Source of the DNA: a virus
Virus record (IMG/VR): IMGVR_UViG_3300030105_001789
Location: 1 to 33,477 of that record
Direction: 5' to 3' (one strand)
DNA: 33,477 nucleotides
Positions within the stretch are counted from its first letter, which is position 1. Each line of letters starts with the position of its first letter. The notes beneath the pieces were generated by a model, which worked only from the letters and a program-made list of their open reading frames with translations, made no database searches and was not told where the DNA came from. Position numbers and translations under genes: made by a program. Below, piece by piece: positions 1-33,477 of this stretch.

Positions 1-99
1 AACTACTTCTACATCTTTTACATCAGAACCTTTTTTATAGTTGTTAATGTATTCCTGTAACACCTTAGCTTGTTCTGTTGCTTTAGCATCCATTTTAGC
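1..99. repeat. terminal direct repeat, left copy
   Basis: Bases 1-99 are identical to 33379-33477. The repeat lies inside the SSB-like gene, and joining the ends there restores one uninterrupted reading frame. A repeat of exactly 99 bases is a typical k-mer overlap from assembling a circular or circularly permuted molecule, so it need not be a physical terminal repeat. Confidence 0.95.
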
Positions 100-633
100 A
101 TCAATATTTTTACCTACTGTAAAAACAGGCATAGAATATTTAATACTTCCTTTCTTACCATCTTGTGCTGTGTTTACTTCCATCCATTGATTATCTAATA
201 AATGCTTATTTTCTTTATGAAAAGTAGAGTAGTTACTAACAGCAGAACCTTTTAATTGTAGGTTAGCTATTGAGCCATCTTCTAACAATACATAAACGCT
301 TCTGTGATACTTTCCACCAGCTTGGTTTACTTTTGCTTTAATATTTTTGTAAATTCCTTCTGCAATAACACCACCTTTAAAAGATGATACTTTTAATTCC
401 TCTTGTCCTACTGCGTAAACTTCGTTAGAAAAGATTGCAGATTCAGAAGCATCGTTCCAACCTTTTACAGTTGAGTAATGTTCTAGGAATAAGAATTTAA
501 AAGGTAAAGGTACTTCTACATTTTTTGCTGCTTCTTTGTCGTAATAAGAAAAGCATTTGTCGTTTGATTTCCAGCTAATAAATTTTGTTGCTGGGTTTTT
601 ACTTGTTGTGCTTGGGCGTTCTAATCTTGCCAT
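1..633 (-). CDS. single-stranded DNA-binding-like protein, 5' part (gene crosses the contig junction)
   Basis: The ATG is at 633 and the frame runs off base 1 after 211 codons. Closing the circle through the 99-base overlap continues it to a TAA at 33331, giving 226 residues. The body is a mixed beta-rich protein without a recognised signature. The last ~30 residues are acidic and end in DETDVPF, like the C-terminal tip of bacterial SSB and of phage ssDNA-binding proteins, which recruits replication partners. The position next to the replication genes and just before a candidate origin fits that role. A near-consensus -7 element (TATATTTA) lies about 20 bases upstream of the ATG. SSB function is inferred from tail and context, not from a clear OB-fold motif. 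Confidence 0.6.
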   Translation of the reverse strand, partial: MARLERPSTTSKNPATKFISWKSNDKCFSYYDKEAAKNVEVPLPFKFLFLEHYSTVKGWNDASESAIFSNEVYAVGQEELKVSSFKGGVIAEGIYKNIKAKVNQAGGKYHRSVYVLLEDGSIANLQLKGSAVSNYSTFHKENKHLLDNQWMEVNTAQDGKKGSIKYSMPVFTVGKNIDAKMDAKATEQAKVLQEYINNYKKGSDVKDVEVV

Positions 634-692
634 AATAATAATTGTTTTAAATATACGATTATTTTTCCGTAACCGCTTCGGATCTATTTTTA

Positions 693-917
693 TTAATCTT
701 TTAAAAAGTCTTGAAAATGTGTTTTGTCTTTTGCTTCCCAATCTAATTCGGTTGCAACTCCCTGTAATATAGAAAATATTACATAAGAAACATGAAGATA
801 ATTTATATTTTCTTTTAATTCATTTACTACTGAATTAAAAGTTAAAGGGTATTTAGCAACATTTTTTAATATTTGTTCTTTAATCTCATCTTTTAATCTA
901 TCGTAAACTGATTCCAT
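693..917 (-). CDS. hypothetical protein, 74 aa
   Basis: It begins MESVYDRLKDEIKEQ. The ATG at 917 is preferred to a TTG at 935, and it overlaps the end of the preceding 54-residue gene by 20 bases. It is predicted mostly helical and ends in an acidic, aromatic stretch (ELDWEAKDK). It is the last small gene before the SSB-like gene. No family recognised. Confidence 0.65.
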   Translation of the reverse strand: MESVYDRLKDEIKEQILKNVAKYPLTFNSVVNELKENINYLHVSYVIFSILQGVATELDWEAKDKTHFQDFLKD

Positions 918-1062
918 AATTGTAAGGTTTTTCAAAGTTATTATCTTGATTGCATTTTAAAGAGTTTACTATAACATTAGCAATCTTTGTTTTGTAGTCG
1001 AATGTAACCTTAACTTCAGTCGGTAAGGCTACGTCTTTTGTTCTTAGGTATTTCTGTATCAT
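898..1062 (-). CDS. hypothetical protein, 54 aa
   Basis: The ATG at 1062 shares bases with the TAA of the upstream zinc-ribbon gene (TAATG), so translation is probably coupled. The protein starts MIQKYLRTKDVALPTEVKV and has alternating beta-like hydrophobic residues and one cysteine. Its end overlaps the next gene by 20 bases. Function unknown; support comes from the tight stop-start packing of the operon. Confidence 0.55.
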   Translation of the reverse strand: MIQKYLRTKDVALPTEVKVTFDYKTKIANVIVNSLKCNQDNNFEKPYNYGISLR

Positions 1063-1196
1063 TAGTTATCAGAGTTAAAACATTTGTTAGAACAATATTG
1101 TTCTTGTTCTGATATTGGTTGGTCACATACACAGCACTCGCTTGTGTAGTCTTCTTCTCCAAAAGGGTTATCTAATTTCCATTCATCGTAATTCAT
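1062..1196 (-). CDS. small zinc-ribbon-like protein, 44 aa
   Basis: It starts MNYDEWKLDNPFGEEDY, followed by CCVCDQ and YCSNKC, a CxxC...CxxxC arrangement expected to bind one zinc ion. Short proteins with this layout (MNYDEWK, then paired cysteines) are common in early regions of Bacteroidota phages. The stop overlaps the next start (TAATG). The molecular role is unknown; a DNA- or protein-binding adaptor is possible. Confidence 0.65.
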   Translation of the reverse strand: MNYDEWKLDNPFGEEDYTSECCVCDQPISEQEQYCSNKCFNSDN

Positions 1197-1252
1197 AATA
1201 TATAAGTTTTAAATTCTTTGCTAAATTAATACTTATTTATGTAACTACCAAA

Positions 1253-1450
1253 TTAATTAGCACAATTATCTAAAATTTGTACAAAGTGTCTTATTTGTGA
1301 GAGTTCCCACTCTCCTAAATCAACTCCATTTATTTTTATATTATAATGGTCTGTCTTTGTTTTATTACATTCAATAGATTCTTGTGCCACTTTTAAATTC
1401 AATCTACCTTGTTCTTTTAGTTCTTCGTATTTACTCTGAGTTCCTTCCAT
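1253..1450 (-). CDS. hypothetical protein, 65 aa
   Basis: The start at 1450 lies 20 bases inside the end of the DUF3310 gene, as usual for this tightly packed operon. The N-terminal half is charged and helical (SKYEELKEQGRLNLKVAQES). The C-terminal half contains INGVDLGEWELSQIRHFVQ. No recognised domain. Confidence 0.6.
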   Translation of the reverse strand: MEGTQSKYEELKEQGRLNLKVAQESIECNKTKTDHYNIKINGVDLGEWELSQIRHFVQILDNCAN

Positions 1451-1622
1451 TTTCTTTTAAATATATATTAATTACTTCTTTAGTTTTATTCAGATCACTT
1501 TTAAACTCTCCTTTGTGTCTACATCTAACAATACGTTTAATGATATCAAACTCATAAGAGTTGAGCTTCCAATCTTCTGCAAATTTATATAAGCTGTCTG
1601 TACCTTTATAATACTCTGGCAT
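1431..1622 (-). CDS. DUF3310-like protein, 63 aa
   Basis: The sequence matches the DUF3310 pattern of phage proteins: an N-terminal PEYYKG box, a W in an FAEDWKL segment, IIKRIVRCRHKG, then a DLNKTKEVINIYL helix. DUF3310 is the small domain also found in T7 gp1.7, a phage nucleotide kinase, but stand-alone copies have no proven activity. Its ATG overlaps the stop of the 32-residue membrane peptide (TAATG), so the two are probably translationally coupled. Confidence 0.65.
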   Translation of the reverse strand: MPEYYKGTDSLYKFAEDWKLNSYEFDIIKRIVRCRHKGEFKSDLNKTKEVINIYLKENGRNSE

Positions 1623-1720
1623 TATAATTTCATTAGGTAGATTACTATTAACGCTAAAACCTCTACAATAAATATAACAAGTGCTACAGTAAACATTTCT
1701 TTAAAATATTTGTCGTACAT
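1622..1720 (-). CDS. 32-residue single-pass membrane peptide, paralogue of the one at 32573-32668
   Basis: The peptide begins MYDKYFKEMF and continues as one hydrophobic segment interrupted by a single glutamate (FIVEVLALIVIYL), ending in Lys-Leu. It is coupled on both sides by TAATG overlaps, to the phosphoesterase upstream and the DUF3310 gene downstream. A second gene at 32668 encodes a clearly related peptide with the same MxDKxFKEMF start and the same buried Glu (FIxEVL). Conservation of start, spacing and Glu in two distant loci argues that it is expressed and functional. It could be a small membrane effector; function unknown. Confidence 0.7.
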   Translation of the reverse strand: MYDKYFKEMFTVALVIFIVEVLALIVIYLMKL

Positions 1721-2442
1721 TATAATTTCATTTTTACATTAATTGCAGTTTCTCCATTTATTATAACACCTACACCGATTGCTTCTTTTTTACCACCCTG
1801 CATATATCCCATTGCATAAGATTTGCTATCTATACCACAACCTACTTGCATACCAAATAGAGCAGAGTACTTACCAAAAAACCATTCTGTGTACATTTGT
1901 GTGTGAAAGTGTCCAGATACAGTACTTACCATGTCTCTCTTTGCTGCTGTTTTTGCTGCCGAAGATTTATCACCATGTACATATCTAACACCATCTATAT
2001 ACACCTCTGTTACAAAGTTCCATTTAGGAGTCTCTAAGACCTCTTTATATTCTTTAATCCACTTGCTTGGTATGTTACTTGTTTGTGCCTTACGTACAAT
2101 AATACGATCGTGGTTTCCTAAAGTAACATCAGCTTTTGGAAATGCTTTGTACCAACGTGCTAATTTCTTAACAGTTTGTTCTAATTCAAACTTTCCACCC
2201 ATTCCATCGGAATCTGATTCGTGATAACTTGAATAATGGTTATCTATAACATCACCTATAAACACAACCTTGTTACAATTATATTCTTTGTATGTATCTT
2301 TACAGAATTTTAAATAACCATCTAAGCAAAAAGGCTCGTGTAAATCTCCAATACATAAAACTCTGGATTCTACTTTGGTTATCTTTTCGTAGGCTTTTAG
2401 GATGTTTCCTTTTAATCTTGGTCTAAAATCTTTATTACTCAT
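1720..2442 (-). CDS. calcineurin-like metallophosphoesterase, 240 aa
   Basis: The full dinuclear-metal phosphoesterase signature is present in order: GDLHEPF (D33, H35), GDVIDN (G63, D64, D67), GNHD (110-112), HGD (H156) and GHFH (H178, H180). Family members hydrolyse phosphoesters of nucleotides, nucleic acids or proteins; the substrate here cannot be read from sequence. In phage early regions such enzymes are plausible in nucleotide metabolism, nucleic acid end processing or counter-defence. It is the first gene of the minus-strand transcription unit, downstream of a TATATTTG promoter, and is coupled to the membrane peptide that follows. Confidence 0.9.
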   Translation of the reverse strand: MSNKDFRPRLKGNILKAYEKITKVESRVLCIGDLHEPFCLDGYLKFCKDTYKEYNCNKVVFIGDVIDNHYSSYHESDSDGMGGKFELEQTVKKLARWYKAFPKADVTLGNHDRIIVRKAQTSNIPSKWIKEYKEVLETPKWNFVTEVYIDGVRYVHGDKSSAAKTAAKRDMVSTVSGHFHTQMYTEWFFGKYSALFGMQVGCGIDSKSYAMGYMQGGKKEAIGVGVIINGETAINVKMKL

Positions 2443-2457
2443 AAGTTTTATTTTTTA

Positions 2458-2465
2458 CAAATATA
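2458..2465 (-). promoter_or_regulatory. Bacteroidota-type -7 element for the leftward early operon
   Basis: On the minus strand this reads TATATTTG, an exact match to TAnnTTTG, 16 bases before the phosphoesterase ATG. No clear TTG element is seen at -33. It forms half of a divergent promoter region with the plus-strand element at 2567. Confidence 0.6.
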
Positions 2466-2566
2466 CGTTATTTTATTTAATGTATAGGTATTAGCCTTAT
2501 ATGTTGAATATAAATTAGCCTAAGATGTTTATTTATATATAATTAGGTAGTTTAATTTATTTGTTA

Positions 2567-2574
2567 TATATTTG
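2567..2574 (+). promoter_or_regulatory. Bacteroidota-type -7 element for the plus-strand small-gene island
   Basis: TATATTTG on the plus strand matches TAnnTTTG and faces the four small genes at 2675-3621. The ~100 bases between it and the first ATG hold a leader with a GTGTTATACATTGGCACGG stretch resembling other inter-gene leaders of this island. The -33 element is not convincing. Confidence 0.5.
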
Positions 2575-2674
2575 CTTTTTACAACTTATTTGTGTATGAT
2601 TTGTTGAGGAACGAAATAAAATATATACGGTGTTATACATTGGCACGGTATTAATAACTAAAAACTTAAAAGAT

Positions 2675-2836
2675 ATGAATTACAAACAATTTACAGAATT
2701 ATTAGAGCCGTATAACAACCTATACAATATAGTATTAACAGACGGTAGACACGGATTAAGGGGCGCAGGGAAAAACTCTACTGAGGACTTTGTAAAGTTG
2801 GTTGGTAAAGAGAATGTTAAAATTTTCATTTACTGA
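2675..2836 (+). CDS. hypothetical protein, 53 aa (plus-strand island)
   Basis: The ATG at 2675 follows an A-rich leader (ACTTAAAAGAT). A GTG 45 bases upstream would extend the frame but lies in the leader-like repeat and is less likely. The protein is MNYKQFTELLEPYNNLYNIV followed by a basic, glycine-rich turn (RHGLRGAGKNS) and a helical end. First of four co-directional small genes opposed to the rest of the genome. No family recognised. Confidence 0.6.
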   Translation: MNYKQFTELLEPYNNLYNIVLTDGRHGLRGAGKNSTEDFVKLVGKENVKIFIY

Positions 2837-2837
2837 T

Positions 2838-2981
2838 ATGAGATTTTGGAAAGAAGAAACACCATTACAATTTATAGCATCTTGTATATGGAACACAAGT
2901 GAAAATTTAAAGATACCTCTAGGCAGGTTTGCGCCAATTGTTTTTGGATGGATGATAGGCTCGAAAGGAAAACGGATGTAG
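2838..2981 (+). CDS. hypothetical small protein, 47 aa
   Basis: The ATG is one base after the previous stop (TGATATG). The protein begins MRFWKEETPLQFIASCIW and ends IPLGRFAPIVFGWMIGSKG plus KRM, with a hydrophobic C-terminal half that may touch the membrane. I recall similar IPLGRFAP..FG..IGSKGK endings in short proteins of flavobacterial phages, but know no function. Confidence 0.6.
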   Translation: MRFWKEETPLQFIASCIWNTSENLKIPLGRFAPIVFGWMIGSKGKRM

Positions 2982-3042
2982 TGCTTGTGTATAACGAATT
3001 AGATAAGATTAGTTGCGTGAATAATAACTTAAATAAATAAAA

Positions 3043-3294
3043 ATGAAAGAATTAATAAAAAAACATCTTGAAGGATGGCAGGGATTAGAAAAATTGAGTA
3101 TAACACACTTTGAAGAAACAGGTAAAATAAGTGGTAGTTTTTTTATAGCGTTGAAGGAAATGATAAAAGAAGACCGAGCCGAGCAATTAATTTTATTTGG
3201 TGTTAGCAAATCGGTTTGTAGTAAATGTAATGGTTTTGGAAAATACGAAAAACAAGGGGCGTTATATCCATGTTTTAGATGTGATAATAATTAA
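3043..3294 (+). CDS. small zinc-finger protein, 83 aa
   Basis: The C-terminal third carries CSKCNGFGKYEKQG followed by CFRC, a CxxCxGxG...CxxC arrangement like half of a DnaJ-type zinc domain. The N-terminal 55 residues are helical and charged. The start follows an inter-gene leader (TAAGATTAGTTGCGTG at 3004-3019) that recurs before other small genes of this phage. The zinc site is likely; the target is unknown. Confidence 0.7.
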   Translation: MKELIKKHLEGWQGLEKLSITHFEETGKISGSFFIALKEMIKEDRAEQLILFGVSKSVCSKCNGFGKYEKQGALYPCFRCDNN

Positions 3295-3357
3295 AACTGT
3301 TTTCTAACGTATTGGCTATGAGTTGCCCGATTATTAATAAATAAAATAGTAAAAATT

Positions 3358-3621
3358 ATGAGTGGAATGAAAAGTAAATTAGGAATGTTTGCAATGATGG
3401 CAGCAATGGCTTCTATGGGTGATAATGGATATTCAGAAATGAGCGAGATTAGACAACTAACAGACGAAGAAAGAGCAGAATTACAAGCCATTGCGGATAA
3501 AAAGAAATTAGATGACCTTAAACAAAAAGGAGTAAACGAATATTTTTACGGGCAAAAAGTAATATACGCTCGAAACAAAAAGAATGCTGATAGAAAAGCA
3601 CGAAACAAGGGTTACTTATAG
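3358..3621 (+). CDS. hypothetical protein, 87 aa
   Basis: The N-terminus is methionine- and alanine-rich (MFAMMAAMASMGDNGYS). An acidic helix follows (LTDEERAELQAIADKKK) and a basic, tyrosine-containing tail ends in NKGYL. It is the last gene of the plus-strand island and is followed by two hairpins with the loop CGTTTTAAT. Function unknown. The leader contains TATGAGTTGCCCG (3317-3329), a variant of the shared motif. Confidence 0.65.
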   Translation: MSGMKSKLGMFAMMAAMASMGDNGYSEMSEIRQLTDEERAELQAIADKKKLDDLKQKGVNEYFYGQKVIYARNKKNADRKARNKGYL

Positions 3622-3626
3622 CCGTT

Positions 3627-3695
3627 GTTGTTGTGTCGTTTTAATACACTACAACAAGAGTATAAGAGGCGTTTTAATGCCTTTTATGATTAGTT
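3627..3695 (+). repeat. tandem hairpins closing the plus-strand island; 43 bp shared with 28334-28376
   Basis: Hairpin 1 pairs 3627-3636 with 3646-3655 around the loop CGTTTTAAT. Hairpin 2 pairs 3662-3670 with 3679-3687 around the same loop type and is followed by TTTTAT, so it can act as a terminator. Bases 3653-3695 recur with one mismatch on the minus strand at 28334-28376. The segment ends with TATGATTAGTTG, the leader motif that precedes small genes elsewhere, as if another gene once followed. Confidence 0.75.
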
Positions 3696-3701
3696 GTAAT
3701 T

Positions 3702-4139
3702 TTACTTAAATCTCAATAGTAATGCACATATTATAGTTATAAGAACGCTGTAAATTAACAACCATAAAGGAGTTTTATATCTTACAATTTCCTTAGAAGA
3801 TTCTTTTATTTTGTTCTCGTATTTAATTCTGTACTTGTTTTCAAAGATGCTTTCATAAGCCTTTAAATCAATCTTAGCTTGTATAGAACCATCAACAGAT
3901 GTGATCTCTATTTTGCCTTGTGGCACACTAATAGATTGCTTAAACGGTCTTAAATTACCTAAACTATCACAAGGCTTTTCTACAGTTAAAGTATCTGTAA
4001 ATCTTTCTGTAATAATTCTATCTTTAGTTACGATTAAAGTATCTACTTGTTTAATGTATTCCTTTTTTATAGTTGTCTTTTTTGTAGCACAACTTAAAAA
4101 TAAAAAAGTAAATAAAATAAATAAAATGTTTTTGTTCAT
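3702..4139 (-). CDS. probable unimolecular spanin (lipoprotein with C-terminal membrane anchor), 145 aa
   Basis: The N-terminus is a lipoprotein signal (ILFILFTFLFLSC, lipid-modified Cys17). The middle, residues ~18-120, is a charged periplasmic stretch with beta and helical segments. The end is a single membrane helix (PLWLLIYSVLITIICALLL, ~124-143) followed by RFK. An outer-membrane lipid anchor plus an inner-membrane anchor on one chain is the defining design of u-spanins such as T1 gp11, which fuse the two membranes at the end of lysis. It is the last gene of the late unit, directly after the other lysis candidates. Topology is read from sequence; spanin function is inferred. Confidence 0.7.
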   Translation of the reverse strand: MNKNILFILFTFLFLSCATKKTTIKKEYIKQVDTLIVTKDRIITERFTDTLTVEKPCDSLGNLRPFKQSISVPQGKIEITSVDGSIQAKIDLKAYESIFENKYRIKYENKIKESSKEIVRYKTPLWLLIYSVLITIICALLLRFK

Positions 4140-4164
4140 TGTATTAAATTAATGTGTATATTTG
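4131..4164 (+). promoter_or_regulatory. plus-strand promoter of a short orphan transcript
   Basis: TTTG at 4131-4134 and TATATTTG at 4157-4164 are 22 bases apart, within the spacing seen for Bacteroidota promoters. No reading frame follows; a strong terminator lies about 45-70 bases downstream. It points away from the spanin gene. Confidence 0.5.
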
Positions 4165-4170
4165 TATTCA

Positions 4171-4233
4171 AGTAATCAAATAATATTTTGTAAGTTTTTC
4201 TATTAAGCACCCTATTTATGTAGGGTGTTTTTT
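4171..4233 (+). ncRNA. candidate small RNA, about 60-65 nt
   Basis: The plus-strand promoter at 4131-4164 and the terminator at 4208-4233 bound a segment without an ORF. The 5' part is unstructured and U-rich and the 3' part is the terminator hairpin, the usual layout of a small antisense-type RNA. The start (~4171) is inferred from the promoter. It may equally be only a leaky promoter in front of a terminator that blocks rightward transcription. Confidence 0.35.
4208..4233 (+). terminator. intrinsic terminator between DUF5675 and spanin genes
   Basis: CACCCTA (4208-4214) pairs perfectly with TAGGGTG (4221-4227) around TTTATG and is followed by six T on the plus strand. On the minus strand the hairpin is present but lacks a long T run, so it favours termination of plus-strand RNA. 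Confidence 0.75.
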
Positions 4234-4236
4234 AGT

Positions 4237-4653
4237 TTACACAATATATAAATCTACTTCTGTTAAGTCCTTTAAAGTATTGTGAAATTTAACCATAGTT
4301 TGAACAGAATTTAAAACATCCTTCCAATCATCGTTATCTATATCTGCAAAACTATCACCGAGAGAGACACATCCATTTAATTGCCAAAAATGATTAGCTG
4401 AATGGAATTTACATTCACTTCTGTTTGTTACATCCTTTAACTCCCATAAGTCTTTTTTAAATCTATTAGAGTATTCTAATTTACATTTATAAACTCCTAA
4501 AGGCACACAGCTAATATCTGTTTTGTTATCTATATATGGTAGCTCTAAAGTTCTACATTGAAATAAGGTTTTATCTGTTTTCTTATCTACAATATATAAC
4601 TCTCCTAAAGTTTGTCTGTTTAAGTGTTCACGTCTATAAATTTGTAAATACAT
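4237..4653 (-). CDS. DUF5675 family protein, candidate peptidoglycan-active enzyme, 138 aa
   Basis: Matches the DUF5675 layout: TLGELYIVDK, CRTLELPYIDNK, SCVPLGVYKC, a serine/arginine segment, FHSANH, and GCVSLGDSFADI. The H-x-x-N-H ... G-C arrangement resembles the His and Cys of L,D-transpeptidase-like folds, but catalysis is unproven for the family. It lies inside the lysis module, where no lysozyme, amidase or other classical endolysin is seen, so it is the best candidate for the cell-wall enzyme. The ATG directly follows the stop of the preceding gene. Confidence 0.7.
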   Translation of the reverse strand: MYLQIYRREHLNRQTLGELYIVDKKTDKTLFQCRTLELPYIDNKTDISCVPLGVYKCKLEYSNRFKKDLWELKDVTNRSECKFHSANHFWQLNGCVSLGDSFADIDNDDWKDVLNSVQTMVKFHNTLKDLTEVDLYIV

Positions 4654-4986
4654 CTACTTCATAAGTGATTTAGCAAGAAATATAATAACTCCACCGATAA
4701 ACCCAGCAGCTACACTTATTAAACCAGCTTTACCAACTCTAACTGCATCTACTTTGTCTTTCTTATCTAATCTAATTTTATTGTCATTCGCTAACTGAAC
4801 AATTCCTTTTGTATTTGTTTTACTATTATTTTCTAAATATCCTAAAACTTTATTATTAATATGATCTTGATCGTTCATAAAAGTAGAAACACTTGCAGCA
4901 AAATCTAAATGAGTTTTTGCCATGTTTTCTTGTCCTTCTTTTATAGAAAGCAATATATCTTTTTGAGTTACTTTCTTAACTGCCAT
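4654..4986 (-). CDS. putative holin-associated membrane protein (XhlA-like layout), 110 aa
   Basis: The first ~85 residues are soluble and helical (KKVTQKDILLSIKEGQENM...). One membrane helix lies at the C-terminus (AGLISVAAGFIGGVIIFLA, ~88-106) before a basic end. A long helical head with a C-terminal anchor is the design of XhlA-type holin partners. It overlaps the start side of the 61-residue membrane protein by 11 bases, so the pair is co-translated. Confidence 0.55.
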   Translation of the reverse strand: MAVKKVTQKDILLSIKEGQENMAKTHLDFAASVSTFMNDQDHINNKVLGYLENNSKTNTKGIVQLANDNKIRLDKKDKVDAVRVGKAGLISVAAGFIGGVIIFLAKSLMK

Positions 4987-5161
4987 TATATTTCTTTTTA
5001 GTCATTATATCTTCTGCTGTGTTTCCTATAATACCAAAACCAAATAAACCACTCGTATAAATTGCAAAACCTGTATCGCTTGTAATTGCCCAAGTTAGTA
5101 AAGCAACTAATGTTCCTATTACCGCCAACCAAAATTTACTACTTCTTATTAATCTTTTCAT
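4976..5161 (-). CDS. putative holin, 61 aa
   Basis: A basic N-terminus (MKRLIRSSK) precedes two hydrophobic stretches (FWLAVIGTLVALLTWAI and GFAIYTSGLFGFGIIG) joined by a short turn, then a charged tail. Size, two membrane segments and position in the lysis block fit a small class II-like holin. Sequence alone cannot separate this from other small phage membrane proteins. Confidence 0.5.
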   Translation of the reverse strand: MKRLIRSSKFWLAVIGTLVALLTWAITSDTGFAIYTSGLFGFGIIGNTAEDIMTKKKYNGS

Positions 5162-5163
5162 AT

Positions 5164-5415
5164 CTAAAATCTTAAAATGTAATATATAAAAATTGGCATT
5201 ATACCAAATATAAAATCCATAAAACTTGCGTTACCTTTTTCTAACAACCCATCCCATACAACCTCTTTTATAATTGCAATTAATATAAGTAATAGACTCG
5301 CATCAAATACAGTTAAGAAATTAGATAATATAACAAACAATATAGAACTCCAAAAAAAATGCAATAGCTTATCATTTGGAATTAATTTATTTAAAAATAA
5401 AAATATCTGTTTCAT
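5164..5415 (-). CDS. small multi-pass membrane protein, VanZ-like pattern, 83 aa
   Basis: The pattern DKLLHFFWSSILF ... IKEVVWDGLLEKGNASFMDFIFG has the D-K-x-x-H-F, K-E-x-x-x-D and S-x-x-D-x-x-x-x-x-G positions typical of short VanZ-like/YfjD-type phage membrane proteins, with about three membrane segments. Its start overlaps the fibre gene stop. It may be a second holin or an accessory of cell-envelope disruption; role unproven. Confidence 0.5.
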   Translation of the reverse strand: MKQIFLFLNKLIPNDKLLHFFWSSILFVILSNFLTVFDASLLLILIAIIKEVVWDGLLEKGNASFMDFIFGIMPIFIYYILRF

Positions 5416-6551
5416 TATGTTGTTAATGCTATTAATTCTGTATCAGTTAAAGCAGTTTTATAAACTTGTAATTGCTTTATTTTTGCATAAACCTCTACTG
5501 TGTTTTGTGATAACTCAATTCTATCTAAAACACCAGCAGATACAGTTGTCCCACTTGAATCAGTATCTACTTTTACCCCATTTATCCACAATGCAAAATC
5601 GTTTAACTTATATACAAAAGCTATTTTATTATAATCAGTTATAGTGTGGGTGTTGTTAGTTAAAACAGCTTGATCTGCACCATTAAATAAAACAGCAGAT
5701 ATTATATTTGAACCCCCAGATTTAAAATCAATTCTCACTTGATTAGAACCAGCAGCGTTTTTTAATTGAAGCCTTCTATCTGTTTGGTCATCAGATAAAG
5801 CTGCCATTTCTACAAAGAAAACACCTTCTTCTGAATTTATATAGGAACTTAATCCTGTTTTATTTAGTTCGTCTTTTGGTCTTGTTGTTGATCCAGTTGT
5901 TAAATTCCTAATATAAGAAGATGGTAAACTTCCTAATTCAGACTGCGCCCCCCAAAGATAAACCTCATCTCCTGCATTAGATAGTTTAAGCCCTATTCTT
6001 ATTGTTGAAGCCGAGGATGTATTTGTAACATAAACTCTTGTCCATTCATCAGTAATAGTTATAGTTGTTGAAATATTGTCAACACCTCTTATCTTTATAT
6101 CTCCCGTTCCTGTTTTTCTTTTAATATAAAAAGAATTTACGTAAGCAGAACCACTCGACCCCGTATATGCAAATTGAAATTGTCCTCCATCGGCATCAGC
6201 TGTTATAGTGTCTGCTGTCGAATTACCGTCAGGAGCAACTGCTGAATTTGAGGTTACTGTAATATTTGTTTTTCCCCAATTTGCATTAGTAAAATCTTCT
6301 GAATAAACAGCGTTATTTATACCCTCTGGTTCTAATAATAAACTTTGACAAGTTACACCAACACCGTATTCAAAACGTGGTACATTAGCTGCAACCTCTG
6401 AAACTAAACCATCAGAATTTATCTCGTTAGCAACAGAAGCTCTTGTAACTGCAAAATCAGCTGTACCATCTAAAGGTTTTTGACTGTATAGTTTACTCGC
6501 TTTTCTCCCTGATGGAAACATTACGATACTCGCATCGTTGTAGTCGCTCAT
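5415..6551 (-). CDS. tail fibre / receptor-binding protein with lectin-like domains, 378 aa
   Basis: After an N-terminal attachment region (~1-75), a carbohydrate-binding jelly-roll-like module spans ~80-215 (YSEDFTNANWGKTNITVTSN, then DEWTRVYV and VYLWGAQSELG). A concanavalin-A/LamG-like module spans ~235-375 (GVFFVEMAALSDDQTDRRLQ ... KIAFVYKLNDFALWINGVKV ... IKQLQVYKTALTDTELIAL). Such pairs occur in adhesins and host-binding tips that recognise surface glycans. It lies between the connector gene and the lysis genes, a common place for receptor-binding genes. Domain calls rest on pattern, so exact boundaries are approximate. Confidence 0.7.
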   Translation of the reverse strand: MSDYNDASIVMFPSGRKASKLYSQKPLDGTADFAVTRASVANEINSDGLVSEVAANVPRFEYGVGVTCQSLLLEPEGINNAVYSEDFTNANWGKTNITVTSNSAVAPDGNSTADTITADADGGQFQFAYTGSSGSAYVNSFYIKRKTGTGDIKIRGVDNISTTITITDEWTRVYVTNTSSASTIRIGLKLSNAGDEVYLWGAQSELGSLPSSYIRNLTTGSTTRPKDELNKTGLSSYINSEEGVFFVEMAALSDDQTDRRLQLKNAAGSNQVRIDFKSGGSNIISAVLFNGADQAVLTNNTHTITDYNKIAFVYKLNDFALWINGVKVDTDSSGTTVSAGVLDRIELSQNTVEVYAKIKQLQVYKTALTDTELIALTT

Positions 6552-6615
6552 TCTCTTTGTTTTTTAAGTATTCTGTTAACTTGCTAAGGTTTAATTCTTT
6601 TATTTTGTATCTCAT
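6493..6615 (-). CDS. possible 40-residue protein overlapping the fibre start
   Basis: The ATG at 6615 comes one base after the connector gene stop (TAATATG), ideal for coupled translation. The product is basic and helical (MRYKIKELNLSKLTEYLKNK...). It overlaps the first 59 bases of the fibre gene in another frame. The 65-base gap has no other content. Plausible but supported only by context and amino acid composition. Confidence 0.4.
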   Translation of the reverse strand: MRYKIKELNLSKLTEYLKNKENERLQRCEYRNVSIREKSE

Positions 6616-6616
6616 A

Positions 6617-7117
6617 TTATAGAACCCAGTTAGTAGGGTTTATGTCTTTATTTGGATCAATCTCATCACCTTCGTTTGTGCTGTACTCTGGGAAATCATT
6701 ATCATTTTCACATAAATGATTTACTAGTAACTTACCGAAATATTCACTATGGATTCTATGTTGCTCACTTAAAGCATCCACTTCCGATTGCTCTGCTATT
6801 TGTTCGCTGCTACCAGAGTGTTTAAAAACTCCACCATTGCCCAAAGTAAATCCAGCAAACGGTAAGAACATAGACATAGTGCTATGTGTTAAAAATGGCT
6901 GTATGTAATCTGTATTTAACGCTAAGTAAACACCAGCTAAAGAACCAGCAACAATATCAGCTGCCATCTTATCGTATAAATCTTGCCCTAAATAACCTCT
7001 CACATCTTTTAGCTGCGATAGATATATAAATTGTGTTAATTTATCTCTATCTAAACTACCATCTAAAAAAGTGCTTTTAATTATATCTTCTGGTTTTATA
7101 AATAATGCTTTTGCCAT
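6617..7117 (-). CDS. head-tail connector-like protein, 166 aa
   Basis: The sequence begins MAKALFIKPEDIIKSTFLDG and is largely helical (LTQFIYLSQLKDVRGYLGQD, then IADVAG-like and IHSEYFGKLLVNHL helices), with a glycine-rich loop in the middle. Size, helical content and position directly after the portal gene suggest the gp6-type adaptor that sits under the portal. The family match is not certain. Confidence 0.5.
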   Translation of the reverse strand: MAKALFIKPEDIIKSTFLDGSLDRDKLTQFIYLSQLKDVRGYLGQDLYDKMAADIVAGSLAGVYLALNTDYIQPFLTHSTMSMFLPFAGFTLGNGGVFKHSGSSEQIAEQSEVDALSEQHRIHSEYFGKLLVNHLCENDNDFPEYSTNEGDEIDPNKDINPTNWVL

Positions 7118-7120
7118 ATC

Positions 7121-8833
7121 TTAATTTTTTAAACTTCCTTTGTTAGGTTTGTCAATTTCTGGAATAGCAACATCTGGATTGTTTTTAGGTATTTTAGCAC
7201 CTTGTCTTTTTGCTTCATTTACATTTACAGGAAATGTATTCTGCGTTGCGTTACCTCCTAATGGTTTACCATCAACTCTTTTCTTCTTAAATATTCTACG
7301 TTCCCATCTATGGTAACAATTAACACCGCCACCATATAAGAAGATGTCATATTTACCTCCGCTATGCGCAAACTGTCCGTTAACACCGTTAGCACTCATC
7401 TTTTCAATATCTTCTTTTCTAAATACTTTACCAGATTTAGACAACCTCATCATTCTATTGCAAAAGGTTCTACTTTTACCCTCTGGAGTTTTAGATGTGC
7501 CTAAGTTATAAGCATATCTAATCTTCCAAAGTTTGGTGTCTTGCTCGCTGTTTTGTGTGCTTCCAAGCTCAACCTCATATTGTGACGGTTCTGATAAATC
7601 GTGCTCTACACAATGAAGATTGTAACCTTCTGGTGCATCACTAGCGTATTGCTCTAAATTCATTTCTGCACTCAATTCTGCATCGACTCCTGTTTCTTCT
7701 TCAATAGTTTCTTCATCTACAACGCCATCAACATCTATAAATTCCAAAGGTTTTAAGGTTTTGAAATATAGCTTTAAGCTAATGTCATTAAAAGCTAATA
7801 TTTTATCGAGCCCTCTAATTATTTGGTTTTGAAAAGGTTTAATTATTTGATTGTTAAATAATGCAAAAGCATTTTGTAACTCCTCTGCGTTATTACCTAA
7901 GCCACTATTATCTTTTACACCTATTAATATAGGATTTGTAACCTTATGCGCTCTTAATAGCTTGTCTGTTGCTTCATCTGATAAAAATTGGTATTGTTGA
8001 GAAGCATCATTAAGTTGTAGGTTCTCTATTGTTGCAGCACTATCTTTATTTTTATTAAAAGCAACGATAATTTTACTTCTGCTTTTAGCTCCACCCCATT
8101 TTTTTACAATGTCAGCTTCAATTTGTAGTTGTGTCTTTTTATCTGGCACTCCATTGTTAAAGTTTAAGAATGTAGATGCTGTCATTCCGTTTTGTAAATT
8201 ATTGATATGAAAAGAACTCATCTCGTCTTCCATTTCAGCATATACAACCCCAGATTGATAATCACAAGGTGAAAAGTAAAAGCTACCAGCAGCATAAGGC
8301 TGAATATATAGTATTTCACTTTCTTTACTAGACATTCCAAAAGCTGGAAATCTTGTAGGTTTTATTTTATTGTTTTCAAAGTCAATAGAGTGATAATATG
8401 CTTCTATTTCTCCATCTTCATTTGCTTTTTCTGGTGCTAAATAGTTTACAGGTATGTGAAAAACCTCTACAATCTTGTCGTGTTTGGTATTATATATAAC
8501 TTGTAAGGCAAATTTACCCAGTTTTTTGTAGTCTTTTACAATGTTTTCTATCTCAATCTCCTTAAATAAGCTAATCATTTGAGCATATTGCTCTGGTTTC
8601 TTAGCAGAATCTAAAGCAGATAAGCCTTTACCATAAATTAAATTAGAAATACCATCTATAATACTTGCATTTGTAGGACTTTCGTTATATGCTTCTATTA
8701 AATACTTAAAATAACTGTTATTTTCACCCCACGTTACCCATTGTTTATTGATAGATTCCTCTACAATAGGTTTAATATAGCTCGAAAGCTCGATTACAGA
8801 TATGTTATTTTCTTTTTTTATCGGTTGTTTCAT
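7121..8833 (-). CDS. portal protein with C-terminal extension, 570 aa
   Basis: Residues ~30-370 have portal features: WGENNSYFKYLIEAYNESPT, an SIIDGISNLIYGKGL segment, VFHIPVNYLAPE, the stem region RAHKVTNPILIGVKDNSGLG and FALFNNQIIKPFQNQIIRG. The portal forms the dodecameric DNA entry ring of the head. Residues ~385-570 form a separate domain (TFCNRMMRLSKSGKVFRKED ... YGGGVNCYHRWERRIF) with conserved Cys, His and Trp, possibly a minor-head or MuF-like module fused to the portal. Unusually, it lies well downstream of TerL, after the capsid gene. Confidence 0.8.
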   Translation of the reverse strand: MKQPIKKENNISVIELSSYIKPIVEESINKQWVTWGENNSYFKYLIEAYNESPTNASIIDGISNLIYGKGLSALDSAKKPEQYAQMISLFKEIEIENIVKDYKKLGKFALQVIYNTKHDKIVEVFHIPVNYLAPEKANEDGEIEAYYHSIDFENNKIKPTRFPAFGMSSKESEILYIQPYAAGSFYFSPCDYQSGVVYAEMEDEMSSFHINNLQNGMTASTFLNFNNGVPDKKTQLQIEADIVKKWGGAKSRSKIIVAFNKNKDSAATIENLQLNDASQQYQFLSDEATDKLLRAHKVTNPILIGVKDNSGLGNNAEELQNAFALFNNQIIKPFQNQIIRGLDKILAFNDISLKLYFKTLKPLEFIDVDGVVDEETIEEETGVDAELSAEMNLEQYASDAPEGYNLHCVEHDLSEPSQYEVELGSTQNSEQDTKLWKIRYAYNLGTSKTPEGKSRTFCNRMMRLSKSGKVFRKEDIEKMSANGVNGQFAHSGGKYDIFLYGGGVNCYHRWERRIFKKKRVDGKPLGGNATQNTFPVNVNEAKRQGAKIPKNNPDVAIPEIDKPNKGSLKN

Positions 8834-8834
8834 A

Positions 8835-9173
8835 TTATGGTGTTACAAATTCGTTATCTCTTGCAGCAGTTTCTACAAAATCGTTCTTATTAATTACATA
8901 TTTCTCGTAATCTGTTTGATCAGTACAAAATATAGAACCTCTATACATTAAAACAGTACCATTTAATACTTCATAGTTGTAATAAGTACCTTCTATTAGT
9001 GTAAATGCTTGCGCTATTGTAGCCTGTTCATTAGTATAAGCAGCAGTTACGGTATAACTAACTGTTATATTTGTGTCTTCGCTAGTAACCTTTAAATTCA
9101 AAGAAGAAAGTACTGTGCTTCTAGGTATAAAAATAAGGTTTTGTGAAGTTGTTACAGTTGTTAGTATGTTCAT
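8835..9173 (-). CDS. structural protein, probably neck or head-decoration, 112 aa
   Basis: A beta-rich protein: LIFIPRSTVLSSLNLKV, ITVSYTVTAAYTNEQATIA, YYNYEVLNGTVLMYRGSIFC. The short repeated beta hairpins suggest a fibronectin-like or neck fold. It sits between the tail-tube-like and portal genes and starts with the shared late leader, so it is a late structural gene. Exact role unknown. Confidence 0.55.
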   Translation of the reverse strand: MNILTTVTTSQNLIFIPRSTVLSSLNLKVTSEDTNITVSYTVTAAYTNEQATIAQAFTLIEGTYYNYEVLNGTVLMYRGSIFCTDQTDYEKYVINKNDFVETAARDNEFVTP

Positions 9174-9206
9174 ATTAATAAGACTAAATTTTAAGTATTT
9201 GTTTTA
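9171..9206 (-). promoter_or_regulatory. shared late-gene leader, copy 1
   Basis: On the minus strand: TAAAACAAA, 12 bases, AGTCTTATTAATATG, ending in the start codon of the 112-residue gene. This copy differs by one base in the first block. Three other late genes carry the same element. Confidence 0.7.
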
Positions 9207-9229
9207 TTTAATAAATTATTGTATCTTTG
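9198..9229 (+). promoter_or_regulatory. plus-strand promoter of the moron-like gene
   Basis: TTTG (9198-9201), 20 bases, TATCTTTG (9222-9229): an exact Bacteroidota consensus with ideal spacing, 17 bases before the ATG at 9247. Its -33 element overlaps the late leader of the divergent gene on the other strand. Confidence 0.8.
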
Positions 9230-9246
9230 TAGTAAATAAATATATT

Positions 9247-9489
9247 ATGAAATACAATTTTGGAGAATATATTAAAAAAAAAGAAAGTAAATTTTTAAAT
9301 ACAATAGTTAAAGGAACTGACCTTATTAGAATTAGTGATGCAAATAATTATTTTTTTGAATATAATAAACAATTAGAACTTAAATTACTAGACAATAATG
9401 TTATTAAAGAACTAAGAAACTCTATGTCTAATGCAGAATGGAGACGAATTATTAAAACAAAACTATTTAAAAAAAAGAACGTACTATAA
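9247..9489 (+). CDS. moron-like gene, 80-residue basic protein
   Basis: The ATG at 9247 is chosen because the promoter ends at 9229; longer upstream frames would start before the promoter. The protein begins MKYNFGEYIKKKESKFLNT and ends in a strongly basic tail (RRIIKTKLFKKKNVL). It is predicted helical with no recognised domain. The gene is alone on the plus strand within the structural block and has its own consensus promoter and terminator, the classic moron layout: independent expression of an accessory gene. Function unknown; it may bind nucleic acid. Confidence 0.8.
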   Translation: MKYNFGEYIKKKESKFLNTIVKGTDLIRISDANNYFFEYNKQLELKLLDNNVIKELRNSMSNAEWRRIIKTKLFKKKNVL

Positions 9490-9501
9490 AGCACGTTCTT
9501 T
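9474..9501 (+). terminator. intrinsic terminator of the moron-like gene
   Basis: AAAGAACGT (9474-9482) pairs perfectly with ACGTTCTTT (9493-9501). The stop codon (9487-9489) is in the loop, so the hairpin overlaps the end of the coding region. The T tract is short and interrupted (TTTCTC). It can also terminate minus-strand RNA coming from the 182-residue gene. Confidence 0.75.
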
Positions 9502-9529
9502 CTCAATGAAAAATCCAAAACACTATTTC

Positions 9530-10078
9530 TTATGGTGTGATTTGAGATGTACTAATAGTTGCTCCACTTGTTAAAGCAGCAGTTAAGCTAGTAGTTATAT
9601 AGTTTGCCCATATTTTTTCTTGTCCAGATATAACTAAAGTATATCCGTTGAAGTCTCCTAAAGCACCACCTATATTTGCATTACCATCTAAAATCTCACA
9701 TCCGTAATCTAATCCTGCAATCATAAAGTCGCCAGAGTTTGTTTCGATAACCACGTGAGGTCTTCCGTAGATTAGTAATTTTAATTCTTTGTTAGATAAA
9801 ACATCTGTTTTATTAAGTGTTACATTTACTGTTTGTTCTGCAAAAGTAGTTCCGTTCTCTCTTGAAGATGTCATCTTCTGTTCAAAGGTAGAGACACCTT
9901 TTAAATCGTATTGAAACCAAGTAGTTGTTGCACTACCAAAAGTAGTGATCTCATCTGTTTTAGTTCCATCATAAGTAATCGCACCAAGAGAACCAAAGTC
10001 TGCAAAGTAAATAGCTTTTAAACCAGATACTGCATCTTTACATCCTACTGCTCTACCAATTGTTAAATCACAAGCCAT
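9530..10078 (-). CDS. major tail-tube-like structural protein, 182 aa
   Basis: Begins MACDLTIGRAVGCKDAVSGL, then KAIYFADFG, a FQYDLKGVSTFEQKMTSSRE segment, LLIYGRPHVVIETNSGDFM and FNGYTLVISGQE. Similar compact beta-rich proteins beginning MACxLTxGRxxxCKD follow the capsid gene in Bacteroidota siphophages and are usually taken as tail-tube or major structural proteins. It has its own transcription context, preceded by a terminator after the capsid gene. The tube assignment is inferred. Confidence 0.55.
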   Translation of the reverse strand: MACDLTIGRAVGCKDAVSGLKAIYFADFGSLGAITYDGTKTDEITTFGSATTTWFQYDLKGVSTFEQKMTSSRENGTTFAEQTVNVTLNKTDVLSNKELKLLIYGRPHVVIETNSGDFMIAGLDYGCEILDGNANIGGALGDFNGYTLVISGQEKIWANYITTSLTAALTSGATISTSQITP

Positions 10079-10097
10079 ATTATTATATTTTTTTTAT

Positions 10098-10134
10098 AAA
10101 AAAAAGGTAAGTGAATAAACACCCACCTTTTTTT
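10098..10134 (-). terminator. terminator downstream of the major capsid gene
   Basis: A run of A plus GGT (10098-10108) pairs with ACCTTTTTTT (10125-10134), and GTG (10111-10113) with CAC (10120-10122). On the minus strand the hairpin ends in a long T run just after the capsid stop, so it can reduce read-through into the 182-residue gene. The stem is nearly symmetrical and may work in both directions. Confidence 0.7.
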
Positions 10135-10154
10135 GTTATTAATTTGTTTTATTA

Positions 10155-11078
10155 TTATGCGTATCTTACAATTTCAGCTCCGTAACCAAAAGCTACTGCT
10201 GCTGTAAATTTCATTATAACACGAATATTATCGTCGCCCAAAGTAGCCGATGTATCAATTACTTGAACTTGTTCGATGTCATTTCCTATATTTGTTCCGA
10301 AAAACAAGTTAGAAGAACGTGCCGCCATCATATCACTTGAAGGTAAACCTTTCGCTAAGAATAAGTTAATACCATTAAAAGCTAATTGTGTTGGCTTACC
10401 ATCTTGATAACCACCTTGATGATAGTCAGCAGCTCCTAAAGCTGTAACATAATGTCTGTAAACATTTGTAGGAACATAGATATTTAAGTCTTCTTCCATT
10501 CTGATTGTATCAGGGATAGCAGCTTCTACTTTTGATAATTCTGCAATAACATTTGCAGCGCTTATAGTAGTTCCTGTTACATCGATAACATCAGAATCAG
10601 CTAAAGCTAATACCATTAAGCCATCATATTGTCCAGCTGTTGCATTAACACCTTGCCATATGTTGCTTTCGTTTCTTGTTGCTACTTGTTTTACAACTTG
10701 CTCAACTAAGTAAGATTGAAAATTAGGTGCTAAAGAATCACTTGCTCCGTAACCGTTTTGTAATGCATTCCAAGTTGCTTGGTAATCTGCTTTACAAAGC
10801 TCTAAGTTTACCTTAAAGTTTTCTGGTGCTAATGTTTTATCACTTAAAGTGATAGTTGAAGTATCTGAAAAATCACAAGATGCATTCTTAACTAAGTCTG
10901 CTGATAAATCCAAAGTTTGAATTTCCCATTTGTAATCGATACCTGGTACTACTGTCAAACCTCCGTTTGCAATAGTAGATGCTCCTAATAGAGCTGCTGA
11001 TATAAAGCTATCTGAAGCCTTACCTGCGTAATTTTGACTAACTGTTGAAGTTGTCGCTAATTTAGTTTCTAAACTCAT
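10155..11078 (-). CDS. major capsid protein, 307 aa
   Basis: Length, position after protease and scaffold genes, and features such as an N-terminal helical segment, VVPGIDYKWEIQTLDLSADL, CKADYQATWNALQNGYG, EDLNIYVPTNVYRHYVTALG and a C-terminal VIMKFTAAVAFGYGAEIVRY fit an HK97-type capsid protein. Alanine-rich helices alternate with beta strands of the P- and A-domains. The start lies 17 bases inside the end of the scaffold gene, suggesting coupling that balances the two products. Confidence 0.75.
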   Translation of the reverse strand: MSLETKLATTSTVSQNYAGKASDSFISAALLGASTIANGGLTVVPGIDYKWEIQTLDLSADLVKNASCDFSDTSTITLSDKTLAPENFKVNLELCKADYQATWNALQNGYGASDSLAPNFQSYLVEQVVKQVATRNESNIWQGVNATAGQYDGLMVLALADSDVIDVTGTTISAANVIAELSKVEAAIPDTIRMEEDLNIYVPTNVYRHYVTALGAADYHQGGYQDGKPTQLAFNGINLFLAKGLPSSDMMAARSSNLFFGTNIGNDIEQVQVIDTSATLGDDNIRVIMKFTAAVAFGYGAEIVRYA

Positions 11079-11724
11079 TTTTATTTGTTTTATAAAAGTT
11101 ATTTAACATATCGGTAACTCTATCTCCCGTAGTTTTTCTACGATTTGCTCCGATTATGTTCATTTTTATTTCTTCTGTTTCTTTAGCTTCTGGAGAAGAA
11201 TTAATCTTCTTAGATGCTGGTACTGATTCTAATTCTGTTTTTAAATCTTCTACTGATGAAAGCAATTCAGCCTTTTCAGTTTCGTGCTTATTTAAAATTT
11301 CTTCATCGTGAGATGTAAGCATTGATTTAATTTCGTTTATTGCAACCTCAAAATCTGCTACTGTAACAAATTCAGATGCTTGCTCAACTTCTTCTGGTGC
11401 TTCATCTTCAGCTGGTGCATCACCTACTGATTCAATAACTCCTTCTTCAGCAACTACTAATACTCTACCATCTTCTAAAGTGTAATCGCCAACTGGTACT
11501 GCTACTCTTTCGTCTTCTGAAACGATAAACACATCTTGTCCTGCTTCAAATGATTCTGCTTCTAATACAGTTCCGTTCTCCAAAGTTTGTGCTTCTAATT
11601 TAGTTTCAACTTCTTTAGTTTCTACAACCTCATCCGTTTTAACTTCCTCTAATTTAGTTTCTTCGATTTCTTTCGATAATCCTATTATTTTAGTTATCGC
11701 TTTTATTTTCTCTATTGTGTTCAT
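11062..11724 (-). CDS. putative head scaffolding protein, 220 aa
   Basis: Highly acidic and Glu/Val/Lys-rich. The first ~45 residues are a charged helix (KLEEVKTDEVVETKEVETKL). Residues ~45-105 are a compact beta segment (LENGTVLEAESFEAGQDVFI ... GDYTLEDGRVLVVAEEGVIE). Then come coiled-coil helices (EFVTVADFEVAINEIKSMLT, ETEKAELLSSVEDLKTELES) and a basic C-terminus. Low complexity, helices and position between protease and capsid are typical of scaffolds. Starts with the shared late leader. Confidence 0.65.
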   Translation of the reverse strand: MNTIEKIKAITKIIGLSKEIEETKLEEVKTDEVVETKEVETKLEAQTLENGTVLEAESFEAGQDVFIVSEDERVAVPVGDYTLEDGRVLVVAEEGVIESVGDAPAEDEAPEEVEQASEFVTVADFEVAINEIKSMLTSHDEEILNKHETEKAELLSSVEDLKTELESVPASKKINSSPEAKETEEIKMNIIGANRRKTTGDRVTDMLNNFYKTNKNEFRN

Positions 11725-11756
11725 ATTAATAAGACTATTTAAATTTGTTTGTTATA
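11722..11756 (-). promoter_or_regulatory. shared late-gene leader, copy 2
   Basis: Minus strand: TATAACAAA, 11 bases, AGTCTTATTAATATG, ending at the scaffold start codon. Upstream, TTGAAAATATAACAAA is nearly identical to the copy before the protease gene. Confidence 0.75.
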
Positions 11757-11763
11757 TTTTCAA

Positions 11764-12330
11764 TTATGATAATATTATTTTTTTTATTTGATCCAAAATA
11801 GATTCATCTTTAGATTGCTCTATTGCTTTATCAGCGAAAAACCCCTCTATGCTAAATCCTTTAATCTCTCCGCTCTTAGCTTTCTGATATATTTCTTCAT
11901 TATCTACCTTCATAGATACCATCCAAGTTCCAACAGGTACAGATAAACCGTAGTATGCAGATTTATCTTTTTCCATATCTTCTACTATCCAAGATTCTAC
12001 AACTGTAATTCCTTCTATTTTTGTAGCATGTTCTAAAGTGCTTTCTTTTTGGTGTCCTTTCTTTAAAAATAATTCACTCCCCTTTCTTACTGTTGACTTA
12101 CTAAAGAAGATATGATACTCCTTACCTTCTTTTACTCTAAGAATTGCTTTGTCTGGAATTAATGCAGCACCAAGTAATATTCTTTTCTCTTTATCAACCT
12201 CTACTAACTTAACTTCTTTGCTAAGCATTAAGAAATCAGACTCTATTGCAGGGTTCTCAACTAAAGATATAGCGTTGATACCGCCAAGTTCTTCGTCTTC
12301 ATCTATAAACATTTCAATTATATCGTTCAT
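11764..12330 (-). CDS. XkdF-like prohead serine protease, 188 aa
   Basis: Starts with an acidic NDIIEMFIDEDEELGGINAI and SLVENPAIESDF, as in XkdF-like phage proteins. It has a catalytic-type histidine in ESTLEHA (~96) and a serine in IKGFSIEGFF (~165), separated by VESWIVEDMEKDKSAYYG. Such proteases process scaffold and capsid proteins during head maturation. It is the first gene of the protease-scaffold-capsid set and starts with the shared late leader. Confidence 0.75.
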   Translation of the reverse strand: MNDIIEMFIDEDEELGGINAISLVENPAIESDFLMLSKEVKLVEVDKEKRILLGAALIPDKAILRVKEGKEYHIFFSKSTVRKGSELFLKKGHQKESTLEHATKIEGITVVESWIVEDMEKDKSAYYGLSVPVGTWMVSMKVDNEEIYQKAKSGEIKGFSIEGFFADKAIEQSKDESILDQIKKIILS

Positions 12331-12362
12331 ATTAATAAGACTTTATTTTTTTATTTGTTATA
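12328..12362 (-). promoter_or_regulatory. shared late-gene leader, copy 3
   Basis: Minus strand: TATAACAAA, 11 bases, AGTCTTATTAATATG, ending at the protease start codon. The preceding bases CCTGAAAA match copy 2 (TTGAAAA). Confidence 0.75.
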
Positions 12363-12451
12363 TTTTCAGGTTTATTAAAAAAAAAGTTGTATATTGCGGT
12401 ATAATTATTACTTTAATATAAATATTAAAACGTAAACATAGTTAAAAAATA

Positions 12452-12459
12452 TATCTGTG
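12452..12459 (+). promoter_or_regulatory. -7 element of structured RNA 1
   Basis: TATCTGTG matches TAnnTTTG with one mismatch and is followed by CTATAACTATG. The promoter of the paralogous RNA 2 reads TATCTTTG then TATAACTCTTTG, so the element and the bases after it are conserved between the two loci. Confidence 0.55.
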
Positions 12460-12463
12460 CTAT

Positions 12464-12683
12464 AACTATGACACATGGGTAGTTTTATAAACTGTATCAG
12501 CAGTTGTATTTATTGTAGAGCTTGGTTAGAATGTAAAAAAAGTAAGCATGTACCCTTTGGTGTCTGTTAGGCTTACCACCAATTCCATCTGATATATGGG
12601 TAATAGTTTATCGAGCAGAACGAACTGCCTAATTGTTATAATTAAATAGTTTAAACCTCACTATTAATTTAGTGGGGTTTTTT
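12464..12683 (+). ncRNA. structured non-coding RNA 1, about 220 nt, with complementary hairpin loops
   Basis: No ORF of note. A closing stem joins AACTAT (12464-12469) to ATAGTT (12646-12651). P2 pairs GACAC (12470-12474) with GTGTC (12560-12564) and GGGTA (12477-12481) with TACCC (12551-12555). Hairpin A is AACTG-TATCAG-CAGTT (12490-12505). A 3' stem pairs TTAGGC (12567-12572) with GCCTAA (12627-12632) and encloses hairpin B, CCAT-CTGATAT-ATGG (12585-12599). Loop A (12495-12500) is the exact complement of the first six bases of loop B (12589-12594), so a kissing or pseudoknot contact is expected. It ends in an intrinsic terminator. A paralogue with the same loops lies at 19072-19277. Stems were found by eye. 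Known family membership cannot be checked here. Confidence 0.75.
12655..12683 (+). terminator. intrinsic terminator of RNA 1
   Basis: AACCTCACTA pairs with TAGTGGGGTT (one G-U pair) followed by six T. The 34 bases 12650-12683 are identical to the minus strand of 19072-19105, the terminator of RNA 2. It also lies directly after the tape measure gene stop on the opposite strand. Confidence 0.85.
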
Positions 12684-12684
12684 A

Positions 12685-14754
12685 CTACCCAAAACTAGCT
12701 GTACTTTCTTTCTGTCTATCTAAAGATTGTTGTGATGAAATCTCTGTACTTACTACAAATGCTTGTACAGGTTGTTGCGTTTGATTAGCTACACTTGCCG
12801 CTAATTGATTTGTATCACTTGTTCCTACTACATTAAACTGCGGTGCTGCTGCTTGTACTGGTGCTGTAACAGAACTTGCACTTGGAGCTGATACGCCACC
12901 ACCTGCTCCACCTGTTGGATTAGGAGTCGCTAGTATTCCTTTAACTTGTGAAAGCCCAAAAATACCTGTTGCTATTGCCGCTGGTATATTAAAAGGTGCT
13001 GGTATAGATGCTAGTGTTCTAGTAATAGCGTTCTTAGTATTCCATATTGCTTGTGCTACTGCAACAGCTTTACCTACTGCACTCTCCCTACCTACTATCT
13101 CAATAACTGCATTAGCAGATTGGTTCATAACTGCAATCTTAGTATTAGCTAATTTCTTTTCTACTTCAGCTTCTTCTTTAGCCTGATCTTTTACTACCTT
13201 TTCTTTTTTGTCAGCATAGAAATCTCTTATCTTTTGCTTTTGTGCTTCTGTTGCATCTAGCTTTTCTAAATCTCTAATTCTATCAGCTTCTTCTTTCTCT
13301 AATTTTATAATTTCATCTTCTTCTGCAATAACTCCATACTTATCTACAATAGCTTTTACTGATAGTATTCTTTTTTCTTCTGCCGTTGCTGCTTCGATAG
13401 CTTTTTTCTCGTCTATTACTCTTTGTGTTTCAATAGCTTTTAGCTTCGCATCTTCAATAGCTTTTATATCAGATAATTCTTTATTTGTAGCGGTTGTTAT
13501 TTGTGTCTGTAAAAGTCTTTGTATATTTAATTTCTTACTTTCTAACTGTATTGCTTTTGCTGTTAATTTAGCAACCTCATCTTTATCTTTCTTTGTATTT
13601 TTTGTTAAACTATTCTCTAAAATAAGAGCATCTAATCTTATCTTATTAGCAGCAATTTCTTTTCTTGCTATATCTTCTGCAATATTAGATGCTTCTTTTA
13701 ATAAACCAATTCTTTCTGTCGCTGTGTATCTATCTCTTTTTTCCGCTTCAAGTCTTAGCTCGTTTATATCTCTAGTTGCTTTTATTCTTTCAACAATTAA
13801 ATCACGTTCTATTATATCAGCCTTTGCCCTATCGTCTGCAATCTTAGCAGCTATCCTTCCCTCTGCTGTTACCTCGTCTTTTAATCCTTTTACTGATTTA
13901 GTGACTTTATCAATAGTGTCTTTAACTCCCGTTAATGTATCAACGTAAGAACTACCAGCTTTTTTAGCATCTTCTAAAGCTCCACTAAAATCACCGCTAA
14001 ATACTTTCTTAAATGCACTACCTAAGAAACCAATAGTATCTAATATTGCATCAAATCTATTTGTTATGTTTTCTACTATTAAATTCTTAAAATCTAATAA
14101 TGCTTTTTTAGGACTTGTAAACACATCTATAATTGCTTCACCTAAATCTGCAACCAAATCTAAAACGTTATCTACAACAGAACCTATTACAGCCATTATC
14201 TTAGCAAACTTATTCTGTCCTTCCTCCGAGCGTTTAAACGCTTGTACTAAAGCTATAACTCCAATAACTAAAGCACCTATTCCAGATGCTATAATGGCTA
14301 GTCTTAATCTACCAAAACTTTTAGCAGCTCCATTAACACTTAGAGAAAGTCCTTTGAATTTAGTAATAGCACCACCTGTTAATTTATCTAAGGAACTTGT
14401 AACAGAGTTAGCTTCTTTACCTGTGTTTTTTAAAGCACTTGTGCTTTCTTTCTGTACCTTAACTTGTTCTTTTATCTTTTTGTTTGCCTTACCTCTTTCA
14501 TTGTTTAAACCCTTTAAAGATGTTTTCTGATCCTTTAAAGAAATTTTTAACTTTTCTATTTGGCTTCTTAATGCTTTTTGTTGCTGTAAGTTTCCCTTAG
14601 ATGAAGATGCTAATTGATTTTCTAATTTAACAAGTTCCTCCTCAAATTCAATAGTAATATCTTTCTGCTCTTGAATAGTGTCAGATAATTTATCAAATTG
14701 CTTTTGTGCATCCTTTAGATTTACATCAATTTCTATTACTTTCTTAATTGCCAT
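12685..14754 (-). CDS. tail tape measure protein, 689 aa
   Basis: A long coiled-coil N-terminus (VNLKDAQKQFDKLSDTIQEQ ... LRSQIEKLKISLKDQKTSLK) is followed by a hydrophobic segment (LAIIASGIGALVIGVIALVQ, ~153-172). Long charged Lys/Glu/Ala helices fill residues ~285-555. A second hydrophobic stretch (WNTKNAITRTLASIPAPFNI) precedes a Gly/Ser/Ala/Gln-rich end. These are typical of tape measure proteins that set tail length. At ~0.15 nm per residue the tail would be roughly 100 nm. Its start overlaps a 50-residue gene, and the upstream frameshifted chaperone gene probably assists its folding. Confidence 0.9.
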   Translation of the reverse strand: MAIKKVIEIDVNLKDAQKQFDKLSDTIQEQKDITIEFEEELVKLENQLASSSKGNLQQQKALRSQIEKLKISLKDQKTSLKGLNNERGKANKKIKEQVKVQKESTSALKNTGKEANSVTSSLDKLTGGAITKFKGLSLSVNGAAKSFGRLRLAIIASGIGALVIGVIALVQAFKRSEEGQNKFAKIMAVIGSVVDNVLDLVADLGEAIIDVFTSPKKALLDFKNLIVENITNRFDAILDTIGFLGSAFKKVFSGDFSGALEDAKKAGSSYVDTLTGVKDTIDKVTKSVKGLKDEVTAEGRIAAKIADDRAKADIIERDLIVERIKATRDINELRLEAEKRDRYTATERIGLLKEASNIAEDIARKEIAANKIRLDALILENSLTKNTKKDKDEVAKLTAKAIQLESKKLNIQRLLQTQITTATNKELSDIKAIEDAKLKAIETQRVIDEKKAIEAATAEEKRILSVKAIVDKYGVIAEEDEIIKLEKEEADRIRDLEKLDATEAQKQKIRDFYADKKEKVVKDQAKEEAEVEKKLANTKIAVMNQSANAVIEIVGRESAVGKAVAVAQAIWNTKNAITRTLASIPAPFNIPAAIATGIFGLSQVKGILATPNPTGGAGGGVSAPSASSVTAPVQAAAPQFNVVGTSDTNQLAASVANQTQQPVQAFVVSTEISSQQSLDRQKESTASFG

Positions 14755-14888
14755 AGTTTTCTTTTTACAACATCTTTAGCTTCCCTAAAAGTGTTTGGTG
14801 CTTTATTTATTCCTTTTGCTATATCAATGTTTTCTGAAACACCGAAGTAGTCATCTTGTTTTAATAGTGTAATTATATTTTTAAACAT
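14736..14888 (-). CDS. small protein between tail tip and tape measure genes, 50 aa
   Basis: The ATG at 14888 overlaps the stop of the 682-residue gene by 8 bases, and the stop overlaps the tape measure start by 19 bases. It starts MFKNIITLLKQDDYFGVSEN and ends in a basic helix (REAKDVVKRKLWQLRK). It fills the gap exactly with overlaps at both ends, strong context for a real late gene. Function unknown. Confidence 0.65.
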   Translation of the reverse strand: MFKNIITLLKQDDYFGVSENIDIAKGINKAPNTFREAKDVVKRKLWQLRK

Positions 14889-16929
14889 CGTTTAATAATT
14901 CTAGTTGAACTTTTCCGTTTGTTAAATTGGCTCTCATTTTATTTATAATATATGTTCTTCTCATTATAATTATTTTATCATTTAATTTTAATGTGCTAAA
15001 TATATGCTGTGGAACAATAGCTTTAAATTTAAACACTCTCCTTTTAGTATTATATAAATCTGTAATATAAGTCTGCCAATAGTTAGCGTATAAACTTTCT
15101 GTTTGTGCTGATTGTGTCCAAGTGCTTACCTCACTACCAAAGTTTAAACTATTTGTAATAGCTCCATTTGTTAAAGCGTTCTCTTGTCCTACATTATTAT
15201 ATGTTAATACTTCGCTTCTAGCTCCTGCATCACTTATAAAAGCTAAAGCATTTGTTACAGTCGTTAAAGTAGTAACACCTTTATTATAAAATATAAAAGG
15301 TTCTATCTCTACACTCTCTAATTTATCATCTATAATTTTACCTACGTGCGTATCTGATAAAACACCATCTGTCTGGCTACTCATTCTTTCCATCATAACG
15401 TTTTCAAATTCAGAACTGATAGTTAACTCTCCACCATCGTAAGTGAAGTTAGCTTCTAAATCTCCGTAGTTTACAGCGTTTGTATCTTGGTATTGTTGGT
15501 TTAAAATAGTATCTCCATCTACATACTCAAATGATATAGTCTTATTTAGATTTGGTCTTGAAACATCAATAGTATCTAAATTTACATACTTGGTTAAATT
15601 TATATCTGTTCCCTCTGCATACCATACATCCAAATTCATAACATCAAAAGTAGTCGCAGAAGTAGGTACTATAACAAGGTTGAACATTTTAATTATAGAC
15701 TTTAAAAAATCTCCTATTCTCATTTTAGGCATTTGCCCTTTTTGTAATACGCCATCTACAATTAAATCAGTGCAATATATATATCCTGTTGTGCTAACGG
15801 TTGACGTTGTGCCTTTCGCTGTTGTGGTTGTAGCTTTCTCCAAAGGTGCGCTACCTGTATCTTCCCATTTAACCTCGTACTCTGATAGAGAAGCTGTAAA
15901 GCTAAAAGACTCTGAAGATTGAACTTTGAAATTTATACTTTCAGATATCGCAACACTTACAAATGCTAACTCATATTGAGCTGTTCCTGTTCCTACTTTA
16001 TCAAACTCTAAAGCTGTTGTGCCATCGTCTATAATAATAGTATAATCAACAGTTTCAAAACCACTAGCTGGCGTTACCGTAACCGTATAGATATCTGTCT
16101 CTGTTGTTTCCGTTGGATATCCTGGATCGGTTTGATTTCCATCTACTGCAACACCAAAAGAGGTTGTACTAGAGAAACTTAAAAGACTTGGCGTACCCTC
16201 TGAAGTAATGTATCCTTTATCTCTTGACATCCACATAAACAACTTACCAAAGTCTGTTGTTCCAAAGAAATCAGCAGAGAATGTAATACTATATTTTGTT
16301 TCAATAGCGTCTATAATATGTGCTAGTTTTATAGCTGGCTTTAATTCATTAAATACAATTCCGTTTGTTGTACTCGGTAAGGTAGAACTCTCGTAAAAGA
16401 TATCATCAGTTGTTCCACTATCCCAAAGCCAATTCCTAACAGGACTTATCAAAGGATATATAATGCTTCCACTTGATAACCCTGTTCCCTCTATTCCTAA
16501 TTTTACATTAGTACTATTATAGGTGTGGTTATAAGCAGACAAATCTAAATCGTTTAACATATCCTCTCCAAATAAATCAGATAACTTTACTAGGTTATTA
16601 TAAAATGTAATCTTATAAGAATACACCTTACCATCTCTTAAAGTTGCACTATCTAATTCTATAACACCATCTTTAAATGGCATATAATTTAACTCTAGCT
16701 TCGCACTTGCTCTTGTAGTAGAGTCAAACCCCCCTGTAATATCTGCGTTATACCAATGTTTAAAAATCTTGTTATTGGTTGGAGATGCTGGTATTGTAAA
16801 TGATTGTGTGTAGTCTGTAAAAACTTTAGAAAGGTCGTTAATATTCTGGACAGAGCTATTTAAAGTTACATTCTCATCTTTAAATAATTCTAGCCTTTGA
16901 CTTTCTATATAAACATTTAATTTGTACAT
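14881..16929 (-). CDS. tail tip / baseplate hub-like protein, 682 aa
   Basis: Begins MYKLNVYIESQRLELFKDEN followed by SVQNINDLSKVFTDYTQSFT, a start that recurs in large tail proteins of Bacteroidota siphophages. It is beta-rich, with Ser/Thr-rich segments in the middle (~260-385) and FKAIVPQHIFSTLKLNDKII near the end, reminiscent of hub proteins that bind the tip of the tail tube. It lies immediately upstream of the tape measure gene in transcription order. No enzymatic motif is seen. Confidence 0.6.
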   Translation of the reverse strand: MYKLNVYIESQRLELFKDENVTLNSSVQNINDLSKVFTDYTQSFTIPASPTNNKIFKHWYNADITGGFDSTTRASAKLELNYMPFKDGVIELDSATLRDGKVYSYKITFYNNLVKLSDLFGEDMLNDLDLSAYNHTYNSTNVKLGIEGTGLSSGSIIYPLISPVRNWLWDSGTTDDIFYESSTLPSTTNGIVFNELKPAIKLAHIIDAIETKYSITFSADFFGTTDFGKLFMWMSRDKGYITSEGTPSLLSFSSTTSFGVAVDGNQTDPGYPTETTETDIYTVTVTPASGFETVDYTIIIDDGTTALEFDKVGTGTAQYELAFVSVAISESINFKVQSSESFSFTASLSEYEVKWEDTGSAPLEKATTTTAKGTTSTVSTTGYIYCTDLIVDGVLQKGQMPKMRIGDFLKSIIKMFNLVIVPTSATTFDVMNLDVWYAEGTDINLTKYVNLDTIDVSRPNLNKTISFEYVDGDTILNQQYQDTNAVNYGDLEANFTYDGGELTISSEFENVMMERMSSQTDGVLSDTHVGKIIDDKLESVEIEPFIFYNKGVTTLTTVTNALAFISDAGARSEVLTYNNVGQENALTNGAITNSLNFGSEVSTWTQSAQTESLYANYWQTYITDLYNTKRRVFKFKAIVPQHIFSTLKLNDKIIIMRRTYIINKMRANLTNGKVQLELLNDV

Positions 16930-18098
16930 TAGTAAACATCATTTATAACATTATTAGAATAATCGAAGTCTATTGAATAATTTATTAAACTATCGTTTAT
17001 GTGTTTTTTATAGTCTAAACTAGAAGTAGCAACGCTAGCAGGTTTATCATCTACCCACACAAACTCACTCAATAATAATTGTCTAAGCACGTCTTCCTGT
17101 TCTTCACCTACCCAACCACTATTTAAACTAATGCTTTCTTTTGCATTAACATTGTAATCTCTAACTTGGTGTTTTTGGGTGCTATAATTTCCCCAAGGGA
17201 AACCAGCTATAAACAAACTAGAGTTGTAATTATCTTTAGATACTTTTATCTTTTCTCTTGAAGCCTTATACATATATATTTGTTGAAGCATTCCATTTCT
17301 ATCATAGAACTTAATAGTATTGTAAGTATATTTACATTCCTCTATATTGTTAACTGTAATAGTCTCTAACACCACGCTGTCTCTTATTAAATCTATTGTG
17401 TCTATTGTATTATCAGATGCTTCAGCGAATGTATTAAAGCATGTATTAATTTGATAAGTTCCACTATCTGCTAAAACTCTTGCTTGAAATTTATCTACTT
17501 CATTCTGTATAATACTTATATATTGTTTTTTTCTATAACTAAAAGGACTACTATAAAAAGAAGATAAATCATCTGTTTCTATTAATGTACTTCCGTTATA
17601 ATATTTAACTGTATCTATTCCATCCCCAGATTCTCCAGCAAATAAACCTAAGTATATAGGTTGGTTTATAGGGTTGTTAATTATGCTAGTAAAGAAATTA
17701 GTTCCTATAAAGTTAGCACCATCAGCAAAATACCCATAACCATCAACTGCTAAATATATATTGCTATCTGTTGCTTTTTGCACTCCATCACCTGTACTAG
17801 TCATTTCAATCTCTACCCAAAGCACATCCGAGAAAGTCCCCTCTGCATCCGTGTAAGCATCTCTAGCATGAACAAAATAATCTCTTATTAATTCGCTTAT
17901 CTCAAAAGTTATAAAAGTTGATGTAGTTGGTGACTCTGTTTTATTTATTGTATAAGTTGGAGTCGATGGTTTGTCGGATGTTTCGTGTCCATCCCATATC
18001 CACACCTTACATTGAGCTGTTAAAATATATTCTGTGGTTACTATTCTATTTAAAAAAAAAGGGTTTCTAACGTTTCTCCTTTGTATGTATGTTGCCAT
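16929..18098 (-). CDS. minor tail / tail tip structural protein, 389 aa
   Basis: Starts MATYIQRRNVRNPFFLNRIV with beta-rich sequence throughout (CKVWIWDGHETSDKPSTPTY, TFEISELIRDYFVHARDAY, LWVEIEMTSTGDG). The C-terminal region has KESISLNSGWVGEEQEDVLR and LLLSEFVWVDDKPASVATSS. Stop and start codons overlap those of both neighbours. Probably a distal tail component; no family name can be assigned confidently. Confidence 0.55.
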   Translation of the reverse strand: MATYIQRRNVRNPFFLNRIVTTEYILTAQCKVWIWDGHETSDKPSTPTYTINKTESPTTSTFITFEISELIRDYFVHARDAYTDAEGTFSDVLWVEIEMTSTGDGVQKATDSNIYLAVDGYGYFADGANFIGTNFFTSIINNPINQPIYLGLFAGESGDGIDTVKYYNGSTLIETDDLSSFYSSPFSYRKKQYISIIQNEVDKFQARVLADSGTYQINTCFNTFAEASDNTIDTIDLIRDSVVLETITVNNIEECKYTYNTIKFYDRNGMLQQIYMYKASREKIKVSKDNYNSSLFIAGFPWGNYSTQKHQVRDYNVNAKESISLNSGWVGEEQEDVLRQLLLSEFVWVDDKPASVATSSLDYKKHINDSLINYSIDFDYSNNVINDVY

Positions 18099-18574
18099 TA
18101 TAAAAGTTTGTTTATGTCTAACGCAAAAGCATCGACTAATTCTGTGCTTAATTTTTTAAATTCTTTCTCAAAAGGTTCTGTTAAAAATAACGTTTCTTTA
18201 ATACCTTCTCTTTTTATTTTCCTTGCTATTGCAAATGCTAAACCTTTTAATTTACTTTCTGTTTGCTTTACAAAGCTGCCTGTTTTTAAATCTCTTAATC
18301 TAATAGGTTTCTTTTTAATCCATTTTAATATAGGTGCTGTTGGTGGTTGACTTCCTTTTCTCCTACCTTGATCTACGTTTTCTCCGTAGTCTTCCATATC
18401 TATACTAAATCTAAAGTTACCTGTTTTAAATACCTTTAAATCATAAGATAAAGACTTCCTTAGTGTTCCACTACTATCTATTACTCTACCTTTTCTGCTT
18501 GCCCCTAAATTTATCTTGGCTAACTTTATTACACGCTTACCAAAGTTATCTAATTCTTTCTTTGTCTCTAACAT
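18098..18574 (-). CDS. HK97 gp10-like tail completion protein, 158 aa
   Basis: The pattern of the gp10 family is visible: an N-terminal helix (LDNFGKRVIKLAKINL), VIDSSGTLRKSLSYDLKV, FRFSIDMEDYGENVDQGRRK, PPTAPILKWIKKK, and a C-terminal helical segment (EPFEKEFKKLSTELVDAFAL). Such proteins join tail and head or complete the tail tube. It overlaps its upstream neighbour by 7 bases. Confidence 0.7.
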   Translation of the reverse strand: MLETKKELDNFGKRVIKLAKINLGASRKGRVIDSSGTLRKSLSYDLKVFKTGNFRFSIDMEDYGENVDQGRRKGSQPPTAPILKWIKKKPIRLRDLKTGSFVKQTESKLKGLAFAIARKIKREGIKETLFLTEPFEKEFKKLSTELVDAFALDINKLL

Positions 18575-19032
18575 ATACTTTGAGTGTTTGGAATATCAAC
18601 TGTAAATGTTAAACTCCAACCAGCCAATAGATTCTCGTAGCTATCTTCAAAAGGATCAGCCGAACCATTACCGTTTAAATAATATAAATCATTTGCTAAC
18701 GTTCCCTTTTTTAATGATAGGTTTAACCCATTTACAACAGATAACATTGTATTTAGTATATCTTGCTTATCATCATTACCAAAGAAAGGTTCATTTGTAT
18801 CTTTAACATCTAGCTTAGATACGTTTACAATATCCATACAAGATACTGTTATCTCCATCTGTATAATGTTATCTAAGAAGTTTGCATTGCCTACTAATAT
18901 ATGTGCCAAAGGAAATATAGTCCGCTTGTTTAAATCAACTTCTTCTAAGGTTTTAAGCGTAACCGTATTAATGTGGTCGCTTGTATCTAAGTAGTTTTTT
19001 ATAGCTGTTGTAATCTCGTAGAATCCTTTCAT
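18568..19032 (-). CDS. tail terminator-like protein, 154 aa
   Basis: Begins MKGFYEITTAIKNYLDTSDH and includes FPLAHILVGNANFLDNIIQM, QDILNTMLSVVNGLNLSL and WSLTFTVDIPN at the end. An N-terminal helix followed by a beta-sheet sequence, the ~150-residue size and the position next to the gp10-like gene resemble tail terminator proteins. First gene after RNA 2; starts with the shared late leader. Confidence 0.55.
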   Translation of the reverse strand: MKGFYEITTAIKNYLDTSDHINTVTLKTLEEVDLNKRTIFPLAHILVGNANFLDNIIQMEITVSCMDIVNVSKLDVKDTNEPFFGNDDKQDILNTMLSVVNGLNLSLKKGTLANDLYYLNGNGSADPFEDSYENLLAGWSLTFTVDIPNTQSIC

Positions 19033-19065
19033 ATTAATAAGACTATAAAAGTAGTTTTTGTTATA
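19030..19065 (-). promoter_or_regulatory. shared late-gene leader, copy 4
   Basis: Minus strand: TATAACAAA, 12 bases, AGTCTTATTAATATG ending at the start codon of the 154-residue gene. It begins seven bases after the T run of the RNA 2 terminator, which suggests it restarts transcription or translation after termination. Confidence 0.75.
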
Positions 19066-19071
19066 TCACAT

Positions 19072-19105
19072 AAAAAACCCCACTAAATTAATAGTGAGGT
19101 TTAAA
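19072..19105 (-). terminator. intrinsic terminator of RNA 2
   Basis: On the minus strand AACCTCACTA and TAGTGGGGTT form a stem followed by six T. The 34 bases are an exact inverted copy of 12650-12683. It would also insulate the tail genes from upstream transcription. Confidence 0.85.
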
Positions 19106-19277
19106 ACTCTTTGTCCAAATATCAGTTGGAATTTAGCAGCAATACTTAATGCTCCTACTCACTAAACCTCTTGAATAAATCGCAACTGCTGATACAGTCT
19201 AATAACGCACCTTCCTTACGCACACAGGTTTAAGGGTTCTGAGCTTAATGTTATTGTTTATCTTCAAGCAAAGAGTT
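19072..19277 (-). ncRNA. structured non-coding RNA 2, about 205 nt, paralogue of RNA 1
   Basis: On the minus strand AACTCTTTG (19277-19269) pairs perfectly with CAAAGAGTT (19113-19105) as a 9-bp closing stem. CTTGAA (19268-19263) pairs with TTCAAG (19175-19170), extended by TAAA/TTTA. AATAAC (19255-19250) pairs with GTTATT (19206-19201). Hairpin A is GACTG-TATCAG-CAGTT (19199-19184) and hairpin B TCCAA-CTGATAT-TTGGA (19130-19114). The two loops are perfectly complementary over six bases, as in RNA 1. Sixteen bases around hairpin A are identical in both RNAs. It ends in the same terminator as RNA 1. Only peptides with no recognisable features could be encoded. Confidence 0.8.
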
Positions 19278-19280
19278 ATA

Positions 19281-19313
19281 CAAAGATACAACTTTATTTT
19301 GCTAATAAATCAA
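19281..19313 (-). promoter_or_regulatory. promoter of RNA 2
   Basis: Minus strand: TTG (19313-19311), 22 bases, TATCTTTG (19288-19281), an exact -7 element. The surrounding AATAAAGTTGTATCTTTG and TATAACTC match the element at 19525 apart from two changes, so one promoter is probably a duplicate of the other. Confidence 0.75.
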
Positions 19314-19503
19314 GAAAATGTTCAGCACCTTTATTTGCTATAGCTAATCTGTCTTGATAATTAAGGTACTTACCTACTTTATTATTATTTTCTCTATACC
19401 AACGCTCACAATCTATTTGTGCCATTGCTATGTTTGCAGTCCACCCTATTCTGTAAGTTGGATCTTTTAATCCTTCGTTTAATCTTTCAATTACCTCTTT
19501 CAT
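19294..19503 (-). CDS. hypothetical late protein, 69 aa
   Basis: The ATG at 19503 is preferred over an upstream TTG at 19527 because the TTG is the last three bases of the promoter element TATATTTG. The protein starts MKEVIERLNEGLKDPTYRIG and ends QDRLAIANKGAEHFLDLLAK, mostly helical, with one Cys and several Trp/Tyr. It lies between the tail chaperone and RNA 2. Small proteins with the IANKGAEHFL ending seem common in flavobacterial phages; function unknown. Confidence 0.65.
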   Translation of the reverse strand: MKEVIERLNEGLKDPTYRIGWTANIAMAQIDCERWYRENNNKVGKYLNYQDRLAIANKGAEHFLDLLAK

Positions 19504-19524
19504 TGTTTTAGATTTTAAGTTATA

Positions 19525-19532
19525 CAAATATA
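19525..19532 (-). promoter_or_regulatory. promoter element of the 69-residue gene
   Basis: TATATTTG on the minus strand, exact TAnnTTTG, 21 bases before the ATG. The flanks (AATAAAGTTG before, TATAACT after) equal those of the RNA 2 promoter. Confidence 0.65.
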
Positions 19533-19537
19533 CAACT

Positions 19538-19784
19538 TTATTTCTTAATAGCTTCTAACTCTTGCTTCTCTTTTGTAAACACCAACCATGTTAAACATGC
19601 GTGTAAACTTAGCTCTGTAACTTTGTCAAATCTCGTAAGGTCGCCATCAGCAATTGCGAAGATTGACGAATACCATCCCCACTTGCTCCCGAATTGTCCT
19701 CGTGCTGTAAGGTCTTCTGTATCTCCTCCTCCAAATATGGAAGGGTAGCTTTCAACAAGTCGTTCGTTAAATGATAAAAAAAAA
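19538..19784 (-). CDS. -1 frame extension of the tail assembly chaperone
   Basis: The -1 frame relative to the 215-residue gene is open from a run of nine T at 19776-19784 down to a TAA at 19538. It reads LSFNERLVESYPSIFGG, then FGSKWGWYSSIFAIADGDLT, RFDKVTELSLHACLTWLVF and an acidic-basic end. There is no ATG in this frame. The KWGWYSSIFxIADGD...RFDKVT pattern is what I recall for the frameshifted part of tail chaperones in Bacteroidota phages. Slippage in the T9 run (codons GTT TTT TTT) would give a 239-residue fusion. A slip further downstream cannot be excluded. Confidence 0.7.
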
Positions 19785-20256
19785 CCATCGCCCCTTGAAA
19801 TACTCCTAAAGGTGCGTTTAACATCTCATCTGCAAACTTGGCTGATCCCTCGTACTTTTCTATTTGATATAAGCTATTCTTTTTAAATGTTATAGGTCTA
19901 TACATTACAGCCATAGCACGATGGAACATATCTTCGTCAGATAAATACTTGTCTAAATCTATCTTCTCTCCTAAGCTAATAGCTTCTAGGTCTGGAATGA
20001 AACCGTAAGTAGTTCCGTTCATTGTAAAAGTAGATTGGAATTTAGCTTCTTGATTTAATGCTTTTGTAATTATATTTACAGCTTCATCAAACTTACTAAA
20101 ATCTACATCTCTAATACCTTGATTAATATTGCAAAATATCTCTACTGTTTTCCTATCTATATAGTCTTGATTCGTTTTACCCTTAGTAGCTTTCTGGTAA
20201 TCGTTATACTGTTGTATTGTAATCTCGTTTAGATTTTCTGGTATTGTTATCTCCAT
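19609..20256 (-). CDS. tail assembly chaperone, short (unshifted) form, 215 aa
   Basis: Starts MEITIPENLNEITIQQYNDY, with a C-terminal part GAMVFFYHLTNDLLKATLPY, then LEEEIQKTLQ, and ends LLMATLRDLTKLQS. Gene position between terminase and tape measure, helical content and the overlapping -1 frame are those of the G/GT-type chaperone pair, which coats the tape measure protein before tail polymerisation. The short form ends at 19609; the shifted form continues to 19538. Confidence 0.75.
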   Translation of the reverse strand: MEITIPENLNEITIQQYNDYQKATKGKTNQDYIDRKTVEIFCNINQGIRDVDFSKFDEAVNIITKALNQEAKFQSTFTMNGTTYGFIPDLEAISLGEKIDLDKYLSDEDMFHRAMAVMYRPITFKKNSLYQIEKYEGSAKFADEMLNAPLGVFQGAMVFFYHLTNDLLKATLPYLEEEIQKTLQHEDNSGASGDGIRQSSQLLMATLRDLTKLQS

Positions 20257-20258
20257 AT

Positions 20259-21527
20259 TTATATTACGTTGTATATTCCTTTGTTTGGATCTAATAAGAA
20301 GTACATCCTCATCATAAGCGCATCACTATAATCTGGTGAACGACTTATCTGTTTCTTTACTTCATCTTTACTTAATAGTGCAATCTTTTGTGTGTCTATC
20401 TCTTTAGGCAATCTAACCCATTCTAATTCTTCTGATAGAAGTAACTCTATATCTTCATTGCAATCTATATATATCTCATTTCTGTTAATCATTTCAGCTA
20501 ATTTATAATAGCATTGTGTCTTTAGATTTGCAAAGTTAACCTTTTCTCCGTTAACATCAATCGCTCTTGAATTATTTACAAAACCTTCACAACCTAAGTA
20601 ATCGACAACACCACCACCAACACCATCTTCATCTACAATAGTTCTGTTGAGGTTTACATTGTATTTAACAATCAATCCTTTTATTATCTCTACACTTTCG
20701 TTAACTCTTGTAACAGGTTCTTCTATGATCTCTATAACTCTTAAACCACTCCATACTTTAACTACTGTTTTATCTCTACCAAGTCGTGCAATATCTGCTG
20801 TGATATAATGCTCACCATCTAATATATGTGTGTTACTAAATAGCTTTATAATACTTTCGTTGTTTATAAGCTGACCTTTGTCTTCACTTGCTTCCGCTTC
20901 GTATAGCTCTTTAAATATCTTAGGAGGTAAATCTTTTTGCGCTTGTAGTACTTCTTCTTCAGATAGTATTCCTTCAGCAACAGCATCCCAACATGTAATC
21001 TTAAAGTATTCATATTGTGGATCTTTTTTAGACTTCTCTTTTAACTTATGTACCCAATTAGATATGCCCCCAAAGTTACCTATAATTTTACAAGGTGCTT
21101 CTGTTGCAGATAATGTAGAACGTAAAGCATACCAGCTTTCTGGTCTTGCTCTTGGCGCTTCATCAAATACACACGCATAAACATCTTCACCATATAAGTT
21201 GTCTGGCTTCTCTGCTGTCTTAAAATGTATCTCTGCACCATTAGGGCACACGATATATAAACCGCTTTCATTGAACTTATATAACTTAGTCTTTGCTAAG
21301 TTTCTTCTAAGTCTTTTAAACGCAATCTTAGCTTGTGAATACACAGGAGCAACCCACCAATAGTTATGATTGTAGGCATCTTCTAATTCGTGAGCCTTGG
21401 CATATAGCCAAGTAATATGAGAATATGTTTTACCACTTTTTGTACTCGCTTCTGTAATTGTAAAACGAGCATCAGAAAACAGTATCTTCTTTTGGTAAGA
21501 AGTAAGAGGTGGTTTTATTATTTCCAT
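20259..21527 (-). CDS. terL: terminase large subunit, 422 aa
   Basis: ATPase: Walker A-like ASTKSGKT (27-34) and Walker B YACVFDEAP (117-125, D122 E123). Nuclease: YITADIARLGRD (D245), TIVDEDGVGG (D299, D301) and SPDYSDALMMR (D399, D402), the three acidic clusters of the RNase H-like domain. It pumps DNA into the prohead and cuts it. The start overlaps the small subunit gene by 10 bases. Length is normal, with no sign of an intein or intron. Confidence 0.95.
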   Translation of the reverse strand: MEIIKPPLTSYQKKILFSDARFTITEASTKSGKTYSHITWLYAKAHELEDAYNHNYWWVAPVYSQAKIAFKRLRRNLAKTKLYKFNESGLYIVCPNGAEIHFKTAEKPDNLYGEDVYACVFDEAPRARPESWYALRSTLSATEAPCKIIGNFGGISNWVHKLKEKSKKDPQYEYFKITCWDAVAEGILSEEEVLQAQKDLPPKIFKELYEAEASEDKGQLINNESIIKLFSNTHILDGEHYITADIARLGRDKTVVKVWSGLRVIEIIEEPVTRVNESVEIIKGLIVKYNVNLNRTIVDEDGVGGGVVDYLGCEGFVNNSRAIDVNGEKVNFANLKTQCYYKLAEMINRNEIYIDCNEDIELLLSEELEWVRLPKEIDTQKIALLSKDEVKKQISRSPDYSDALMMRMYFLLDPNKGIYNVI

Positions 21528-21787
21528 TCCCCCATATCGATAACAGGTATTTCTGTAATCTCGATAGACTTACTTTCTTTTGGTTTACCATAAATGTATT
21601 CAGATAGCATCTTTAAATGTGGTAAGCTGTCTTTGCTTTCTCTTGCAATATGCTTCCAATATTCTTCTTCTGATCCATATACATCTATAACAGCATCCTT
21701 ACCTAACTTTACTAAGCTAAGCTCCTCTGCCTTAGGTTTTCGCCCTGCGCCTTCTCTTACTCCTCCGTTGTTTTTTCTTTTATCCAT
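21518..21787 (-). CDS. terS: terminase small subunit, 89 aa
   Basis: The N-terminus GGVREGAGRKPKAEEL is a common start of small terminase and related DNA-binding proteins. A helical core follows (AVIDVYGSEEEYWKHIARES, LPHLKMLSEYIYGKPKE), and the end points to TerL interaction. The ATG at 21787 is preferred to a TTG at 21811. Directly upstream of and overlapping terL, as usual. It should recognise the packaging site, which cannot be located here. Confidence 0.75.
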   Translation of the reverse strand: MDKRKNNGGVREGAGRKPKAEELSLVKLGKDAVIDVYGSEEEYWKHIARESKDSLPHLKMLSEYIYGKPKESKSIEITEIPVIDMGEWK

Positions 21788-21811
21788 AGTTGATATAGAT
21801 TGTTTATTCAA

Positions 21812-22018
21812 TTAATCTAATACTTTATCGCTATCTATAATATAGCGTTTGTTTTCTTTTCTGTTATCGTAAATAGTCTTACCATCTTCTTGCTTCTCAC
21901 ATAAACATTCATCACCTCTTAAAGTAAATACTTCAAAGATTTCTAAGTCTTTAAACTTCTTTAGGGTTGCTGCTTTAAATGATTCTCTTTTTACTTCTTT
22001 CTTTTTTGCTTTTGCCAT
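21812..22018 (-). CDS. hypothetical protein, 68 aa
   Basis: A basic N-terminus (MAKAKKKEVKRESFKAATLK) is followed by a beta-like part (LEIFEVFTLRGDECLCEKQE, KRYIIDSDKV) with two cysteines. It precedes the terminase genes and could be a nucleic-acid-binding accessory, but there is no family match. Confidence 0.6.
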   Translation of the reverse strand: MAKAKKKEVKRESFKAATLKKFKDLEIFEVFTLRGDECLCEKQEDGKTIYDNRKENKRYIIDSDKVLD

Positions 22019-22028
22019 AATATTTATT

Positions 22029-22205
22029 TTATTTATTTATTAATCCATCCCAGAAACCTCCAGCGTATAATACCCATACCCATATTAAAACAGAAAGTAA
22101 GAGCTTCCATATATTATATCTTTGTTTGGTTTTTTTACCATTTCTATTCGTGGTTTTTATTAATACACAAATAAACATTATTATTACAATTAATTGTGGT
22201 ATCAT
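22029..22205 (-). CDS. small two-pass membrane protein, 58 aa
   Basis: The ATG at 22205 overlaps the lipoprotein stop (TAATG). There are two hydrophobic segments: IPQLIVIIMFICVLI (2-16) and WKLLLSVLIWVWVLYAGGFW (~33-52), with a basic loop between (KTTNRNGKKTKQRYN). The ending YAGGFWDGL resembles small membrane proteins of Bacteroidota phages. Its pairing with a lipoprotein suggests an envelope function such as superinfection exclusion; this is inference. Confidence 0.65.
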   Translation of the reverse strand: MIPQLIVIIMFICVLIKTTNRNGKKTKQRYNIWKLLLSVLIWVWVLYAGGFWDGLINK

Positions 22206-22456
22206 TATTTATTACATTTAATTGTTTTAACTTCTAATTTGTTATTCCCACTTACTACTGTCCCATCTTGCTCACAAGACGCGTTAATATCTTCTTGGGT
22301 TTTAGTTATGCTTATAGAGAATACTCCTCCGTTGTTTACTACTTTTGTTGTAACTGTCTCTAAATAACAATTACAAAGATCATCTATTTCTTCTGTTGCT
22401 GAATTAGAACATCCAATAAATAGTATTAGTACTAATAATTTAATTGTGTTTTTCAT
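22205..22456 (-). CDS. phage lipoprotein, 83 aa
   Basis: Signal peptide II: MKNTIKLLVLILFIGC, with Cys16 in the lipobox. The mature part has four further cysteines (CNCY, ASCEQDG, IKCNK), so two disulfides are possible in the periplasm. It has its own TATATTTG promoter and is followed by a coupled two-pass membrane protein. Phage lipoproteins of this size often block superinfecting phages; no direct evidence here. Confidence 0.7.
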   Translation of the reverse strand: MKNTIKLLVLILFIGCSNSATEEIDDLCNCYLETVTTKVVNNGGVFSISITKTQEDINASCEQDGTVVSGNNKLEVKTIKCNK

Positions 22457-22478
22457 TGTTTTAAGTTTTAATGTTTAT

Positions 22479-22486
22479 CAAATATA
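22479..22486 (-). promoter_or_regulatory. -7 element upstream of the lipoprotein gene
   Basis: TATATTTG on the minus strand, 23 bases before the ATG at 22456, followed by an A-rich leader (ATTAAAACTTAAAACA). No clear -33 element. Confidence 0.5.
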
Positions 22487-22506
22487 TAAAACATAAATGA
22501 TATAAC

Positions 22507-22740
22507 CTAATATATTAACTTATTATTTTTAAAATCTATATCTTTACAACTATATTTATCTTTTACTTGTTCTGCTAATTCTTTTAGTTGGCTGTTATAT
22601 TTATCCGCTGCCTGTGTTAACGAATAGTTTTGCATAGAATTATAACCTAATTGCAATACAGTACTCCCGATTGCATCAGATAGCTTTTTATATTGATCCT
22701 TTTCTTTTGTTGATAGTTTACTCTTTGGTTTCGTATTCAT
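22507..22740 (-). CDS. hypothetical protein, 77 aa
   Basis: Helical and charged: KLSTKEKDQYKKLSDAIGST, then QAADKYNSQLKELAEQVKDK, one cysteine, and a basic end. The start overlaps the end of the 133-residue gene by 23 bases. No family recognised. Confidence 0.55.
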   Translation of the reverse strand: MNTKPKSKLSTKEKDQYKKLSDAIGSTVLQLGYNSMQNYSLTQAADKYNSQLKELAEQVKDKYSCKDIDFKNNKLIY

Positions 22741-23119
22741 TGTATATAACTTTTAGTTCTCTTAACATTGATATCCAACAGCTAGAACAAGATGTTTGCT
22801 TCTGGTTCTTGTTGAATGTTTTGTTGTATATTATTAATAGTGCTTCTCTTTGTGTTATGTTTAATCTACTTGTGCTTTTACTATATATTTCTTTTAGGTA
22901 AAGATACTCATTTTCTTCTAAGCATTCTACTTTATAAGGAAACATTTTATTAAGTTTCTCTTTTCTTTTATCACATCCGCAGTCATCAAATAATAAATCT
23001 ACTACTTTCTTGATACCTGTTGCTTTAGTTATTTTGTCAATGGTATCTCCTAAACCTTTAGATTTCTTCCATTTCTTATACTCGTTTGTTCTTTTGTCTT
23101 TAGGTTCTTTTGCTTTCAT
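22718..23119 (-). CDS. conserved cysteine-rich phage protein, 133 aa
   Basis: It contains GLGDTIDKITKATGIKKVVD, followed by DDCGCDKRKEKLNKMFPYK and later CSSCW, a possible C-x-C...C-x-x-C metal site. The GLGDTI..ITKATGIKK..CGCDKRKEKLN string is one I recall from late-early regions of Bacteroidota phages just before terminase genes, but it has no known function. The start overlaps the 76-residue gene by 20 bases. Confidence 0.65.
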   Translation of the reverse strand: MKAKEPKDKRTNEYKKWKKSKGLGDTIDKITKATGIKKVVDLLFDDCGCDKRKEKLNKMFPYKVECLEENEYLYLKEIYSKSTSRLNITQREALLIIYNKTFNKNQKQTSCSSCWISMLRELKVIYNEYETKE

Positions 23120-23330
23120 ACTTACGTAACTCGTTATCTATTTCTTTTTCTGATTCCCAAATAATTATACTATCTTTTAATGTATTGTAATTATCGGGAT
23201 CTTTTAATTTAAGTAACCTATTATGTTTCTCTGTTTTTCTATCAGCTCTTTCAATACGTAATCGCATTTCTTCAATCTCATCTTCATCTGTAAGCAGCTC
23301 ACCGTTATTATAGTATTCCATCTTACTCAT
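23100..23330 (-). CDS. hypothetical protein, 76 aa
   Basis: Highly charged and helical (EDEIEEMRLRIERADRKTEK, WESEKEIDNELRKYESK). Its ATG lies 8 bases inside the end of the sigma-like gene, so the two are co-translated. It may be a partner or regulator of that factor, judged only by linkage. Confidence 0.55.
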   Translation of the reverse strand: MSKMEYYNNGELLTDEDEIEEMRLRIERADRKTEKHNRLLKLKDPDNYNTLKDSIIIWESEKEIDNELRKYESKRT

Positions 23331-23856
23331 CTAATTGTTTCTTAATTGTATTCCTTGCATTCTTAATAGTATTAAAGATAGAGCTTAAACTAATACCTGT
23401 ATCTCTGCTTAATGCTCTCATAGTAACACCAGAATAATGTAAGTTTAATACTTTCTTATCATACCAAAGCAATGTATCTTTAGCTACAACCAATCTGTCT
23501 ATCTTATCAGATGCTTCTAATTCATCTTTTAAAGAAAATAAGTTGGTGTCCTCTACTTCATAAGACGTAAATTCTAGATTTTGTTTATTTAAGTAATCTA
23601 CTAGATCATCTATATAAACTTCATTATCTCTTTTCTTCTTTAACTTATTAAAGTAATCAAAGTATAAGTTTCTAAGAACAAAGTAAGCATATACATCAAT
23701 AGACTCTATTAGTGTCTTTTTGTTTGCTAAGTGCATTTTAATATACATATCTTGCACTAAGTCTTCTGCAACTGAATTGTTAGCTCCTAGACGTTTCACG
23801 ACTATAATCCAATCGTTATGCTTCTTATATAAATCTAAGAGTATATTGTTATCCAT
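23323..23856 (-). CDS. sigma-70/ECF-like transcription factor, 177 aa
   Basis: Region 2-like N-terminus: SVAEDLVQDMYIKMHL and VYAYFVLRNLYFDYFNKLKK, matching the helices that bind core polymerase and the -10 element. Region 4-like C-terminus: YDKKVLNLHYSGVTMRALSR, DTGISLSSIFNTIKNARNTI, a helix-turn-helix. The region between is acidic. Located at the junction of early and late genes, it is the natural candidate to direct host RNA polymerase to late promoters, possibly the shared late leader. That link is inference. Confidence 0.8.
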   Translation of the reverse strand: MDNNILLDLYKKHNDWIIVVKRLGANNSVAEDLVQDMYIKMHLANKKTLIESIDVYAYFVLRNLYFDYFNKLKKKRDNEVYIDDLVDYLNKQNLEFTSYEVEDTNLFSLKDELEASDKIDRLVVAKDTLLWYDKKVLNLHYSGVTMRALSRDTGISLSSIFNTIKNARNTIKKQLDE

Positions 23857-24065
23857 TAATACTTAAACGCTTTAGATAAATAATCTTGAAGCTCTGGAGT
23901 TTCTACGACTGTTAAGAACGCACCATTGATAAGAATGTTAAAGCAATTGTTACCATCTATGTTAAACGGTATGTAATAACCTTTGATATCAAACGGATCG
24001 AAATAGAAATCGATGTGCATACCTAACGGTGTGTCTTCATCTTCTGTATATAATAATGCTCTCAT
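23856..24065 (-). CDS. hypothetical protein, 69 aa
   Basis: Beta-rich and acidic: LGMHIDFYFDPFDIKGYYIP, NCFNILINGAFLTVVE. Its stop overlaps the sigma-like gene start by one base. It has a TATATTTG promoter just upstream, so it probably leads the sigma operon. Function unknown. Confidence 0.6.
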   Translation of the reverse strand: MRALLYTEDEDTPLGMHIDFYFDPFDIKGYYIPFNIDGNNCFNILINGAFLTVVETPELQDYLSKAFKY

Positions 24066-24080
24066 ATATTTTATTTAAAG

Positions 24081-24088
24081 CAAATATA
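24081..24088 (-). promoter_or_regulatory. -7 element of the sigma-factor operon
   Basis: TATATTTG on the minus strand, 16 bases before the ATG at 24065, in an AT-rich 53-base gap. A TTG at -33 is not evident. Confidence 0.5.
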
Positions 24089-24118
24089 CATAAAATATAT
24101 TTAAGTTGTAAATTTATT

Positions 24119-24514
24119 TTATTTTTGGTGTATGTTTCCTATTACTTTTGGATTTCTATAAGTACATAAAGATAGATTTCCCGCCTTAAACATACCTTCT
24201 TTAAATTTAACTGTAACTGATTGAGTTAAGTCTATCTCGTACGAATCATTGCACTTTAATACATTAGTTGCACTATTATCGTTTATAATCTTATCCCCCT
24301 CATAAATATCTACTCCGTTCTTGTCTTGTAGTCCTGTGAATTGTTCTAGGATTTGTGCATATTCATAAAAATACTCACCTTCACTATAATTGTTCCAATC
24401 TTTACGCATTATACCAAATGAGTTAAATGATGTTTTACTATGTATATCATAAAACTCACTTGGTAAAAATTGTTTATATGATATATCCCATACTCTAAAT
24501 TTTATTTCTCTCAT
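24119..24514 (-). CDS. YopX family protein, 131 aa
   Basis: Signature of the YopX family: MREIKFRVWD at the start, FTGLQDKNGVDIYEGDKII in the middle and PKVIGNIH at the end. YopX proteins are common in phages and prophages and form beta-rich assemblies; their role is unknown. It is part of a run of small genes whose starts overlap the previous stops by a few bases. Confidence 0.9.
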   Translation of the reverse strand: MREIKFRVWDISYKQFLPSEFYDIHSKTSFNSFGIMRKDWNNYSEGEYFYEYAQILEQFTGLQDKNGVDIYEGDKIINDNSATNVLKCNDSYEIDLTQSVTVKFKEGMFKAGNLSLCTYRNPKVIGNIHQK

Positions 24515-24738
24515 AATTCTATATTATTAAATCTTATTCCTAAATCTTCTCGTGTAAAATATTTACTTACATTATCTGATAACCTTTTAACTTTATCCGT
24601 ACAGCGTGTTACGTTATCTCTAAAGGACGATAACTCTCCAAGTGTTGAAGATGTGCCCACCACCTCAAATGATTCGTTAGAGGTTAAGCATTTAAACTTA
24701 GTGCCTCTAATTGATTTGTCTTTATTAAGTATTTTCAT
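24511..24738 (-). CDS. hypothetical protein, 75 aa
   Basis: A short beta-type N-terminus (RGTKFKCLTSNESFEVVGTS) and a helical, charged C-terminus (TDKVKRLSDNVSKYFTREDL). Overlaps both neighbours by four bases (ATGA type). No family recognised. Confidence 0.6.
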   Translation of the reverse strand: MKILNKDKSIRGTKFKCLTSNESFEVVGTSSTLGELSSFRDNVTRCTDKVKRLSDNVSKYFTREDLGIRFNNIEL

Positions 24739-24977
24739 TTCAATAGTTCTTTAATTTCTTTTAGTTCATTGTAAAGATATGAATCTCCTGTTGAGGTTAA
24801 CTCTATAAGTTTATCTAACTTATCAAAACCTTCTGCTTTTAATTGCAAATCATATATAATTAATATATCGTGATCATTCCATGTTCCGTTCTCAAATTTA
24901 GAACGAAAGAAATCCATTGCCATAACTTCTTTCTCGAAGTATTTTAATACTAACTCTAGTGATAAATCTATTTTCAT
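24735..24977 (-). CDS. hypothetical protein, 80 aa
   Basis: Acidic helical protein: LELVLKYFEKEVMAMDFFRS, NGTWNDHDILIIYDLQLKAE and a Leu/Glu-rich end. Four-base overlaps with its neighbours point to coupled translation. No recognised domain. Confidence 0.6.
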   Translation of the reverse strand: MKIDLSLELVLKYFEKEVMAMDFFRSKFENGTWNDHDILIIYDLQLKAEGFDKLDKLIELTSTGDSYLYNELKEIKELLK

Positions 24978-25195
24978 AATTTATGTATTTCTTGTTTAAC
25001 TTCTTGCCAATACTCATATTTACCTTTTATTTGATGAAGTTTTAGGAACTTATATTCTTTTAGTATTTCATCTACACATATCAAAGCACATTGTTTAGCT
25101 TTATAATTTACTGTTTTATTAGGGTATATTAATTGTCCTTTTATAATTTTGTAAAACTTCTCTACTAATTCTTTTGCTTCTTGTTTTGCTTCCAT
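24974..25195 (-). CDS. hypothetical phage protein, 73 aa
   Basis: Helical: EAKELVEKFYKIIKGQLIYP, AKQCALICVDEILKEYKF, and YWQEVKQEIHKL at the end. Similar AKQCAL..VDEI...W.EVK proteins occur widely in Bacteroidota phages, always small and without known function. Confidence 0.65.
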   Translation of the reverse strand: MEAKQEAKELVEKFYKIIKGQLIYPNKTVNYKAKQCALICVDEILKEYKFLKLHQIKGKYEYWQEVKQEIHKL

Positions 25196-25196
25196 C

Positions 25197-25391
25197 TTAA
25201 TATAATTGTTTTAGTACACATTCATAAACAAATTCTTGATCCTCGTTAATCAAATCTAAATCTTTATCTGTTAAAGCAACATCATAGAGTTCTGCATACG
25301 AAATAAACGCATCGCAGAAATCTGGATAGTCTGATGTACATATCCCCTCTACTTCTATATTCTCTAACTTATACTTATTTGTTTCTATCAT
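25197..25391 (-). CDS. hypothetical protein, 64 aa
   Basis: Acidic, containing VEGICTSDYPDFCDAFISYA, VALTDKDLDLINEDQEFVYE. The V-x-G-I-x-x-x-D-Y-P-D-F-x-D-A pattern recurs in small phage proteins of this group; function unknown. Its start overlaps the end of the 50-residue gene by 17 bases. Confidence 0.6.
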   Translation of the reverse strand: MIETNKYKLENIEVEGICTSDYPDFCDAFISYAELYDVALTDKDLDLINEDQEFVYECVLKQLY

Positions 25392-25527
25392 AATTATAAT
25401 TTTTAGAAATTAATTCAAACATTTCATTCATACCATCGATGAAGGCTAAAACTTCATTAATGGTATTGTGTCCCTTTTTTTGGTAACTTAATATCATTGC
25501 TTCTTGATGTTCTTTTGTAATTATCAT
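25375..25527 (-). CDS. hypothetical protein, 50 aa
   Basis: Starts MIITKEHQEAMILSYQKKGH with a helical C-terminus (EVLAFIDGMNEMFELISKNY). A TACATTTG promoter lies 23 bases upstream of the ATG and the downstream gene overlaps it, so it is the likely first gene of the run of small genes down to YopX. Confidence 0.6.
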   Translation of the reverse strand: MIITKEHQEAMILSYQKKGHNTINEVLAFIDGMNEMFELISKNYNYDRNK

Positions 25528-25549
25528 AATATATTGTTTTAAGTTTTAT

Positions 25550-25557
25550 CAAATGTA
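25550..25557 (-). promoter_or_regulatory. -7 element for the small-gene run
   Basis: TACATTTG on the minus strand, an exact TAnnTTTG match, in the gap after the VRR-NUC gene. Confidence 0.5.
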
Positions 25558-25569
25558 AGTATAATATTA

Positions 25570-25845
25570 TTACTGTGCAAATATATCAAAGGTTATATTC
25601 TTTGGGTATATTATTTTATCTGTATGGTAGCAGAAAGCAATCTTCCCTAATTTGTTAAGCTCATCTATTCGTTTACGTTGCAGGGGTTTTAATGTATCGT
25701 TACCTTCTTTTACTTCTATGAATAGATTATTGTTTAAACCAAATGCAAATATATCTGGATAGCCAGCTTTGTTAAGTCTAATAGTTTTTAAAACTAAATA
25801 ACCTTTTAACTCTAACGCTTTTATAATTTTACTTTGTAGTGTCAT
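25570..25845 (-). CDS. VRR-NUC domain nuclease, 91 aa
   Basis: Compact PD-(D/E)xK-type nuclease: GYPDIFAFG (~28-36), then LFIEVKEGNDTLKPLQRKRI, which supplies the E-x-K and the conserved P-x-Q. VRR-NUC proteins cut structured DNA such as flaps or Holliday junctions, so this may resolve replication or recombination intermediates before packaging. It follows the methyltransferase gene directly. Confidence 0.85.
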   Translation of the reverse strand: MTLQSKIIKALELKGYLVLKTIRLNKAGYPDIFAFGLNNNLFIEVKEGNDTLKPLQRKRIDELNKLGKIAFCYHTDKIIYPKNITFDIFAQ

Positions 25846-26472
25846 TTAGAATAATGTTTGTTGGGCTTGATGTTGTTTTAATCTTTTAGTTGCTGCAATA
25901 AAATAATTTTTATCTAATTCACAAGCCACTAAATTAAAGTTTCTATTGTGTGAAGCAATAGCTATTGAGCCACTTCCTAAGTGTGTATCTAATATTTTAT
26001 CTCCTTCTTTGGCGTAATTGTCTAATATCCACTCATATATTTTTATAGGTTTTTCTGTTGGATGTATTCTTGGAGTTCCATTATTTGCATTAGCACCAAC
26101 CCAACTAACCTTATAACTTCTTAAGGCTCTATTAAAACTAGTATAAGCTAATTCCCCATCACTAAAATCATTAGCCCCTGTTCCTTTATCCCAATAAATC
26201 CAACCCATGCTTGATGGTAGGTTTTCTGTCATATAATTTGCACCCCAAATAATTTGATTTTTGCTTACTCTTCTTAACTCTTTAAAATATTCTTTAGTAG
26301 GAGGGGTTTTATCCCAATCAGTAGTTCCTCTGTCTATTTTAGTTTTCCCGTTGCCTAATGTCATTTTAGTAACATCAATTCCATAAGGTGGATCAACAAT
26401 AGCTAAATCAAAATGGTTATCTTTATACCGTTTCATTAACTCCATGTTGTCCTCGTTTGTTATTGTTATCAT
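25846..26472 (-). CDS. DNA adenine/cytosine-N4 methyltransferase, 208 aa
   Basis: Catalytic DPPY (27-30) precedes the AdoMet-binding motif DTHLGSG (162-168), the beta-class order, with HPTEKP at 137-142. There is no specific target-recognition motif that I can read. No restriction enzyme gene is nearby, so this is a solitary phage methylase, probably protecting phage DNA or marking it for replication or packaging. The last five residues, QQTLF, resemble the sliding-clamp binding motif QL(S/D)LF. It overlaps the helicase stop by four bases. Confidence 0.9.
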   Translation of the reverse strand: MITITNEDNMELMKRYKDNHFDLAIVDPPYGIDVTKMTLGNGKTKIDRGTTDWDKTPPTKEYFKELRRVSKNQIIWGANYMTENLPSSMGWIYWDKGTGANDFSDGELAYTSFNRALRSYKVSWVGANANNGTPRIHPTEKPIKIYEWILDNYAKEGDKILDTHLGSGSIAIASHNRNFNLVACELDKNYFIAATKRLKQHQAQQTLF

Positions 26473-27701
26473 AAGTAATCTTTTTTAAATACGTTTAATG
26501 TATAATTTTTTTTATCTTGTACACTTTTATATATATTCTTTTCTATTCCTCTCTTGCTAAATATCCAATAGATATGATTCTCTAATCTTTGCATAGTTGT
26601 CATTCTATCTTTAGCTTGGAAGTAAGAGGTTGCACTAAAGTCTATGTTATAGAATACTAAGCTATCTGCTTTCTTTAAACTTATCCCTTCTCTACCACTT
26701 ACAATCTGTAAAGCTATGTTCTTATAAGTTGTGTTAAACTCATCTAAATCATTTGTAAGCATATCGCCAAAGATTAACTTCAATGCTTCATACTCTGCTT
26801 TAAACTTATAGAAGATACCTATTTTATCTTTCTTAAAGTGTTCTTTAATAAACTCGGCTTTACTTGTGTCTATAACTTTACTACTGCCATCTTCAAACTT
26901 TATAGTACCACTATATAACTGATGTAGTTTAGACTGTAACTTAACAGCACTATCTGCTATTATCTCATTGTCTTTGCCTTCTATAAACTTATCCTTTGTA
27001 AGTTGCTTACATAACTTATATGTAATTTGTTGCATCTCTACTTCTAATATATGTTCTTTTATAGTTGTAGTAAACCCTGCTTGCTCTTGTGTATATGTTA
27101 AAATGTAAGGATTAACAATAGGCTTTATCATTTCTAAGTTTGCTTCTTTATAATCATTAACAACAGCATAACCTAATTGTACTTTCTTTACATTAACAAA
27201 AGTCTTTGCCCATTTATAGAATGATTTGTAAGGTGCAAATGGTGAAGCGTTAGACAATCCAAACACGTGAAAGTATTGGCTATAAGATTCTGGTGTAGGT
27301 GTTCCAGATAGAAGTATCATTGGTAGGTTTCCGTATTGTTCATTAACAGCTTTAAAGTATTTAGACTTCTTAGGAAATGATCCGTAACCATGACACTCAT
27401 CAACTATAACCAAATCAAAATCAAAATCTATTTTATCTAACTTATGTAAAGATTCTCTATTTATAATAATTATCTTAAAATATTTAGAGTAACCAAAGTT
27501 ATCGTAATCATTTTGTATAGATGTAATTGCTTTCTTTTTTGTTATAAATAGAACTCTTTTAGCACCGTATAAAAAAGCTGTACTAAAAGCTGTAAGAGTT
27601 TTACCTGTTCTTACTTCCATAAACAAACAAACAAGATTTAGTTCTTTTAAAATACGTCTTGCTTTTACACTTAAATCTATTTGATACTGTCTTAGTTTCA
27701 T
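26469..27701 (-). CDS. superfamily 2 (DEAD/SNF2-type) helicase, 410 aa
   Basis: Q-like start LRQYQ, Walker A variant VRTGKT (30-35), DECH box (101-104), motif III LSGTPT (131-136), IVSGREGISLKKAD and motif VI-like QAKDRMTTMQR near the C-terminus. Such ATP-driven DNA translocases act in phage replication or recombination. The gene is between the DnaA-like protein and the methyltransferase, forming one replication operon. Confidence 0.9.
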   Translation of the reverse strand: MKLRQYQIDLSVKARRILKELNLVCLFMEVRTGKTLTAFSTAFLYGAKRVLFITKKKAITSIQNDYDNFGYSKYFKIIIINRESLHKLDKIDFDFDLVIVDECHGYGSFPKKSKYFKAVNEQYGNLPMILLSGTPTPESYSQYFHVFGLSNASPFAPYKSFYKWAKTFVNVKKVQLGYAVVNDYKEANLEMIKPIVNPYILTYTQEQAGFTTTIKEHILEVEMQQITYKLCKQLTKDKFIEGKDNEIIADSAVKLQSKLHQLYSGTIKFEDGSSKVIDTSKAEFIKEHFKKDKIGIFYKFKAEYEALKLIFGDMLTNDLDEFNTTYKNIALQIVSGREGISLKKADSLVFYNIDFSATSYFQAKDRMTTMQRLENHIYWIFSKRGIEKNIYKSVQDKKNYTLNVFKKDYL

Positions 27702-27702
27702 A

Positions 27703-28128
27703 TTAATATGTTACTGTGTTTTCAATAGTTTCTTTAATATCTTTTAACTTCTCTATATTAAATCTATTTAACATTTTATATATTTCTAGCCTTACCGCAT
27801 CATTACCTATTGTATGATAATGTTTTGCATCTGTTTTTATAACCATCTTTAAAGTTTCTACTTGTCTTCTTAAAGATTTATTTACTTGCATTTCATTAAC
27901 AAGCCTTAAGTTTGTATTAAAAAAATTAGAAGCACCTCTATTGAATTGGTCTGCCATTAATTCAACAGATAATGTCTTTGTCATTTCTCGTATCAAATAT
28001 ACACATATATTTCTAGGTGTTGATATTATTCTTCTATTTGTATCTTCCTTTATATCAACTCCGTAATAATCAGATACTATATGTATTATCTCATTCATTA
28101 ATTGTAACTCATTGTTTTTAATTTTCAT
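27703..28128 (-). CDS. DnaA domain IV-like DNA-binding protein, 141 aa
   Basis: Residues ~15-75 match the C-terminal DNA-binding domain of DnaA: YYGVDIKEDTNRRIISTPRN, ICVYLIREMTKTLSVELMA, QFNRGASNF, including the R-x-I-x-x-x-R and the YL.RE.T helix. There is no AAA+ domain. It is a candidate initiator or regulator that could bind the iterons near 32746-32943. The last codons of the preceding 61-residue gene overlap its start. Confidence 0.7.
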   Translation of the reverse strand: MKIKNNELQLMNEIIHIVSDYYGVDIKEDTNRRIISTPRNICVYLIREMTKTLSVELMADQFNRGASNFFNTNLRLVNEMQVNKSLRRQVETLKMVIKTDAKHYHTIGNDAVRLEIYKMLNRFNIEKLKDIKETIENTVTY

Positions 28129-28303
28129 TTTGTATAGTTTTAAATATTCTTAATTGGTTATCTTCTTGCAATGTATAACCTACTTTTAATCTATAATTTG
28201 TGAGCCATTGTAGAGCTTCTTTTAAACTATTGTATGGTTCAGAGTAGTTATACCATTTATTCTTTTTAAATGCTTTTAAAGTGTAATTATATGTGTTTGT
28301 CAT
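28118..28303 (-). CDS. hypothetical protein, 61 aa
   Basis: Starts MTNTYNYTLKAFKKNKWYNY and has EALQWLTNYRLKVGYTLQED and a beta-like end. It overlaps the DnaA-like gene by 11 bases and follows the 43-base repeat at 28334. Function unknown. Confidence 0.6.
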   Translation of the reverse strand: MTNTYNYTLKAFKKNKWYNYSEPYNSLKEALQWLTNYRLKVGYTLQEDNQLRIFKTIQNEN

Positions 28304-28333
28304 ATTTTATGTTTATTCATTTGTAAATTTAAT

Positions 28334-28376
28334 AACTAATTATAAAAGGCATTAAAACGCCTCTTATACTCTTGTT
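28334..28376 (-). repeat. hairpin repeat, inverted copy of 3653-3695
   Basis: On the minus strand the 43 bases match 3653-3695 with a single G/A difference. The hairpin ATAAGAGGC / GCCTTTTAT with loop GTTTTAAT and trailing T's can act as a terminator after the 114-residue gene. Its presence at the ends of small-gene islands on opposite strands suggests that cassettes were moved or duplicated. Confidence 0.85.
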
Positions 28377-28721
28377 CTAAACAATTGCCTTGCAGTAGTT
28401 CCATTTAATAACTTTTTCGCCATCTTCAAAGGTTTTACTTCCACTAAAAGAACGCCAGTTATCAGCATAGTAAACTACTTCATGCCATTCAGATTTACCT
28501 AAATCATTAATGTGTTCTATTTTTGCTAACACTGGCTCTAATTCATCAGGCAACAGTGTAGAACACTGCGTATAATTAATAGCTTTTTCTCGCTCTTTTA
28601 CAAAGGTTACTATTTCTTCAATCAATTCTTTATAGTCGGTTGCCATATATTTACACCCGTTACTTGCTAATATTTTTACTATTTCGTTATCCATCATTTT
28701 GTATTTATTTTGGTTTGTCAT
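28377..28721 (-). CDS. hypothetical protein, 114 aa
   Basis: Contains EIVKILASNGCKYMATDYKE, LLPDELEPVLAKIEHINDLG and EWHEVVYYADNWRSFSGSKT, with two more cysteines. By comparison with the other leaders the start may be at Met9 or Met10 (28697/28694), since ATGACAAACC lies within the leader. The leader includes GAGTATGATTAGTAGCG (28745-28729). Function unknown. Confidence 0.6.
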   Translation of the reverse strand: MTNQNKYKMMDNEIVKILASNGCKYMATDYKELIEEIVTFVKEREKAINYTQCSTLLPDELEPVLAKIEHINDLGKSEWHEVVYYADNWRSFSGSKTFEDGEKVIKWNYCKAIV

Positions 28722-28772
28722 TTTTTTACGCTACTAATCATACTCTTTTAAGTTAGGCTTAATACTATTTAT

Positions 28773-29051
28773 CTACTCTATACAGTCAAACTCCCAAAAA
28801 TACGTAGGTTCTCCCCAATAACATGGATGCGTGTCATGTGCTGGCTTATCAGGGTAGTATGTACGTTGTCTAAACCTTACTACCCTCATATAGTTAGTAC
28901 ATCTGGTATTTGGTGGTGTATCTTGCATAACCAATATAGGTACTTCATCTGTTTTAATGGGTACTCGGATATACTGATTATTATATTTCTTATTGTGTGC
29001 ATTTTCTGGTAATTTTTCCCTAGCCAACTCTATTAATTTATCATTTTTCAT
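28773..29051 (-). CDS. hypothetical protein, 92 aa
   Basis: Basic N-terminal half (LIELAREKLPENAHNKKYNN) and an aromatic, proline-rich C-terminal half (RFRQRTYYPDKPAHDTHPCY, TYFWEFDCIE). It lies between two repeat elements of the cassette-like island. No family recognised. Confidence 0.6.
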   Translation of the reverse strand: MKNDKLIELAREKLPENAHNKKYNNQYIRVPIKTDEVPILVMQDTPPNTRCTNYMRVVRFRQRTYYPDKPAHDTHPCYWGEPTYFWEFDCIE

Positions 29052-29087
29052 TCTAATTGTATTTATCGTTTATATTTCCGTACATAA

Positions 29088-29142
29088 GCCTAACAACGTA
29101 TAAAGCACATTAAAACGATGCCTTATACAATCCGTTGTAGGC
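29088..29142 (-). repeat. attC-like imperfect palindrome
   Basis: The outer arms GCCTAACAACG (29088-29098) and CGTTGTAGGC (29133-29142) are complementary except for one extra base. The inner arms TATAAAGCA and TGCCTTATA (29099-29107, 29119-29127) pair with one wobble. On the minus strand it ends in GTTAGGC, matching GTTRRRY, the core of integron attC sites. It lies 8 bases after the stop of the preceding gene, as an attC site would. No integron integrase is present, so attC function is unproven. Confidence 0.6.
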
Positions 29143-29149
29143 AATTGTG

Positions 29150-29389
29150 CTAAATTTTACCACATATTTCATCAGCAGCTTCTTTTGCTCCTAAATTATA
29201 TCCTTTATCAAAGGCGATTTCTTCTTTATCCGCACAACTACTCACAACAACGGGTATAGTTAATGCTTGGTCTATTACTTCATTCATAAGTATAGCACAC
29301 ATAGTCATTCCCGTTATTCGTGTTTCTGTATCTGTTGCATCTTGTACACAGTCCAAAAGTTCTTCTATTAATTCTTTTTTATCTATCAT
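29150..29389 (-). CDS. hypothetical protein, 79 aa
   Basis: The start MIDKKELIEELLDCVQDATD is chosen at 29389 because the 51 bases before it hold the shared leader motif (GTATGGTTAGTGCG). The protein is helical with a methionine-rich segment (ITGMTMCAILMNEVIDQALT), DKGYNLGAKEAADE and three or four cysteines. Function unknown. Confidence 0.6.
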   Translation of the reverse strand: MIDKKELIEELLDCVQDATDTETRITGMTMCAILMNEVIDQALTIPVVVSSCADKEEIAFDKGYNLGAKEAADEICGKI

Positions 29390-29447
29390 AATTTTGTTTT
29401 TTAAATTCGCACTAACCATACCCAAACCGTTGTAAAACATTGTTTAA

Positions 29448-29603
29448 TTAAATGTTTTTACCGCATTTTTGGCACTCCCTTCTATCACTGTGATTATCTA
29501 AATGATGCCAATTATGTACACACAACGATTTTACAACACCGTGTATAATTAATTGCTTTTTTACTTCCTTTTTAATAAGTTTATTTAATTTTTTTTTGTT
29601 CAT
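29448..29603 (-). CDS. small zinc-binding-like protein, 51 aa
   Basis: The start MNKKKLNKLIKKEVKKQLII at 29603 is chosen over an ATG at 29645 that is part of the leader motif TATGGTTTGTTGCGTG. A strongly basic N-terminus precedes CVHNWHHLDNHSDRRECQKC, a Cys/His cluster that could bind zinc. First gene after a consensus promoter. Function unknown; nucleic acid binding is plausible. Confidence 0.6.
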   Translation of the reverse strand: MNKKKLNKLIKKEVKKQLIIHGVVKSLCVHNWHHLDNHSDRRECQKCGKNI

Positions 29604-29661
29604 TATTTTTTTATTTAATTTATTAATACCCACGCAACAAACCATACACTTGTAAGTTATT

Positions 29662-29693
29662 CAAATTTACAACTAATTTAGTTACTATGCAAA
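29662..29693 (-). promoter_or_regulatory. promoter of the cassette-like island
   Basis: Minus strand: TTTG (29693-29690), 20 bases, TAAATTTG (29669-29662): full Bacteroidota consensus with ideal spacing. It lies 17 bases after the end of the primase-helicase gene and drives the small genes below. Confidence 0.8.
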
Positions 29694-29710
29694 TTATTTA
29701 ACAGTTTATT

Positions 29711-32056
29711 TTAAAATGGTACTTCATCTTTTTCTGCTACTTCACCATCGCTTATCATAAACCATCTATCTCCATTACTATTTCCTTGTGTAAATTCAAT
29801 AGCTTTATAGTTAGCATACTTATGTAACCAGATATTAAAACGCTTACGTGTTAGCCATTTCTTATAATCTGTATATTCATCTGTAAATTTAATGAAGTAA
29901 TCAACTTTGTTAAGTCGAACATTTAAACTTACTATCTCTCTATCTTCTACCCATTCCATAAATTCCATAGAAGATTCTGCTATAAACTTTCTTAGTTTAA
30001 TATTCTTAGCATTTTGTTTTATCAATCCATTTTTAAAGAACATCTGTAAACAATACATCATATAGTTATCATACTTTTGGTATTCTAACAAATCCCAATC
30101 ATCAAATAGCTGTCTTCCAAATTCCTCCTCTGGTGTTAGTTTATCACCATAGTATTGAGCTATTTCTATTTCGTGTCTTCTACGATCATGACTGTTTCCT
30201 TCTCCTTTTACAGCGTAGTTTGTGCTTAGTAAAATCTTAGGTGAATCGTGTACGTTTAATTTTATAGCATCTTTGTTTTTTCTTTCTAATGTTATTCCTT
30301 CAGTTACTAAACTAAATTGGCTTTCAAAATCCCAATTCTTTTTTATATCATCAAAAACTAATATCTTTGTGTCTATACTAATTGTTTGATTTGCAAACTG
30401 TGATTTACTATCGTATTGTTTACCATCAATTATAGATGTCTTTCTAATATTTGCCAAGCCTTGCACAAATAAACCTTTACCTGTTCCACCCTCTGGATTG
30501 TCGCTTATAACCTCATCATTTAATATAATAGCTTTGTTATTACTTCTGTTCTTGTAGGTACTCATCATATAACCTAATACACATTCTACTGCTAATGGTT
30601 CTTCATTAGATACATTATGTATAAACTTAGAGTAATCATTATCAAATGTATCTAAGGTTTGCCAATCACGATCTAATATGTGAGACTTCCATACATAACC
30701 ATCAACATCTACATACTCTTTTAATTGTATGCTATTCTTTTTTACTTCTAATATACCATTAGAAAAAGCAAAGTAAGAAGTATCTCTAGTATCGCTTAGC
30801 ATTAATAAATCAATACTTTCTAACATTGTAAGGTATTGCTCACTAAATAGGTTTTGGTAAATAGCACAATAGTTCCATACATCTAATTGTTTCTTATCCA
30901 TTAGGTAATCTAAAACAAAATCTTTAATCTTAGATATAGATGTTAATTCTACCTTGTTAGATTCTATATATACAAATGAGGGTTTGTCTGCATCATTAGG
31001 AAAGTGTTTTTTAAATCCATTGTTCTGCAGAAACATTTTATATTTCAAAGGATTAATAGTGATCTTTTGTTTATCGCTTACATTCCAAAAGTCCTCTGTT
31101 TCAGATTCTATTTTTATCTCGTTGTAGGTATCTTCATTAATCTTATACTTATCTAATACTTTCTGCTTTCCTTTGTTTAGATCAACCTTTATATTATTAA
31201 TACGTGTGTAGTCTTCAAAGTATTTAGAATTAAAACTCCTTATTTTAAATGCAGATTTAATAGCGTTTCTTGTTTCTGTTTCCGAGAACTTACCAAACAC
31301 AATGTTGTTTAATATGTGTGCTTCTGTTGTCGATTGGCTAACTCCATATTCACAAAACGCTCCAGCTAAGTTAAAGATAAAGTTGTTTCTTTCACCATCT
31401 ACAAAATCTGTAACCCATTTAAACTTCATAATTTTAGAGATGATAGTCATCTCATCATTAATAGGTATTAAAGGCACTCTGTCTGTTACTTTAAACCCCT
31501 CATCGATTAGTGTAGGTTGGTATATTTCAGCATCGTAGTTTATGTATATATTTGGATCGTAAGACTCGAAGCAAATTCTATCCACGTTACAGTTGGCAAT
31601 ATCGAAGTTGTCGTATTCAAACTCCTTATTAAATTGTCTGAAGTATTTATCATGTGTAAACTTATCAGAATCTTCTGGTATTCTTACCAATGCTTTTAAA
31701 CCAATGTTGGAAGGAGAAATAAATATAGCTACTATATGTTTATTTTTTTTAAGCTGTTGGAACTGCTCCATCATAATATCCTTAGATTTATATTTGTCAA
31801 AGTCTGTTATCATTAAGCCAGAGTGTTTTACAAGTCCGTTCTTATTACGTTCTTTAAACTCCCCTCCAAAACATATACAAGGTAAGTTACCTTTTTGCTT
31901 TTGATAGTCTTCTTTCTTTAAAGTTCTAAGATGTTCTATAAATTCCTTTGATGGATTACCTGTTTTTATTCTTTCTAATGCTTTCTCTAAAGAAATGTAG
32001 TAAGGTATCTGTGTTTCCTTTAATCTCTTAAAGATTGTTATTTTGTTGTTTTTCAT
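29711..32056 (-). CDS. bifunctional primase-helicase (BT4734-type N-terminus, SF3 helicase), 781 aa
   Basis: N-terminal ~45-180: CFGGEFKERNKNGLVKHSG, LMITDFDKY (D85, D87), IFISPSNIGLKALVRIP and VDRICFESYDPN, the pattern of BT4734/VirE N-terminal domains associated with archaeo-eukaryotic primase folds. C-terminal: Walker A EGGTGKG (522-528), Walker B ILVFDD (565-570) and sensor STNY (611-614) of superfamily 3 helicases. It is the main replisome protein: priming and unwinding. The extreme C-terminus is EVAEKDEVPF, an SSB-tail-like peptide similar to the phage's own SSB-like protein. Its start overlaps the preceding gene by 29 bases. Confidence 0.9.
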   Translation of the reverse strand: MKNNKITIFKRLKETQIPYYISLEKALERIKTGNPSKEFIEHLRTLKKEDYQKQKGNLPCICFGGEFKERNKNGLVKHSGLMITDFDKYKSKDIMMEQFQQLKKNKHIVAIFISPSNIGLKALVRIPEDSDKFTHDKYFRQFNKEFEYDNFDIANCNVDRICFESYDPNIYINYDAEIYQPTLIDEGFKVTDRVPLIPINDEMTIISKIMKFKWVTDFVDGERNNFIFNLAGAFCEYGVSQSTTEAHILNNIVFGKFSETETRNAIKSAFKIRSFNSKYFEDYTRINNIKVDLNKGKQKVLDKYKINEDTYNEIKIESETEDFWNVSDKQKITINPLKYKMFLQNNGFKKHFPNDADKPSFVYIESNKVELTSISKIKDFVLDYLMDKKQLDVWNYCAIYQNLFSEQYLTMLESIDLLMLSDTRDTSYFAFSNGILEVKKNSIQLKEYVDVDGYVWKSHILDRDWQTLDTFDNDYSKFIHNVSNEEPLAVECVLGYMMSTYKNRSNNKAIILNDEVISDNPEGGTGKGLFVQGLANIRKTSIIDGKQYDSKSQFANQTISIDTKILVFDDIKKNWDFESQFSLVTEGITLERKNKDAIKLNVHDSPKILLSTNYAVKGEGNSHDRRRHEIEIAQYYGDKLTPEEEFGRQLFDDWDLLEYQKYDNYMMYCLQMFFKNGLIKQNAKNIKLRKFIAESSMEFMEWVEDREIVSLNVRLNKVDYFIKFTDEYTDYKKWLTRKRFNIWLHKYANYKAIEFTQGNSNGDRWFMISDGEVAEKDEVPF

Positions 32057-32447
32057 TTATTGTGTTTATGTCTATTGCTAATCCTTTTTCTATTAATCCG
32101 AATGCGTCAAAGTGGTTTCTTAATAAATAATTAATTTCATTATAACTACAATTAAAAATATCTTGATTATTTTCTATATGTTTAACTAATTGGTGTGAAG
32201 GAAAAAACATAGGCTTACCTTCTTCAATCTCTTTAGTTAAATCAGATAAAGGTCTTAGTATTGGTTTCCATTTAAAATGTTTTTGACTATCTTCTCTAGT
32301 AAATATGTTTAATTGTGATGGCTCTAATATCTTTATCCACCTTTTTAATGGTTCTTTTCTTGAATCTCTTACCTTTTCCCAATTGTGAATTATTTTCAAC
32401 CCATAAGGTAAATAAGGTGCTAAGTGTTCTAGTTTTAATTTTTCCAT
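32028..32447 (-). CDS. replication-associated hypothetical protein, 139 aa
   Basis: Includes LAPYLPYGLKIIHNWEKVRD, PILRPLSDLTKEIEEGKPMF and NEINYLLRNHFDAFGLIEKG. The pairing of a PLSDL..EIE segment with an NHFD.FGLIE..LAIDIN ending recurs in Bacteroidota phages and phage-like islands beside primases. It overlaps the primase-helicase gene, implying coupled expression. Molecular function unknown. Confidence 0.7.
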   Translation of the reverse strand: MEKLKLEHLAPYLPYGLKIIHNWEKVRDSRKEPLKRWIKILEPSQLNIFTREDSQKHFKWKPILRPLSDLTKEIEEGKPMFFPSHQLVKHIENNQDIFNCSYNEINYLLRNHFDAFGLIEKGLAIDINTINEKQQNNNL

Positions 32448-32572
32448 AATATAAGTTTTTTATTTATTGTTATTATTTTTTATTTTTAAAAGACAAAATG
32501 TCTTATATAATGTCCTTTATAGATTGTATATGCAATCATCTGCTAAATCTTATATAAAATCAACGGTCTGGT
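32448..32572. promoter_or_regulatory. AT-rich gap with two small palindromes
   Basis: AAGACA and TGTCTT (spaced by three bases, ~32501-32515) form one palindrome and GATTG...CAATC (~32522-32537) another. No convincing -7 element is seen. They could be operator sites for the primase operon or transcript hairpins. Confidence 0.35.
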
Positions 32573-32668
32573 TTACAACAATATTGTTATTATTATCAAT
32601 ATTAAAACCTCTGCGATAAATATACCAAATACAACACAAAACATTTCTTTAAACTCTTTATCGAACAT
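32573..32668 (-). CDS. 31-residue single-pass membrane peptide, paralogue of the one at 1622-1720
   Basis: Begins MFDKEFKEMF and continues as one hydrophobic helix with a single Glu (FIAEVLILIIITILL). Against the paralogue, DK, FKEMF and F-I-x-E-V-L are conserved while flanking residues differ; 17 of the residues align identically. It lies between the candidate origin and the primase operon. Too short for routine gene finders. Confidence 0.7.
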   Translation of the reverse strand: MFDKEFKEMFCVVFGIFIAEVLILIIITILL

Positions 32669-32745
32669 TATATTTTATAATCTTTTATAAATTTGTTAAT
32701 GTAGATTGTAAAGATATAAAATATAAATCAAATACACAAGTTTAT

Positions 32746-32943
32746 TTCAATGTGTATCTAAATACTGTTAAAGTGTATCTTTTTTAATCCAATGTGTACT
32801 GTATTATTCGTAACGTTTATAGTACTTACAGCGGGGTTTTGCCCTCAAAGTACACATTGAACTCCAATCTAGGGGGACACCCCCTAAAATATATTTATTT
32901 TCTGTGAGGGGTATATAGAGAAAACGCTTCAATGTGTACTTTG
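32746..32943. other. putative replication origin with iterons
   Basis: Five copies of an AATGTGTA-type repeat: 32746-32759, 32768-32780 (AAAGTGTATCT), 32789-32800, the inverted CAAAGTACACATTGAA at 32846-32861 and TTCAATGTGTACTTTG at 32928-32943, the last two being exact 16-base inverted copies. Between them lie a perfect hairpin TAGGGGG-ACA-CCCCCTA (32870-32886) and GTACTT...AAGTAC (32822-32852) enclosing GGGG/CCC. The flanks are very AT-rich. Iterons, a GC hairpin and proximity to SSB, primase-helicase and a DnaA-like gene support an origin. An operator array is the alternative. Confidence 0.6.
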
Positions 32944-32948
32944 CATAA

Positions 32949-32976
32949 AAAAACCAGCCTATTTAGACTGGTTTTT
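32949..32976. terminator. bidirectional terminator
   Basis: AAAAACCAG (32949-32957) pairs with CTGGTTTTT (32968-32976), with an inner CTA/TAG pair. Both strands end in T runs, so it may stop transcription from either side. It overlaps the stop of the 48-residue gene and isolates the iteron region. Confidence 0.8.
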
Positions 32977-33105
32977 GTTTTCTAGTTCATAGTACCTTCT
33001 AAGATACTTGTTATATTCTTTCTTATGATACTCGTTTTGTTTATAATAGTGCCTTAAAGCATATGTTAATAAAGCTATAATAACAGAAAAGATTGTGTAG
33101 ATCAT
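32959..33105 (-). CDS. small membrane-anchored protein, 48 aa
   Basis: The ATG at 33105 overlaps the previous stop (ATGA). An N-terminal membrane segment (MIYTIFSVIIALLTYAL) is followed by a basic, tyrosine-rich tail (RHYYKQNEYHKKEYNKYLRR). Possible membrane anchoring of the replication machinery or a small effector; unknown. Confidence 0.6.
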   Translation of the reverse strand: MIYTIFSVIIALLTYALRHYYKQNEYHKKEYNKYLRRYYELENKNQSK

Positions 33106-33329
33106 TGTGTATTATATTTATTTATTAGTGTTCCTATTTGCCAAAGAATATCTTTCTTTTGTCTAAGTAGTTTTCTAAAGGCTGCATTTTCTTCATACAG
33201 TTTTTCTGTATTTGGCAATACTCTAAAATCTTTTACTTCAAATCTTTGTAACATTTCTTCCTCAAAAGATGATACCTCATCGCGAGGTATCACCATTGTA
33301 GTATTTATAAGTGTTTTAGTAGCTCCCAT
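33102..33329 (-). CDS. hypothetical protein, 75 aa
   Basis: The ATG at 33329 directly follows the stop of the SSB-like gene (TAATATG) and is preferred to one at 33353 inside that gene. Contains TMVIPRDEVSSFEEEMLQRF and a coiled-coil-like end (EENAAFRKLLRQKKDILWQI). Tight linkage to SSB suggests a replication accessory. Confidence 0.6.
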   Translation of the reverse strand: MGATKTLINTTMVIPRDEVSSFEEEMLQRFEVKDFRVLPNTEKLYEENAAFRKLLRQKKDILWQIGTLINKYNTQ

Positions 33330-33330
33330 A

Positions 33331-33477
33331 TTAAAATGGCACGTCTGTTTCATCTACATCAGTAGTAACGGTTTCAGCAACTACTTCTACATCTTTTACA
33401 TCAGAACCTTTTTTATAGTTGTTAATGTATTCCTGTAACACCTTAGCTTGTTCTGTTGCTTTAGCATCCATTTTAGC
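33331..33477 (-). CDS. single-stranded DNA-binding-like protein, 3' part
   Basis: Second part of the gene cut by the contig ends. Bases 33379-33477 duplicate 1-99; the unique part codes for AETVTTDVDETDVPF and the TAA at 33331. The acidic tail with terminal Pro-Phe is the basis of the SSB-like assignment. Confidence 0.6.
   Translation of the reverse strand, partial: AKMDAKATEQAKVLQEYINNYKKGSDVKDVEVVAETVTTDVDETDVPF
33379..33477. repeat. terminal direct repeat, right copy
   Basis: Identical to 1-99; see the left copy. The circular unit is 33,378 bp. Confidence 0.95.

Follow-up and report, generated by a model that had tools for sequence, protein, structure and literature searches.

Two intergenic segments of a phage genome, one on each strand, share a short block of sequence and a terminator, which raises the question of what they encode. 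A sequence-only reading had taken them for two members of one undescribed structured RNA family. The stretch of DNA analyzed, hereafter the window, is a phage record of 33,477 bp with a 99-bp terminal direct repeat (positions 1–99 and 33379–33477), so the genome is probably complete and was assembled in circular form. It carries genes for the portal (7121–8833), a head protease of the Peptidase_S78_2 type (11764–12330), the tape measure protein (12685–14754), the large terminase (20259–21527), and a BT4734-like primase (29711–32056). This gene content, together with the promoter motif TAnnTTTG known from Bacteroidota, suggests that the host of the phage belongs to Bacteroidota.

The 16-base block noticed in both segments, ACTGTATCAGCAGTTG, was found exactly twice in the window, at 12491–12506 on the plus strand and at 19183–19198 on the minus strand. 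An exact scan of viral contigs for this 16-mer yielded at least 118 stretches, some of which were chance matches in coding DNA, while about 40 had a much longer common layout: P1, MUUGAAG, AUAAAC, P2 arm, AACUG UAUCAG CAGUU, GUUUAU, UGUAGAK, P4 arm, CCA..CUGA..UGG, and P1'. Members whose A loops differ were recovered by further scans with other parts of this layout. A total of 41 sequences served to build a covariance model, R1, and 100 members, some of them near-duplicates from related contigs, were aligned (alignments A3 and A4). They came from viral contigs and from the Cellulophaga phages phi4:1, phi17:2, and phi14:2, and were about 150–340 nt long. Since recruitment relied on patterns of the conserved parts, the conservation of those parts is biased upwards, while the pairing changes are not so biased.

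The covariance-model search that had been suggested for the two copies was performed with this model of homologues, which finds both copies in the window and further members in viral contigs. Copy 2 (19102–19281, minus strand) scored 112.7 bits (E 8e-23) and copy 1 (12400–12610, plus strand) 65.5 bits (E 1e-12), the training set of 41 sequences having included the former and excluded the latter; the third-best match in the window reached only 18 bits. Copy 1 had been placed at 12464–12683, but when cut at 12464 it scored 35.0 bits, and the full-element match from 12400 moves its start about 60 nt upstream. Its 5' end and closing stem had also been misread. According to the R1 alignment, the closing stem P1 is formed by ATAATTATTAC (12401–12411) and GTAATAGTTTAT (12600–12611), while P3 is formed by ATAAAT (12418–12423), compensatory to the family ATAAAC/GTTTAT, and ATTTAT (12508–12513). 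In 4% of shuffles, chance alone yields a helix of the length of this P1, so the boundary of copy 1 is set by the whole-model score and not by the helix. The other parts of copy 1, all on the plus strand, are the variable P2 arm (12424–12489), hairpin A (12490–12505) with the kissing loop TATCAG at 12495–12500, the variable P4 arm (12521–12584, limits approximate), and hairpin B (12585–12599), whose loop CTGATA at 12589–12594 is the kissing partner.

In copy 2, on the minus strand, P1 consists of AACTCTTTG (19269–19277) and CAAAGAGTT (19105–19113), and P3 of ATAAAC (19256–19261) and ATTTAT (19175–19180). They are accompanied by the variable P2 arm (AATAAC.../...GTTATT, 19201–19255), hairpin A (19184–19199; loop TATCAG at 19189–19194), the variable P4 arm (19131–19167, limits approximate), and hairpin B (19114–19130; loop CTGATA at 19120–19125). 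The location and strand given earlier for copy 2 were right, but its limits, 19072–19277, had to be corrected to 19102–19281 plus the terminator to 19072. Hairpin B is present in each copy, as had been claimed, and so is the common terminator, a 35-nt sequence that is 100% identical in inverted copies at 12650–12684 (plus strand) and 19071–19105 (minus strand; stem 19075–19102). On the contrary, the heptamer TATAACT, thought to be a shared promoter-proximal element, is not homologous: it belongs to the 5' strand of P1 in copy 2 and to the interior of the P2 arm in copy 1. A promoter-like element does lie upstream of each copy. The putative −7 element of copy 2, TATCTTTG (19281–19288, minus strand), has the TAnnTTTG motif, and its likely counterpart in copy 1, TATATTGC (12390–12397, plus strand), differs from this motif by one mismatch; both compare with TATATTTG of locus L003. 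A pairwise MAFFT alignment of the two copies misaligned their cores and was dropped. A supposed third copy at 1658–1690, 82% complementary, was read as a chance overlap with a small coding frame.

In the predicted fold, P1 closes a four-way junction that is locked by kissing between the loops of hairpins A and B. P1 joins both ends of the RNA and encloses P3, which bears the P2 arm and hairpin A, as well as P4 and hairpin B. The helices are connected by the conserved linkers MUUGAAG and UGUAGAK, and the core is nearly invariant. Single-sequence folding gave a z of about −2, which is too weak as proof; homology and covariation were decisive for the reality of the structure beyond chance. In a MAFFT alignment of the 41 sequences, two-sided changes occurred at 23 of 34 pairs (12.0 with shuffling, sd 1.7), and 87.6% of cells paired versus 40%–51% with the partners slid. 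For 77 members, two-sided changes were found at 28 of 34 pairs, versus 17.5 after shuffling (sd 1.7), and 91.6% of cells paired versus 38%–53%, in an alignment that was fitted to the model and thus leans towards it; this was the outcome of the covariation check proposed in the sequence-only reading. Every pair of P1, P4, and hairpin B had two-sided changes, and all helices contained such changes together with G-U pairs, the P2 stem being the least regular (62% of cells paired). We regard the existence of the RNA family and its architecture as close to certain. As a separate observation, in most members column 14 of alignment A2 (A or C after P1) tracks columns 304–305, where hairpin B has its outer pair (C-G or U-A); this association might reflect a tertiary contact.

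The A and B loops were left unpaired in the covariance model, and the A loops were read from the alignment. At least four contiguous Watson-Crick pairs can be drawn between a member's own loops in 83% of the distinct loop pairs, compared with 25% of crossed pairs and 14% with shuffled B loops. In the two central column pairs, C-G (60) gives way to U-A (11), and U-A (60) gives way to C-G (10). Seven matched loop codes were seen across the family: UCAG/CUGA (extended to six pairs, UAUCAG/CUGAUA, in each copy of the window), CUAG/CUAG, UUAG/CUAA (L130), UAUC/GAUA (L134), UUCUAG/CUAGAA (L265), UUUCAG/CUGAAA, and CUAAG/CUUAG, which L353, L358, and L359 have in the second of their tandem RNAs. This seventh code was predicted from the B loop CUUAG and afterwards found in hairpin A. 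This covariation would be compatible with a contact inside one molecule or between molecules. In the tandem loci (L353:7290–7682, L358:314–721, and L359:2491–2898), two RNAs with the codes CUAG/CUAG and CUAAG/CUUAG are 5 nt apart.

The lower score of copy 1 (65.5 versus 112.7 bits, with only copy 2 in the training set), its weakened linker between P1 and P3, and a P1 helix that taken by itself could be due to chance would fit a decaying paralogue, leaving copy 2 as the sole functional one. We consider such decay unlikely, given that P3 of copy 1 is compensatory, its hairpins A and B retain the six-pair kissing code, and both the promoter-like element and the terminator have been kept.

A search of Rfam 15 with the window and the loci of 20 members, types 1, 2, and 3 among them, gave no match of the RNA at the gathering score, in line with the earlier expectation. 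At permissive E-values (up to 10), mir-84, SpF11, and other candidates were far below their gathering scores and unconvincing. Neither Rfam nor ARAGORN recognized the RNA itself as a tmRNA or tRNA, their matches being solely at neighboring genes, and the Rfam covariance models of GOLLD and 6S RNA (each at gathering or permissive thresholds) and of ROOL did not match the family. No prior description was found in the literature searched, in which subscription journals and bioRxiv were thinly covered. Searches of both copies against phages with blastn returned mostly chance hits, in addition to the Cellulophaga phages, and a 42-nt core query retrieved no record of a gut crAss-like phage and nothing convincing among plasmids. 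Nonlabens P12024S, Tenacibaculum PTm1, and Polaribacter P12002L gave weak hits, which were rejected because the R1 model did not support them. With about 100 homologues aligned, strong covariation, and no Rfam 15 match, the proposal that both segments belong to a single undescribed RNA family of phages held. The family is new and without known relatives, while GOLLD and ROOL are precedents for its kind, structured RNAs that phages carry near tRNAs.

Four relatives of the window phage (L313, L314, L315, and L317), with terminases 70%–76% identical and the same gene order, had no R1 match in their whole records. These records may be incomplete, but the local gaps at both RNA sites are covered. 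Within the limits of tblastn matches, the gap at the copy-1 site is 58 nt in L314 and 104 nt in L317 versus 354 nt in the window, and at the copy-2 site 81–128 nt in the relatives versus 576 nt in the window. The latter stretch also contains, beside copy 2, a 77-aa ORF (19294–19527, minus strand) that is missing from the relatives and has no protein family match. The lack of both copies in the relatives indicates that the RNA gene is accessory. A whole-record search of 73 carrier records revealed a single copy in about 68 and two copies in five; the window has two. Although double or tandem copies exist (G012, G030, G448, G451, and G856), most carriers have one, so the idea that the RNAs are kept as a pair does not hold in general.

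The carrier records range from about 33 to 306 kb and represent unrelated tailed phages. A terminase related to that of the crAss-like phage phi14:2 was present in 28 of 57 records tested, in at least 23 of them at E below 1e-20; many carriers are thus crAss-like and many are not. Among isolates, the RNA was confirmed by R1 in the Cellulophaga phages phi4:1, phi17:2, and phi14:2 (Crassvirales), whose GenBank records annotate short hypothetical proteins over it. Two sets of cellular genomes, 397 from the Lutibacter family and 395 from Bacteroidota, contained one positive each, both owing to the same Lutibacter MAG contig, and a scan of GTDB contigs gave one hit; these genome searches used strict filters and could have missed weak members.

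A tRNA gene is near 11 of 77 members, about twice the expectation of 5.2, and 10 of the 77 adjoin tRNA genes at a distance of no more than about 10 nt, invariably in the same orientation; with only 11 such members, a link with translation is not general. In L009 (L009:980–1359), a tmRNA gene is located 87 nt upstream of the RNA on the same strand, and in L249 (L249:2660–3047), a tmRNA is within the same tRNA cluster as the RNA. At L167:9333–9996, RNAs of type 3 and type 1 lie about 270 nt apart, with a tRNA-like 3' end before each. The TAnnTTTG motif was found upstream of 9 of 73 members (background 2.9%), including copy 2 of the window. These contexts show a predicted RNA gene inserted either with its own promoter-like element and terminator, as in the window, or inside a presumed tRNA transcript.

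Many members begin just after the stop codon of an upstream gene with no obvious promoter, and in phi4:1, phi17:2, and phi14:2 (L201, L202, and L203, with similar P2 arms) an OmpA-domain gene directly precedes the RNA. Both features could be expected of a cis-acting leader, riboswitch, attenuator, or 3' UTR governing a neighbor gene. However, no conserved neighbor gene was found across 60 loci, other members reside inside tRNA arrays, copy 1 is oriented opposite to its flanking genes, and a terminator ends both copies, which makes regulation in cis very unlikely. The promoter-like element and terminator, the tRNA-array sites, the orientation of copy 1, and the lack of a conserved neighbor point to an independent unit. 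Both segments are probably genes for a discrete, trans-acting accessory ("moron") RNA of Bacteroidota phages, about 150–250 nt in size.

The P2 arms (25–173 nt) and P4 arms (32–146 nt) are hypervariable, and their own folding signal is weak (mean z −0.9 and −0.6). When arms of different members were compared, 11 pairs were discordant and one concordant: where one arm was near-identical, the other was usually unrelated. For example, L068 combines the P2 arm of L064 with the P4 arm of L048. One P2 arm was found in RNAs of both type 1 (L112 and L158) and type 3 (L124), and similar P2 arms occur in phi14:2 (crAss-like) and phi4:1 (Lightbulbvirus), two phages that infect one species and are not related to each other; among the members compared, no P2 arm was seen in the P4 position. 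The comparison shows that the arms are exchanged independently between phages. Recombining arms and few copies per genome would also suit a DNA-level element, such as a recombination cassette or a packaging or replication site, whose inverted repeats only resemble RNA. This reading is hardly credible in view of the two-sided changes and G-U pairs in all helices, and close relatives without the element must package and replicate as well.

As for the putative role of the RNA, host take-over or counter-defense is the most likely. The RNA would be transcribed or cut out with P1 forming its ends, and in tRNA arrays tRNA processing may release it in this form. It would fold into a compact platform, the constant core of which may dock to one conserved host partner, perhaps in the translation or tRNA machinery, since phage tRNAs and tmRNA accompany the RNA. 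The variable arms could then act as target- or host-specific elements through which the RNA aids host take-over or counters defense. A division into a constant docking core and specificity arms is a tentative possibility. One form of counter-defense considered was an anti-CRISPR RNA mimicking a host CRISPR repeat.

The strongest rival is RNA-only oligomerization, in which intermolecular A-B kissing would produce homo-oligomers, like smaller GOLLD or ROOL multimers, that would either display the variable arms or enclose them. Both GOLLD and ROOL are RNAs carried by phages near tRNA islands with a variable linker and kissing-loop assembly (PMC12286853). The A-B loops of the new family covary, and the codes of the tandem RNAs in L353, L358, and L359 differ, as expected if cross-pairing must be avoided. 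Nevertheless, other double carriers, including the window, have the same code in both copies, the A-B contact is also possible within one molecule, and GOLLD and ROOL are both far larger than this RNA, so oligomerization appears unlikely. A broader version, in which a self-assembling RNA class with several codes and interchangeable arms serves as a modular scaffold for counter-defense or take-over, is rather doubtful; such a class would be widespread and common in environmental crAss-like phages.

The comparison of the RNA with GOLLD and ROOL made in the sequence-only reading stood as to lifestyle (phage-borne, near tRNA islands, with kissing loops) but not as to size or homology. GOLLD, whose function is likewise unknown, also combines a conserved and a variable part, and one of the kissing loops by which GOLLD and ROOL assemble was first inferred from covariation as a tertiary contact (PMC12286853). 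Ribosomes are reported to bind GOLLD in pull-down assays (PMC12286853), and by analogy the tRNA and tmRNA company of the new RNA suggests translation. ROOL, an RNA found in phages and prophages close to tRNA islands, has a variable linker and a kissing loop as well (PMC12286853). On the other hand, many GOLLD RNAs exceed 800 nt, and the GOLLD cage comprises 14 chains, whereas the new RNA is about 200 nt (members about 150–340 nt) and folds differently. ROOL is much larger and multi-pseudoknotted, and the conserved kissing loop it has in common with the new RNA is set in an unrelated fold.

The ends of 6S RNA and tmRNA pair into a closing stem, as do those of the new RNA, and tmRNA genes adjoin some of its members; however, they differ from it in the architecture of junction and kissing loop. 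The stable RNAs C and D of phage T4 (species 1 and 2), small RNAs of unknown function made within the phage tRNA cluster, offer an analogy from a different host group. To our knowledge, phages have only a small number of recognized families of structured non-coding RNA, most of them with no known function. The family described here has a compact, well-supported secondary structure with a covarying loop-loop contact and is encoded by a movable accessory gene with exchangeable arms. As cultured Cellulophaga phages carry it, the role of phage accessory RNAs becomes directly testable, and the covariance model enables annotators to catch a gene that is now missed, being annotated in these phages only as short hypothetical proteins.

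Several other repeats were observed in the window. A 46-nt inverted repeat at 3650–3695 and 28334–28379, 96% complementary, contains a hairpin and a T-run on opposite strands and was read as a second twice-used terminator cassette, comparable to the 35-nt terminator of both RNAs. An 88-nt direct repeat at 1641–1728 and 32589–32676, 80% identical, reads as the start of a small membrane-protein frame. The non-coding region 32750–32960 contains several CAATGTGTAC-like repeats in both orientations, which resemble iterons and may represent a replication origin.

Follow-up and report, generated by a model that had tools for sequence, protein, structure and literature searches.

We describe a recoded two-product gene of a flavobacterial phage family that probably encodes a tail assembly chaperone, a reading to which we assign a probability of about 75%. 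The gene was found in a 33,477-nucleotide stretch of viral DNA (IMG/VR record IMGVR_UViG_3300030105_001789, positions 1 to 33,477; hereafter the window), where a run of nine T late in the first reading frame precedes a second, open -1 frame.

A run of nine T precedes a second open frame

The recoded gene and the terminase and tape measure genes discussed below lie on the minus strand, which the initial annotation had left unstated; the plus strand reads A9 at the run. The zero-frame ORF (19609 to 20256) encodes a predicted protein of 215 amino acids, the short and G-like product, which matches the profile phrog_32199 (E 7.9e-28). The run (19784 to 19776) is of exactly nine T in the context GCG ATG GTT TTT TTT TAT CAT, in which codons 158-161 of the ORF are GTT TTT TTT TAT and T_TTT_TTT stands in the zero-frame register. 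Behind the run the zero frame continues for 55 further codons that overlap the -1 frame (19612 to 19776), and the -1 frame is itself open for 79 codons (19777 to 19541) before a stop at 19540 to 19538. This -1-frame part (19538 to 19777) would form a T-like domain with a KWGWY motif, and the predicted fusion comprises 160 + 79 = 239 amino acids. The length of the run, both open frames and the size of the fusion agree with the initial annotation. As the AT-rich window holds further T9 and A9 runs, a lone T9 within it would not be evidence of recoding; the evidence is its conservation.

The run and the -1 shift are conserved among relatives

A scan of IMG/VR with the fusion returned 80 relatives at once, and further viral scans together with one GTDB scan extended the set to 212 loci, the window included. 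Both parts are held by 210 of these, and the 174 distinct sequences, with identities down to about 20%, form 75, 48 and 16 clusters at 90%, 70% and 50% identity, respectively. At every one of the 210 loci the C-terminal part lies in the -1 frame and has a common starting point after a run of 9 or 10 T. This comparison of homologues, which keep both the run and the two frames, backs the programmed access to the -1 frame that had been proposed for the window, and on it the observation of a -1-frame part behind the T run is confirmed as real, far beyond chance, with an evident slip in decoding at the run. The run is of nine T in 151 of the distinct sequences and of ten in the other 23 (T10 occurs in 6 of the 75 clusters), and none of the 174 has a run of seven or eight. 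An exact-pattern scan of contigs across the whole IMG/VR collection, for the T run and a downstream signature, found at least 120 stretches with T9; among the 80 T9 matches listed all look like family members, 72 because their -1 frame has a KWGW-type motif and 8 through resemblance of another kind, and some are incomplete. The same scan yielded no family member with T8, the three T8 matches all lying outside the family.

Isolates carry the same arrangement. The isolated phage P12024L has the same site, with the junction CTTTTTTTTTAT and the same -1 frame, and the isolate genome of Galbibacter pacificus CAA-3 has both the same site and the same neighbours. Homopolymers are in general prone to error and slippage, and the second frame might accordingly reflect a sequencing error, a pseudogene or a phase-variable T tract in its off state. 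We regard all three as excluded because P12024L and the Galbibacter isolate share the site and all 210 loci show an identical -1 offset, none being in phase; the isolate genomes agree, and both parts are under purifying selection.

The C-terminal part could also be a separate protein made by internal initiation, with no fusion, and it is as two proteins that the two parts are annotated in P12024L (hypothetical proteins gp40 and gp41; JQ823123.1 23946-24640, equivalent to 6001-6695 of locus L082) and in P12024S (gp38 and gp39; JQ823122.1 23136-23830). However, internal initiation cannot easily supply the C-terminal part, because 45 of the 48 cluster representatives at 70% identity have no -1-frame ATG before the KWGW region. 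The conserved part moreover begins exactly at the T run, and the annotated gp41 of P12024L covers the -1 part from too late a start, so that conserved residues are omitted. We therefore consider internal initiation very improbable, and return to a single recoded gene.

Within the family, a further subfamily (L260, L261 and L289) carries KWGYFGIMYRLCN instead of KWGWYSSIYALA; its zero-frame tail is about 40 codons long, and T9 is kept. Another member, L088 (JAHZJZ010000222.1), is located on a contig from a MAG that carries the label Epsilonproteobacteria, which is probably a binning error since the named hosts of the family are all Bacteroidota.

Comparison supports dual coding behind the run

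The zero-frame tail behind the T run spans 15-83 codons among family loci, with a median of 61. These tails were set against shuffles in which the -1 protein was held fixed and synonymous codons were redrawn from the codon usage of the family; in 52 of 60 genes the zero frame was open for longer than in 95% of shuffles (p<0.05), a typical shuffle reaching a stop after 6 codons. In the P12024 group the tail is short (15-25 codons) and no longer than chance in this test, so the long overlap is a property of most, not all, of the family.

Divergence was compared in 55 independent pairs with no sequence in common, the overlap being cut into blocks of 15 codons. At the third position of -1 codons it was 0.062, 0.114, 0.109 and 0.176 in successive blocks as against 0.181 in the non-overlapping tail, which shows the zero frame to be clearly constrained over approximately 45 codons and only weakly after them. 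In three of four clades the -1 frame had less synonymous divergence within the overlap than in the tail, and the seventh zero-frame codon specifies Leu in all 62 representatives, the -1 residue there being I, L, V, T or F. A third-frame stop within three codons (58 of 62) was also considered as a signal and rejected, being put down to the conserved TTTAR codons.

The initial annotation had proposed an overlap of about 165 bases coding in two frames. Its length stands, and the divergence and shuffle tests back dual coding, but selection on both frames is strong only over the first 45 codons or so; it is for these approximately 135 bases behind the T run that simultaneous selection in two frames is supported. 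In AF2 models, the end of the short product has a confident helical fold in which a helix at residues 150-189 runs on through the slip site into sequence encoded by the zero frame only, which suggests that the short protein has a C-terminal helix of its own. The -1 part was confidently predicted as an independent helical domain.

RNA polymerase and the ribosome as candidate slip agents

Because a T9 run contains T_TTT_TTT in register whatever its phase, the slip could be made by either RNA polymerase or the ribosome. The initial annotation had assumed ribosomal frameshifting in the chaperone, which goes beyond the data: a run of at least nine T is just as much a mark of transcriptional slippage, towards which the data lean slightly. 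We give about even odds to RNA polymerase as the agent, inserting one extra U at the run, and favour it over the ribosome; both may contribute. Transcriptional slippage is recognised by a run of at least about nine A or T at the frame transition that is kept in homologues, and such a run is what the family has. In many bacterial genomes, it is also from a length of nine that runs are evidently avoided in coding sequence (PMC1088944), which we count in favour of the polymerase.

The same two products might instead arise wholly by ribosomal -1 slippage on U_UUU_UUU, as happens in lambda and P2 at the shift sites of those phages, the nine-T length being a by-product of this heptamer and of the residues at its ends, an explanation that we hold to be a serious one at somewhat less than even odds. 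T_TTT_TTT is in register in every member, and 62 of 62 representatives have TTT for each of its two codons. The flanking Ts, the first and ninth of the run, follow from Val, Leu or Ile codons and, in nearly all members, from Leu in the -1 frame, such that the heptamer and these conserved end residues also account for most of the T9 conservation. The classical mechanism in tail chaperones is ribosomal, and those of known mechanism shift on the ribosome (PMC5009743). Against wholly ribosomal slippage stands the absence of any run below nine T, both among the distinct sequences and, for T8 members, in the pattern scan of IMG/VR. In addition, two loci hold exactly nine T despite a changed end residue: in L088 a T gained in front makes up for the loss of the last one, and in L102 a T gained behind makes up for the loss of the first. 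This compensation slightly favours selection on run length itself, as a small argument drawn from two variants and noticed post hoc. Nor is a stimulatory RNA structure conserved, a feature that aids ribosomal frameshifting though it is not required. RNAalifold, run for structures free of pseudoknots, predicted no pair 3' of the run across 15 sequences, and among ten single folds only that of the window was better than shuffles, with an 8-bp hairpin just 3' of the T run (19751 to 19771; z -2.55) that is absent from the nine relatives. It is on the run never being shorter than nine, the two compensations and the lack of conserved RNA structure that polymerase slippage is slightly favoured.

Gene neighbourhood, family links and a probable role as tail assembly chaperone

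The gene for the terminase large subunit (20259 to 21527; phrog_2, E 4.2e-30; Terminase_6N) is directly upstream of the recoded gene. Downstream lie a 77-aa ORF and two small ORFs whose products look to us like a tail terminator and an HK97 gp10-like protein; two larger ORFs come next, ahead of the tape measure protein gene (12685 to 14754; phrog_9483, tape measure, E 9.3e-9, among other matches). A position between terminase and tape measure genes, as initially annotated, is therefore accurate in that the gene directly follows the large terminase, but loose in that five ORFs come between it and the tape measure gene. In the Galbibacter element, four ORFs lead from the recoded gene to a 686-aa ORF, where the locus ends.

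The order of structural genes in the window (7121-21527) is unusual, running from terminase through the recoded gene, tail genes, tape measure, protease and probable capsid to portal. A second T9 is found on the coding strand at 18052-18060, near the start of a 389-aa gene (16929-18098) whose Galbibacter homologue has a different N-terminus.

Within the family alignment, the short part matches phrog_32199 in all 61 members and the C-terminal part matches phrog_38404 in 18 of 60; PHROGs lists these as separate families of unknown function. Further links are weak: phrog_166 is matched by 10 members (best E 0.0025 against the library) and by P2 gpE at 4e-7, and one member matches Phage_TAC_7 (PF10109) below the cut-off. 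Pfam and PDB sequence searches with the recoded gene gave no significant match, and the family is absent from Pfam. Foldseek and VIA-align against the PDB gave helix matches only, which do not show a new fold, and hhalign of the family against P2 gpE, Mu gp41, HK97 gp13 and a TP901-1 chaperone gave no support, a weak result as each partner was a single sequence. A BFVD match to R9VW65 of Flavobacterium phage 6H (E 1.8e-4, TM 0.31) was too poor and was dropped. Single predicted proteins of 241-267 aa in BFVD, among them A0A516L611, A0A516L5A8, A0A6J7WJY4 and A0A6J5N0W0 (243-267 aa), match both parts, and may be natural one-frame fusions, that is, members without the frameshift.

Tail assembly chaperone genes usually, though not universally, adjoin the tape measure gene. 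With five ORFs between, the recoded gene lacks this feature of G/GT chaperones, and because it is not directly upstream of the tape measure gene we say that its products would work like a chaperone, not that they are one. Another G/GT feature, two products from one start with a late frame change, is predicted by comparison at 210 of 210 loci. Given this architecture, the phrog_166 and PF10109 links and the position in the tail module, a tail assembly chaperone is with good probability the likeliest role, and we do not file the family as a proven member. Its outright naming as the tail chaperone in the initial annotation goes further than the profile links and the non-adjoining tape measure gene allow.

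The same recoded two-product gene might serve another role, as a neck, packaging or other morphogenesis protein. Its location next to the large terminase and away from the tape measure gene would fit such a role, as would the unknown function of both PHROG families and the lack of a significant match to a known chaperone. We think this unlikely in view of the G/GT architecture and the links to phrog_166 and PF10109, and among the ORFs of the window no other of chaperone size stands directly before the tape measure gene.

We infer that both proteins are made, in unequal amounts. Most expression would yield the 215-aa zero-frame protein ending in its own helix, and a minority would slip back one base at T9 to give the 239-aa fusion, in which residues 1-160 would be followed by the 79-aa helical KWGWY domain. 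If the roles follow those of lambda gpG/gpGT, the tape measure protein would carry a coat of the short form, and the rare long form would bring in the tail tube protein.

Discussion

The family resembles lambda gpG/gpGT and P2 gpE/gpE+E' in having one start, a -1 shift towards the end of the first ORF and a place in the phage tail module, and the P2 gpE family is the one to which the weak profile link leads. Those systems produce an abundant short form together with a rare one extended at its C-terminus, as the present family would. We consider that the family differs from lambda and P2 in three respects. Its slip site is a T9 or T10 homopolymer in place of a lambda-type heptamer such as GGGAAAG; its zero-frame tail, with a median of 61 codons, is long and apparently selected in both frames, whereas lambda and P2 have 5-6 codons after the shift site; and its gene follows the terminase, whereas their chaperones precede the tape measure gene. 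A simple heptamer scan could not place the HK97 shift site in register, and for this reason no HK97 overlap length is given.

Likeness extends to Thermus dnaX, Shigella spa13 and mxiE, and IS elements (PMC5009743, PMC1088944), which likewise have a run of at least nine A or T at the frame transition. As in those cases of transcriptional slippage, the run is conserved in homologues and no downstream structure is conserved. Unlike them, the present gene lies in a phage tail module and its run also holds a ribosomal shift heptamer, with slippage here a candidate reading.

We found no report of chaperone frameshifting in flavobacterial phages, or of chaperones made through transcriptional slippage, in the open-access literature; subscription papers were mostly beyond this scope, which makes it weak evidence of novelty. 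The family unites two separate PHROG families of unknown function as the two halves of one recoded gene and corrects the annotation of P12024L/S-type phages. With more than 170 distinct T9/T10 sites of recoding, it also provides a natural collection from Bacteroidota phages, where we found no described case, and its long overlap, selected in two frames, offers a clean system in which to study dual coding. Taken together, we tentatively propose that the ratio of chaperone forms in this large Bacteroidota phage family is set at the invariant T9/T10 run through slippage of RNA polymerase rather than the ribosome, and that approximately 45 codons are selected in two frames, so that the short form would have a functional end of its own. 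If polymerase slippage is the true agent, the stoichiometry of tail chaperones would have evolved by a second molecular route.
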